Assembly (NCBI RefSeq): GCF_009389715.1
Contig: NC_052399.1
Span: forward strand, 3,116,938 to 3,180,937
From: Phoenix dactylifera
Lineage: Eukaryota; Streptophyta; Magnoliopsida; Arecales; Arecaceae
Reading direction: 5' to 3'
DNA length: 64,000 nucleotides
Numbering within the stretch: the first letter of the stretch is position 1; every line of letters starts with the position of its first letter. Below, piece after piece: positions 1-64,000 of this stretch. Made by a program: the position numbers and the translations under genes. A model generated the notes under the pieces. It did not search any database. It was not told the origin of the DNA and saw only the letters and a program-made list of their open reading frames with translations.

Positions 1-3000
1 AATCCTCCATATTTTATGATTAATAAAGCCTAAATCTAAGTCCATAGGAATAGTTTTTCTTTTCTTTTAGCAGGTTGTGGGCTTCATCAATTTTGAGTAT
101 AGCATTGCTCCACTGGATACTTAAAAGTGAACACTGTTCTTGGTATCAATAATATAAACTGCTTTGCAAAGCTCTCTGGATATGTAATAATGGCATCTGC
201 ATAGTTAATTATCATTTCACAAAATGTGTGCAAGTTTAAATTCCTATACTGATTGCAGCAATAAAATGTGCTGTTAAAAGAAATGCATAGTAAACTTTGC
301 ACAACATGATGACAATAAAGCTAAGCTTTGGCACCTCAATTCTACCAATATTAACCAAATCTTAGATGTCGAAAAGCTTCTCTCCAGATTTTTGATGCTT
401 CTTCATGTAATCTACAAAATATTACACATGCACATAAAGAAGTATAGCTAACTAGTAACAATTTCAAAAATTTGATCAACTCTGACAAGAGGAAATACTT
501 CAGTTTCTTACTCAGAAAAGCAACCTGGTTATATAGCAACTTCACACTATTTGGTCTCATCTTACTAAATAAATAGGTCAAGAAAACCTTACCTGACTAA
601 AATTTCTCTTTATGACTAATTGACCCTGAAATTGGAGGAGCTAGGTTGGAAAAGACTGCAAGATTTACATAAGTCAATGTATACAGTTACGGAGAACTAA
701 ATTAGAAAAAGCAGGAAAGTGCACTTAAGGATGACAGGTCTTGTGACTTCCATTAGAGTCACAAGAGAAAAACCAAAAAATCAGACCATCACATGCTCAG
801 AAACAAAAATTAAAATCAGACAGACTATTTGTAGTAGAGGTAGAATGAACCAATGTTCAGTATCTTCACATATTGTCACACAATATGAGGTATATGCTAC
901 CATATCTAGCACCATATGCAGAACAAATAAAATAATAAATGACTACCTAAATCCCACTAAGCAAACCAGTACTTCTCTAAAAGGACAAAGAAAAATAGTT
1001 TTTTTCCTCAAAAAATAAAAAACAAACAATCTAGAATAACTAAACCCATGTAATGCTCCAAGACTCTTCCCATGCTCTCTCCACTATTTCCTCACACCCT
1101 TCTCTACATCCTAACCACCACTCAGTTCTGTCGTCCATCATAATTTCACAGTAAGCACCTGCTTTTTTGCAGAATTATGTTTAAGGATATAAGCAGATTC
1201 ATCAATTGAGGGAACACCACTCTTTCCATCATGTGTTTTTTATGTGAATTGGAACAGGGCCTCAACACTCTGTCTGATTATTGCAATCTGGTCATGCTAT
1301 ATACTATATTTAGAATAAGCAATGACACATTATGATTCAATAAATTGCAGCATAACGACAGTAAACAGTGATGATATGAATTTATTAGTACCAGGAACAT
1401 GAGGGTAAGGGCAGCAGAACCTTTTATGCACAGGCAGTATTCAACCATGGTCTTATACTCTACTTCGAAAAATCTGCATTTCATGATGGATGCACATTTG
1501 GACTCAATTATGTCTATTGGTATCCTTGGCCTGAAATTTTCCAGCAGTGGCACAAGTAAAGTGACTAGCAAGAATCATCAAACAAATTACAGCCTCTCTA
1601 GTGCCAGAAGAAGAGAAGATGCAAAAGTGAGCACAAAAGGCTTCCCTATAGATGCACATTTGTGGTAAGCACTCCATCTACAAAAGCTAATTTCTCTTTT
1701 TTTCAAAAAAAAGAAAAGAAGAAGATGAAGGACAAGTCAATTCCTGTTTGAAAATTATAAGACCAATGCACTGCTGGCATTTCTCCTTGCACTGAATTCA
1801 CATTTCAAAATTTTCATTGAATTCAAGACATGAAATGCTAGCACCTTCAATTGATTTTGTATGTCAACACCTTGCAAAATTTGAGATAAAATTGAAGGAT
1901 CAAAAAACTGATAGCATAGACCAAGTTAAGAATCCAAGAAATATCCAAAACCCATTAAAAAAATATACGAGATTTAAATAATCCAAGATGTTTACTGTTC
2001 TATGCAATCCTGACCATACTATTCTGCATCAAAATGCAGTGAATAGCAAATGCCACAAAGTGTGAAGACCATCGGCATCATGCAAAAGCACTCATTTTGT
2101 GATTATTAAATTATTGGATAAAACATTTTTTTTTAAAAAAAATCTCATGTGGAAGCATATGGTATAATATACCCAAGAATACCACTGTGAAGAAAAAGTA
2201 GACAATATGATTATGTATCAAAACAGGCAATATGCTACTGCACTCACTGCTCATCCCATCACCTATATTTTTTTCAGAATAAGTGAGAGGCTTGTAGCCC
2301 CCTTTCCAGTGGGGTGCTTCAATAAAGCACCCAAACATAATGGAAATTTTAAAATAGTTATAGTACATTTTGGATAGAAAATTGGAAAATAAACCTAGTA
2401 AAGGACAACAAAACAGCATAACACCAAACAAAATTACCTAATGATTCCACATAGTAACTCTAGCTTCTACAGTCTGAGAAACGTTTCTTGCAGATAAACT
2501 ATATGACAAATATTCTTTCTATATCAAAAGAGAAAAGTAAATGAAGAAGATAACACGGCATGACCTTCAATTTAAGAAAAAAAGTTAGAATTAAACTAAA
2601 TAACGCGACATAGAAAAAAATCAATTAAACTAAAGATTGATTTAAAAGTAAACCAAATAAAATTGTTTAATCAACAAACTCTCTTCTGTAATAAAATAAA
2701 ATAAAGATTAAGAGTATCAGATAAAGAAAGAAGAAACAGTACTTCCAGATAAAACTCTAGTTTACACTACAAAAGAGACATTTCCCGCGAATTAGCTAAA
2801 TTTTGAAAGATGGATCTAAAAGAAAAGACTACATGTAATATCGATCCTATTCAAACAATAATAATGAGTAAAGAAGATCAAGAATGATCAAGAAGATCAA
2901 AGTTGTTTGAATCGGATGCAAATCTTATGGATCGAATAAAGGAGATTAAAGCATGAATCTGGGATAAGAATTGGGCAATCTTTCCTGGATTGAAGGACTA

Positions 3001-3349
3001 AGTCAAAAAGATTCCGGTAAAAGAAAAAAAGAAATTAGAAGGAGAGTCGACGGAGATCCGTAGCGATACAAACATGTTCTGGGGAGACTGATTGAACTCG
3101 AGATAAATTAGAGAAAGATGAAGAACCTGAATAAAAATCGGTCAATCGGGCTTTTACCTCTGATTCAAATGGATAAAAGATAAAAGAATTGATGAAAAGA
3201 AAAAAAGAAGCTAAAATAAGAATCACAACCAAGAAAATAAGAAATCGAATTGAAAACATTCACATCGGGCCATTTCTTGTGAATCAAAGCGATAGCGTTA
3301 AAAGATCAAAGTAAAAGAAAGAAAAGGGCTCGGATGAGACGGACGCAAC
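1..3349. other. Non-coding / intronic-looking DNA left of RTEL1-like exon
   Basis: This AT-rich stretch has no gene I can support. If the RTEL1-like exon at 3350-3450 belongs to a living gene, this would be its first intron, running off the left edge. The conserved second segment of RTEL1 proteins, with the Walker A motif (ESPTGTGKT), was looked for on the minus strand and not seen. A minus-strand frame at about 1390-1560 reads protein-like without stops, but I do not recognise it and its splice sites are weak. A DEAH-box-like peptide at 62-121 is listed separately. Confidence 0.5.
62..121 (-). other. Possible DEAH-box helicase fragment
   Basis: Read on the minus strand, 62-121 gives a 20-residue peptide with the core NAILKIDEAHNLL. 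It resembles the Walker B segment of XPD/RTEL1/FANCJ/DDX11 helicases, where a hydrophobic strand is followed by DEAHN. It lies on the same strand as, and downstream of, the RTEL1-like exon at 3350-3450, so it could be another piece of the same gene. The residues upstream do not clearly match RTEL1 and the frame is short, so chance similarity is possible. Confidence 0.3.
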
Positions 3350-3450
3350 CTCTTCCAACGATTGGATGACCTTCTCAATGTAAACAATCTGGCAATCGCA
3401 AACCTTGAAGGGGAAATCGACGTCGATCCTCGTAACATGTAGATAGGCAT
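3350..3450 (-). pseudogene. RTEL1-like helicase, first exon with one-base deletion
   Basis: RTEL1 is an iron-sulfur DEAH helicase that unwinds D-loops and protects telomeres in the nucleus. The minus strand starts with ATG at 3450 and reads MPIYMLRG. After the loss of one base it shifts to the frame reading IDVDFPF...CDCQIVYIEKVIQSL, which matches the N-terminus of plant and animal RTEL1 (a MP-x-Y-x-x-RGIDVDFPF start, then YDCQIVYMEKVIQSLQ). The match ends at GAAGAG followed by GT at 3349, a plausible though weak donor (GTTGCG), where RTEL1 exon 1 would end. A TATAAA lies upstream on the minus strand near 3569-3575. The next RTEL1 exon (Walker A) is not in the window. It may be a decayed copy, or a real first exon with a sequencing error and a very long intron. 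The family call is firm, the pseudogene status is not. Confidence 0.6.
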
Positions 3451-3599
3451 CTCCTCGGAGATGTTTTGGGGTTTCTTGAACTTTTCCTAGATGTTTTGGT
3501 GAAACCCCGGAGAGCATCCCTAAGAAAAACACAACATGAAGGGAAAAGAAGAACAACGGTCGGTCCGGTTTATAGGCTCTCGCAAAGAGGGTCTTTCCC

Positions 3600-5220
3600 G
3601 CCTTTCGAGGGTATTTTCGGGATCATGGTATAAGTGAAATATTTAGCGTATAATCGCCGCACCAATCTCGACTTGGATCTTCCAGTTACTACCGTCCATT
3701 CGGTTGGATTAGCATTGATCATCAGATAACGTGATTTATGACCCACTAAAGGGAAAATTTATTCAATTGAGAAGGTATTTTGCAAATCTTTTAGAAAAAA
3801 AGGTACCATATCAAATCCCTATTTCTTGACCACCAAGCCTCCATTTATTGGCTACCAATTCTTGATTTTTCCAAAAATAAATAAAATAAGGACTATTAGA
3901 TATTACTTTATTATTTTTTTGTGATTGATGTAGCTAAATGCCATTAATTGTTTAAAATATTTGATTTATTTATAAATACTAATTTTATTTTTTGGGTTTC
4001 AGTTGTTCTGTGATATAACAATTTCCAAAACCATAAATACTTATGTAAAAGAGAAAGCATGGCAAAAATTAAATGTCTTAAAAAAATTCTTTTGTAAAAG
4101 AGAAAGCAGCATCCATTGGATAAATAAGTCCAAATCATGATATGGTAAATTTTTTATTGCCTAAAATTAATTATAGATTCTCTCGTTACGAAAGAGATGG
4201 CAATTTTTCTCTCTGGACCAATTGGTACAGGTTTTTCAAAGAAAATGTGAAGCTCTAGAAGGGCCCTTCTTGATCACAATGGAGAATATGAGATTTGCAA
4301 ATCTAATGAGGAGGAGAAGTTGAGAGCGGAAGAAGGGTAATCATAGAAGAAATATTAAACTATGCCACTAAATTTCAAATTATGTGAAAAAAAATTGTAC
4401 CAAAGATTCTAACTAGGCATGGCATGTTGCTCGGCTGTGCCTCGGATTTCTTTCCCGCTTTTATAGTTTTATGTTTAATCTTGTTGAGTTATACCAAAGT
4501 TCCATTTCCACCATGAACAAGTTTGAAAGATGCAAGTATACGAGAAGTACGCGGCCAAACTCTATTTGCATAGCGCTGTAATTTGGATAGCATTCTATAC
4601 AGCCCATTATTCTTATATTTAATCTTGTTGAGTTATACCAAAGTTCCATTTCCATCATGAACAAGTTTAAAAGATGCAAGTATACGAGAAATACGCGGCC
4701 AAACTCCATTTGCATAGCGCTGTAATTTGTATAGCATTCTATACAGCTCATTATTCCGAAAATTTTATCTGCAAGAACCATGCTTCTATTTTGTTTTCTT
4801 TATATATTTTTTATTGTCTGATTTTTTGGACCATACTTATATCTTTTATGTGTGAGCTACTAATATATATATATATATAAACTCAATTCGCAGGGATAGA
4901 ATTTCTTTGTCCGGTTGAGCTACCTTTCTTCATCGGCTTATTATTAGAAAAAGTATTAGCTGAGCTGGCATGACAAGAAGATCTATTATATCCCCCTATC
5001 TCTCAAGACTCGGCTGCTGTTGGTGCGATGCTTGGCCCTCGCCAAAAGCTCCAATAGAGTTGGCCCGGTAAAACCCAGTCCTCCTATTTTGAATCATCCA
5101 CCGTACGATCAATGTTCTCTTCTGGCCATCCGAAGACGGACGCGTTAGATTTGCGAGAGCGAGGCGTAGACGTACGGAATTTCTCAGGCCTTTACCTGGA
5201 GCCAGGGGCAGGGTAGTGGC
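3600..5220. other. Intergenic spacer between divergent RTEL1-like and MFP1 starts
   Basis: No gene is supported here. The spacer separates two divergent 5' ends and holds the 144-bp tandem duplication at about 4481-4762 and a short (AT)n run at 4863-4879. The GC-richer 5000-5220 segment is the likely MFP1 promoter and leader, but no clear TATA box was assigned. Confidence 0.5.
4481..4762. repeat. 144-bp direct tandem duplication
   Basis: Two adjacent copies (4481-4624 and 4625 to about 4762) begin TTGTTGAGTTATACCAAAG and differ at only about nine to ten positions. The period is a multiple of three, so a spurious minus-strand frame repeats its peptide. The origin of the unit is not recognised. 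Confidence 0.85.
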
Positions 5221-5241
5221 TGCTTGATCTTGGCAAAGTGG

Positions 5242-5748
5242 ATGGCGCTAAAGAGAAGAGAAGAAAAGAAAAGAAAAGGACAAAGAAAACCTACGGATGG
5301 GGTGACCGGGGGAAGGAAGAAAGACATAGTGCTGTCTAACGATATTTTCTTTCAAAGAATTCGGGGGAAAAATGGGGTTTTTATCGGAGAGCTCGACCTT
5401 CTCGCAGTCACGCCTCTCTCTACCCTTCTTCCCTTCCGGGTCCTCCCCTTCTCTCTTGCCGTGTTCTCATCGAAAGGTTGCGAAGAAGAAAGTAGGGGTG
5501 GCCATGGCCTCGCCTCAGGGCGATACGAGCGGTTCCTCGCACAGGAGGACTTTTCTCTTGGTGGGTGTATCGGTTCTTCCCCTCCTGCAGCTCGGGGCAA
5601 TAGCCGTGGAAGATCTGGTGATAGGTCAGTGTGGTGCTTTCTTGAGGCCTTTTCTTTTAGTTTTCTTCTTTATTTTTTCTCGATTCTTGGTTCATTGGCA
5701 TTACATAATAAATGCGTCTTTTTTTTTCAAAATTTTTTTGATTTTTAG
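5242..5748 (+). promoter_or_regulatory. Overlapping upstream ORF in MFP1 leader
   Basis: An ATG at 5242, 130 bp before the MFP1 start, opens a frame that overlaps the MFP1 ATG at 5372 in another phase and stays open through the end of exon 1. Its peptide is basic and low in complexity and matches nothing I know. It matters only if transcription begins upstream of 5242, in which case ribosomes would have to pass or leak past it. Confidence 0.35.
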
Positions 5749-7282
5749 AGAGATGATATTTGTGTCGACGAAATTTGAGTAACCTAAGGGAAGAATATTT
5801 GTCAAATTGCTAATTTAGTGCTCTACATTAGTTGTATTGCAAGTTTTTCCTTCTTTTTCTTGTTAAACCCCGTTTTTGATTTAGATAGAAAGTTTATTAT
5901 AGACACTAATAAATCCATCAACTAGTATTAGCTCGTGACCCGGTTTTCTGATCTTGCTTTGGATATTGCAAGAAAAATATCTCCATGTGTTTCACGACAT
6001 TATGAGATGGTTAGATCCTTTTTCTAATAATAATATAAATTTTGTGCCAAATAGTTCTACACACGGTCAGAGTACAATTTCTTTCTTTCTTTCTTTCTTT
6101 CTTTAATCAATGTTACCAGCTTTCTTTTAATGAATGTAGCTTAATATATTTGAGGTTACGCTCCGTTATTAGTCGTTTATAGGAACATTTAATAATTCGT
6201 TTTTTGGGGATCCGATTGCACTTGAGCACATATACTGCGTCTCACCCTTTCCATCTTGCATTAGTTTTGTGGATGGTACTTTGCTATTGTTTTGTAGCCA
6301 ATCTGAATTCCATCTTTGTTATATCCATGTCTTCTATAGGCTCCCACTTTCTTTTATAGACCCTTCAACCTGATTTAAGAGTCCTCTTTTCTTAATTGGT
6401 TTTTACATACACTACAGGTAAAAACCTACTTTTTCTCACTCAATCCAATTAAACATCTCCCGTTTCTGATTTTTCTAATTTTAACGCACATCTGTACTAA
6501 CCTCTCCCATTAATCTTATCTTATGCTCCTCTTCAATACATAACATTTATCAATTGACTTGAGATAAGCCCCTCGATCTTCCTTACACAGCTTTTTCCTT
6601 CAGAGTCTTAATAACTTTAAACTTTGCTTTGCACTTGAGTAGTGCAATTTTGGCTAATCCACTCTGCTTATTTTATTCTTTTAGCTATCTTCATCTATCT
6701 CTCCATCTTGGATTATTATATGTGAGAATGGAGGAGAGGTAGAAGAAGCATGGAAGACTAGTAGACAAGAATCTTTCCTGCAACTATCCAATTTATTTCC
6801 TTAGAATTAATGTTATCATTCTTTCTTTTTGTTATCTCAACGTATTTCATTTTCAGATTGATCATTTCATTTGCCCAAGCACCTATGCTTTCTCACACCC
6901 TTTTAATTTTCAAAGTCATCCCTGTGTTAACTCCCCAATTTAGTATTGTTTAATTTATTTCTTTTCCTCTTGTGATAATATTGATAATTTCATTTTATCT
7001 TACAATCTTTCAATAAAATTGCATTATTCACACTGTGGACCCACCTAACTTGATCTATATCTCCAGTCTGCGTTCTCCTCATAGTTGCTGGTTCAGTTTC
7101 TTTTTCACTTTTATTTGGGCCTCAACTATCACAGCATTTACCATATGCTGCATATCTAATCTTATTATTTTTTTCCTTTTCGTTCTTCGTTGCCTTTTCA
7201 TATCTTTGAAATTTCTCATTTCCCGAAGCACACTCTTTTTCCTCAATCGCCTAATGAATTTCATCGTCCCACTCAAAGTTTC

Positions 7283-7313
<31 letters not shown>

Positions 7314-10300
7314 CCGCCTTTACATGCTCCAGAACTTTACTTTTAAGTTTTCTTTTAATAGATTTCCCATTTAGACATATCATATCTGGTGCAATTCTCA
7401 ACTTCTAGCTTCCCTTCTTTAATTCTTTAGAATTCTTGCATCATATTCTCAAGAATATTGTGGTTTCTTCACGTTTATTCTTGTTTCTACTGTACAAATC
7501 CATACAATGTTTTTGTGTCACTTTCTCATGGTGCTTAAAATGCCAAGAATTAATTAAAGGTAATCAAAATATGGCTTCCATGATGGCAAGACCACCATCT
7601 CTCTTAAGTCTCAAGTCACTCTCTTGTTCAAGTGGAAATAATGCTGAGCATGTTATTTTTTCCCCCACCACCTGCGGAGTTCACTGTTGAAATTCTAAAG
7701 TCCAAGACAAATGTGCTAGGTATCTACGAATATGGTTAACCAAGTCTTATTTTGATATGACGCATAGTGGTATGATATTTGCAAAAAAAGAAAAAAACTG
7801 CATAATTTTATTTGTGCAAATAAGGGAGAAAATAAGGGTTAATACTAGAGTTCAGTGAGTGCCCATTTTGTTGAAAAATAGCTCCATGTGAGTTAATAGT
7901 ATCTCCTTGATAAGATTTCCTTTGAGTATTTGTTCTTTTCTAGTTAAGATAGATTATTCTTTGTTGCTACATCTTTAATTTTTGCTTTTTTGCTTCATTA
8001 TTCTTATATTATTGTTATGATTTCAGGAAATCAAGACATGCAACATCAGAAGGCACTAGCAATGTTGCATAAACATGAACATGGGAGTCAGATTTGGCCG
8101 CATGTCCGAGCTTTTGATTTGGCGAGAGGAAAAAGACAAGATAAGAGAAATTGTAAGAAAAAAATAATTTTATCTAAGTTGTGTATAATGACTATTAGTA
8201 TTATAGAATAGAAAAATGCTGGAGATAATTCATTTATTAATTTTATTTGTCTTTGATATAAAGTTGACACACTGTTTCTTTGTTGTTAAGTGCTTGCTTA
8301 TTAGTTGTTGATTTGTGCAAAGTCCTTGGAAATATAATAGAGTTCAAGCACGTTATGGTTCAAACAAATGAATATGGTTCTTGAAGTCATATATGGCTTA
8401 CTGGGTAGTATATAAAAAATATGAAAAATGTGGTTCAGTTTTTAAACTTTATAGTATAATATGGGCTCAAGCATGCTATAAGTTAAGTGAATAACATAAT
8501 ACAAGGGATAGGGTACCCGTTCTTTTTGAGGGAGGCTACTTGACCTCAATGGTTTCACCAAAGCCCATTTTTGTTGGCAGGGGGAATGTTACATTTGACT
8601 TTGACTTTTCAGTTGTTGGTTAGTGAAATGGATGGCCAAGTTCTGCTGCTAGTTTGCCACATAGGCCTGCATGAGGTTAGTTAATCTCCTCAGAGGAGGG
8701 GATAACCCTGACTTGTAATATAAGTTAAGCAGCTAGTTCTAAATAAACACTGTTGGGCATCTTCTTCACGATATATATGCATTTGATCTTTTTAACTTGA
8801 GTTTATTATTTGCTTCATAAACTTTTTGTTCTATTTTTATTTTTGTTTCAGATAAAAAAGATATGGTAAACCCAGAAGTACATGCTCTTAAAGAACCAGA
8901 GCAGGAAATTTCATCCCAAGGGCCTAACAAGCTAGAGGTGCAAGAGCTTACAGAACCAGAGCAGGAAGTTTCATCCCAAGAGTCTAACATCCTAATGTTG
9001 CAATCTCTTAAAAAACCAGAGCAGGAAATCTCATCCCAAGAGCCCAACCAATCGGAGGTAGCTTGATCCTCTCCCTGTTGTTGAGTTTGAAACCTGATCA
9101 AGTTATCAAAAAATTACTGTTTCTGAAAGGTGTATGTTTTTTTCCTCCTAGCAGCAAGTACATCTACAGAATGCACCTGATAACTCATTTGTATCTCTCC
9201 TGAATGGGCTTGGAATAGTTGGGTCTGGGGTTCTCGGTGCATTATATGCAACATCTCAGAAGGAAAAGACAGACATGGAATCAACCTTTGAATCTGTAAA
9301 CTATCTTCAAACCTGCTATAGAGATGTTTCTTATATTTACAGCTTACTATTATCTACAAATTGGGTGCTTTTTGGTGATTTAGAAGATTATGCATCATCA
9401 CATATTTTGCATGACAGATATGCAAACACACATGCAACAATTTTATACAAATAGTGTCTGTTCATGTGCATCTTCATAGGAGTGTCGCTGTGGAGATGTT
9501 AAAATGTGTCTCGAGCATTTACAGACAGGCACAGTAGGCCTCTATTAATGAGCATTAGCGGATTTTGAGTATTTGGCCTTCTAGAGAATATGTAACATGC
9601 AATGACAAGAGAGTACTCAAAATGGGTGCCAGATTTAGTACCAAAATTTAATGCAGAATCTGGCACTCTTTTTTTTCCTTGTTTCTTTTTTGTTTTTGGT
9701 TTTTTTTCGGGGGTTGGGGGGGGGGGGGGGGACAAGAATATCTAAAGTTACAGCTTGCTCGAATTTTCAAGCAAACTTGTAGTCTATATTTTATGATATA
9801 AGCCAAACAATGGATTAACTTGTTTAGTTTCATCTTGGACATCAAACTTTTAGTAACTCTACCAAGTGTACTGACATTTGATTCCAAAATTAATACGTGA
9901 TAGGTTTTGGATTACTGAATTAGGGTGTAGAGCTACAGATTAGGTAATCAGCAAGGTTTGTTGTACCAGCCTGTGTTGACTGATGCCGAGCGTATCATAC
10001 TGTACCTATAATGAACCGGTATAATACTAGTGCTCGATATGATACTGTATGGGTACATGGTACAGTTGTTTTTCACCTCCAACAAACAATGTACCATGTG
10101 TTGGTATGAGGTGTACCATGCAGGTAGGCTACTGAAATGGTAACCAGTACCGGTACAACCAACCTTGGTGATTAGATATCTTAGTTTAATATAGGGCTTA
10201 AATGAGTTTCTTAAGAGAAAAATCAAGGGCTCAGGTTGATGGAATTTTGTCTTTTGAACTATAATTGATTTAACTGAGCCCTTAGAGTAGAAATAATTAA

Positions 10301-13300
10301 AGAAACTTTATATGAGATGATGAGGTTGGGTTGAGATTAGGAGACTATGGCTTGGTGGAGACTTGAAAGGTTTAGAATTTAGATATAGAGTTTCAATGAA
10401 AATGGACACTTAATTGGCGATGAAGATACATGGTAGAAGTCATCACCACTGTTGATGGTTAAAAGCCCCCTTACTGTCATAACCTGGAGGGAGTTCTTGC
10501 CACGAACTTTCACCATGGAGACGACTGAAATCCCTGCCGCAAAGTCTACTGTAAATTCATCACAGCCATTACATATAGGCATATACCTTAAAACGAACTA
10601 TTAATCCTAGTGGAACTAAAATTCTTTTACTTCTTTAGACAAAGCATACTATTGGTATGACTTCTTTAGACAAAACCTTATATTGTGAAAAATTAAGGTA
10701 TGTACATGACTCACTTGAAACACATACTTCTTTAAAAAAAAATCATATTATGAATTAACTAGTCACGTATCAACTTAGTTGCTTCGAAAAGTTGACCTAA
10801 AAATAACCAAAAAATCATGATATAAATAAATAAGATAGAAAATAGACCCTAAAACCAACTTAACAAAAATACATGATTATACATTAGTTTCCTGCGCTGT
10901 GCAGAAACTCGTCTCAAGTGTCGGATCTTTATGGTGCAATCTTCCTTCATTATGATTTCATGTTGCATTCCGGCCAACCACGACTAAATGTTCTCTATTT
11001 TGGTCGGTGAGACGTCATATAGATTGACTCGAGGTTTAAAGTTTAAACTGGTTCCTTAAGAGATTAAACAATTCTGTAGGTTGTTGAATTTTCTAACAAA
11101 TCTGTATTGTAGTGTTTTTTTCTCTCCCTTCAAGATCTAAGCCAATGCCACAGGCTAACATATTAGTCTCATCTAGACTTCTTTCTTATCCTGCTATTAA
11201 TATTTTTGATAGAACGTCTACTGGACTACTATTCTGAGTCAGGGGCAGCCAAAAGTAGTTATGTATTTTTTCCAAGAATCAAACCCTTACCTTTGACAAA
11301 AGGATCATGTTCTAACCATGCAAAAACTAAAATTTTGTGATATGTAGTACATGAAACTCTTTAGATTACTTTATGTAAAGAAGTGTATAATTCTTATTTC
11401 ATTTTTCTTATTGTTAACTAATTAGTTGATCCAAAAGCTTCGCAGTGCATCTCAGGCCTAAATCTGAACCTTTTTCTTGTTGTAAGAAAAAGGAACCTTG
11501 AATGCTTTTGGCTTCCAAAGAAAGTGGTTTCCATAGCAAGTACCTGTGTCTTATTCTCTTTTGACCCTGAAGGAAGTACCTGTGTCTTATACTTAACTCA
11601 GTTAAGCCTTAATCCAAAACTAGTTGGGGTTGGCTACTTGAATCCTTTTCCTCTAGTCTTCTCAGTTTAGGACCTTGAGGGAAATATATGCCATGTAAAT
11701 CAAAAGGACACTTTTGCCAATCATTTTAGTTATGCTTGTATCAAATTATAATTTGCCAAAAAGTATTGGATGGCTGAACGTATAAATGAGCCAATTAACA
11801 CAGTCCTCATCTACGCCCTTTCCCTTTTTTAGTATTCAGTCTCATCAATTTATGCTATATTGGAGCATCTATAGCTTTTGAAGGCAACAAACCATCCTGA
11901 AGGATGTCCATGTATGTGCAACAAACAGTATAGCCTTTGAAGTGATGAAAGCAGCTTTATTTGTTTCATAATAGCAGAACGAAAATGCAAAACTGCAACA
12001 TCTTAAAATCATATGAACACAATCTTCCTCATCAGATGGGATGTCCTCTAGTAGTCTATCATGACATATGTAAGAGTAACTTCTGTATAGGTAGCTGACT
12101 ACATCTGTTTTTAAGTATTGTTAGACTGTTGACAGCAAGGTCAATATATACAGTATAATACAAACATTATTGCAATTACTTAGCCAGATTGCCTTCTCTC
12201 TATGCAGATGAAGACAAAGCTGGGTGAAAATGAAGCAACAATATCTTCACTGAAGGAAAACTTTGGGAAAAGGCTACTGAATGAACAGGAAAAACAAAAG
12301 AAACAAGTCACAAGGTTTAAGGAGGAGGAAGCCTCTCTTTTAAATCATCTAGCTTCTGCAAATGGAACCATAGCAGGTTTGCGTCAAGAAGTACAAAGTC
12401 AAAAACAACTAGCTGAGAATCTTAAAGCACAAATAGGTCAACTTGAGGGTAGTATCGCACAAACTGAGGCAGATAAGAAGATGCTTGAAGCCAAACTTAA
12501 AGAAAAGATGGATATAATTGATGTTTTGCAGGATAGAGTAAGCCTGATTAGCTTGGAGATAAATGACAAGGAAAAGAGCATTGAAGATCTCAAATTATCA
12601 CTTTCTGAAAAGGAATCAGAATGTAAGAACTTGAGCTCTATTATCGATCACACCAAAGAGGATCTTGCACAAGCAAATTCCACCATCGAACAGTTGAAAG
12701 AGGAGATCTTTAAAACTAGAGAAGAATTAACTTCAAAGATATCTTCAATTGATTCATTGAGTGAAAAAAATCATTTGTTACACACAGAAAATAATAACTA
12801 TCAAAGAAAATTTGATGATCTTATCAAAGAGTATAATGATTTTAAGTCCACTTCTGAAAAAAAGGCAGCCCTTGACTCCAAAGTCTTATCTGAGAAAGAT
12901 GAACAGCTCCATCAGGTTGAAGAGAAGCTTAATCTTGCATTGGGGGAAGCTAGCAACTACCGATCCATGATCACTGAGTTGTCAAAAGAACGTGATGATG
13001 TTAAAGCATTGCTAGAAAGAGAAGTAAACGGTATGAACAAATTGAAGGACGAGTTTCGAATAGCCCAAGACACATTGGAAGCTTCGAGACTTGTGGCTTC
13101 TAATCTGACCAAGGAACTAGAAGTGGCCAAAAAATCGCATGAGGAACTTGTATCTAAGGTTTCAAATATTCAGGATGAATTTCATGAATCAAAGAAACTA
13201 CTAATCAATGATCTGGATGAGGCAAAGTCTACATCAAAATTACTTTCTGATGAACTAGTCTCAATCAAGGAGGTCCTTAAGAGATCAGAAGAAGAGCTCA

Positions 13301-13920
13301 GCGTCACATCCAGTGAATTGAAAGCTGTGATGGAAGATCGTGAGAGGTTAAAGAAGGAATTGTTAGAGATCTATAAGAAACTAGAAACCACAGTGCGTGA
13401 GTTAAAAGAGGAAAGGAAAGTAGTTGCTACTTTGAACAGGGAGCTTGAGGTTTTAGGGAAACAAATACAAAGAGATTCAGAAGCACGAAGAGCTCTTGAG
13501 ACAGATTTAGATGAGGCTACCAGATCACTTGATGAGATGAATAAGAGTGCATTGTTGCTTTCGGGGGAACTAGAGAACACTAATTCGAGAAATACCAGCC
13601 TCGAAGCAGAGGAAGAGATGCTGGTCAAATCGCTTACTGAGCAAAAGAATTTGTCAAAAGAAGCCCAGGAAAATATCGAGGATGCCCAAAACCTCATCAC
13701 AAGGCTTGGGAGTGAGAGAGAGATCTTGGAAAAGAGGTCTAAAAGGCTTGAAGAGGAATTAGCATCTGCAAAGGGTGAAATATTACGGTTGCGAAGGCAG
13801 ATCAGTATAAGCAAGGAAGCTGGTACTGAGCACCAACCAAAAACCAATGAAGTTGCATCTGGCACTCCTTTCACTGTGAAAAAGACTGCAAGTCGGAGAA
13901 AAAAGGGAGGGTCAACATGA
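5372..13920 (+). CDS. MFP1: MFP1, thylakoid coiled-coil DNA-binding protein (4 exons)
   Basis: MAR-binding filament-like protein 1 is a plastid protein that binds thylakoid membranes and nucleoid DNA and, in Arabidopsis, positions starch granule initiation. I predict exons 5372-5624, 8852-9057, 9152-9295 and 12208-13920. All junctions are GT-AG and in phase (1, 0, 0), giving 771 aa; family members are about 700-730 aa. Residues 1 to about 45 look like a transit peptide. A hydrophobic segment follows at about 59-77 (FLLVGVSVLPLLQLGAIAV) and a second at 166-186 with the family motif SLLNGLGIVGSGVLGALYA. Residues 202 to about 750 are one long coiled coil, and the tail is basic (SRRKKGG). The start MGF matches known MFP1 proteins. 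An upstream ATG at 5242 opens a long overlapping frame, which could lower translation if transcribed. Exon 2 holds three 20-residue repeats. Gene identity is secure; exon 2 is the least conserved part. Confidence 0.9.
6081..6104. repeat. (CTTT)6 microsatellite
   Basis: Six perfect CTTT units lie in MFP1 intron 1. Confidence 0.95.
7287..7313. repeat. (AT)13 microsatellite
   Basis: A perfect dinucleotide run in MFP1 intron 1. Confidence 0.95.
8027..8152 (+). other. Candidate in-frame cassette exon of MFP1 intron 1
   Basis: Between MFP1 exons 1 and 2 there is a 126-bp segment bounded by TTTCAG before and GTAAGA after. It is a multiple of three, begins and ends in phase 1 exactly as exons 1 and 2 require, and has no stop. 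Inclusion would add 42 residues (starting GNQDMQHQKALAMLHKHEH) just after the first hydrophobic segment. Known MFP1 proteins do not contain it as far as I recall, so it may be an optional exon or chance. Confidence 0.4.
8878..9057 (+). repeat. Three 60-bp coding repeats in MFP1 exon 2
   Basis: Three consecutive 60-bp units encode 20-residue repeats with the cores KEPEQEISSQ, TEPEQEVSSQ and KKPEQEISSQ. The third unit ends exactly at the exon 2 donor. The repeats lie in the linker between the two hydrophobic segments of MFP1. Confidence 0.85.
9718..9731. repeat. Poly-G tract
   Basis: A run of about 14 G in MFP1 intron 3 follows a T- and G-rich stretch. Similar runs occur at 17118-17128 and 44956-44967. 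Confidence 0.9.
9961..10175. repeat. GTACC-rich dispersed repeat, copy 1
   Basis: About 200 bp in MFP1 intron 3 is dense in GTACC, GGTAC and ATACTGTACC words and ends TACTGAAATGG...CTTGGTGA. A second copy at about 16660-16865 has the same word content, order and ending (TACTGAGATGG...TTTTGGTGA). This defines a short dispersed family with many partial palindromes such as ACCGGT. The element class is unknown. Confidence 0.6.
11596..11655. repeat. Common plant repeat motif (AACTAGTTGGGG type)
   Basis: The string AAAACTAGTTGGGGTTGGCT, followed by ACTTGAATCC, lies in MFP1 intron 3. Close variants (ACTAGTTGGGGTCGGCTAC) are widespread in plant genomes in short interspersed repeats. The full element boundaries are not visible. 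Confidence 0.45.
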
Positions 13921-15740
13921 GAAGTTTCTTAATGAAAAGACAGATCAGGGAATGCAATCCCGTGTTTCCTCCTGTCTCAGTTTAATGATTTGAAATTTTA
14001 CATACAAAACCATGCATCATGTTGTGTCATCCTTTAATTGAGTAATTGTAAGAGAACTTCACTCTATGAACTCCGGCCTTCTTTTCCTGCCGCTTCTGGT
14101 TTTTTAAAATGGCATTCTATTGTGTAAAAGACACTGAACTGTGACGGGAATCAAAGGCATATTTCTGTTGTATAGAACTGCAGATCACAATTTGAGCTGT
14201 GAAAATGTTGGAAGATTATTTTTCTTACAGTGATCTAAAGAAGACTGAACTGGAAATTTGAAGTAGAAGAAATTCATAAACGCAAAAGGTCTGTTATCAA
14301 CTTGTGGAACATAATGTGTTTTTCCTTATTCCCCCCTTCAGATCATTTCAGTTGTACAAATTTTACCTGAATCATCTAATATACCTATACTAATTATGTT
14401 ATGTATAAGATACCTATAGTAATTACATATTGATATCGATACAGCTTGCTTATGTTGTATAAGATGCTAACATGCAGCTAGTGAGAATTACACTAAAAGT
14501 CTCTGACATGTCAATGAGGATTGCTAGAACTTGTAACTGTTTGTCGTCGAGCACAGTTAGCTAACTAGTAATGAGTATGTGCTAAAACTTTAATTTTTTG
14601 TGTTCAATTCTAGTTGGGTGCTTTCCTTCCCTATATATTGAATACTCAGTTAATTACCCCTCATGCTTGGGTTATGGGCGTCCTTTGAGAATAGTGCAGG
14701 CTGACAGAGCATTCTGGTAGACTTGAGAAAGGGAGAGACAGACCAGATATAAAATCGAGCATGGATTGAGATTCAGGGGACAATTGACATGTCCAGTTTT
14801 CATCAAGAAGAAACACAAAGTTTACTTTGTAAGTACAAAGAGAAGATCTCTCAATTTATGAAAATACACAATCCACACAGTTCTAATGCACTTACATTTA
14901 CTTTTATGCATTGATGTGCCAGCATATGATTGGAAGCTGATGTGCGGCACCGTGTGTCTGGATCAGTCTTCTTCTAATCACGTGCTGCCATATGAAAAAC
15001 AAATGGGTATTCAATGCCGGCTGTTGGGGGAATAGTATAATGGAATTAGAGTCTGCAATCCTAAAGCCGAATTCAATTTTGATGCCCATCTGGCCATCTG
15101 TGAACCAGTTATTTTTGGATTGCCAACTTCAGAAGTAAAAAGGCTGGTGCCTTCTTCTTTTTTTTTCCCTTTTTTTTTTTGTTTTTTCTCTATTAGCAAG
15201 ATGCGGAAGCTTCCCGTGCTGGTCAAGCTTTCGTCTTCGGAATCCTCAATCTCATCCTGCTAGCCTGAGGAGACTCCATCATTGACATCAGGGTTTTAAT
15301 TCACCAAGGAATGGGAGGTATTTGGATTTCTTTCCCTTTGAACTTAGGTGGATCAAGGTTTCAGCAATGGTTGTGCAAATTTTTTTCCAAGAAACAGGAA
15401 ATGACTGTGGATTTGAAGTTAATGACAGGGAGAAAGGATCCACTTGGAAGAGTTAAAGGTTCTGTGCTCCAATTTATCTGGTTCAGGACTAAGAAACTTC
15501 ATGTCCTATCAGGCGATGTTATGAGCTTATTGTGTCCCAGGTTATTTGCCTAGTTAGTTATACAATGTAACTCTGAATTTCTGCATGTCCATTCTTATTG
15601 GGACTCTCATATCCTGAACGTGCTCATGTATTTCTTTGATTCTTGACTCACTGTTTTTAGGGTCACGGGAGTCTGCATTTGCTTCTGTTCTGCTCTGCTC
15701 TCTTGCCTGATAAAAGATCACTAAACCTGTCTATGTATCT
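13921..15740. other. MFP1 3' region and intergenic DNA, no gene seen
   Basis: The MFP1 3' UTR starts at 13921; its end was not located. Beyond it there are only short unconvincing frames, including one at 15311-15553 that I do not recognise and that lacks clear splice sites. Confidence 0.5.
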
Positions 15741-16659
15741 AACTGATTGATTGCTTCTTGGTAATATTTTTACAATGATAGTTATTCTTGCATTCTACTG
15801 TGGATTTCGCATGCACTTTCAAACTATGGGCTTGTCTTCATATATTTTAACTAAACTAAGGATGTTTCTTGTGGACTCTCATGTTTTGACCATGCATACC
15901 CATTAATTCACCTTACCAAGCAACTTCTTTCCTCCCTTAGTTGCCATTGTTCTTGGACTGTTCTGGATCTCCATAATGGGTGCACATTGTTCATGACAAG
16001 CATTGTTCTTGGACTCCTCTGATGTAAGCCACAAAGCTGGAAGACATTCTTCTCGGGACTACTCAGAGATCTCTATGATAAAATGTACCTGCTATCTATT
16101 TTTTGCTGATCCTTTTGGATTTTTTGAAATTGACTCCCATAATTCCTTTATTATCATATTGATTCTTCATGAAGATACCTATGAATTTTTTTGTTTATAT
16201 TTTTTGCCGTATAATTTTACAAGCTTGCATATAATCAGGCTTTTTGTTTTGTATATGATTCTTTTGTTAGCATGTTATTCTTCTTGTCCGGCCGGTCAGC
16301 TTTCTTAACAAAATTAAAATGGTCATAATGATGGCTTAGATGAATGATTGACGGTGGACATGAGTTCCTTGGTTAATGTTAATCCTAGTACTTTTTTTAT
16401 CCTAGGACGATGTTTTTTACCGATTGTATATTTGTGTTTAAAGAAAAGCAGTTACGGTAAAAGGCTAGCCTTGATTGTGAAATGTAACTTTGGACTTGGA
16501 ATGTAAATGCTAAGGTAAATTTTAAATGTCTTTTGTATATGGTGATAAAACATGGACCTCTTCGGATAGAAATTAATAGGGTGAATGAAGACTACCTTAC
16601 AATGTCTTCCTCTTTTCTATATTGGTAGACAAATGAGCAAATAAACTTGTTGGAATATG

Positions 16660-16865
16660 GCAGGGGATCGTGAGAGTCATGGTTCGCCCGTACCGGTCCG
16701 AATCGGACGGTACAGGGCATACCATACCAGTTTGGTACCGGTATGCAATATAGAAGATGTATTGATACTCAGTACGCCAAAAAGACTTCGTACCATACTG
16801 TACCGACATAGTGCTAGTGTTGCACCAGTATGGGGTCTGGTACTGAGATGGCAAATTTTGGTGAG
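16660..16865. repeat. GTACC-rich dispersed repeat, copy 2
   Basis: The block runs from GTACCGGTCCGAATCGGACG, with the palindrome ATCGGAC/GTCCGAT, to TGAGATGGCAAATTTTGGTGA. It interrupts segmental copy A and is missing from copy B, which suggests it is a mobile insertion. Confidence 0.6.
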
Positions 16866-16975
16866 AGTCATTTTGTTTCTGCCCTACTCTTTCTTATCAT
16901 TATGGTGAGAGTCATTTTGTTTTTGCCCTACTCTTTCATATGATTATGGTGATAAATAGTTTCTGCCCTACTCTT
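16861..16975. repeat. Local triplication of a TTCTGCCCTACTCTTTC unit
   Basis: The unit GGTGAGAGTCATTTTGTTTC, followed by TGCCCTACTCTTTC, appears at about 16860 and 16904, and a shorter form appears at about 16957. Copy B of the segmental duplication has only one, so the amplification is specific to copy A. Confidence 0.7.
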
Positions 16976-17710
16976 TCCAGGGTTTATGGTTGATTTCTTA
17001 TATTCAATGTGCAGACATATAACTTACTTTAGTTTGAGTTCAATCTGTGTACGCCTATGAATTCTCATGCCATTTTTTTTCTCATGTCATTTTTTTCTGG
17101 ACTTTTTTTTCTTTTGGGGGGGGGGGGGTGCTCACTTTTGGAAATGCTTAAAATCTACAGGGGATAAAGGATTGAAGGTTGGTGCTGGTCTGTTTGGCTG
17201 CCCAGTGGATGGGATGCCATTCTGTATTTTGGGACTCCCTTGACAATTAGAAAGCTTAGAGTATGATGTAGAAGCATAGCCTGCAATATAAGTTTCTGAT
17301 ATTAATTTGGAATCCTGATTATCCTTACCTAGATATTGGAAGTTGAATGTTGCTTAATGAGTCATATTGGAAGTCTAGTTTGGCTGCCTTGTAGTGCATG
17401 TGGTGGGCTTAGGAAGTTGTTTTGTATTAATCATTGAAGCTTGACTTGAAAACCTTGTAAACCCTACATATGTTTCTATGAGCAAAAGAAGCGGGTTCTT
17501 TTGAAGTTTCTGAAAATTAATCTCAGCAAGTGGTTCTTGCTCATGGTATAAGTGATTCCACCTACAAATCAATTATTGGCTTGGTCATGTTGAGTGACAT
17601 CTGCATCAGAGTGCATGACTAAGTTCTTTTGGTTGAGAAATTAGAATTATTTGATAGAATAATGATTTAATGGAAGAGCAAGCAATTGTGTTTTAAGGGG
17701 GAGAAACCTT

Positions 17711-17997
17711 GAGAGTCTGTTTGGATATTCCTTCAGGATGGGGCTGAAAATTTTGTGGGAATTGGTCCTGTTGGCTCATCTAGCTTGCATCTTCTAAGAG
17801 TCTGTTCAAAAAATTCAGCCCAGATTGTATTGCAGGATAAAAAAAAAGAAGACCCGTGGTGGTTTTTTTCTTTAATCTCATAGAATTTGGGCTAGATGGA
17901 GTTTGGTTGATAGGGGGCTATACTTAAATGGATGGCCTAGTTTACAATCCTACAGGAATTTTAGCCTAATCCTGTAGGAATAGCCAAACATGCCCTT
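17711..17997. mobile_element. MITE-like element with imperfect terminal inverted repeats
   Basis: The left end GAGAGTCTGTTTGGATATTC and the reverse complement of the right end, AAGGGCATGTTTGGCTATTC, agree at about 15 of 20 positions. The G-rich TGTTTGG terminus is usual for short hAT-type plant MITEs. Length is 287 bp with no coding capacity. An internal palindrome (TCCTACAGGA...TCCTGTAGGA) lies near the right end. No clear target duplication was found. Confidence 0.5.
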
Positions 17998-17999
17998 AT

Positions 18000-19900
18000 T
18001 AAAGTTATTTTGTTTAGCCTCTTTGTCAATTATATACAGTTGTCAATATTATGACTGATGAAGTGGTTTTCTTTCAAGGATGATTGAGGATTTGTAGAAA
18101 TGAATATATTCATCTACTAGGTAGACTAGGTTGAGTCTACTTTGTTGCAAAAAAAGAGTTTTGTGGAGTATCAAGGAATTAAGGGAGATGGATATGACTC
18201 TTCTTGCTAATGGTTATGGAAGCTAGATAATGATGAGGATGATTATGTAATACGATGGTGAGAATAGTAGTGATCAAAATGAAAATGATTTCACATTGGT
18301 CAAATGGATTAATTTCTACTTGGTTGTTGACAATAGATTTTGACAGAATAATAGATTGGTCAATAGTAGGAGGGGTTGAGAGGGTGAGTTGATGTGGGAT
18401 TGTAAAAGACATAAAATACCCTTAAGAGTTATAAAAAGTAAGGGTATTTTTTGTCTACGGAAAAATGGGTAGATTGATAACCTGCCATAACAGAGAGTAG
18501 ATTATCAATCCTCTTTATATATATACAAGAGCATGAGGAATTTATAATTATATTATTATTATAAAATATTTTTTTATCTAATGGTCGTTATCTTCTCTGA
18601 ATGACTTCAAGTGAAATCGTTAATTAGAAATTGATAACGAATTTTAGCTTGAAATAGGGTTCTATAAATATATTTTTTTTTTGACAAACGACATATAAGA
18701 TGAAGTCCGCAATTTGATGCGGATGTCATAATATCTCTTACCCTTTAGTTCTAGATATGAAAGTAATTTAAGGTACAGCCAAGGATATATGCCATGTAAA
18801 ATAAGTCGGCAATCGGAACCTTGCAACTTGGGGACTTGCAAGTTTTACGGTTTAAAAAGGACTTATAGACGAAGGGCTGAGGGAAATCACTCTATCCCCT
18901 CCCGTTTTCCTCCATCCATCTCCCGATTTTCTTCTTTTTCTTGAATCCATGGCGACCACTCCTTCCTCTTTTCCCCTTCCAGCCCCGCTTGTTCTGGTCC
19001 GCAGCTGAAGGTGTGAATGGCAGTGGATCGGCTCTTCCCCACTAAGTTCTACAACCGCGACATCAAGACTCAAGAGGACCAGATGAGTTCTACAGATCAG
19101 CGGAAGAACCAGATAGGATATAATTTCTATTTGCCTGCGTGCCATTATGGTTTGTATGTGATATACGTCAAGGGTGAAGGTTTGATAGATTTTAGCGGTA
19201 CTGTCTGATTCACCTTAAAAGCACTGAGATTAAGGGTTCTGTAAGGATTAGAATTTGTTCAATTAGATATTGCCCTCAATCCATTTTGCTTTGCGTGAAG
19301 AATAATCAAACATACAAGGGATGCTTCTTTTGGATTTTGTTGCTGTTAACGGTATCTTGGTACATCATGTGAAGGAATGGATATGATAAAAATTGTGTTA
19401 CATTTCCAGAACCTCGTAAGTAGGATTGTAATTTTATTAAATATCTTTAGAAAGTGATTGTGAGGGTTTTCTGTAAGGAATTCAATTGAGTTGATTTACA
19501 TAACCAGACAGCACAGTAAAAAAAAGTGTTCTCATTTCCATCGTTGACGCATTACAGATCTTCCTCTCTCCCTCACATCATCTACAGGAAATACTGTCTT
19601 GATCTTGTCCTTTGTTGCTTGATTATTTTTTTTTTATAGCCGCATCTGCATTTGGGCAATGATGCAATTCTGAATCGAACATTCTTGAAAGCTTCTTCAT
19701 GCACATCACTAGTGGCTGGTATTCTTTTTCTTCGTGAATCTCACTGGCTTGCTGCTTTTGCTCAATAAAATGTTGACTCTATGCTATTGCCTACTATAAA
19801 AGCATGAGTCATATTCTATGAGGCAATATCAGAGTCATCTCTCACTACTTTACAGTCACTGTTTGGTGGGAAATAGTTTTGTTTCTTCTGAGCTTTATTC
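18000..19900. other. Intergenic DNA, no supported gene
   Basis: The region is AT-rich with scattered short frames. A GC-richer patch at 18890-19140 has pyrimidine-rich leader-like sequence and a small plus frame from 19017 that I do not recognise. It might be a relic of a gene 5' end. Confidence 0.45.
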
Positions 19901-19929
19901 CAAGGCAACAAATAAGTACACCTGTTTAT

Positions 19930-21155
19930 TTATTTATTTACTTATTTGTCTGATTGATTTATCTCTAATAGTATTTTTACGCTAATGGTCGTTCTTGCAT
20001 TTTACTTTGAACTCAACATAGATCAAGATCATTCTCGTGGACTAGTTCATGTTTCTGACTGCATCTACCCATACACGGACCTGTTTAAGAAAGCCTTTTC
20101 CTTCTTCTCTCATGTCACTGTACATATTCAAGCTACATTAGTGGCTGACATTTTTCTTGAGACAAGAGGACAGGGTTTCTGGCACCGCCTAATTTTTATG
20201 ATTGTAAATTTTAAAGTGATGCAGGCAGAACTTGGTCCCAGGTCTGCTAACAATTCCCAGCAGCTTTACTGACCCAACCAGTTGGCACCCAGCAAACTTT
20301 GTTCTTGTATTACTCAGAAATCTGCAATTTGCAAGAAACCCACTGACTAGTATAAACAAACTGACTGATGTATAGGAAATCCTTAACTTGATTTAAGATA
20401 TTCAGTATCTTGTTTTGCAATTCTTCGTGAATGTGGTAGTATATGATATCCATGAAATATATTTTTATTCATCACTGATCTTACAACCTTAAATTCAGTC
20501 AGGCTGCTTCATTGCTTGGCATGAAAACATAATTTATATATAAAGCGGCACATTTATCTGTTCTGTGCCTTCTTAGCGCCAGTCTGCTTTGTTAACAAAG
20601 TTAATATGATTGTGAGTAAAGTCCCAGCTGAAAGATCAGAAGGAAGATTGATTGCTTTTGTTTGTCACTGGAAGATTCTACCCTGATATTGTTCCATAGC
20701 ATGTGTGTGCGTGTGTAAGGAAAGGAAAGTTGTAACAAACAACTTGATTGTGTAGTATATCATGGGAAGGTGCATGCTTATCTGATTTATAGACGCCTTT
20801 TCTTTGTGATGATAAGAAGAAGCCTCCTTGAGGAGAAATGGATAGGTTGAATGAAGTACAACACTAGGACATTCTTCTTTCCCATCTTGGTGAATGGATG
20901 GATCAGCAAAGGTTTTCTTTTGGAAGTATTGAGGGATCAAGTCAAACATATTTTGTTTTTGCCCTAGTCTTTCCTCAGATTTTGGTGATTATTTTTGGGT
21001 TTTCATCTAGGGAGGAAATAAGGTATTATTACAAAACCAAATTTAATATAAGGGTGTTGGATCAGTTTTCTTATTCTCAGTGTGCAGTTGGTGACATCTT
21101 TAGTTCAAGAATAATCTTGATAAGACTCTGAATTCTCGTACCATTCTTATTTGTC
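19930..21155. repeat. Diverged segmental duplication, copy B
   Basis: This is colinear with copy A at 15745-17090, about 4.1 kb away in the same orientation. It includes a (TTTA)n run at 19925-19943, a frame at 19985-20272 not conserved in copy A, and the anchors TTTTGTTTTTGCCCTAGTCTTTC near 20950, TTCTCAGTGTGCAG near 21073 and GAATTCTCGTACCATT near 21130. It ends just before the 3' side of the sulfate transporter gene. Confidence 0.6.
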
Positions 21156-21639
21156 TGTTTTGATTATGGGTTAAAACTTGAGCGCTCTTTTTAGGATCTG
21201 TATAGTTGATGACAAAGGATATCTTTGATATTTCCAACAAGCATGATGTCTCTGTTCTAGGATTTTGGTACGATGATGCTTGCGAAGAAGATTCTTATGA
21301 AATGATTGTTGAGTATTTAATGTGTCTTGAGAAGCCAGGAATGCCTCAGCTAGAACAAATGTGGACATTTTTGAATGAAACCAGGCAGACATTACATTAG
21401 CAAACAGTAAGATTGCTTGAGGGCTACAAAACTAAATTGAGCTGATGTTATTTTCGTCAAAACCCCCTTGTAACTTGGTGTCTGCATTCTTTTGCAAAAT
21501 CTCTTCTTAGAAGAGCTCAGCATTCTCACTTACTAGTATGCAAGTTTGTTATTGCCTGCTTAAGTTTACCAAGCAACTTTTAGCTACTGTTCAACTATGT
21601 GCTTTGCTTCATAAGCTATTATCTTGCTTTCCAGGTGAA

Positions 21640-24600
21640 CTAGTGTTCTATAGACAACACATATGATCTAGGTTGGTCCTTGTACTTGCAAGAGACCGCA
21701 GCAACAGCTTCTGCAACAGTCATATAAATGCCTTCGGATCCAAATAGTTCCCACATCCCTGATCGGTTCATCCTTTCTGTCACATCCCCCACTGGATTCG
21801 CTAGCACAAGCTACAACATCAAACAAGAAGAACAAATCATGCTAATTCTATTCCCCTTCTTAAATGCATTGACAGGTTTTACTTTACTAAATTGGGTTTC
21901 GGTGATTAGAGAATTTTCCTTACCTCAAGAGATCTCTTATCAAGTGTCTTCTTCAGCTCTGAGAGTGCGTCCATGCCACTTGTGTCTATTGTTGTCACAG
22001 CTGAGGAAATTTTGAAGTTTATAAATCAGTTGGAAAAAAAAAAATTATACAAATAGTTCTCTGTTGTAATTGCATTCAGTTGGTTCATTTGGATTCAGAC
22101 TTGCTTTTGAAGGTGATCACTTACCAGCCATGTCCAAAACAAGACATTTGATAGAGCTCTCGTTCATTTTGATGACCCTCTCTTCCTCTTCTCGCACCCA
22201 TCTCAAGATCCTGACCATTGATTTAATTAGTACTGATATATTAGAAGAGTTAATCATTTGCGAATGATCATCAGAAAATTTGTTATCATGCTTGCATGTG
22301 TCATTTCCAATGCATTTGTGATATTCTTGGTATATTTACAGGCTATAAAAGGGAAGCAGCTGATGCAGCTTGAATCTAGCACAAGCAAGATCTGATCATT
22401 TTGGGAGAAAGAAAAAGAAATCTAGAATTCATTCTCTAGCTTTTAACTTTCAGTCCGTTCAAATTTTCATTTTGTACCTTCAATTTCAAATTCAGCTAAT
22501 TAGGATGTTTTTCTTCCAGGGATGGTGCCAGGATTTACCACCTGGGAGGTCCACAATCCTAATTAAATATTATTTTTTGAGCATAGTCATAATTACTGCT
22601 GCATTCATCATATGTTAGAATATTATCCAGGCTTAGAATTAGCCATTATGTCAATTTCAACCCCTCCAATCACGTTTAAAATTCAGATCTTTATACTCAG
22701 CTGAGAAATATTATGTGTCTCTCAGTGTCTTTATTTTCTCTCTGTCAGAACAAATATCTTTATTTTCTCACTACAACAAGAAGATCTATCATAACAGCTA
22801 TTAATTTATTCGAAAAATATCTTTATACTCAGCTGAGAAATATATAGTTCCGTTTCAACCGTGTAATGGTTTAGGAGAGGTTCCATTATTTGCAGTATTT
22901 TTGGTGTCCAGTTGACAAAAAAGTTCTGTTATGCGTTTTTGTTGAAGCGCTAATATAGAAAGTGAATTAAAAGCCCGATATTGATGAGGATGAGAAAATA
23001 TAATCTAAGATCATAAAGATTCTTGTTGGTGTGGGTATGGGACACTTGTTTCCTTGTTAGAATCAATTTGTTAAGAAGTCTTAGTCGAGAAAATATCATT
23101 AGAGTTTGAAAGGAAATGTAGCACTCAAATCATGGGGTTATCCTTACACCATAGAAGCTGTGGATCAGAAGATTCAGAACTAGGGGGGGCACTTGGAATA
23201 ATTACCCACACTATAGAAGCAAAATGTTAAAACTTTAGGGGGTCGCGGCCTCATTGAGTTGCCATCTGGTTTCACTGATCCAGTTCAATGTGTAGGTCTG
23301 CCATTGATCGTTGGCCAAGTTAAGCCATCGGTGAGGCCTTTGACCAATCTAATTGGCTAACATTAGGTTGAAACCTTTGAAGTTTGGAATACATTTATGC
23401 CACACTAAAACTCACCTTTCTTGGAGGTACATGCAATTGGCGAAGTAGATGGGGGACTCAACGCCAAGAATGAGAAAAGCAGGAACCCTTGCGGCCTCCT
23501 TGTAGTGTGCTAGATTTCTATAGCTTCGAGTCCCTGGAACATTCCCCATGATCACAGTGTTTGGCCGTGTTACATGTATCAAAATTTTCAATATGGAAAT
23601 CGCCACCTGCACACCAAATAGGCACCCAAACCTGGTTCACTAAGCAAATTGGACGACCTATTTTGGTTTAGTTTATTTTATAAACACATTTGGGTGAGTC
23701 TGTGCTTGATGGTGCCGAGTTACTCTGATGAAATATGAAGAGTGCTTACAGCGATCGCAAGGCCAATCTGCACTGAGATGAAGAGAACACCGAAGAAAGC
23801 ACATACACAAGCCAGGAAATCGAGCTTGTCCACCTTCCACAGCCGGATCATGCCATGGAGATCAATGAGACCAACAACTGCTGTTATAATGATCGCACCC
23901 AAGATAACATTGGGTGTGTGGTAAAATAGTGGCATGAGAAATAGCATTGTTATGAGCACAGCTGCCGCCATTACTATGTTGGAGAGTGCTGTCCTGCACC
24001 CGGCATTATAGTTCACAGCCGACCGAGAAAATGATCCTGCATTCAATTAGAGAAAATACGATTCGGTGGAGGAATTTGGGGTCATATGATTATAAACAAA
24101 TATTAAACACGGTTAGATCTTCCTCGAGTTATTGATTTGTTTGTTTATTGTCTATTTATTTATTTATTTATTTATTTAGCAAATACCTGTCGTGACATAG
24201 CATGATGCACAAGAGCCAGCCACGTTCATGATTCCAATGGCCATCATTTCTTTGTTTCCATCAACCTGGTAGTTCTTTAGAGAAGCAAAAGTTCTTCCAA
24301 CAGCTATACCTTCCTGGAATGGCAGAGTGGAATTTGTTCTGGTTAACATGGCAGTGGCAATGGTTGTCACTCTATCTAAACTACTTGGGATGCATTTAAA
24401 TGTCCTAAAGAATCATGGTATCTCATGAATCCGAGCCGGACTTTTCTTTTATGGGTAAGCTCAATATGTGAATTTTTTAATACTAGGGTGAAAAAGTGCG
24501 GAGACAGAGTTTGAATTCAGAACCTCTACTCTGATACAATGTTAATACCACCACTTGTCCCAAAAACTTAAACTAATAGAATAAGGTAGATTTATTTATA

Positions 24601-27244
24601 TATATATATTTTTACACTGTTTGGATGTATAAATGAAATCTCAAAATACTTCCAAAACCATGAGATTGAAAATTTCTAATTCCAGTAGAATTTTTCTCTC
24701 TTAGTTGTATTCAGATGTTTCCAAACACTTTCTGACAAAATATATATCTTATATTTCGAATTTTTAAAATCGTGAACTTCTATAAAAAAAAAAAAAAATC
24801 TGATGTTCAGATTTATAACCTCCAAGCGCAGCCGTGGTGTACCATTAGCTGAAAAATATATAGAAGAGAGATTATTTTTGCGCTATCTTACGGTGAGAGA
24901 CAGGATGCCGGTGATAATTCCCGTCTTAATGGAAAGACCCAAGTAAGAGCCTTCAAAAAGTAGCATGTTGGCCGAAGGAGGGTTGACCCCTTGTTGCAAT
25001 TGCCCAATCTGTTTGGCAGAGACACAGGAATGTCATTAATGAAGCAAGCTTGTAAAAGGGCTTGAAATCTCAGCATCGATGAGCAAAAGGAGAAAGGGGA
25101 AGGGAAAAATATGCATTAAAATTAGAGTACTTACTATGCTGATCCCATGGTGCTGCGCTTTAATGGCAAAGGAAATGATGGTGGAGAGAATCACAGAGGC
25201 TAGAGGAGCTGCTGCTGATACCCAGAAGAGCTTCGGCCTACTCAAGCTCTGTTAAACATTTTTTGATTCGTTATTTCAAACATATCAAAACCCAAAAAAA
25301 AAACCCGCATAATTCTCATAAAAATAATAAATACACCCCCCAAAAAATAAAAAGATAGTGCTGATGGGGGAGAGAAAAGAAAAAAAGAAAATCTTTCAGA
25401 ACCATTCGACTGATGGGCTTTCTAAGGAACTTTTAACGCAGAGGACTAATGGGCCTGTACATTAACCATGCACTCAGGCCCGCTCTTGGTTGTTGTTGGG
25501 CCTGCACATCTCTAGGCCCGTTATATCTGTAAGTCCCCACCAAAGTGGAAGGGCTTCTTTATTTTTATTTTTTAAAAAAAAATTAGTGGAAGGGGAAGTT
25601 CTTCTGTGAAGACGGTAAAAAAGGGCGAACCTTTTGATTCCTTCTTTTAGTGGCAAGCAACAAGAACCCACCGAAATTGAAGCACCCTAGGTTTTAAATC
25701 ATATCCTTTCTTTTATATCAAAAAAGCTTGAGTCTCCTCTCAAATTTAAAATAAAATAAAGGAGGGTGGGGCGCTTACAATTTGCCTTGTTACCAATAGG
25801 AAAATCAGGAAGGAGAAGCCCATTACAATTGTCTGCCAAGCCCACTGCACATCAACATTTATAAATATATTAGATACCATGACATCAGAATCTCATCTTT
25901 TTGTTATTCTGCTAAAGGCTTTCTCTACCTCCGTCCTGTGCTCGAAAACAGAAAGCATCACAGGAATGAACCCCATCTTCTTAGTGAAATGAACTATCCC
26001 AAGCAATCCTTTTAGCTGCTGAAGCGACACGATGATCGCAGCCCCACCCATGAACCCAAGGAGGGTTGCTCTTGACAGAAAATCCACAATAAAGCCCAGC
26101 CTATAACCGGTAACAAAATTTGGTCAGAAAGAAAATTAAGTTTGTTTAATAAAGTAACGTTTATGTGACAGCATGGTGGATTAAGAATAGTTAAGTGTAA
26201 GAGAATCGTTTACCTCAGGAGTCCTAAGGAGGCTTGGAAGACGCCGGCGAAGAAAGTGGCTGTGAAAGCTAGCTGAAGATAAAGGATGGGCTCCTTCTCA
26301 GGAGAGACCTCTTCTCTTAGCATTGATCCCATTACTAACGATGCAATTGATACAGGGCCAACAGCAAGGTCTCTCGAGCTTCCAAGAAGAGAATAAATCA
26401 ATGGTGGCACAAAACTTGAATCTGTTATACCATTTTCAATATAAAAATTTTAGTAAAGCTCTTAGCGGTACATGGTTAAAGGTGCTGAATGATTTCTTCT
26501 AAGGCTTCCACACTGACAACACTTTATAGCATATATAGAGTGTAGAAGTTAAAGACTCACACAGGCCAATGATGGGGGGCAAATTTGCAAGCTTTGCATA
26601 GCTGATTCCCTGTTGAAGTCAAGAAGAGCTATTAAGGTTTCCACCCGATCGTACTGATAGTATTGAGTTAGTGATCTCGAGAAAATTTAAATCGACAAAA
26701 GGAATCTAAAGATGTTTTGTCCCATCAAATACTTTGGCGCTTGACCCTTCGAAAAGTAAAGCGAAAAATAGTTCAGAATAGCCTCGCCTTCTCTCATGTA
26801 ATTAAAATAACCATCTTCTGCGCCAAATTCACTTCTTAAACGGTTGCAGAGCCAAAAGAAACTATCAGCATATTCAGATGCTACTAGATATGATGAAAAC
26901 AACAACAATCTACTGCTACTGATACAAAATAAATATGTAGATAAATTGACAGGCAGGGAGATGGATAGAGAGGGTATTATGGCAAGTTTGCATACTTGTG
27001 GGATTGCCAAGCTAGCAATGGTGAGGCCGGAGACCACATCAGCCTTAAGGAGATTGAGTCCGTACACGGAGCCCCACTGGAAGATTGGGAAGACATACTG
27101 GAAACCCAGGATCACCTTCGTGAAGAAAGGTTGGTTTTTGAACTGGTGGAGGGGATCATCTGGGAAGAAGACCTCATTTAACCTCTGCTTTAGAGACTGA
27201 AGAGTGGTCTTCTTCTGTGGCAAGGAGACCCTGTGGATCTCCAT
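21640..27244 (-). CDS. SULTR3: Group 3 sulfate transporter, SULTR3;3-like (13 exons)
   Basis: This is an SLC26-type proton-coupled sulfate transporter. Plant group 3 members act in organelle or plasma membranes and some carry phosphate. In minus order the exons are 27244-26996, 26609-26561, 26421-26214, 26100-25929, 25844-25779, 25248-25135, 25008-24892, 24313-24187, 24036-23750, 23606-23416, 22210-22125, 22000-21924 and 21810-21640. All are GT-AG and in phase, giving 637 aa, normal for the family. The start MEIHRV matches SULTR3;3 proteins (MEVHKV). Membrane-core motifs include [20 protein letters not shown] (residues 74-93), [33 protein letters not shown] and [11 protein letters not shown]-terminal STAS domain follows at about 505-630, with the conserved DTSG at 561-564. 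No stop or frameshift was found. Group 3 is clear; the exact subtype (3;3 versus a sister) would need a tree. Confidence 0.93.
24153..24178. repeat. (TTTA)6 microsatellite
   Basis: A tetranucleotide run in a sulfate transporter intron, just beside the donor of the exon ending at 24187. Confidence 0.9.
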
Positions 27245-27596
27245 GGGTGTTACGTTTGAAGGTGGCAGAGATGACTCGAGGTCGGCGAAATCTGGGAAGC
27301 TTTCCACTCTGTTGCTGCTTCCGACCATTGCAGTCAGTGGAGGGAGGAGAAACCGGGTTAAAGACGAGCCAAGGGCAATGGAATAAGGCACGTAGGCTTG
27401 AAGAAAGAGTGCGAGAAAGGTGTTACTTATAGACCGATCGGGTGGTGGGAGGGTGGGGGGAGTGTTTGTCCGAGTTGTCATTAGAATACTGGGAAAAGAG
27501 ATCAGAATGTTTGCTATATTTTTTGTAGGGAAGAGCCCGGGAAGTTTGGTAGTTTGACCAAAGGAGAAAAACTGGAAAAATACGCATACCAGTGGA

Positions 27597-27752
27597 AATG
27601 AAATACTTAATTTGCTCGCTTCTTGAAAAATCCAACACCACATCCTTCCACTGACATGCAGGCCCCAAGCTACATCGGGCTCGCATCTCAATGGAAGGAT
27701 GTGGTCTTCGGTGCGATCAAAAGTGGGTGTATTAAGTATCACTCGTGGAGAG
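27597..27752. repeat. Long inverted repeat upstream of sulfate transporter gene
   Basis: The left arm (about 27597-27656) and right arm (about 27692-27752) are inverted copies around a loop of about 35 bp. The inner 14 bp, ACCACATCCTTCCA and TGGAAGGATGTGGT, are perfect. Outward the arms continue at about 65-70% identity to a shared ATACTTAAT. The hairpin lies about 350-510 bp upstream of the transporter start codon, in its promoter or leader. Confidence 0.7.
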
Positions 27753-27839
27753 CTTGTGTCTTGCCGATGGCTCCGCTTTGGGGTCCACCAAGAATTCCAG
27801 TCCATGAGTTGCAGTGCTGCGGTTGCATGAGAGGGTAAT

Positions 27840-28200
27840 CAGTGGTTCAAACATACACACAAAAATGATATTAGATTGTACCCAAAAAAAAAAAAGATAT
27901 TAGAAATATAAATCAACACACATCTAATCACATGAGGGTCTTTCTTTTTTTTTTAACAAAAAAAGAAAGAAGAACACACGAGAAGTTTTTTTGGTCCGCG
28001 CATTGCTCCCTTCATGCACCATAATAAGATGTCCTCAGCTAGCATGCAAAACAACCCTCTAAATCTAAATGAAAGGGGAATTCGATCCAACAACTTTAGC
28101 ATAATCATCCAAAAACTGCACATAATAATCGAGAACCTCACCTAGAAAGCTAGTTGAAAGATATTAATTAAGTTCTCTGACATTATATAAGCATCTAATA
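27840..28200. other. Spacer between sulfate transporter promoter and CACTA element
   Basis: AT-rich DNA with two A or T homopolymer tracts. No gene is seen. Confidence 0.5.
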
Positions 28201-28205
28201 TCTAT

Positions 28206-28227
28206 CACTACAAGAAGAAGGAGCTTT
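28206..28227. repeat. CACTA left terminal inverted repeat
   Basis: CACTACAAGAAGAAGGAGCTTT pairs with the inverted right terminus with one mismatch (G for A at position 13). Confidence 0.85.
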
Positions 28228-28796
28228 CCCGACTTTTGTCTGCCGACGCTAAGTAGAAGCGTCGGTAATTTTTTTTGGAAGTCTGGCTTCCGCCGACGCT
28301 TATAAGCGTCGTCGCAACCCGTGGCTTGGGCCGACGCTTTTAAGCGTCGGCGGAAGCAAAAATCATTTTTTTTTAATTTTTTCCTCCCAACGACGCTTTA
28401 GAAAGCGTCGTCGGAGGCCATTATCCCCTCCTCCCTGCAAATTCCTCCCGATATTTTTCCTCCCAACGGCGCCCCCCTCCCCTTCTCTCTCCGCTGCTCG
28501 CCCCCTCCCCCTGCAAAGGTGGGAGATCATCTGCCACAATCACCACTGACTCTGCCGCTGCTCCGAAAGCCTAAAGTCATCAGCTGCAGTCTTCCTATTT
28601 CAGCGTTCTCGTCGCCACAATCTGGTTCAGCTGCAACGAAGAGCTTCAAGAAATGGAGAATTCCAGCACAAACAGCCCCACCCTGCTTTCCACTCCTTGG
28701 CTCGCCAGCGATCCACAAGTCTTGTGGTGAGGGGAGATCTTCTGCGCCATCAGATGAGTTCGACATTCTTAGAAGTCCCGGCATGAAGCTGCCTGA

Positions 28797-28960
28797 AAAT
28801 GGAGTTCCTCTGCAAGTGTAAGGACTCTGAAGAGCTTGATCCTCGAGCGGAAGAAAACTTCAAATGCGGGGTATTGTGCTTGTTTTTGCCCGCTTTCTCC
28901 AAGAAGAAACAAGTAGAAGCTAGCCGAGATGAGCAAGGAGAGCAGAGAAGCACCGTGTCA
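28797..28960 (+). other. Possible second captured coding fragment in CACTA element
   Basis: A plus frame from ATG at 28799 reads MEFLCKCKDSEELDPRAEEN and continues with balanced composition to about 28960. It then dissolves into the pyrimidine-rich ERF leader. It could be an exon from another host gene joined upstream of the ERF, or part of the ERF donor locus. I do not recognise the protein. Confidence 0.3.
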
Positions 28961-29067
28961 ATCCCCTCCCCTCTCCCGATCCCTCAAACCCCCTCCCTTA
29001 CAAATCTCTTTTTATCAATATTGGCTCTTCTATCTTATCTCTCTTCTTGCTTTGCTGGATTCTTATC

Positions 29068-29934
29068 ATGGCGTCCATCGTCGACGATGACTCCACCCTC
29101 GACCTGATCCGCGAGCATCTCCTCGGAGACCTACCCCTCTCCCCTCTTCCCCCGCCCTCCGCCCCCCACGGCATCGCCGTCTCCGACTACCTTGACACCA
29201 CCCAGCCCTTCTCCGGCAGCGGCCGCATCGATCCCTACGGAGTGCTGGAAGCTTACCGCTTCACCGAGCCGGTCGACCCCATGATCCGGTTCGGCGGCGA
29301 CTCGCAGCAGGCCTCCGACCTCTGCCTCCCGTCGCTCACCATCTCCCTACCCCCGGTCCGAAAGTTCGAGATCGAGTGGACGGAGGAGGCAGCAGCCGTA
29401 GGGCCGGTGGAGCACAACGACGGGCGGCGGTACCGGGGGGTGCGGCAGCGGCCGTGGGGGAAGTTCGCGGCGGAGATCCGGGATCCCAACCGGCGGGGAT
29501 CCAGGATATGGCTCGGGACTTTCGACACCGCCGTCGAGGCCACGAAGGCCTACGACCGCGCCGCTTTCCAGATGCGCGGCTGCAAGGCGATCCTCAACTT
29601 CCCCAACGAGATCGGCAGCTTCGGCCGCTGCATCCCGCCCCCTCCACCGCCGCTCGCAACGGCGGGGAAGAGGAAGAGGGCGCCGGCCGCGGCGGAGGAG
29701 GCGAAGGAAGGTGAGATGAGGCCGATCAAGAAGGAGAGGTCTCCGGAGATGGAGGAGTCGGCGGAGGAGAATATTCCGTCGGTTTGCCCCTTGACGCCGT
29801 CGATTTGGAACGGGCGTGCAGCGAGGAGTTCCTCTGCAACGAGGAAACCGTTCTTTTTTCTTTTTTTTTTTACAGGGGACAGCAAGGTTTTCTTGGGTAT
29901 TTTTATATTTTTTTCCCATAAAAACAATTTATGA
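29068..29934 (+). CDS. ERF (AP2/ERF group IX) transcription factor, 3'-truncated, inside CACTA element
   Basis: ERFs bind GCC-box promoters in the nucleus; group IX members regulate ethylene, jasmonate and defence responses. The frame starts [20 protein letters not shown], with the LDLIREHLL motif typical of ERF2/ERF5 relatives. A complete AP2 domain spans about residues 121-183 ([44 protein letters not shown]), with Ala and Asp at the ERF-type positions. A KRKR nuclear signal follows at 201-204, then [10 protein letters not shown], the start of a group IX C-terminal motif. After about residue 248 the sequence is unrelated: a T-rich tract and transposon terminus add some 40 residues before the stop. 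So the C-terminus has been replaced. The intronless GC-rich gene body contrasts with AT-rich flanks. It may be expressed as a truncated DNA-binding protein or be silent. Confidence 0.8.
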
Positions 29935-30137
29935 CGATGCTTTAAAGCGTCGCTAATTGAAGCTTTAGCGACGCTTAAAAGCGTCGCTAAAAATAACCTT
30001 TAGCGACGCTTTTCAAACGCGTCAGTAATTTTTTTTCCACTCCGACATAGCCGACGCTTTGGTGACGCTTTTAAAAGCGTCGGGAAGAAAATTACCGACG
30101 CTTATAAGCGTCGGTAAAAGCCTCAAAAAGCGTCGCC

Positions 30138-30159
30138 AAAGCTCCTTTTTCTTGTAGTG
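30138..30159. repeat. CACTA right terminal inverted repeat
   Basis: AAAGCTCCTTTTTCTTGTAGTG is the inverse of the left terminus with one mismatch. Confidence 0.85.
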
Positions 30160-32690
30160 ATAGATCCTTATATACTCTTGCCGTATAACTCTAATGTCCT
30201 CGCCAGATTTAGGGACTAAATCCATGCAAATCCTGCGTGCCATAAATCTAAATACAAACATCATAATTGGCATGTGATCAATCCCAATGAACTGTGCTAT
30301 AGTGTTCCACATCCACATGAATCATCAGCCGGATCTGCTCTGATACTATTTGTAATAATTCGGAACATCGTTCAAAAAAACCATTCGAAAAGTTTTATTT
30401 GAGTACCTTATCTTATATAGCTAATGTGGCATTAAACATATGCCCATCTTTATCAAAGTTGCACCCGTCTTTTAATCACCTTTACAAGGAATATCTTAGC
30501 TCTGCTAAAGATAGACGAAAAGCAAAATGAAAGGTTTCAGAATTTGTCCCAACGACTGATGCCAATGGACTTGCATACTTGAGCTGACTTGCACCATTTG
30601 GTACAATGCAATGATTTTGAACACCTATAACTTGGCTGGTGAAGGGAATCGAGACCCATATGAACTTAAAATTAATACTGCCTCGTTGATGAAAGGTTGA
30701 TAAATTCTCCCTGAAATATCAGCTGATGTATAATTAGTAAATAGATAAAATATTCGCTATAATTCCATGAAAATCAAGTTATTAAATAGACGGCATGTAT
30801 AATTGGCAGAACAGGGAAAATAGATGAAAAATATTGGCTGACATATCAAAATATCATCTCAGCCGTTATCTTGATTTCAATTTATATTGGCCAAGTTAGT
30901 CATAGTTAATATTCCCACATCTACGCTACACCCAATAACAAAGTAGACTCATATCTCAACCTAGAATAAAGCTATATTCCGGGATGTGATTATGTCCGGT
31001 ACGCAACATAGTAAAGCTACCATTACGAACAAAGCAATATAGAAAAAGGCATATTATTCTGTTGGGCTGTTGTTCAAGTGATGGATCCCCGTCTATGGCT
31101 TCCTGTGATAACGACAAGGGCAAAAGATATCAATATGGAAAACCGGTCCTTGATCCAGAGCGTGCAGCCACGCCAGGGCATCCTATTCGTAGGGGTTAGG
31201 GTTGTATTTTTCATGCAAAAGAATGATTGATCTTCTTCCGTGACTTTGGTCATCGGACCATGCCTGCACAAACCTCAAAGCAATATGGACTCCTTCATTT
31301 ATCTATCTGATAGAGAGAATATTGGTCATCCTAACCTCGGACTATCTCAATCTCTCAGGACTCAGCCTTAGCCCAAGTGAATGACTTCGGTACAGATCTA
31401 TGTCTTATTTTGGTCGGACCAGCTGTAGAATAATATTACCAAAGCTGCATTTATGGTCTCGACAACAGTCAACCCAGCTTGGCCATAAATGTACAATCAA
31501 TACAATTAACATTGTGGATATACTGCAAAGATCCGTTACTGTGCAATTATCGTGCCTCCCGACGAATAAGGCAACGAATACTTACCCTTGCCTATATATA
31601 GGGGCACCCGAGGGACCCTCAAGTAAGTTCTCTTGAGCGCTCTTCCATTATCATTTTCTCTTTTTCCTACTGTTGCTTTAGATTTCCACTGACTTAAGCA
31701 TCGGAGGGTCTTCCGCCGGAAACCTTCCGACAAGTGGACTTTTTTGCAGGTTGATTTCATCGTAGCGGTGTGGAGCTAACGACGTCTTGAAGCTATGCTT
31801 CAACTCTTAACAAACCTGCCTTCCTTAGTTTTGGCCGACCTCAGCATACTTCGGTTTTGGCGACCTTAGCGTACCTCGAGTGATGACCGACCTCAACTCA
31901 AATTCTAGCATCAACACTACTTAGATCTTGGAACGGTAATCGAATGATCCAATGGTAGAGTTAGGCGAAGGATGATGAATCTTTTTTTTGCGTACGAAAG
32001 ATACAACTCCTGCCCAATTTACAGGACCATCTATTAATTGGCATATGAGACTTTGACGCATCACTATATTGGCTTCTTTAGAAGGCACAATCCTGTTGTG
32101 ATGACCGGAAACTAGTCGGGTAACGGTCCTAGTCCTCATAAGCTTTGATTGTCAAAAAAAAACAGTCCATAGAAAAATGTATTTTTAGCTTTGATCTTTG
32201 AAATATAGCCGATAGAAAAATAAATTTTTCAAAGAAAGCATGAGAGACCTATGCATATTTTAATTTTTCTAGACCTAATTTCTAAGGATGTACCATTCAA
32301 AAATAGAACCTAAAATTGGCAAATTGACGGGGGTCAAACCTCAATTCACATGGTCGCCACAAAGTCAAAATTATTAACATAAAGTATTTTACCCTAGATA
32401 AATTATTATACATATTTATTGGTGAACAAAAATGTCCGGAAACAATTCTATAAGTCTTGCAATGCTTTCCCTATTCAAATATGAAATATTAAGTGTAGAA
32501 CTACAATGATATCTAAAGCTATCACATGGAGCCATAACAACCTCATGTAGAGCGTGTGCCCAGGCAAGTTTTTACAACAATAACTGAAGAAGTTTGTGCC
32601 CAACCTCTTATTTGGTTCGCATGAAACATTTTTTCTCATAGAAATATAATTTCTCAAAAGTAGATTCTTGAAAAGAGGATATCTGGAAAA
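30160..32690. other. Intergenic DNA; LTR-like block at about 31060-31915
   Basis: No gene is supported. The 31060-31915 block is GC-richer and has a TATATATAGG box at about 31591, followed by GCACCCGAGGGACCCTC and then a run ending in CATCAACA. This is the layout of a retrotransposon LTR promoter, and TG/CA-like termini are possible. No matching target duplication or partner LTR was found, so a solo or decayed LTR is only a suggestion. Confidence 0.35.
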
Positions 32691-32697
32691 ACACTTT

Positions 32698-33082
32698 TGG
32701 CATATTTGGTTGACCATGAAAAAGTGACAAATTTTCAGAGTACTTATGTTTGGTTGACCATCCACTTTTCTAGAAAAGTTATGTGTAATTCCTATACTAT
32801 CCTTAATAAAATTAGGTCTTTAATGCTTTGGATTAAATAAGGATCCTTTGATGCTAAAAGGTTTTTTTGGGAAAAAAATAAAATGTTTCTATTTTCGGAT
32901 CACGGAAAAATAATTTTTCTATATTTCTCATGAAAAAGACTTTTTCATGAAACATGAGAATCATATTTTTATTGGAATACAATTTTTTTATTTTTTTTTT
33001 CTTTGAAACTCCAACCAGCATCTCTTTACTTTTTTTTATTGATCATACTTTTTTTTTTTTTTTCACGAACCAAATGGCCCAA
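32698..33082. mobile_element. MITE-like element, imperfect inverted ends
   Basis: The left end GGCATATTTGGTTGACCATG and the inverse of the right end, GGGCCATTTGGTTCGTGAAA, share a TTTGGTT core and A-rich continuation. The interior of about 385 bp is AT-rich with long T tracts and no coding capacity. This looks like a hAT-type MITE, but the ends are decayed. Confidence 0.4.
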
Positions 33083-34528
33083 CGAGCCTAAATGCATTAA
33101 GCTCAAATTATAAGCCCGCTCAGGAGAACGTCCATCGGCTCCATTCCACGGAACGCCAATCAGAAAAGATACCGTCAACGTTTCCTTTTAGTTTACGCCC
33201 AGACGCAAATGACAAGTAGCGGAACAAAAGGATCGAGAAAAAGAGGAAGCGAATAAACGGAGCAAAAGAAAGAGGATAAAAAGGAAAGAAAAAAAATGAG
33301 AGGAGAGGCAGGAGAAGAGGACGGGAAGAAACCGGATTCTTTGGTACGCGGCGAGTGGCGAGCGCCGACAGACGCATCGATATGTTTGAGGGGTGCTTGG
33401 AATCTCTCAATGGCAGCCGTTGGTCCAGCCATCAGCTGCTGCAATCATTGCAATTATTCCGGGAACCGGACCCGGTGGTCCACCGCCATTCATTCCATAG
33501 GATGGTTCTCCTTATCCTGGGCCCACCACCGCCTCACCACAGCCATCGGATCGGAATCTTCCACACGTGATTGGTGTCAGGGCTTGGACTCACCGGGAAC
33601 GTTTCAGGAGTCGTCAGATTGCAAGATTTCCACCCATCAGAATTCATGGTCCATGGAGATCGCGTAATTCTTCCATCGTCGAGGAGAGTTAATTAGGTGC
33701 TGAAAGATTAATTCGAACATTTTATCATACAGTGATAGTGCGTTCTGATTTGGATCGGACTACGCGGAGAGGTTGACACTGGTCCAAGAAAGGTCTCGAG
33801 GAGGACGTCAGAGATGGTCGTGGAGATCTTCCCTGCAACAAAAGATGACAGATCGATCTAATTGAGGCTGTCATTGGGACATAGGTTAGGTTATGTTGTT
33901 AATACTTTATAAGACATGGCTGGTCTTGCTTTCAGAAAATTGAATCCAGGTTGGTTAGATTGGTAAGTTAGATATGCCCCCCCTCCCCCCTTTTTTTTTG
34001 GACGGCTGGAAAAAGGGTACCATTTCTAACCGTCCACATGGGCTTCGCGAGTCAAAGCACATGCTACTGAGAAAGATGGAATCACTAACAATAAAGAAAC
34101 ATATGGTTACTATATACCAGTAAAAATTTGAAAGGGGGGATAAGTGAAAGAGATTAAAGCAGAGGTCGAACATCGAACCTGGAGAAGATGAAAGTGAGAG
34201 AGGCAAGTTCTCCCAAACAAAAGATCCATTCTTGCCTTAAAAAAAGAAAAAGGAAAAGAAAAAGTTCTCTAAAGTCAAAAAATGCAAGGTCTTGTTCAAC
34301 AAGTTTTGCCGAGCTTTGGATCATTTTCTCTTCTTCTTGAGCAAACCAAAAGAAGGTCCAGCCCAATCAGATCTTATTGGATGGTCTAACCAGCAGGATG
34401 AGGGTGAGTGAGGTCATCAGAGTTGTGAAAACGGCAATTTATATAGCTCTAATTTAAGTACATTTTGCCAAATCAAGAAAAAGCAACAAAAATAGGAGTT
34501 GGAGAATGTCCCCTATCAATAAACATAA
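33083..34528. other. Intergenic DNA, no recognised gene
   Basis: A GC-richer zone at 33110-33670 has frames on both strands but no recognised domain or splice pattern. It could be a promoter or CpG-rich relic. Confidence 0.45.
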
Positions 34529-34612
34529 AAACTCTCTGAAATATTGGGCAACGAAGGAAGCGACCCAATCAGCTGCATTGTTCGTCTTTCTGGACACGTG
34601 TGCTACCTGAAT
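34529..34612 (-). pseudogene. LINE (non-LTR) RNase H C-terminal fragment
   Basis: The minus strand reads IQVAHVSRKTNNAADWVASF and ends AQYFREF. It matches the end of the RNase H domain of plant L1-type LINEs, where the pattern is H-x-x-R-x-x-N-x-A-A-D-x-L-A. A second fragment at 63840-63960 has the same spacing. Only this short piece is recognisable. Confidence 0.5.
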
Positions 34613-34614
34613 GA

Positions 34615-36373
34615 ACTTCACTCAACTCCTCACCAATCCCACTTTCTTTCACTTGAAAATAAGAGTAAAGTCATAATGACCGGATTTCAGAGGCAAAATT
34701 CTCACCCTGGTCCTCCTTCAAGACCGGATTCCATGCCGGTTCTTGACCATTGGGGGAAACGGCGTGGGGAGCATATCGTTCTCGGTTTTTGAGGTTGGCA
34801 AGTCCGGCCTGGTCTTGTTTTAATTGAGCGCACAGATGGGTCCGGAAACAACCCCATTCTTCTTTCGTAGCTTGTCAATCATCACAATCCCGAAGGCAGA
34901 AGCCGGTGCCGGCGGATATTCCCTTGGATATCCGCGCTAATGGGGCGTTGCACCTTCGCCTTTTCGCTGCAATTTCTCGCGCTGCCATCATACGGCAATT
35001 GAGTCAACTTTAGGTGAAGCTTCAGAGATTTTTGGGCACCCTTGAGCCTATCGATTGTAAGCCGATAGCATTTTCAGCTCATGTGGTCTTTTCGTTAGTG
35101 GCCATAGCACTTGGCAAGTGCTTCGCTTACTGAAATGCAAGAGAGCCGGGGCATGTGTTTTACGGGCCCACCAACAAGGATATTCACCAAGCCACTTTTG
35201 GGCCCACTAGATCCTGATCCCAGGAAAACATGCACGCTCGGGGGCAGTCACGGTTCCCATGTAACCATGGGAAACGCAGTAGAATTGTTCAAAAAAATCA
35301 TCCTAAATCCTGGCGAGTGTAGCAGTGCAAGCAAACGGAGTTGGCCATTAAAAGCTCGGGCTTGGCCCGTTATCAGCTTGGTTGAGTTTGAGAGCTTGGC
35401 TTGCAAACAAGCTTTGTTCAAAATTAGTTGAAAAGCTAGGCTCGATTCAACTAAAACTTGGATCAGAGCTTAGTCAAACCAAGTTCAAACAAGTTATATT
35501 AAGCTCAACCCGAGTTCGAGCTAAGCTCCAACAACTTGTTTATAAGACAAGTCGAACCTGAGTAGCCTACTACTTTGCTCAGCTTGGCTCATTTATATCT
35601 TTAAACTTGTGTAAAAGATACGTGCAGCGGATAATATAAATTTGGACCTAGTCAGGCCGAGTCAAATAGCAAGAGACCAGGTGACACTTATTTTTTGTGT
35701 ACCGTGCTCCTGTGTCAAACCGAGTACTATCCTGAACAAAAATGACATGCCAACATGTCCTCCCGTGCTAACATAAAGCGCATGTAACCATTGAGACCAC
35801 CTGTTCCACTTGCTTGTTCGTTTATTTTTCGTTTCTTTGGGTAATTCACTCTAGCTTTTTTTTTTTGTGGTGAAAATTCCCTTTTGCTCTTCAACGTTTG
35901 TTTCAATTGCATTGGGAGCTAGCCTCACAACGTGCAATCATGGAAGAGGGTAGGCGTTGATGGGACTGAATTTGGGTACTGAAAGGAATACCTGTGTTGA
36001 CTTAGGCACCATATGAGAGACGTACAAAGGTGACAGATAGAACGAAGAGAGCGCTGTTGTTATCTCTTTTTTAAGTTGGAAGAGATCGAATCTATTGGTA
36101 TCTCTTGACAGGCACCGGCTTCCTCTTTGTGTTTATCTTCTCATCCCTCCAGGGCCGACCTTCTTCAGTGGGAGAACTTCTCGGCCTCATAATTTTGATG
36201 GGAGTGAGAAGGAAAGCTTATCTCCACTCCTGGCCTTTCTTCGTGCTGCACTTTTTGGAAAGATGACTTAATTATTATCACTTCCGGAGCTTTCAAAAGA
36301 AAGAAATGATTGGGGTGATGTCTGATAAGTGGTAACCAACCAAAACTCACTGTCTAATGCAGGCAAGTGGCCT

Positions 36374-36375
<2 letters not shown>
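34615..36375. other. Intergenic DNA with an AAGCT-rich repeat at 35340-35600
   Basis: No gene is supported. The 35340-35600 block is full of GAGCTTGG, AAGCTC and CAAGCTTG words in both orientations, a composition common to foldback-prone plant repeats. A related vocabulary (GGCTCGGGCTT) recurs at 44580-44720 and 45470-45600. Confidence 0.45.

Positions 36376-36378
<3 letters not shown>

Positions 36379-36455
<77 letters not shown>
36379..36455. repeat. (TA)38 microsatellite
   Basis: A perfect dinucleotide run of about 77 bp, likely hypervariable in length. It creates a spurious YIYIYI reading frame. Confidence 0.95.
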
Positions 36456-36457
<2 letters not shown>

Positions 36458-36459
36458 CA

Positions 36460-39400
36460 GCCGCACCTTAGAAAAAAAATGTTATTTTATTCTTTTTATG
36501 ATGTAAATGGAGGTGTTACCATCAGGTATTTAACCATCAGTTATAAAGTATGTCATATGTACATAGGAAAATTACATACAGATTGTACAGTTTCATGGGG
36601 TGTGGTTGGACCATTCATTTGGTCTTTCCAGCCCCCTCGAATGTCGGAATCTCTGTCTCAGTGGCCTGGTTCTTTTCTCACCGGCATGTATTGCTCCGAT
36701 CTCGACGACTCGTACGTGTTCTTTTCTTTTATCGGATCGAGTCTGCATGCAGTAGATCGTCAGTTCTCCCTGTTATTTCTTCCTTTCTCCGAGGTTCTTC
36801 TTTCCCTGGTTTCCTGTCTTTCTGGTTTAAAGAGCTCCACTAAATCGGTAGTGTTGGTTAATTTGGACTTTGGTTCCAGCATGCGAAGTCCACCAGGTGA
36901 GCTGCAAGGAGCAGCATGCATTCATGTTTCCAGAATTTTGAGCGGCGAGTTTCTTTTTCTTTTTTTTTTGCTAAAGAGTTTCCTTCATAGTGGAAGATCC
37001 TGCCGTTTGTTTCGAAGGACAGTGCTCCAAAGGACAGTGCTAACCAGGCAGTCCCATGCCAACTTTGAGAGTACGTCCAGCTTTTGCGTGATGTGTCGCA
37101 GGATAATCCGGAAGCAGGAGGCAGCACTAAATTTTCTTTCATTATTCTCTAATCTGTTCCAGTTTTAACTTAAAAAAATATAATTTTAAAGAAATAAATA
37201 TACCAGCTTTATTCTTGAAATTTTAGATATTTTAAAAACATTAAAACTCTCATCTTCTCCAGACGCTTCACTCAGAAGAGCCAGATATGCCGCACCATAT
37301 CAATTTTTCTGATAGAGCCTATAAATAGACTCCTCCGGAGTAATCAAATTGAATTTAATCTCTTTCCCGAGAATTTCTTTCACTTGCAAAGTTTTGTTAT
37401 TTTTCAACTTTCTATTTTTTATATTTTTTATTTTCTAGACTCGATCCAAGACAATTTTTTTAATCTTCTAAATTTATTTTAATAAATTATTTTTATAATA
37501 TTATTATATAATAACAATATAGTAATTTTTAGGTAATAGTTTCCCACACAATCAACCTGTGAGTCCTGTACTAAAGGATTTATCCGTCGATAGGAGCTGA
37601 GGCAGGGCCGCATTTCAATCAGATCACAAAATTTAGCGAAATGCCTTTGCCTCCAATTGTTGATGTGGTGTAATCATTATGCATCTTATCATAAAGGAAA
37701 ATCATCCATTATTAGCTTTTGTAAAGGAAAATTAAAAAAAGGGGCAGTGGTGGCAAAATTGTATCTTATTTGTGAGCTGTTGTTTTAATTTTCAGTTTGA
37801 GTAGTGGTTCGACCAATAGGTCAATCAAAATCCATCGATGACAAAACAATAATATAATAAACATATTAAATGTTAATTATTTATGTAAAAAAAAATTAAA
37901 ATACATATTTAAACTACTACGTACTACTACTCTCCAATCTCCATAATCACATGACATTACAACAAATTACTTAGTTAACCACACCAATCAAGCATAATTT
38001 ATGTAGAAGATGATTATGAAGCAATTATACAATGAATCTAATAAGATTTGTAATTCAATTAATTGTATTTCGAAATCAAGAAGATTAGTACGTGTCTTGG
38101 AGCAAAAACTTATCTAGTATCCTACTCTTTTAAGATCAACTTCACTCTCCAAAACTAAGTAAAATCTGTAGCACGAGAAAATCTATTAAGTATTAAATTT
38201 TTATTACCAAATTATCACGAATCATCTTGTACTAAATAGTATTCACCCAAATTCCACCACGCTGCCCAACTTATGATCTCTTTCAACTTACTAAGCGTTT
38301 TTGAGTGTTTGATGTTGGTGAACCAATCAAGACATCATGCCCTTATGCATGTTTATGGTGCCGGTAGAATAATACATTTTCTTACATTTTATAAATTTGC
38401 CATGAGAGGCATCTCCGTTCTTGACCTTCTACTTCCTTCTCTTTTCTGCCCCTTATAATATGACGGGGCAAAGCGAGGAGGCCAGGCAAAACAACGGAAG
38501 GCATGCATTCTGTGATGCTGAAACCGAGTTGTTTGCCCTATTACCGACGAGAGCCACCACCAAATCCTATTAAAGATTCTACGTGTATTATTATTCCAAC
38601 TATCTTAAAAACCTCCAGGGATGCAGTGGATCCATACTTCAGAACCAAAGTCACCCTACGCAAGGAGTCAATTTCCGTGCTAATTCCTGTTCCAATTATC
38701 ACCTTCTTTGTTTTCTTGATTTGGGTTTCCTTAAAGGGCATTTGGCATGGGCGGGGTGACAACACCAAGAAGGCTAATATAGATTATATGGATGGAGGCG
38801 ACAAAATTATCATATTTGGTTGCATCGTGATAATCTTACAGGATCATGATCCTAAATTACCTCTCTTTCTCCAATTATCACTCAAGCTGGTGATGAGAAA
38901 TTCATCTTTGAGGACGGATATTCAAGATTACCTTAACAATGAACTTGGACTAAAATTTAGGGATAAAAATATTTCTCATTCTAACAAAAAAAAATTAGTG
39001 TACCAATATACCTTTAATATATTATGTCAATATATTTATTATATTAATTTTACATATAGAGTATTGATGATATATATTATGGATTATAATATTATTAATC
39101 ATTTTATTATCATATTATCTAAATTTATAATAAAATATATTATTATACTTTATATTTATATTATGAAATTACTTAATATATTACTTTTATTTGTCATATT
39201 TTTTAATCAAAATAAATATTAATACCGAAATAATAATTATTACAAGTATAAATTAAAATATTAATTCTATAATAATAACTAATATATTTTTATAGGATTA
39301 ATAATTTATAAAATCAATAAATATATTTTTATTGGATGTATCAAGAATAGTTTTAGTATTATATGGTTAGTGATTTTGAATTCCAATTGAATGCTAAACA

Positions 39401-39670
39401 AGTTGATGGTGGGTACTTACATATGTCTAATCATTGAAATATAGTATACTAAGTATAGTGATTTTAGATCATTGAGGATCGAATTACTCTAAAACAAAAT
39501 CTTTTCCGTTTTAAGAAACACCAGGGCCGTTGCAACTCAAATAGTTGACATTGGGGTAATTTCTCCGATGTTAAGATAGATTCTATATTTGTTTCATTCT
39601 TTATTACCATTATATATATTATTATGTTGAGGTAAATTTTATTTTATTTCGCTTCTCGAGTCACTTCCAA
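36460..39670. other. Intergenic DNA; very AT-rich block 38970-39340
   Basis: No gene is supported. A plus frame at 38503-39222 runs into a strongly AT-rich tail and has no recognised domain. The 38970-39340 block is about 80% or more AT by eye. Confidence 0.5.
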
Positions 39671-39679
39671 AGTTTGAAA

Positions 39680-40062
39680 AATTATAATGTATGGTCGATC
39701 ATTCAGATGAGCACGAACGAACGGAAGCAAGCAATAATTTCTTTCGAAACCCCCCGCCTCCCCGCCACGCAGCATTATTACTCGTACCTCATCGTTGTCG
39801 TCGGGATTCTTTGGAGGGAAGGATCATCGGATCGGGGCTCGTCTCCCGTCATCGCCGTGCTCGGCCCTCCCAAACCCTATATTTCTAGGGTTTCGGCTTC
39901 TTGATCTGCGGGTTTCTCCACTGCCAAGTTTTCAAGCGCCGCCAGGCGGTTTCAAACGGAAACATGGCAGGCTTTGCCGATCTTTCTCTGTTCATTCGCT
40001 GTTCTCAGTCGTGGTGGCGGCAGATCTGGCGCAAGGTTTCTTTGATTCGAAATTAGCAGCTC
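39680..40062 (+). other. Leader-like region with paired telo-boxes
   Basis: A GC-rich island in AT-rich DNA contains AAACCCTATATTTCTAGGGT at 39872-39891, completed by TT: two telo-box motifs (AAACCCTA) facing each other. Such boxes sit near transcription starts of plant housekeeping genes. An ATG at 39964 begins MAGFADLSLFIRCSQSWW and reaches a possible donor (AAG before GTTTCT) near 40036. I do not recognise the product, and downstream exons could not be linked with confidence. Confidence 0.35.
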
Positions 40063-40069
40063 CGTAGAT

Positions 40070-42115
40070 GCTTTTCTTTCATCGAATCCCCCGTGATCAC
40101 ACCAAGATTTGTTGCATTCTTGATGCGCGATTCGATTGATGAGTTTTAGTCCGTAGGATTTTGAATTTTCTCGAGAATTGTTTTTTTTTCCGGGGCAGCT
40201 GACGGAATTTTCTTTCTTTTTTCTTATCTTTGTGTTTGCGGCGATACTTGCAGCCTCTTAGACTAGAAATCAAGGTACTCCTCTCTGATGCTAGTTAAAA
40301 TTTCGTTGGCTATTGCTTGGATATTATGTTTTCTTTGTTCTTTGCGTTCAAATATCTCTAATTCTTTAATTCTTTTTATGTCCAATTTGCTTCCAATGAT
40401 CTCTGGATCAGAGTAAACTTGCGCGAATGTCAGAAAGAGTAAAATCCGTAGATCTACATCCAACAGAGCCATGGTAATCCGATTATTGATTTGATCTTTT
40501 AAATATATTTCAAACCTACCTTCATTTGTCTTTGCTAACATTCAAGGACCGAGATTCTGCATGTCTTCAATGTATGTGGATATATAATCGTGCATTGATC
40601 TTCTTGCTGCAGGATTTTGATGAATCTTTATTCTGGAAGTGTCTGCATCTGGAACTACCAATCACAGGCACGCAACTGATGCTCAATAAGTTCTCTAAAA
40701 CCATGACATTCTGAACTATGTTTTACTTTAGAAAGAACATCCTTTCAACTTTTGAATAAACATATGTTTGATACTGAAAGTAATTTCTGGAATAAATATG
40801 TTACAGGAAAAGTGAGATACTCTTTGACATATCGCTAATTGAACCTTACATTTTCGTACCTGTGAAAAAACAATCACTGTCATCATTATGATGGAAATCC
40901 ATGCTAATTGCCTAAATAAATTGTTTTAATTAGATAAAATGCCATAGTAGTTAGGTATAAGTTGTTTTTTTCATTTGTATCACAGAAAAAGAATTGCTTT
41001 TGGTGATAGTCAACTTGATGTCTCTCATCATAAACCATCTTTGAACGGTCAAGAAATTGGATTCATCTCAGTTATTGAGCAAGAGTAGTGCATAAGATTT
41101 CAACTCACTTCTTGATCAGGGTTGCAGGGGTATGAGATTTGCAAATCTCTTGCATGATGCTAAGACTAAGTTGGACACGGGAGGTTTGGCAATCTATAAC
41201 TAATGTAGAAGAATGATTGCAGCTTTATGTATATGTAGGATTGCCTCTTTGAACTCATCTTTCAATAAGATCGAAGTGATCTCACTAGGCGTGTTTTATG
41301 TGCATATGTTTTGTTAAAGATCCTGAAAACAAGTCAGTCTTTTTAGAGTTCAAAGGACATGTCCGACATTTCTAGTGGAGAGAGTACTTGTATTTATGAG
41401 AATAAGAAATCGAGCCTGAAAAGCCTGGCCACATGCTTTGACATGGTCAAGTAACGTTGGTTGGCACAAGTGTAAGAGGACATAGAAACTTATAGCATAT
41501 ACCAAGCTTGCTGGTGCTAGCTCCCCATGTTCTATCTTGGGAGGATTCAAGTTTCTTTTCACAAGCTTGTTGCGCAAACTAAATCTATGGTTCTTCCTGT
41601 GATGATAGATTTGCAACTCCTGTCATGGGAGTCCATATGGACATCCATTCTTCTGTAATCTAGTTAATAATTGGGAAGGGACTAAGCATTTTGATGGATG
41701 ATTCTATAGCTATTGGAGATTGGTTATGGGTTGCATGGTGGCTAGGTAGAATAGAGTGGAGTGGTTGGGAAGATTGAAAACATTAGTAACAAATATCTCC
41801 CCCCAAGATCTCCACACTTATTTTCAAATCTTGTCCGTCTAAATCTTGTTAGTAACAAATATCTCCACACTTACTTGCATGGTGGCAATATGATATTTTT
41901 GTATCTCACAGATCCTTTCAGTAGCAGTGACAGTTAAAGTGTGGCATCTTCTGTCTGCAATAGATAGTGGTTATGTCTCGAGCAACTTCTGATTTTGGCT
42001 TATGAGTCTTGTAGCTATGGAACTGATCATCTAGTTGGTATATTAATGCCCTCTTGGAGGTCTATAAGGCAAGCTTGAGTTTTTTATTTCCAGCATTGCA
42101 CCTTGCTCCCATTTA
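40070..42115. other. Non-coding DNA, no supported gene
   Basis: If the 39.7-kb leader belongs to a gene, this is intron. A minus frame at 40263-40541 looks protein-like but matches nothing I know. Confidence 0.4.
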
Positions 42116-42743
42116 CTTCATTTTGGTGGAATCTCTTAGATTCGGGATAATCTCCAGCACTCAGGAGAGTCTCAGATAGATAGGGAACGACGTGCTCGAG
42201 TCCCATGCAAGAGGGAGCTTGATGTGCCGAGTCCCATGCATGTCAAGCCTTCGCCTTCCCGAGCGAATAACGTGCCGAGTCCCACGCACGACGAGTGGGA
42301 GGAAGCTTGACATGCCGAGTCCCATGCATGACAAGCCTTCGCCTTCCCGAGCCATACACGGGTTCGGTTGCGAGGACGTGGGATGCAGGGAGCCATGACA
42401 AGCGGGAGGAAGAAAAACTCCTCTCGAATCATCCTGAATCATGCACGGCTTTCGTTGTGAGGACGTGGGACGTGGGGAATGGCCTGAGTCTCACATTATT
42501 CAGTTATGATGGAAAGCCGAATAAAAGCCGGAGTCTGGAGGAGAAAGGGGAAAGGGAGCTTTGAAGTTTAGATGAGAGTGTTAGCCTCGGTGGCAAAGGA
42601 ATAGTTTCTTTAAACAGGGAGAGTCCTTCAGATTTTCGAGAAGTTCTTCCCACTAAATCCCATTGATCTTCAATCTTCTCTCTCTTATTCCACGATCAAG
42701 ACGAAGGCTACGCGACTCTACCTCCCTCGTTCGGATCAAGTTT

Positions 42744-42755
42744 TGGTATCAAAGC
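42744..42755 (+). other. Retrotransposon primer binding site (tRNA-Met type)
   Basis: TGGTATCAAAGC is one change from TGGTATCAGAGC, the usual plant initiator-tRNA-Met complement, and lies a few bases after a CA that would end the LTR. Confidence 0.75.
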
Positions 42756-42775
42756 GAAGTTTTCCACCTGTGCAT

Positions 42776-44336
42776 GGTGCTAACCAAATCCAGTTACCAG
42801 GCAATCGGTGAACCTTTCTCCGTTTTGCAAGTTCATCGTCGGCTAACAAGGAAGGCCGAATCTTCATTGTCAATGTCCGCCGACAACGATCAGGTACCGA
42901 ACCAGCTCGATTTTACCACAAAAGTTGATTGGCTGGCCAGCCAGCTAGAGTCCGTCATCATGTGGATCTAAACACGGACATCTCCTTTGCCACCGGCGGA
43001 GGCAAAAGAGAATGATGGTGACTCTCCTCCACCTAGGGTGCGTGTAACACCCGTCAAAAGAAAGACTGAGGGCACCTCGGTCTTGAAGGAGGACGACGAC
43101 TATGATCATGAAGATGCAAGTATCGTGTCGCTTGCAGAAGAGAGGTCCCGACCTTTTAAAGTCGAGGCTAGAGTCGACATCCTGACGTTCGGCTACACCA
43201 TCGACACGGAGAAGTTGGACTCCTGGATAGACCAACTGGATACCTACTTCACTCTTTACAGATTTAGTAGCAATGCGAAAGTCGCGTTCACGTAGCTTAA
43301 GCTATCAAGCCATGCATTGGCTTGGTGGAATTCCTGCATGAAGATCCATGGCGACAAGGAGGTGACCTAGGGGAGTTTTGTCGTCTTCTCCGCCAAGAAT
43401 TCTACCCGATGGGGTACTCGCAAGACTGATGGCTACGCTGGCACAACTTAAAGCAGCACCAGAATCAGACGGTGCAAGAGTACACCACTAAGTTCCGACG
43501 CCTAGCGGTAACGCTGGGAATTTTCTTCGACAATGAAGACGTCTTCACCAAGTACGTTGCTGGCTTACATCGACAAATCCAGAACAAGCTACGCCTATAC
43601 AAGGCGACCAACGTCTCTAGTACCAGTGGCATTGCCATGGCAATCGAGCTAAAGAACAAACTCGAGGGCCAGAGGACCCCTGAAGGCGTCCAAAAGGAAA
43701 CTTCTAGCCATTACCATAATAAGAAAAATACCAAAAAAGGTAACTCCTCGTCAAATTCTGACAAGTTCTGCAAACATTGTAGAATCACAGGACACGAGAA
43801 GGGGGAGTGCCGGATGCTTCATCCAGATCTTCTTCCAAAGAAGTGGAAGAAGGATAACAAGGGCAAACGCACGACAGCAACAACAATCTCCACCGACACT
43901 ATCGAACTCGGGCAGGTCGAAGGTGTGGACAAGAGTCTGTCTCTGATGGTTATGTCGAAGGAGACAGCCACGAGCTTGCCGACCATACCCGACGTAAAGA
44001 AGGAGTTATTAACCCTACGGGTCTCGGTGAAACAAGAAGTGATTAAGGCCATTGTCAACACTGGAAGTCAGAAGAACCTAATCTCGGCAAGTTTGGTTCA
44101 AATACTAGGCTTGGAAATGACACCGCATCCACGACCGTACCCGCTTGGTTGGATCCAGAAGGATGTAGAGCTTAAAATCAACCGTTAGTGCAGGTTTCGT
44201 TTCACCATAACCAACCAGTACATCGACGAAGTAACGTGCGAGGTGGTTCCCCACGACATTTGCCAAGTGATCTTCGGCAGCCCCTACCTATGGGAGCGTG
44301 ACGCCATCTACTATCGATGCGCCCAGAAGTATAATT
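42776..44336 (+). pseudogene. Ty3/gypsy gag-protease relic with stops and a frameshift
   Basis: The gag core is recognisable (FTLYRFSSNAKVAF, HALAWWNS, then QEYTTKFRRLAVTLGI), as is a nucleocapsid zinc knuckle, CKHCRITGHEKGEC at about 43770-43811. The protease active site reads VNTGSQKNLIS instead of V-D-T-G-S, so the catalytic Asp is Asn. The protease end continues past a stop to IFGSPYLWERDAIYY near 44310. In-frame stops occur at 42969, 43293, about 43368, about 43429 and 44186, with a frameshift near 43385. It cannot make functional Gag or protease. Confidence 0.8.
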
Positions 44337-44559
44337 GAAAATATAAGCAAGATTTTAGGTTGTTTGTAATGAAATAAAAGGTAAATCTAGGTTGTGATTG
44401 TGGAGGACTTTTAAGTTGTTACAACTCTCCTTTTTCATGCTTCCATTCTCATCTTCTGCTCACTCTTCCAACTTTCACTTCTTTTTGTTGCCTCCAACTA
44501 TTGCCTATGATGGTCTCCATGCATTCCACTCCACATGTACTTAGATGTTTGAGTTGCTA

Positions 44560-45620
44560 GCTAGTGGAGCTAGATTTGAGCCGAGTTGGACTGGGTTTCG
44601 CGACATTGTTTGGGCGTGGCCTGAAAAATTTTTTACGCTTCAAACCAAGCCTAGACTTGAAAGTTTTTTCTACGCCCGGGCTTAAATCTGACCCAAGCCC
44701 AAATGGGCCTATCCAAATAAGCTTGACTACTCCTGAGGGCAACAAGGCAACGAAGGCACCAGCCATAGTGGAGGTTGAGGTTGCAGGGAGTGGTGGACAA
44801 CTTGAACAGAACATATGAGAGGCGGTCGAGGGTGTGCAGATGGAAAGGGGGGCAGTGGAGTAGTGGAATTCGGAGGCTGGCAGCAGGGCTGGTGGTAGGG
44901 GAGAGGTCAAGGGTGTAGTGGAGGAGGGGCCAAGGTGAAGGCATTGGAAAATGGGGGGGGGGGGGGGTGGAGAGAGGGTTAGATTTGGGGATCTTGGGGA
45001 CCAAGGTTGTTGTCAATAGTAGATTTGGGGCTCAGTGTGGTAGGGGAGGTTGGAGTTGTCGGGCGAGGCTCATTGGACCTTAGAGCTTGGCCAGGCCGAG
45101 AAGGGGGGAGAGAGATGAGCAGATTAAGACTCGCACTACCACATCGATAAGAGGCCTTAGGCTTTTCCTTCTGCCGCTACACCATGGAGGCTGAGCGGGT
45201 TAGGGATTAAGGGGATTAGGGCATGCTCCTTTTTTTTCTTTTTTTTTTTTGAGAGGAAGTAGGCATGCATCATTGAATTAGTAGGATAGGATGCATGAAT
45301 TGTCAGGGCATGGGTTATGGGTTGAGTTAATCATAAAACGGATGAGCTAAGTATAGGGGTTAATTTGTTTGAGGGGCTTAATCATTAGTGTTAGTGGGTT
45401 TTAGTTGCTCTAGGTTATAGGATAAGCATTAAGGGGTCCAATCCTCTGGTTGGGCTGAGTTTTGTGTCCCGAATCAGGCTCGGGCTTCCGGACCGGCCTA
45501 GCATTGAGCTGAGCCTGGCTCAAAATTTATTCTTGCCATGTTTTGAGTCCCAAAGCTGACTCAAATGTCTTGGGCTGGGCTCAAAGTTTACCAGAAGCGG
45601 AGGCCTACCAACTAAGCACT
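44560..45620. repeat. Unclassified GC-skewed repeat
   Basis: About 1 kb is rich in GGGCTTG, CCAAGCC and GGGG tracts, with a poly-G run at 44956-44967. It starts and ends with similar GAGCCGAG/GAGCTGAGCC vocabulary. No coding domain is recognised; several long frames here are by-products of base composition. Confidence 0.4.
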
Positions 45621-46439
45621 CACTTTCTAAAACAATTATAGTTTACCTTAGATAGTTCAATTGGAAATGCTATTCTAATAGGAGATTTGATAAATAGAGT
45701 GTAAAGTCTTTATTTAGTTATGTTACTTCTTCCTTTGATATTCTTCTTTCTCATCATAAATTTTGGTTTCTCTATTTAATCAATTAACTTAAAATGAATT
45801 TGATTGTATTAGAGGAACCAATGAAGACCAGCATCAAAGATATTTAGAAGGTTTTCTTTTATGCAAAGCTAATTATTTCTTTGCACTTCAATGACATAAC
45901 TTATATTAATAACTGGCTGTAATAGTTATGATTAGTTTGTAAGGTAAACTGTTACATGTTTCCTGTCTTTTTCACAGTACTTTAAATTAATCTCATTATG
46001 CTTGTGCTTTTGTATTATTTCAATTTGTGTTATACGACAGTTGGATTTATGTCGTAGATGCCATGATTTGAGCTATTACGCATCTTTTGCCTGGCTTTCT
46101 TGGGCTTCATTCACACAAGAAATGCTAATTGGCGTTTATGAAGGTGCAAGAAGACAAGACAATTCATGGTGATGTCTTTACTGCAGCTTTTGTTCTAAAA
46201 GTTTGAACAACAGAAGGCTGTTTTCCAAGCCTTTTTGTTTGATACCTAGATGAATTTTTTATCTTTTGTTGGCAACAGGAATCAGGGATTTAGATGTTCA
46301 AATAAACTTTTTTCTGTGGACTGTGCTAAGTCTATGTCTTCTGTGTGCGTTTTATATGCTTTCAATTCAGCACAGGATTTGTGTTGTTCTTTCACCTTCT
46401 TTGGGCATCTTATTTGAATGAAAAGGAAAGGATTTTTGA

Positions 46440-46800
46440 GAAATAGGAATAAAAAAGAATAGGGTAATATGTGAACATTAGTAATCGAAATAATGAATTC
46501 AGTCAACTTTTCTGAAACCACAGAAGACATAGACTAATTGCTAAATTATGTTGAAACCTGCGAACATGCAGAGTAAATAGCATACAGTATACCTTTAGAA
46601 CATTAACAACCTATTTTGTCGAAGGAAAAAGAATAGAGAAATATATGAATCTTAGAAATTGAAAGAAGGAAATAAGGTAACTTATCTTAGACCGCAGAAG
46701 ACACAGGCTAATTTCCAAATTATGTTGAAACCTGTGAACATGCAAAAACAAATAGCATACAGTATACCTTTAGAACATTAACAGCCTATTTTGTCAAAAA
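46440..46800. repeat. 174-bp direct tandem duplication
   Basis: Two copies are offset by 174 bp. ATTATGTTGAAACCTG occurs at 46545 and 46719, and AGCATACAGTATACCTTTAG follows in both. Each copy starts with an AAAAAGAATAG segment. Identity is roughly 80-85%. Confidence 0.8.
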
Positions 46801-47404
46801 AAGTGACTGATGCCCTCTATCCTGACTTCTTAAAATTCAATAACTGATTATCAGAAGCATCATTCTGTATGCAACTTCTACAGATTCAAATAAATGGCAT
46901 ATCTAATTCTAATAATATTTTAGCAACAATTAATGAGTGAGGCTTTCAGAAGTCCCTGAAAGAATATTTTTGGCACAACTTTGAAGTGTTGAAAGTTTCA
47001 AGTGGACATAAATATATCGGAACTCTTTTTCTTTGGGACAGTTTAAGCCTAAACTGCCTTTTTGGCTGTAATTCTAATTTCTAGTGCTACCTGGAACAGA
47101 TCAAATAGATCTAAATACCTTTATAAAGATTGGAATATTGCTGTTTTTAAAAAAACCTAACTGTAGGTATCTTTATAATCTTCACTCTAGCCATGCTAGC
47201 CAAAGTTCCTTGTATGTTGGGAAAAAAGTAAATTAGGAGCCATTATTTATTTATGTCAAACACGTGTATAGCAATATCAATCTAAACTAGCACATCCAGT
47301 TAGTGTTTCAAAAGGTGGCTATCTATGCAATCAGCAAGGGGACTGGTAGCATTTTGGTGGGAGGCAATTTACTGATTTTTTTACTATTGAACTTCATGGA
47401 ATCC

Positions 47405-47705
47405 TTCCTTTCATGATCAGAATCACATATGAAATTTGAGAAACATATTATGAGGATTCATGAGTTCAAATCTTCTTGTATATGATTAGTTTGTTGGGAA
47501 ACAAAGTTTAGACCATAAATTATAACCTTTAGGCACATTAGTGATTTTCTTTTGATTATTTGAGTTGATTAAATTCTTCCCCCAATGATTGGAATCAAAT
47601 ATGAAATTTGAGAAACATATATAAGGATTCATGAGTTCAATCTTCTTGCATATGACTACTTTGTTTTGGAAACAAAAATTAGACCATAAATTTTAACTTT
47701 TGCAA
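47405..47705. repeat. 172-bp direct tandem duplication
   Basis: Two copies are offset by 172 bp, with the anchors ATGAAATTTGAGAAACATAT, GGATTCATGAGTTCAA and TTAGACCATAAATT in both. It is unrelated in sequence to the 174-bp duplication just upstream. Confidence 0.8.
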
Positions 47706-47818
47706 GATTGACCCCACCAATTTGGATACTTCTGTTTATGAACATTAATTAGTTTTGAACAGTGTTGTAGTAAGTTGCTTAAAACTTGATCTGTGGTTAT
47801 AAATATTCATTAAAACAG

Positions 47819-48245
47819 GGATAATTATCCTTCTGCTGCGGAATACTTAAGCTATTCTGAGAAGTCAAATATTAATCTTGTGGAAGCTTTCAAAAGCATG
47901 AAAGTTGATGAAGATGATCTACCACCTGAAAATGAAAATCAGATCATGAGATAGGCTGTGCTAGCAGATGGTGTATTGGTTTTGTATTTTCTCTATTCTC
48001 AGACATGTCATCATTTTTCCTTGTTTGTTCTGTTGGTTTCTTTAAATCTGGCTTTTCCCCTCACTGAATCGTACACCTTGCTGCTTTAGATTGTCTAATA
48101 ACACCAATTGTTTGCAGGTTATTTAAGAGAATGGAGTAGTGGATGGTCATGAAAAAGCCGTTGAAGTTGAAGCTGATGACTCTACAGTTGGTGCAATCCT
48201 TGTTAATGGAAATGAGGGTGAGGAAGAGTGGTGTATGAAAAATGA
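47819..48245 (+). pseudogene. Exon relics of an unrecognised plant gene
   Basis: After an ACAG acceptor at about 47818, a plus frame reads DNYPSAAEYLSYSEKSNINL and continues to PPENENQ. A stop follows soon after, and no GT donor sits where the frame ends. A second segment after TTTGCAG at 48117 reads V-I-stop and then ENGVVDGHEKAVEVEADDST through to about 48230. Acidic, exon-like composition and acceptor sites suggest former exons of one gene, broken by a stop and a lost donor. I cannot name the family. Confidence 0.35.
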
Positions 48246-48249
48246 AGGA

Positions 48250-49614
48250 ACCCATCAGCCTAACAGCCATCTGGTTACTTGTTTTCCCCCATTCACCACC
48301 CCCCTCCCCTCCTCTCCCCTTCTAAAAAACTCCTACGTGTTTAGGATTACTAATTGTATAAGTGCAACTTGTTAGTGAGTAGCATGTCTATGCCCTCTTT
48401 ACAGAAAATGAAACAAGGCCATCCTTTCAACCCATTCCTAGGAAAGAATTTTGGAGGCTGTTTGTAGCATGGAGTACACCAGCCACTAGTTTGCTCATGA
48501 ATATCAGTAGCTGTGGAAAATGTGCTATGGTGTAGAATTCTTATCAAGATTCATCGTACCAGTGTGTACCATCCTATACTAGGCATATTGATTATGTTCA
48601 TCACATCAAAAGAATTTTGCAATTTTGATATGATAATATTATTTTCCACACTAGATTCTGTACATAACCATAGTTTCAAGGTTCTCTCTCGCCATTTCAA
48701 TATTTGTAATTTGATTTTTGACAGTTTGATGCAGTTACAACTTTTTCTCTATTTACTCGTCTTTCCCTGCTATTTAAGTTTTGCAACTCATAAGCCTTTG
48801 GTATACATTTTCTATATTGTTTTCCATATTCGTGTATGCTCACCCACCTTCTCTAACGCTGTTGTTCATTGATCTTGCAGTGCTAACTCCACATCAATAG
48901 GGAGTAGGGACCTAACAGAACAAGTTTCAGAGATCTATCTCCTCTTCTTAAGGTGACGAGTTATCCTCATGGGGAAGATAAAATGAGATCCATTATTTAC
49001 TTTTTTGCTGAGATAGTGATCCCATTATCTTTTTTTGGTGCCTGATTGAGTATCCTATGCCTTATAGCTTTAGAATATTAAGAGTCCTCATCCAACACAA
49101 ATACTCCAGGATATGAATATATCTGGGCTGGCATATTCTCGGTTGATTTCATCTGTTTAAAAAGAAATATAAAGCAGGGCCACAGGACTCGCGTTGAGTT
49201 GGTGGGACATCGAAGGCTCTTGTCCTTAATAGTTGTTTGTTATCACAAGGTTAACTTGCTTGCCTTTCCTTTGTAGTGGTAACCGCTAAGCTTCATCAAG
49301 CACCAAAATGAGACAACTGTCATGATCCTTTTGCCCCCCTGCTGAAAGGTCTGCCTTATTTTTCTGAAAAAATAAATAAACCTGAACAGATTTATAGATG
49401 TTGCAAAACTTTGGCATAATGGAATTCCGTGTACGTTTAATCATACGAAATAAGCTTGGCTTGCTCATGTTTGCATTTTGATTCTTGTACCGTTGGATCC
49501 CTAGAAATAAAGGGAGAGTTGTAGATGTCTGGCTGTCCTAGCCATCCTTTTTCATCCATCCATCTAGCAGACAGCTATCTCAAGCTTTTATTGTCCAATT
49601 TGTCATTCATAGAG

Positions 49615-49654
<40 letters not shown>

Positions 49655-49833
49655 CATTTGACTGCATATTATCGAATGTGATATGTTATATATTCATTGA
49701 CTTGACTTTGGTAGTGATCAAGGTACCTGATCTTGGTATTGTTCAAAGTGCTCAGACTTGAGGTTAGCGGAAGTGCCATTCTAGTTAAACCAATTAGAAG
49801 AGGAGTCATGTCTACAACTCAAGCCTGATTAAT
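48250..49833. other. Non-coding DNA left of the Tat element
   Basis: No gene is supported. A short exon-like frame after TCTTGCAG at about 48881 (NSTSIGSRDLTEQVSEI) may be another relic of the gene at 47.8 kb. Confidence 0.4.
49617..49648. repeat. (AT)16 microsatellite
   Basis: A perfect dinucleotide run of about 32 bp. Confidence 0.95.
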
Positions 49834-49838
49834 GATAG
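49834..49838. other. Target site duplication, left (GATAG)
   Basis: GATAG directly precedes the left LTR and recurs directly after the right LTR at 63180-63184. A 5-bp duplication is standard for Ty3/gypsy integrases. Confidence 0.95.
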
Positions 49839-50793
49839 TGTTGCTGGAAATTGGACCCGGGGGCAATCTTCGGTCGAGGGAGAGGGAGCTGCGGGATCAC
49901 CACGGCGGGGCGGCGACCAGTCGGCGGGCGGCGTCCTCCGTCTGGGGTGGCTGGAGAGAGGGAAGCAGGAGGTCCTCACAGCGGGGCAGCGATCCGTCAG
50001 CGGGCGGCGTCCTCCGTCTGGGTGCCTGCAGACAAACCGATGGCCGGGTTTTCCGGCGCCGGCCCTCCGACGCTCAAGTCAGGGAGGGGGCAGATAGTGT
50101 AAGGAGGAGATGAACAGTGCTTGTAAGGCGCGGAATTTTCCAACCCCCTCCTGAGAAGCTAAGGCTCCCTTTTATAGGTGGGGGTCGGTTTACCTGTGAT
50201 GTAACAGGGCGAGGCCATAGTACGGCTCGGCATGTGGCTCAGGTCGGCGCACGGTCAGGCGAATCATTGTGCTGATGTCGGCGGTGAGGGCGTCGTACGA
50301 CCCGAACCAGTACGCTACCAGGCGAATCATTGCATTGGTGTCGGAGGTATGGCCGAGATCAGAGACTTATCATGGTTGACCAGACTCTGCTGGGCTAACT
50401 TGCCGTGGAGAGCCGAGGATCCGTAGATGTCAGGAGCCATGCGCATTAATTGTGGAGTAAGCCGGAGATCCGCATTAATGGTGGAGTAAGCCGGAGATCC
50501 ACATTAATTGTAGAGTGAACCGGAGGATTACAGCGGCCATGCGCAATAAATGCTGAAGCAGTGGCAGGGTATGGTCCTCAGTTGGACCTCGGAGGAGTAC
50601 GGCCGTAGTAGGTGGCTGACAAGGGTAGACCTTGAGCGTCAGGATTTTCCTAGGTCGGAGGTTTCGAGGTCGGATGTCTTGAGGTCGGGCGTTCCGAGGT
50701 CGGACGCCGACTTCGGCTGTTCAGGGTCGGCGATTGTGCGGCTTCTTGGAGGCATTTGTGTCACTTGGGGGGAAAAATCTTATTCCCCCAACA
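49839..50793 (-). repeat. Long terminal repeat (3' LTR in element orientation)
   Basis: It begins TGTTGCTGGAAATTGG and ends TTCCCCCAACA in plus reading. It contains a minus-strand TATAAAA at 50170-50176, a 29-bp tandem repeat (about 50450-50525) and four 15-bp AGGTCGG units (50652-50711). Confidence 0.95.
50652..50711. repeat. Four 15-bp AGGTCGG repeats in the LTR
   Basis: Units start AGGTCGGAG, AGGTCGGAT, AGGTCGGGC and AGGTCGGAC at 15-bp spacing, in the U3 start of the element orientation. The copy in the other LTR is at about 63038-63097. Regular spacing of a GC-rich word near an LTR end suggests factor-binding sites. Confidence 0.75.
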
Positions 50794-50806
50794 CTACCCC
50801 TCGACT
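50794..50806 (-). other. Polypurine tract
   Basis: In minus reading, AGTCGAGGGGTAG lies directly before the 3' LTR, at the place where plus-strand DNA synthesis of the element is primed. Confidence 0.7.
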
Positions 50807-51474
50807 TCCGAGTTCGAGCGGCTTGCGGGCTCGGACGTGGGAAGTAAAGTCTATCATTAAAGTTGGGGGGCGAATCTCGTCTGCGCCCTCGTGTTTCTCG
50901 GAGTGTTTATGGCGAGACCCGCGCCCTTGGGCGTTTCGAGGTTGCTTTATTCAGCGAACTTATGGTGGAGCTCGTGTCTTTACGTTTCTCGGAGCGGGTG
51001 TAACGGGGGTGGCGTCTCTTGGATCGCCAAGATCGCTTCGTGCGGCGGACTCATGATGAGGGTCCTTGGGCTCGACGAGGCGACGCCTCGATCCCGTAAT
51101 CGGAATTCTCCGCTCATCAATGAGCGTGCCGTTACGGGGTTCAAAACGGACACGCGGCATGACCTAGGATCGGACGTTTCCGATCTCGTATTACTGGATC
51201 ATGGATCCGGCGAGGTGAAGGCTACGTCGGGGCTCCACGTGCCCCAGGGCCTTATTAAATGAGGGGAGCGGAAGTGCCGTCCGTTCGTTCTTCAAGGCGA
51301 TTCGATTCTGCGGACCCATAATGAGGCCCCGAGATCCGATGGGACAGGGCTTCGATTTCGTACCCGATTTATTGATCCAGAGTGAATACGGTGCCTCGGT
51401 CTCCGAGGTCAACACGTGGCGCAATCCGATCGGGGGATGGGAACCGACCCTGCCGATCTGGACCGCCGAGGGGG

Positions 51475-51485
51475 TCTATATAAAC
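51475..51485 (+). promoter_or_regulatory. TATA box of the antisense gene
   Basis: TCTATATAAAC on the plus strand is followed at the usual distance by a leader and an ATG at 51695. It lies outside the LTR, so the antisense gene appears to have its own promoter, on the strand opposite to gag-pol. Confidence 0.7.
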
Positions 51486-51694
51486 CCCTCGAGTTTGCCC
51501 TAAGGGTTTTACTTGGCTGCTTCTTATTTTTGTTGTCTTTCTCCCTCGCTTCCTTCCTCAACCGTCGCCGTCGGTGCCCGGAGCGATTTCCGGCGATGTC
51601 TAGTAGGTTCCTACCCTGCAACTGCTAGGGTTCCCCTTCCTTTTCCTTCCCCAGTTTTCATTCTCTGCTTTCGATTTCACTTCGCTCCTGTAAA

Positions 51695-53819
51695 ATGGGT
51701 CTTGGTCCGGAGGAGGTAGGGTCCAGCCTGTCAGGGGAGGAGTTGGAGTTAATCCGCTCCCGGTTTTTCTTCCAGCCCGGGTTTCGTCTCGAAACTGCGG
51801 GGCCGGAAGACAGGGTGACGCGGCCGCCCCCAGGTCGGATCGCGATTCACCGCGAGACCCTCTGGGCCGGCCTGCGGTTCCCTGTCCACAGGTTTGTGAA
51901 CGACTTGCTGGTCGAGTACCAACTTGTCCCAGCACAGCTCGCTCCGAACTCGTGGAGAACCATCATCGGGTTCCTGTCTCTGTGCCTTGGGCATGGGGTC
52001 CCGATTTCAGTGAGTATTTTCCGCCGGTGTTTTCTGTTGAAGAAGAACCCGGCGGACGCGGAGTGGCTATACTTTGCCTTCCGAGGCGGTATGTCGCTCT
52101 TCCGCGGGGCCCCTTCCTCTATACACGAGTGGAAGGGGAAATTTTTCTTTCTGGCGTCTGAGGCGCCGTGGGGGTTTAATCCGAGGTGGGGACACCCTCG
52201 GTTGAAGGCCCTTAACAAGCTCTCCGAGCCCTCGGGGAGGGAGCAGAGGACCCTGGATTCTCTCCGAGCCCTCGGGAAGGGCTACGACCTGACCGAGCTC
52301 CTACGGGAGGACGCCCTGGCGAGCGTGGGTCTGAGCTCGGCGCGCCCCGAGGGTAAGGGTAGTTACATTACCCCTTTTTTTTTGTCCTTTGTTCTTACTG
52401 CTAATGGTCTAACACTTGATGATATTTTTGATTTCAGATATTCCCCATATGCCGACCAGCAACACGTCGCTTTTTTCTCGCCTGAGGAGGCGGGAGGCCG
52501 AGGCCGGGGGAGCTATACCCCGGCCTCGGAAGAAGGCGAGGCTGGCCGGTGCTTCTACGTCGGCCGAGACGAGCGGCCCCGAGGCGGGGGCCTTCTCAGC
52601 CGACCCGAGGCGGGCGCGGGTCGTCGACGACGCGGGCCCGTCGGCCCCTCCTTGCCCTGCCCCCGTTTCCCAGCGGGAGGGCCCGGCTTCGGGTTCCTCA
52701 CTGCGTCCGGGGCCCGAGCCGACCAGGGGCCCTGAGGCAAGCGGCCCCAGAGTCCCGAGGCCGGACGCGCCGAGCTCCTCAAGATACTTCGAAGAGGAGT
52801 CGGATGAGCCGGACTCCCCTATCCCTGTGGGGAGTTCGGCTATTCATGATGTTGAGGTCGCACGCGTCGTGTTTCGGCGTGCGATGCTTCCGGCGGACCG
52901 GGCCGAGTTCCGGAACATTCCGTTGGAGGACATTGTTGACAGTGCCTACTGCAACACTGCCCGGGTAAGTCCTTTTCTTGATTTCCTTAAAGTTATTAGC
53001 GAGTCCAGATGTTTTTAACTCACGATCATTTTGTCTCTTTCTTTACAGCATATTCACGAGCTCGATTCCCTGGTGTTCATCGCCCGGGGATGTCAGGAAG
53101 AGACCCGGCGGGTCAGCCGGCAATTGGAGCCGGCTAAGAAAAGGATCGCCGAGCTGGAGGCGGCGTTGGCCGAGGCCGAGGCTCGGAGGGCGGCCACCGA
53201 GGCTGAGCGCCTCGCTATGGCGGAGGGGCTCAAGGAGGAGAAGGCTGCTCACGCCCTAACCAGGTCGGCCTTGCGCGCCTCAGAGGCGCGCCTGGGGGAG
53301 GTCCAATCCGAGGTTGCGGGCCTCAAGTATGAGGACGGGGTTTCCCGCCTCCGAATCGAGCAGCTCGAGGCCCGAGAGAGGAGGGCACTCGAGCGAGTTG
53401 ATCATGCCGTGGAGCTCTTCAAGGGGTCGCAGGAGTTCCGCGACATGTTAGAGGAGGAGACGGTCGACGGGTTTCTCCGGGGTTTCGAGAACTTCCGGCT
53501 GCAGGTGATCCGGTACTGCCCCCAGTACGACTTTTCGACGGTCCGTCCGAGGATGGACGCGGGCTACGGGTCCGACACGGAAGACCTTCCTGCCATTTTG
53601 ACATCCGAGGCAGGATTGTACGAACAAGACCCCGCCGAGCCTTCGACGAGGGCGGCCGAGACGGAGGGTGTCCCGGAGGCGGCACCGGCGGCCGAGACGG
53701 ACGACGTCCCGGAGGCGGCACCCGAGGCCCCTGCCCCCGACCCCGAGCCTGTGCCGGCTGAAGATCCCGAGGTCATCACAGTGCCAGACGATCCCCCGGA
53801 TGCAGCTGCCGCCGCTTAA
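51695..53819 (+). CDS. Antisense ORF of the Tat element, PF04195-like, three exons
   Basis: Predicted exons are 51695-52352, 52438-52964 and 53049-53819. The introns are short and T-rich with GGTAAG...TTTCAG and GGTAAGT...TTACAG ends, and phases match exactly (1 and 0), giving 651 aa. Residues about 40-200 (HRETLWAGLRFPVHRFVNDL, then NSWRTIIGFLSLC and WYLFAF-like aromatic stretches) resemble the 'putative gypsy type transposon' domain (PF04195), commonly found in such elements. The middle is basic and Ser/Pro-rich with an RPRKKAR signal. Residues from about 396 form a coiled coil (EETRRVSRQLEPAKKRIAEL), and the tail is Glu/Pro/Ala-rich. Known Tat elements carry antisense ORFs of unknown role, possibly regulatory. 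The splicing is my inference from phase and site quality. Confidence 0.75.
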
Positions 53820-54100
53820 GGCTTGGCGCATTTTTTCATGTCAGCGGGCGAGATTGTGGAGGCACAGGCGGAGAAGATGGATCCTTCCCTGATAGAGATG
53901 CTAAAGAAGCGTGGGCAAGACAAGTCAGGGAGAAAGAAAGGTGCTGACTTGAAACGGGAAGGGGGATGGCATGATCTGGGAAGTGCTAAGCCAGTTGGAG
54001 AAGACCCCGAGCCTGTGCCGGCTGAAGGTCCTGAGGCCATCGCCACGGACGACCCCGCGGATGTTACTGCTGCCGCTTAAGACTTGGCGTATTTTTTCTT
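53739..54100. repeat. Tandem duplication of the antisense ORF 3' end
   Basis: The segment GACCCCGAGCCTGTGCCGGC...GCCGCTTAA...CTTGGCG occurs at 53739 and again at 54003, offset by about 264 bp, including the stop codon and the sequence just after it. A frame in the second copy (53823-54080) ends with the same DPEPVPAE...DDP tail, so the gene once ended at either stop or has been extended by duplication. Confidence 0.75.
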
Positions 54101-55620
54101 TTTCATTGTATCCGAGGTCGGCTCTTGAATGGCCGACCTCCAATTTTGTAATTGGCCTTCCGGCCCTTTGTCAATGAAAAATACTTTTGTCATTTTGTGC
54201 TCGTCTTTCCCTTTCTTGTCGTGAATGAGGCTAGAGTCTTAGCTAACCGCCTCGACGACCTCTAACTCTGTATTTTAGTTCTCGGGCCACTTAACGAAGT
54301 TGCTCTTTTCCTGAGTTATACCTTAGCCTTCTCGGATCTTAGTCATTCCGAGCAAAGGGAGCTCCGAGCTTAGGTTTCCAGAAAATTTTCCTAAGTCCTA
54401 TAACTCGGACCTTAGAATCGCGAAAGTCGTCACGTTCGGCCTTTAGGGAAATCCCAAGGCATTGAGGTCGGGCCTTAGCCCTTCGAGTAGGACCGGGCTA
54501 GGTCTGTTCGTGCCGCTACTCGGGGGAGTCTAGTCGGTTTTCCGAACTTGACTTCCGGGTCCTTTGTAGGGAGCGCGGGCTAATAGTCAAATTATCGCCG
54601 AAGGTTTTCATAGTTATTGTTCTCGGACTCTGCCGAGATTTCAGTGAGTAAGGCTGGAATCTCTGAAGATCGCCTTAGTGTCTGTGTTCGGCTGGTGCAC
54701 TCGCGGCCGGGACCGCTTTCTCAGCTAGACATCGGAGTCTATGTATGGGGGCCGAGTTGGGCCCTAACTTACGAAGACTTTGTTCAAGTTGAGATTTGAC
54801 GAGTGGAGACTTGTCCAACGGAGCATGCATAATGTAGTTAGGAGATCGGTCTTAAGCCGACCCATTGGAGTAGCCCGACTTTGGGGCGGGATAGGACTCC
54901 AACGTTAGATGATTAGCGGTATGTAGATAAAATTTGACAAGGAGGGCATCGAGTTAGATGTACCTCCTCTTCTTACTATTAGATAAAATTCTCAATGATA
55001 AAATTTTACCAGTATAGATTTTCACCTCTGAAAGTTGTTAGAAACAATGGTAATAATCCAGCTGTCTTTCGAAAAGACTAATCAGCTACCCACGAACACT
55101 CACTGCCAACGCGAGGTCGGGAATCAGCCGCCTTTTTAAGATAGATAGCCGCCACGGGAAAGAGCTCGTCTTTATCAAACTGACAGACCCGTAAAAAGTG
55201 GTCCCAACCCTTGAGGATACGGTTTGATGGACTATTGGAAGATGCACAATTGCAGACGGCATCGCGCATCTCAGGCTAACCTGCTTACCTCAAGGGAGAG
55301 GTGCATATTCAGAGAATGAAACTAAAACTCGGAGTTGTGTTCCACATGGCGGAGTAGGTTGCTTCCCTTCCTCGTCGTCCTCCGGAGTCATTTTGACTTG
55401 TAAGGGGGCTCGGGCTTCTCACGGACCCGACGACACCCACCGAAGTTGAGAGGATCTGGAGAGGCTTTATTGATCTACAGTTCTTTTCGAGGTCGAGGGA
55501 GCTTGGTCGGACCCCGGGGCGCCTCAACCTTAGTCGAGGAGTCTTGTGTCAGGTCGGCGGGCCTGTGGGCGCTCTACCGAAGTAGGGTGCGCGCTAGTTC
55601 AATGGCAGAGCTCTGCTTCA
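54100..55620. other. Non-coding part of the Tat element
   Basis: This is the 3' region of the antisense gene (AATGAAAAATA at about 54172 could be its poly(A) signal), followed by GC-rich DNA dotted with TCGGxC and CGAGGTCGG words. A degenerate copy of the downstream array unit is visible at about 55485-55600. No further gene is supported. Confidence 0.5.
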
Positions 55621-55627
55621 GAAAGTA

Positions 55628-56640
55628 TTGTCCGCTTCGGGGATCGGGGATCGTCGACCGCTCCCGGGGGTCCACTTTGTGGTGCCCCGGGTGGAACCAC
55701 CCTTTCCACCCCTCACGGCTTCGTCCCGAGGTCGAGGGAGTTTGAGACTCTACGGTCGACCCTCGGGGCATCCCGACCTTAGTCGAGGGATCGTTCGTCA
55801 GGGGATCGGGGATCGTCGACCGCTCCCGGGGGTCCACTTTGTGGCGCCCCGGGTGGAACCACCCTTTCCACCCCTCACGGCTTCGTCCCGAGGTCGAGGG
55901 AGTTTGGGACTCTACGGTCGACCCTCGGGGCATCCCGATCTTAGTCGAGGGATCGTTCGTCAGGTCGGTGGGTTTGGGCACGCTCTACCGACCTGCGACG
56001 CTTTCCGAGGTCGAGGGAGTCTGGTTCTCTATGGTCGACACTCGGGGCATCCCGACCTTAGTCGAGGAATCGTTCGTCAGGGGATCGGGGATCGTCGACC
56101 GCTCCCAGGGGTCCACTTTGTGGCGCCCCGGGTGGAACCACCCTTTCCACCCCTCACGGCTTCGTCCCGAGGTCGAGGGAGTTTGGGACTCTACGGTCGA
56201 CCCTCGGGGCATCCCGACCTTAGTCGAGGGATCGTTCGTCAGGTCGGTGGGTCTGGGCACGCTCTACCGACCTGCGACGCTTCCCGAGGTCGAGGGAGTC
56301 TGGTTCTCTACGGTCGACACTCGGGGCATCCCGACCTTAGTCGAGGAATCGTTCGTCAGGGGATCGGGGATCGTCGACCGCTCCCGGGGGTCCACTTTGT
56401 GGCGCCTCGGGTGGAACCACCCTTTCCACCCCTCACGGCTTCTTCCCGAGGTCGAGGGAGTTTGAGACTCTACGGTCGACCCTCGGGGCATCCCGACCTT
56501 AGTCGAGGGATCGTTCGTCAGGTCGGTGGGTCTGGGCACGCTCTACCGACCTGCGACGCTTCCCGAGGTCGAGGGAGTCTGGTTCTATACGGTCGAGCCT
56601 CGGGGCATCCCGATTTTTGGCCGGGGAATCTGAGGATCAC
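55628..56640. repeat. 279-bp-period tandem array
   Basis: The phrase GGGGATCGGGGATCGTCGAC starts at 55638, 55801, 56080 and 56359. The last two spacings are exactly 279 bp, made of a 163-bp A unit plus a 116-bp B unit; the first spacing is one A unit alone (163 bp). Because 279 is a multiple of three, reading frames stay open through the array on both strands (370 codons on plus, 91-135 codons on minus), though nothing marks them as genes. Similar arrays in Tat elements have seeded satellites elsewhere. Confidence 0.9.
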
Positions 56641-56745
56641 AGACGACCCAACATTAGAAGAGAATTACAGTCATCAAAATGAGAGAATTATTCGCAAAAA
56701 GGAAGCTGAGTCCATTGTTCTGATTGTTCTGAACCCCTAGGGGTT

Positions 56746-59700
56746 TCATTGGTGGTACATTCGTAGATTCTCGGAGTTCCTGCTTCGCGGGATCGGAGTC
56801 CCCTCCAGGGACTTCAATTTGTATGCCCCTGGTCGTTGTACCCGGGCGATTTGATACGGCCCTTCCCAATTCGGGGCGAGCTTTCCTTGCTCGGTCGGTT
56901 GAGAAGCCTCGGCTCTCCTGAGAACGAGGTTCCCTACTTTGAAGAGCTTGGGCTTGACTCTGGAGTTGTAGTATTGGGCCGTTCGCTGTTGGTATCTTGC
57001 CATGCAGACCCGGGCGACCTCTCGTGTCTCTTCGACGAGGTCCAAGTTGCTCCTGAGCTGGGAGGAATTGGTGTCGGGGTCATAATGCTCCACCCTTGGA
57101 GAAGGCAGGCCGATCTCCAACGGGATGACGGCCTCAGTGCCGTATGCTAGGTTGAAGGGGGTCTCTCCTGTGGGCAGTCGGAACGTGGTCCGGTACGCCC
57201 AAAGGACATTGTACAAGTCCTCGACCCACTGTCCTTTGGACCGATCAAGCCTAGCCTTGAGTCCCTGCAAAATAGTGCGGTTAGTTACCTCAGTTTTTCC
57301 GTTTGTCTGGGGGTGAGCAACCGAGGTGAAGCGGTGATCAATGCCGAGCTCGGAGCAAAATTCCCTGAAATGGACATTGTCAAATTGTCGACCATTGTCG
57401 GATATAAGGATACGGGGTAGTCCGAATCTGCAGATTATGGACTTCCACACGAAGTCCCGCATCTTTTGCTCGGTGATCCGGGCGACGGGTTCGGCCTCGA
57501 CCCATTTGGTGAAGTAGTCGATGGAGACGACCAGGAACTTTCTTTGTCCGGAGGCTTGGGGAAAGGGCCCCAGGATGTCGATCCCCCATTGGGCAAATGG
57601 CCAGGGGGCGATGATAGAAGTCAGCAGGGCCGAAGGTCGGCGCTGGATATTGGCGTTTCGCTGGCACCGATCGCATTTCCGGACGAAATCCGTCGCATCC
57701 TTCTGGAGTGTGGGCCAGTAATATCCTTGCCGCAGGATCTTGTGGGCCAGTGCCTGACTCCCCATGTGATTTCCGCAGATCCCTTCATGGACCTCTTGGA
57801 GGGCATAGTCCGCCTCGGAGGGGCGGAGGCATCTGAGAAGGGGAGAAGTGAATGATCGACGATAAAGTCTATTCTCGTACAGGACATACCGGGGGGCTTG
57901 GCGCTTGATTCGGCGAGCCTCCGTCTCGTCATGAGGTAAGGTCCCGTCTTGGAGGTAGCGGACGAGCCCATCGATCCAGCTTGGCTCGGAGTCGATGCAC
58001 ATGGTGGGCTCGGGTTCCTCCGTGCTGGGGATCTGGAGATACTCGAGCGTTGTTCCCTTGGGAAGCTCGCTCATGCGGGAGGTTGCCAATTTGGACAGCT
58101 GGTCTGCCCTGAAGTTTTCCGCCCTGGGAATGTACTGAATATTGAAAGAATTCAGGGCAGACGTAAGTTCCCGCACCTTTTGGAGATACTTTTGCATGGA
58201 TGGCTCTTTAGCTTCAAAGTCTCCTTGGATCTGGTTCACTACCAGCTGGGAGTCGCTGAAGGCCGTCAGGTCTTCCACTTTCAGTTCTTTCGCCAGCTTG
58301 AGCCCGGCGATGAGAGCCTCATACTCGGCCTCATTGTTCGAGGCCGGGAATTCGAGGCGCAAGGCTTGCTCGGCCACTACTCCGTCTGGACTGGTGAGGA
58401 TGAGTCCGGCTCCGCTACCCCCCGAGGTTGAAGACCCGTCCGAGTGCAGGACCCATGGCTGCCTCGGGGCTTCCTCCGCGGATACGGGTGGCAACTCGGG
58501 GTCGTCCGGCAGAGTACACTCCACGATGAAGTCGGCGAGTATTTGGGCCTTGATAGCCGGCCTGGGCCGATACTCGAGGTCAAATTCCCCGAGCTCAACT
58601 GCCCATTTGGCGATCCTCCCCGCACGATCCGACCTTTGCAATATTTGCTTCATAGGCTGGTCGGTCAATATAGCTATTGTGTGGGCTTGGAAGTAAGGCC
58701 TGAGTCTCCGAGCCGAGATGATGAGAGCGAAGATGGTCTTCTCAAGTTTAGAATATCGGGTCTCAGCATCCCTGAGAACCCGGCTGGTGTAATAGACCGG
58801 CTTTTGGAGCTTGTCCTCTTCCCGGACGAGGACTGAGCTCACTGCGGCCGGGGAGACGGCCAGGTATAGATAAAGAACCTCGCCCTTCTGGGGCTTGGTG
58901 AGCAGCGGGGGAGAGGCCAGAAGGCTCCGGAGCTCTTCAAAGGCTCGCTGGCATTCTTCTGACCACCGGAAGTCTTTCGGCCGTTTGAGGCTTTTGAAGA
59001 AAGGGAGGCAGCGCTCGGCTGACCGAGAGACGAACCTTCCCAAGGCGGCAACTCGCCCTGCGAGCCGCTGCACCTCCTTAACTGTCTTCGGAGGCGACAT
59101 CTCTTGCAGTGCCCGGATTTTCTCCGGGTTAGCTTCAATTCCGCGCTGGGTCACTATGAAACCCAGGAACTTGCCCGAGGTGACCCCGAACGCACATTTC
59201 GCCGGGTTGAGCTTCATTTTGTATCTTCTGAGCTTGGCGAATGTCTCGTCGAGATCGGCTATGTGGTGTTCCGCCGCTCGGCTTTTCACCAGCATGTCGT
59301 CCACGTAGACTTCCATATTTCGGCCGATCTGGTCTTTGAAAATTTGGCTAACCAGTCTCTGATAGGTGGCCCCAGCATTTTTCAGTCCAAAGGGCATCAC
59401 CTTGTAGCAGTAGGTGCCCTTGTCGGTGATGAAGGCCGTCTTCTCCTCGTCTTCTGGCGCCATTCGGATTTGATTGTACCCTGAAAAGGCGTCCATAAAA
59501 GTTAGCAGTTGGTGCCCTGAAGTAGAGTCGACGAGCTGGTCGATGCTTGGAAGGGGAAAGCTGTCTTTCGGGCAGGCCTTGTTCAGGTCGGTGTAGTCCA
59601 CGCACATACGCCATTTTCCGTTGGCCTTCTTTACGAGGACTACGTTGGCGAGCCAGTCCGGGTAGGAGACCTCCCGGATGAAGCCAGCTCCGAGGAGTTT

Positions 59701-62193
59701 GTCCACCTCCTCGGCCGCAGCACGTTGCCGTTCCGGGGCGGAGCCCCTTTTCTTCTGCTTTACAGGCCTGCTGGTTGGCCTCACCTGGAGTCGGTGAACC
59801 ATGACCTCAGGGTCAATTCCCGGCACGTCCGCAGGCGACCAGGCGAAGACGTCAGCATTGTCCCGCAGGAAGCTGACGAGGCGATCCCTCTCGCGGGCGC
59901 CGAGGCCGGAGCCGACCTGCACGGTTAGCTCGGAAAAATTTTCTTTTAGTGGAACTTGAACAAGAAGCTCACCGGGCTCTACTTGCTTCTTCCAGAGGGT
60001 GTCCCTCGCATCGAGGGTTTCTATGGGCAATGAAGGGCCCGTTGGCTGAATTGTCGCCTCGGTCGGTTGCTTTACTCCGTGGGCCGCCGTGTAGCATTGC
60101 TTGGCGACCAGCTGGTCTCCTCGAACCTCGCCTACTCCTTGGCCGGTGGGGAACCGCATGAGCAGATGGTGGGTTGAAACTACGGCTCGAAGGGCATTCA
60201 GCCCTGGCCGCCCAAGGATGGCGTTGTAGACCGAGGGCAGCCGGACCACCAGGAAGTCCGTCCTCACAGTGCTCTCCCGGGGGGCGAGGCCAACTGTGAC
60301 AAGGAAGCTGGTCTCATCTTCGACCGGGACCGAATCTCCGGTGAACCCGACTAGCGGGGCGTTGATCCTCCGGAGATGTCCTTCTGTCAACCCCATTTTT
60401 TGGTAGGCATGATAATACAAAATGTTGGCTGAGCTTCCATTGTCAACTAGGACACGCTTTACATCAAACTTATTTACAATCATTGAGATGACCACAGCGT
60501 CATCGTGAGGGGTCTCGACCCCTTCTAAGTCCTCGTCCGAGAACGAGATGACTTCATCAGTGCGTGGGCGTTTCGGGGGTGCTCCCGGGGCGGCTGCTCC
60601 TGCTGAGGCCCTTCCAATCATGTTGATGGTGCCGGCAATGGGCCTGTTGTCGTCTGGATTTTCGGTTGGTACGACATCCTCCGCCGGCCTCCTTTCCTTG
60701 CGCCGGTTTCTCACGAACCGGTTGAGTACTCCTCGACGGATGAGTGCTTCTATCTCGTCCCGGAGCTGGAAGCAGTCCTCCGTGTCGTGCCCACGGTCTC
60801 GGTGGAAGTGACAGTACTTCCTGGGATTACGGGGAAATCCCGTGTCTCGCATAGGCGGCGGGGGTCGGAAGAAGTCCCGACCCTCGATTTCCATCAGGAT
60901 CTCGGCCCGGGGGGCGTTGACGGGTGTATAGTTCTCGTACCTCCCCGGGTACGTCCGAGGCCGTGGTGGGGACCTCGATCGAGGAGGGGTCCTCTGCTGA
61001 GGTCGCCCCTGCTGACGGGGCGGGCTCCTCAGTCTGGGGAGATTCTTCTTTCGACGGGGGGATCGGCTCCTTTGTCGGTTGCGCTCCTCGCGGCGCTTCT
61101 TCTGCTTCTTAGAGGCGGGCTCAATTGCTCCCCGCCTAGAGGCGACTGCCTCCTCGGCCTTGGCATACTTCCGGGCCCGGGCCAACATTTCGGTGAAGTC
61201 GGCCGGGAAGCTCTTCTCGATGGAGAAGAGGAATCGGTAGGAGCGAACCCCAGTCTTCAGAGCCGACATGGCTATTGACTGGTCTAGCTCGCGAACCTCC
61301 CATGTGGCGGCGGTGAAGCGGTCCAGGTATTCCTTGAGGGACTCCCCCTCTTTCTGTTTGATGTCGAGGAGGGAGTCTGACGTCCGTCGCTGGCGCCGGC
61401 TGGCAGCAAAGTTGGTGGCGAACTGCCTGCCGAGTTGCTCAAAAGAGGACACCGTGTTCGGCTTCAGTCCAGAAAACCAAAGCCGAGCGGTCCCTCGGAG
61501 GGTTGCTGGGAAGGCCTTGCAAAGTATGGCCTCCGAGGACCCTTGTAGGGCCATGAGGGCCCGATAGCTCTCCAAGTGGTCGAGAGGGTCGGTGATTCCG
61601 CTGTAGGGCTCCACCTGAGGCATTTTGAACCTTGCGGGAACCGGCTCATCCTCGATCCGGCAGGAGAAGGGGGACTTGGTAGTGAACTCAAAGTCTCCCT
61701 CCTGCCTCGCCTTCTTACTGTGGAGCGCTGCAATTTGGCGCTCCAAGTGCTCAACCTTTCTGTCGAGCTCCCTCACTCGCAGGATTGTCGCCGCGGTTTG
61801 CGCCGGCTCACGGCGGTCCGGGGCTGACTCAGCCTCAGAAGGCTGGAGTCTTCTGTTGAGATCCTCCCCCGGTAGCTCTCTCTGGGGGGAAGTCCGTTCT
61901 TCGTTATTGGCTCTGGAGGAGCCATGTAGATTCTGGCCGGGGAGGACCGGGCCGTTGGGAAGAAATTCCGGCGGGACCTGGGCCCGCGGGGGAAGCGTTG
62001 GTAAAGCTTCCTTGCGTCGCAGGCCCTGAACGGCGGCAGCCAGGGCCTGGATTTGCTGTACTAGGGCATTGAACTGTTCCGGCTGGACCTGAGGAACTGG
62101 GTCAGCCGGAGTTGGAGAATTCTGGACGGAGCGTCCAGGACTTTGCGGGGGACGCCGGGAGACGTTGGAGGCTCCCTTACTTCTCAACTTCAT
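56746..62193 (-). CDS. Gag-Pol polyprotein of Tat-lineage retrotransposon, intact
   Basis: An 1815-codon frame starts at MKLRSKG only 34 bp after the 5' LTR. In order: Gag core at about 180-350 (GTARLWFSGL); a basic Arg/Ser/Pro stretch at 360-415; a zinc-knuckle-like C-x2-H...C cluster at 461-474; protease with VDNGSSANIL (Asp584; DNG rather than DTG is usual in this lineage). Reverse transcriptase follows at about 830-1010 with YVDD at 963-966. Then come RNase H at about 1105-1230, a second archaeal-type RNase H at about 1246-1370 (SDGSS), and integrase with a zinc finger H1469, H1476, C1507, C1510 and the triad D1539, D1599, E1635 (35 residues between the last two, as expected). It ends NLRMYHQ. 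No stops or frameshifts, so the element may be able to transpose if expressed. Confidence 0.95.
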   Translation of the reverse strand: MKLRSKGASNVSRRPPQSPGRSVQNSPTPADPVPQVQPEQFNALVQQIQALAAAVQGLRRKEALPTLPPRAQVPPEFLPNGPVLPGQNLHGSSRANNEERTSPQRELPGEDLNRRLQPSEAESAPDRREPAQTAATILRVRELDRKVEHLERQIAALHSKKARQEGDFEFTTKSPFSCRIEDEPVPARFKMPQVEPYSGITDPLDHLESYRALMALQGSSEAILCKAFPATLRGTARLWFSGLKPNTVSSFEQLGRQFATNFAASRRQRRTSDSLLDIKQKEGESLKEYLDRFTAATWEVRELDQSIAMSALKTGVRSYRFLFSIEKSFPADFTEMLARARKYAKAEEAVASRRGAIEPASKKQKKRREERNRQRSRSPRRKKNLPRLRSPPRQQGRPQQRTPPRSRSPPRPRTYPGRYENYTPVNAPRAEILMEIEGRDFFRPPPPMRDTGFPRNPRKYCHFHRDRGHDTEDCFQLRDEIEALIRRGVLNRFVRNRRKERRPAEDVVPTENPDDNRPIAGTINMIGRASAGAAAPGAPPKRPRTDEVISFSDEDLEGVETPHDDAVVISMIVNKFDVKRVLVDNGSSANILYYHAYQKMGLTEGHLRRINAPLVGFTGDSVPVEDETSFLVTVGLAPRESTVRTDFLVVRLPSVYNAILGRPGLNALRAVVSTHHLLMRFPTGQGVGEVRGDQLVAKQCYTAAHGVKQPTEATIQPTGPSLPIETLDARDTLWKKQVEPGELLVQVPLKENFSELTVQVGSGLGARERDRLVSFLRDNADVFAWSPADVPGIDPEVMVHRLQVRPTSRPVKQKKRGSAPERQRAAAEEVDKLLGAGFIREVSYPDWLANVVLVKKANGKWRMCVDYTDLNKACPKDSFPLPSIDQLVDSTSGHQLLTFMDAFSGYNQIRMAPEDEEKTAFITDKGTYCYKVMPFGLKNAGATYQRLVSQIFKDQIGRNMEVYVDDMLVKSRAAEHHIADLDETFAKLRRYKMKLNPAKCAFGVTSGKFLGFIVTQRGIEANPEKIRALQEMSPPKTVKEVQRLAGRVAALGRFVSRSAERCLPFFKSLKRPKDFRWSEECQRAFEELRSLLASPPLLTKPQKGEVLYLYLAVSPAAVSSVLVREEDKLQKPVYYTSRVLRDAETRYSKLEKTIFALIISARRLRPYFQAHTIAILTDQPMKQILQRSDRAGRIAKWAVELGEFDLEYRPRPAIKAQILADFIVECTLPDDPELPPVSAEEAPRQPWVLHSDGSSTSGGSGAGLILTSPDGVVAEQALRLEFPASNNEAEYEALIAGLKLAKELKVEDLTAFSDSQLVVNQIQGDFEAKEPSMQKYLQKVRELTSALNSFNIQYIPRAENFRADQLSKLATSRMSELPKGTTLEYLQIPSTEEPEPTMCIDSEPSWIDGLVRYLQDGTLPHDETEARRIKRQAPRYVLYENRLYRRSFTSPLLRCLRPSEADYALQEVHEGICGNHMGSQALAHKILRQGYYWPTLQKDATDFVRKCDRCQRNANIQRRPSALLTSIIAPWPFAQWGIDILGPFPQASGQRKFLVVSIDYFTKWVEAEPVARITEQKMRDFVWKSIICRFGLPRILISDNGRQFDNVHFREFCSELGIDHRFTSVAHPQTNGKTEVTNRTILQGLKARLDRSKGQWVEDLYNVLWAYRTTFRLPTGETPFNLAYGTEAVIPLEIGLPSPRVEHYDPDTNSSQLRSNLDLVEETREVARVCMARYQQRTAQYYNSRVKPKLFKVGNLVLRRAEASQPTEQGKLAPNWEGPYQIARVQRPGAYKLKSLEGTPIPRSRNSENLRMYHQ

Positions 62194-62210
62194 GATTGCT
62201 ACTCGGGCCC

Positions 62211-62226
62211 TTCCTCTAGCGCCAAC
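62211..62226 (-). other. Primer binding site of the Tat element
   Basis: In minus reading, GTTGGCGCTAGAGGAA directly follows the CAACA end of the 5' LTR, where a tRNA 3' end primes minus-strand synthesis. The TTGGCGC core suggests a tRNA ending in GCGCCA plus CCA-type bases, but I could not assign the tRNA. Confidence 0.65.
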
Positions 62227-63179
62227 TGTTGCTGGAAATTGGACCCGGGGGCAATCTTTGGTCGAGGGAGAGGGAGCTGCGGGTCACCACGGTGGGGCGG
62301 CGACCAGTCGGCGGGCGGCGTCCTCCATCTGGGGTGGCTGGAGAGAGGGAGCAGGAGGTCCTCACAGCGGGGCAGCGATCCGTCAGCGGGCGGCGTCCTC
62401 CATCTGGGTGCCTGCAGACAAACCGGTGGCCGGGTTTTCCGGCGCCGGCCCTCCGACGCTCAAGTCAGGGAGGGGGCAGATAGTGTAAGGAGGAGATGAA
62501 CAGTGCTTGTAAGGCGCGGAATTTCCCAACCCCCTCCTGAGAAGCTAAGGCTCCCTTTTATAGGTGGGGGTCGGTTTACCTGTGATGTAACAGGGCGAGG
62601 CCATAGTACGGCTCGGCATGTGGCTCAGGTCGGCGCACGGTCAGGCGAATCATTGTGCTGATGTCGGCGGTGAGAGCGTCGTACGACCCGAACCAGTACG
62701 CTACCAGGCGAATCATTGCATTGGTGTCGGAGGTATGGCCGAGATCAGAGACTTATCATGGTTGACCAGACTCTGCTGGGCTAACTTGCCGTGGAGAGCC
62801 GAGGATCCGTAGATGTCAGGAGCCATGCGCATTAATTGTGGAGTAAGCCAGAGATCCGCATTAATGGTGGAGTAAGCCGGAGATCCACATTAATTGTGGA
62901 GTGAACCGGAGGGTTACAACGGCCATGCGCAATAAATGCTGAAGCAGTGGCAGGGTATGGTCCTCAGTTGGACCTCGGAGGAGTACGGCCGTAGTAGGTG
63001 GCTGACAAGGGTAGACCTTGAGCGTCAGGATTTTCCTAGGTCGGAGGTCTCGAGGTCGGATGTCTTGAGGTCGGGCGTTCCGAGGTCGGACGCCGACTTC
63101 GGCTGTTCAGGGTCGGCGATTGTGCGGCTTCTTGGGGGCATTTGTGTCACTTGGGGGGAAAAATCTTATTCCCCCAACA
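62227..63179 (-). repeat. Long terminal repeat (5' LTR, promoter copy)
   Basis: This 953-bp LTR drives the element. TATAAAA lies on the minus strand at 62556-62562. It differs from the other LTR by 13 base changes and two one-base indels by hand alignment. Confidence 0.95.
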
Positions 63180-63184
63180 GATAG
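63180..63184. other. Target site duplication, right (GATAG)
   Basis: Identical to the left flank at 49834-49838. Confidence 0.95.
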
Positions 63185-63840
63185 TTAATGCACAATAAAG
63201 ATGTGATCATGATCCAGCTCATTTGCGACCTATTATGGCTAGCTGCTTGTTATCACATGATTGTTGAATGGTTAAGCATGTCTCAGCAATCTCAATAATG
63301 GACATCGGCCAAGATGGTTAATCTTATCAAGTCCATTTACCATCAGCTGCTTCCATAAACTCTCTAGTGCAGCCTCCAAGCTTAGAGCTTCGACATCAAT
63401 TTTGATTTTTCACCTCGGTTGTTGATTGACCTCAAATCCATAGTTTGATTTCTAGTGCCAACGGAATGCAATATATCACCATTGAGTTTTTCAATCTAAA
63501 AGAGACCAATCATTTTGAGTTGCAGGTGACATTTAGTAGGCCGATAGCTTCATCTTAAAGTAGGCACATGTATCATTTGGGTTACATGATGAAAAGTAGC
63601 GGGTGAGGTTGTGGGAGTAGGTTCAGTTGCGTTACAGCTGGCATACGCGTGTTTGGGCTAAGGTGGACGGGCCGCTCCGGCGCAGTGATTGAAGGTGGGA
63701 TCTATCCAAGAGTTTAATGTTTTTTCTTTCTTTTTTTTTTTTTCTTTTTTGTTGAATAGGCTGCTCATACTTCTTTAACAGCACAACCAGCTACATCAGA
63801 AGCAAAAAGACTATGCAAAGTAGAAAGAAATGAAGACTGC
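63185..63840. other. Flanking DNA, no gene seen
   Basis: Host DNA interrupted by the Tat insertion. It holds a T-rich tract at 63720-63750 and no supported gene. Confidence 0.5.
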
Positions 63841-63960
63841 TGAGTCTAGATAAATTCTTCCGAAGGTGAGCAGCAAACGAGGCGATCCAATTAGCAGCTT
63901 GGCTCGTCTCTCGAAGGACATGCCCAATTTGGATAGCCCGACACTTCCACCTCCTCCTGA
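63840..63960 (-). pseudogene. LINE RNase H C-terminal fragment, second copy
   Basis: The minus strand reads CRAIQIGHVLRETSQAANWI and continues with ASFAAHLRKNL, aligning residue for residue with the fragment at 34529-34612. The pattern H-V-x-R-x-T-x-x-A-A-x-W fits the end of a LINE RNase H. Upstream coding sequence would lie beyond the right edge of the window. Confidence 0.5.
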
Positions 63961-64000
63961 AAATGCACGATCAACGAGGCTGAGTCTATAGTAGTTTATT

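Follow-up and report, generated by a model that had tools for sequence, protein, structure and literature searches.

CACTA transposons with pieces of host genes, and Pack-CACTA elements assembled from several loci, are already in print, and the date palm element described here is a well-preserved new example. In soybean, a CACTA element with mobilized gene fragments was reportedly described by Zabala and Vodkin in 2007, with its fragments said to undergo alternative splicing and hence to be transcribed; we take it to be the element named Tgm-Express1. The date palm element resembles it in being a CACTA element that carries gene fragments, but whereas Tgm-Express1 is reportedly transcribed, the element here is known from DNA sequence alone. 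In Chenopodium, CACTA elements harbor an 80-bp AP2 fragment upstream of a transposase domain (PMC8978399). There, as here, a CACTA element has captured part of an AP2-family gene; in contrast to the 80 bp in Chenopodium, the date palm capture comprises 786 bp with the whole AP2 domain and the start codon, and the element around it lacks a transposase. Pack-CACTA (Pack-TYPE) elements of Arabidopsis, maize, and rice are characterized by CACTA ends, the lack of a transposase, gene fragments of several loci, and newer cargo in an internal position, the last being accounted for by a model in which neighbouring elements fuse (PMC8903248). The date palm element shares its CACTA ends, missing transposase, multi-locus host fragments, and internal newer cargo with these elements. 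It differs from them in that its sister elements keep the cargo of which only a scrap is left here, making the order of captures readable. The leading results of a literature search do not name this element, which is no proof of its absence from print.

The window, i.e., the whole stretch of 64,000 nucleotides that was analysed, contains a non-autonomous CACTA element of 1954 bp at positions 28206–30159 with an ERF fragment inside. The original prediction had placed a CACTA transposon with a captured ERF here, and its coordinates proved exact: the element begins with CACTACAAGAAG at 28206 and ends with TTCTTGTAGTG at 30159, inverted CACTA...TAGTG ends bound it, and the predicted subterminal palindromes (CGACGC...GCGTCG) are found at both ends. 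The inverted repeat spans 34 nt (28200–28233 and 30132–30165) and is 91% complementary. Inverted termini starting with CACTA together with subterminal repeats identify a member of the CACTA (EnSpm) superfamily. The ends belong to a real and abundant family, since the terminal word CACTACAAGAAAA is counted 471 + 453 times in the genome versus 37 + 39 times for the same word read backwards. The 3-bp target site duplication of CACTA (EnSpm) elements is present in the family but not in the window copy or in the copy on C790; the window copy is bordered by TAT and ATA, which form no direct duplication. Its longer flanks, ATCTAT (28200–28205) and ATAGAT (30160–30165), are inverted rather than direct repeats; a TAT duplication minus one neighbouring base would explain part of this arrangement. 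No part of the window matched an Rfam family. The element comprises the following features, all on the plus strand.

28206–28511 (+): left-hand terminal part of the CACTA element with inverted end, subterminal CGACGC palindromes, and the start of the pyrimidine-rich leader (inverted repeat; element positions 1–306 common to sister elements)
28513–28961 (+): fragment of gene X, a captured host gene of unnamed family, from which two larger internal stretches of the donor are missing (match to C4:30257657-30258180)
28960–29009 (+): remnant of the family's own leader (element 755–804; sisters 96–100% where fully matched)
29010–29023 (+): 14-base filler at the left ERF junction (junction comparison)
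29024–29809 (+): captured ERF fragment with part of the donor 5′ UTR, codons 1–247, and one base more (98.1% over 786 bp to C5:2609982-2610767, minus strand)
29068–29934 (+): chimeric open reading frame of 288 aa, ERF residues 1–247 followed by a tail outside the ERF frame (list of open reading frames, copy comparison)
29428–29580 (+): AP2 DNA-binding domain (PF00847, residues 121–171; AtERF1 2gcc, E 4.4e-28)
29806–29843 (+): 38-bp scrap of an earlier IRX15/GXM cargo, with TGGA common to it and the ERF end (match to sister cargo)
29854–30159 (+): right terminal region of the CACTA element, of which 29864–29885 is common only to GXM-type sisters (inverted repeat, sister comparison)

A donor of the ERF fragment is present on another contig as a complete and intact gene of 282 aa (L015), whose minus-strand bases C5:2609982-2610767 align with element bases 819–1604. 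The captured piece starts within the donor 5′ UTR, downstream of a TATA-like motif of the donor, and the match runs as far as the first base of codon 248; 247 residues are therefore kept and 35 are lost. The ERF frame opens with an ATG at 29068 and contains a single AP2 domain, as is characteristic of ERF proteins within the AP2/ERF family; the claim that this domain is intact is borne out by the match to PF00847 (E = 1e-14, 55 bits versus a cut-off of 33.3), and AtERF1 is the closest solved structure by sequence. The paralogue L016 largely conserves the lost residues, TTVWDGADVMGVFTVPPLSPLSPHPQLGFPKLIVS. They include PLSPLSP, which occurs in the donor and in L016 and not in the element. The ERF would belong to group IXb (ERF5/6/104-like), which has a C-terminal phosphorylation motif of the MAP-kinase type, and PLSPLSP is the likely MAP-kinase site, to which S266 and S269 of ERF6 presumably correspond. 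In Arabidopsis, MPK6 phosphorylates ERF6 on S266 and S269, and the level of ERF6 changes as a result (PMC5905223); ERF102 to ERF104 are reported MPK3/MPK6 substrates (PMC7220888). The C-terminal part of the ERF, a putative activation region, has been cut off, as had been proposed; its supposed replacement by transposon sequence does not hold as worded, because the ERF is followed first by the 38-bp IRX15/GXM scrap at 29806–29843 and only then by the transposon. Finding the donor and comparing breakpoints, which had been suggested as a check, yielded the intact 282-aa gene and sharp breakpoints. Together with the recurrence of the unit in six copies at five independent sites, this bears out the idea of gene capture, and capture of the ERF by the CACTA element is strongly supported.

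Two further captured fragments, gene X and the GXM scrap, and the evidence for an exchange of cargo were absent from the original prediction. The gene X fragment differs from its donor (L073, on C4) by 8 mismatches over 449 element bases, with 75 gap positions, and Pfam names no family for it at a cut-off of E 0.1. Since its identity to the donor is 98.2% and that of the ERF 98.1%, both captures look similar in age. Capture of spliced RNA was considered and is unsupported: on inspection by eye, neither of the large gaps in gene X (two in number) has the appearance of a GT-AG intron, and the ERF donor, being one open frame, is uninformative in this respect.

The bases 29806–29843 match the cargo of sister elements, in which Pfam detects IRX15_IRX15L_GXM (E 3.3e-29 and 1.3e-42). 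Among the loci fetched, 22 sister elements were compared, the shared repetitive leader being masked before their cargo was classed. They fall into a GXM class (6), a class with a TPR-like frame (4, with Pfam matches to TPR just below the cut-off only), a class of 9 in which no domain could be named, and three single elements, L024, L079, and L080. L024 carries a fragment with a Myb DNA-binding domain in reverse orientation. The cargo of L080, likewise in reverse orientation and with only a Fib_alpha match below the Pfam cut-off, resembles a BOI-type RING ligase and may be a fragment of one; in L027-type and L079 cargo, Pfam found nothing at a cut-off of E 0.1. When up to 5 substitutions were allowed, the 38-bp scrap and its adjoining border (element 1659–1680) were found in 6/6 GXM-type sisters and in none of the 16 others, while a left leader piece (781–804) is less specific (6/6 and 7/16, respectively). 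This distribution, together with the 449 bp of a third gene upstream, argues for a mosaic Pack-CACTA whose cargo has been exchanged, a reading that we consider highly probable and the best explanation as a whole, although the lack of a direct target duplication at the window copy is a point against it. The ancestor would have been a sister-type element carrying an IRX15/GXM gene, which would then have lost most of this cargo and gained the ERF fragment from C5 and the gene X fragment from C4 before the mosaic spread to five independent sites. A search of the genome with GXM cargo gave eight element-like matches to the full query among the best 40 of 86 candidates. A match on C22 (98%) spans the gene part only, an extent from which C22:98345-99345 is likely to be the GXM donor; a match on C7 (73%) is a more distant relative. 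The 38 bp may instead have been captured independently of any descent from a GXM-type element.

Short overlaps (CAA, TGGA) and filler mark the junctions, a picture that break repair would produce; at the left end of gene X neither is clearly visible. The exchange may have proceeded by such repair or by fusion of neighbouring elements according to the published Pack-CACTA model. Fusion would once have needed neighbouring elements at the donors, whereas the DNA up to 1.5 kb from the ERF and gene X donors contains no significant match to CACTA ends (the best covers 19 bases at E 0.011). A transposase of its own is missing from the element: its open reading frames have been listed and the remainder of the 1954 bp matches ends, leader, and cargo, the Pfam scan within the element covering the ERF frame and two gene X frames. 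The element was presumably moved in trans by CACTA transposases still encoded in the genome. Candidate sources exist in the form of Transposase_21 frames, of which all 150 scored (of 534 candidates) pass the cut-off, many without an internal stop; their pairing with the ends described here is hypothetical. As a gene capture, the case is clear and in essence ordinary; unusual is how well the replacement of one cargo by another can be read. It offers a clean case of one transposon lineage that dropped one host gene and acquired two, and with two donors and their junctions in hand, acquisition and exchange of Pack-CACTA cargo become directly testable.

A search with the whole element across the 773-Mb genome returned at least six copies with the ERF cargo, namely, the window copy (on C8), one each on C107, C790, and C371, and two on C4, in answer to the suggestion that further copies be looked for. 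Searches with the ERF part or the gene X part alone gave the same six copies, the donors, and more distant relatives. In the whole-genome DNA searches, the best 40 of 1316, 123, 76, and 86 candidates were scored, so copy counts are lower bounds. Five copies are full length; the C371 copy is split by about 10 kb of LTR-element-like sequence that starts with TGTTAG, ends with CTAACA, and sits in a run of G. Since the DNA flanking the C4 pair is 99.7–99.8% identical, these two copies represent a single insertion that was duplicated afterwards, leaving five independent sites for six copies. Divergence among copies amounts to 0.8–1.2%, and to 0.15% within the C4 pair. Matching 3-bp flanks surround four of the six copies (AGA on C107, TCT for both copies on C4, ATG on C371), while on C790 a terminal base of the copy is altered and the flanks are AAT/TAT. 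Among the sister elements, 17 distinct ones have both ends inside the fetched locus, and in 16 of these the 3-bp flanks are identical, L076 being the exception; this count leaves out five more sisters that were truncated by the edge of the locus or whose alignment stopped short of the end. On either side of the C107 copy (L010), the 1.5-kb flanks have a 764-bp direct repeat in common (87%), so this copy lies within or between other repeats.

Whether the captured ERF has retained a function was judged from the changes accumulated among the copies. Over 744 columns, the six copies show 17 distinct changes, of which 13 are C-to-T or G-to-A and 12 of these lie at CG or CHG. This pattern is the usual mark of methylated DNA and is here an indirect sign, as the sequence is GC-rich and the count stands without a computed null. 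The ERF cargo of the window copy is probably passive, methylated passenger DNA at present. The same observation can be turned into a regulatory reading, in which small RNAs or methylation arising at the element would act on the donor ERF in trans. Its 786 bp matching the donor at 98%, its palindromes capable of forming hairpins, and the 12 of 17 changes at CG or CHG would fit, but a mutation type is an indirect sign of methylation, and we regard such an effect on the donor as unlikely.

Lower still is the likelihood that the truncated ERF is expressed, binds GCC-type sites without its PLSPLSP tail (the likely MAP-kinase site), and competes with the donor ERF or escapes the control exerted on it. 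Four of the six copies keep an uninterrupted frame as far as codon 247, and those on C107, C790, and C371 have no amino-acid differences up to there; in its favor as well, phosphorylation by MPK6 affects the level of ERF6 (PMC5905223). When changes private to the window copy are set aside, 3 of 11 are non-synonymous versus 7.2 expected (P = 0.009), a split chosen post hoc, whereas across all copies the figure is 8 of 17 (one a stop), against an expectation of 11.0 for identical mutation types (P = 0.10). In the window copy itself, five of six changes are non-synonymous, including A159T in the AP2 domain, at a residue that is Ala in AtERF1 and in all 17 AP2 domains parsed from the genome (16 fitted to the pattern and one, L050, parsed by eye, with several of the 17 identical or near-identical and seven of the 24 ERF loci not parsed). 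The C4 pair has a stop at codon 122, and the far end of the chimeric tail varies between copies. The 862-bp element leader contains six ATGs upstream of the ERF start and no TATA-like motif by the one pattern used; the only such motif within 400 bases upstream of the donor ATG lies at -107, outside the captured piece. With no TATA-like motif, six upstream ATGs, the decay of the cargo, A159T, and the codon-122 stop, a working ERF competitor is unlikely, and most unlikely at the window copy, where the proposal of a truncated DNA-binding competitor has found weak support. The regulatory role of the captured ERF is probably small. A further elaboration, which we hold to be slightly more improbable again, combines cargo turnover, in which slots in a fixed frame of leader and ends are emptied and refilled with GC-rich host genes, with selection of the truncated ERFs on C107, C790, and C371 as uncoupled from MAP kinases. 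Finally, a resident ERF gene with CACTA ends as separate insertions around it, to which the lack of a direct target duplication at the window copy might point, is ruled out for practical purposes, because the whole unit of ends and cargo recurs at five unrelated sites, four copies have matching 3-bp flanks, and an intact donor lies elsewhere.

With respect to its surroundings, the mosaic Pack-CACTA lies near a first-exon-like frame at 26774–27328 on the minus strand, which has a weak Pfam match to a sulfate transporter (E 0.06, below the cut-off). The start of this frame is 878 bp from the left end of the element, which places the element in its presumed upstream region. Farther downstream, a 174-bp unit occurs in two tandem copies at 46452–46795 (84% matches). 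The region 50400–63000 is a GC-rich block (mostly 57–62%) with a gag-pol-like open frame of 1815 aa on the minus strand (56746–62193), a frame on the opposite strand (51695–52735), and, near 50442 and 62830, short repeat units that resemble each other; it looks like a candidate LTR retrotransposon of the Ty3/gypsy type.
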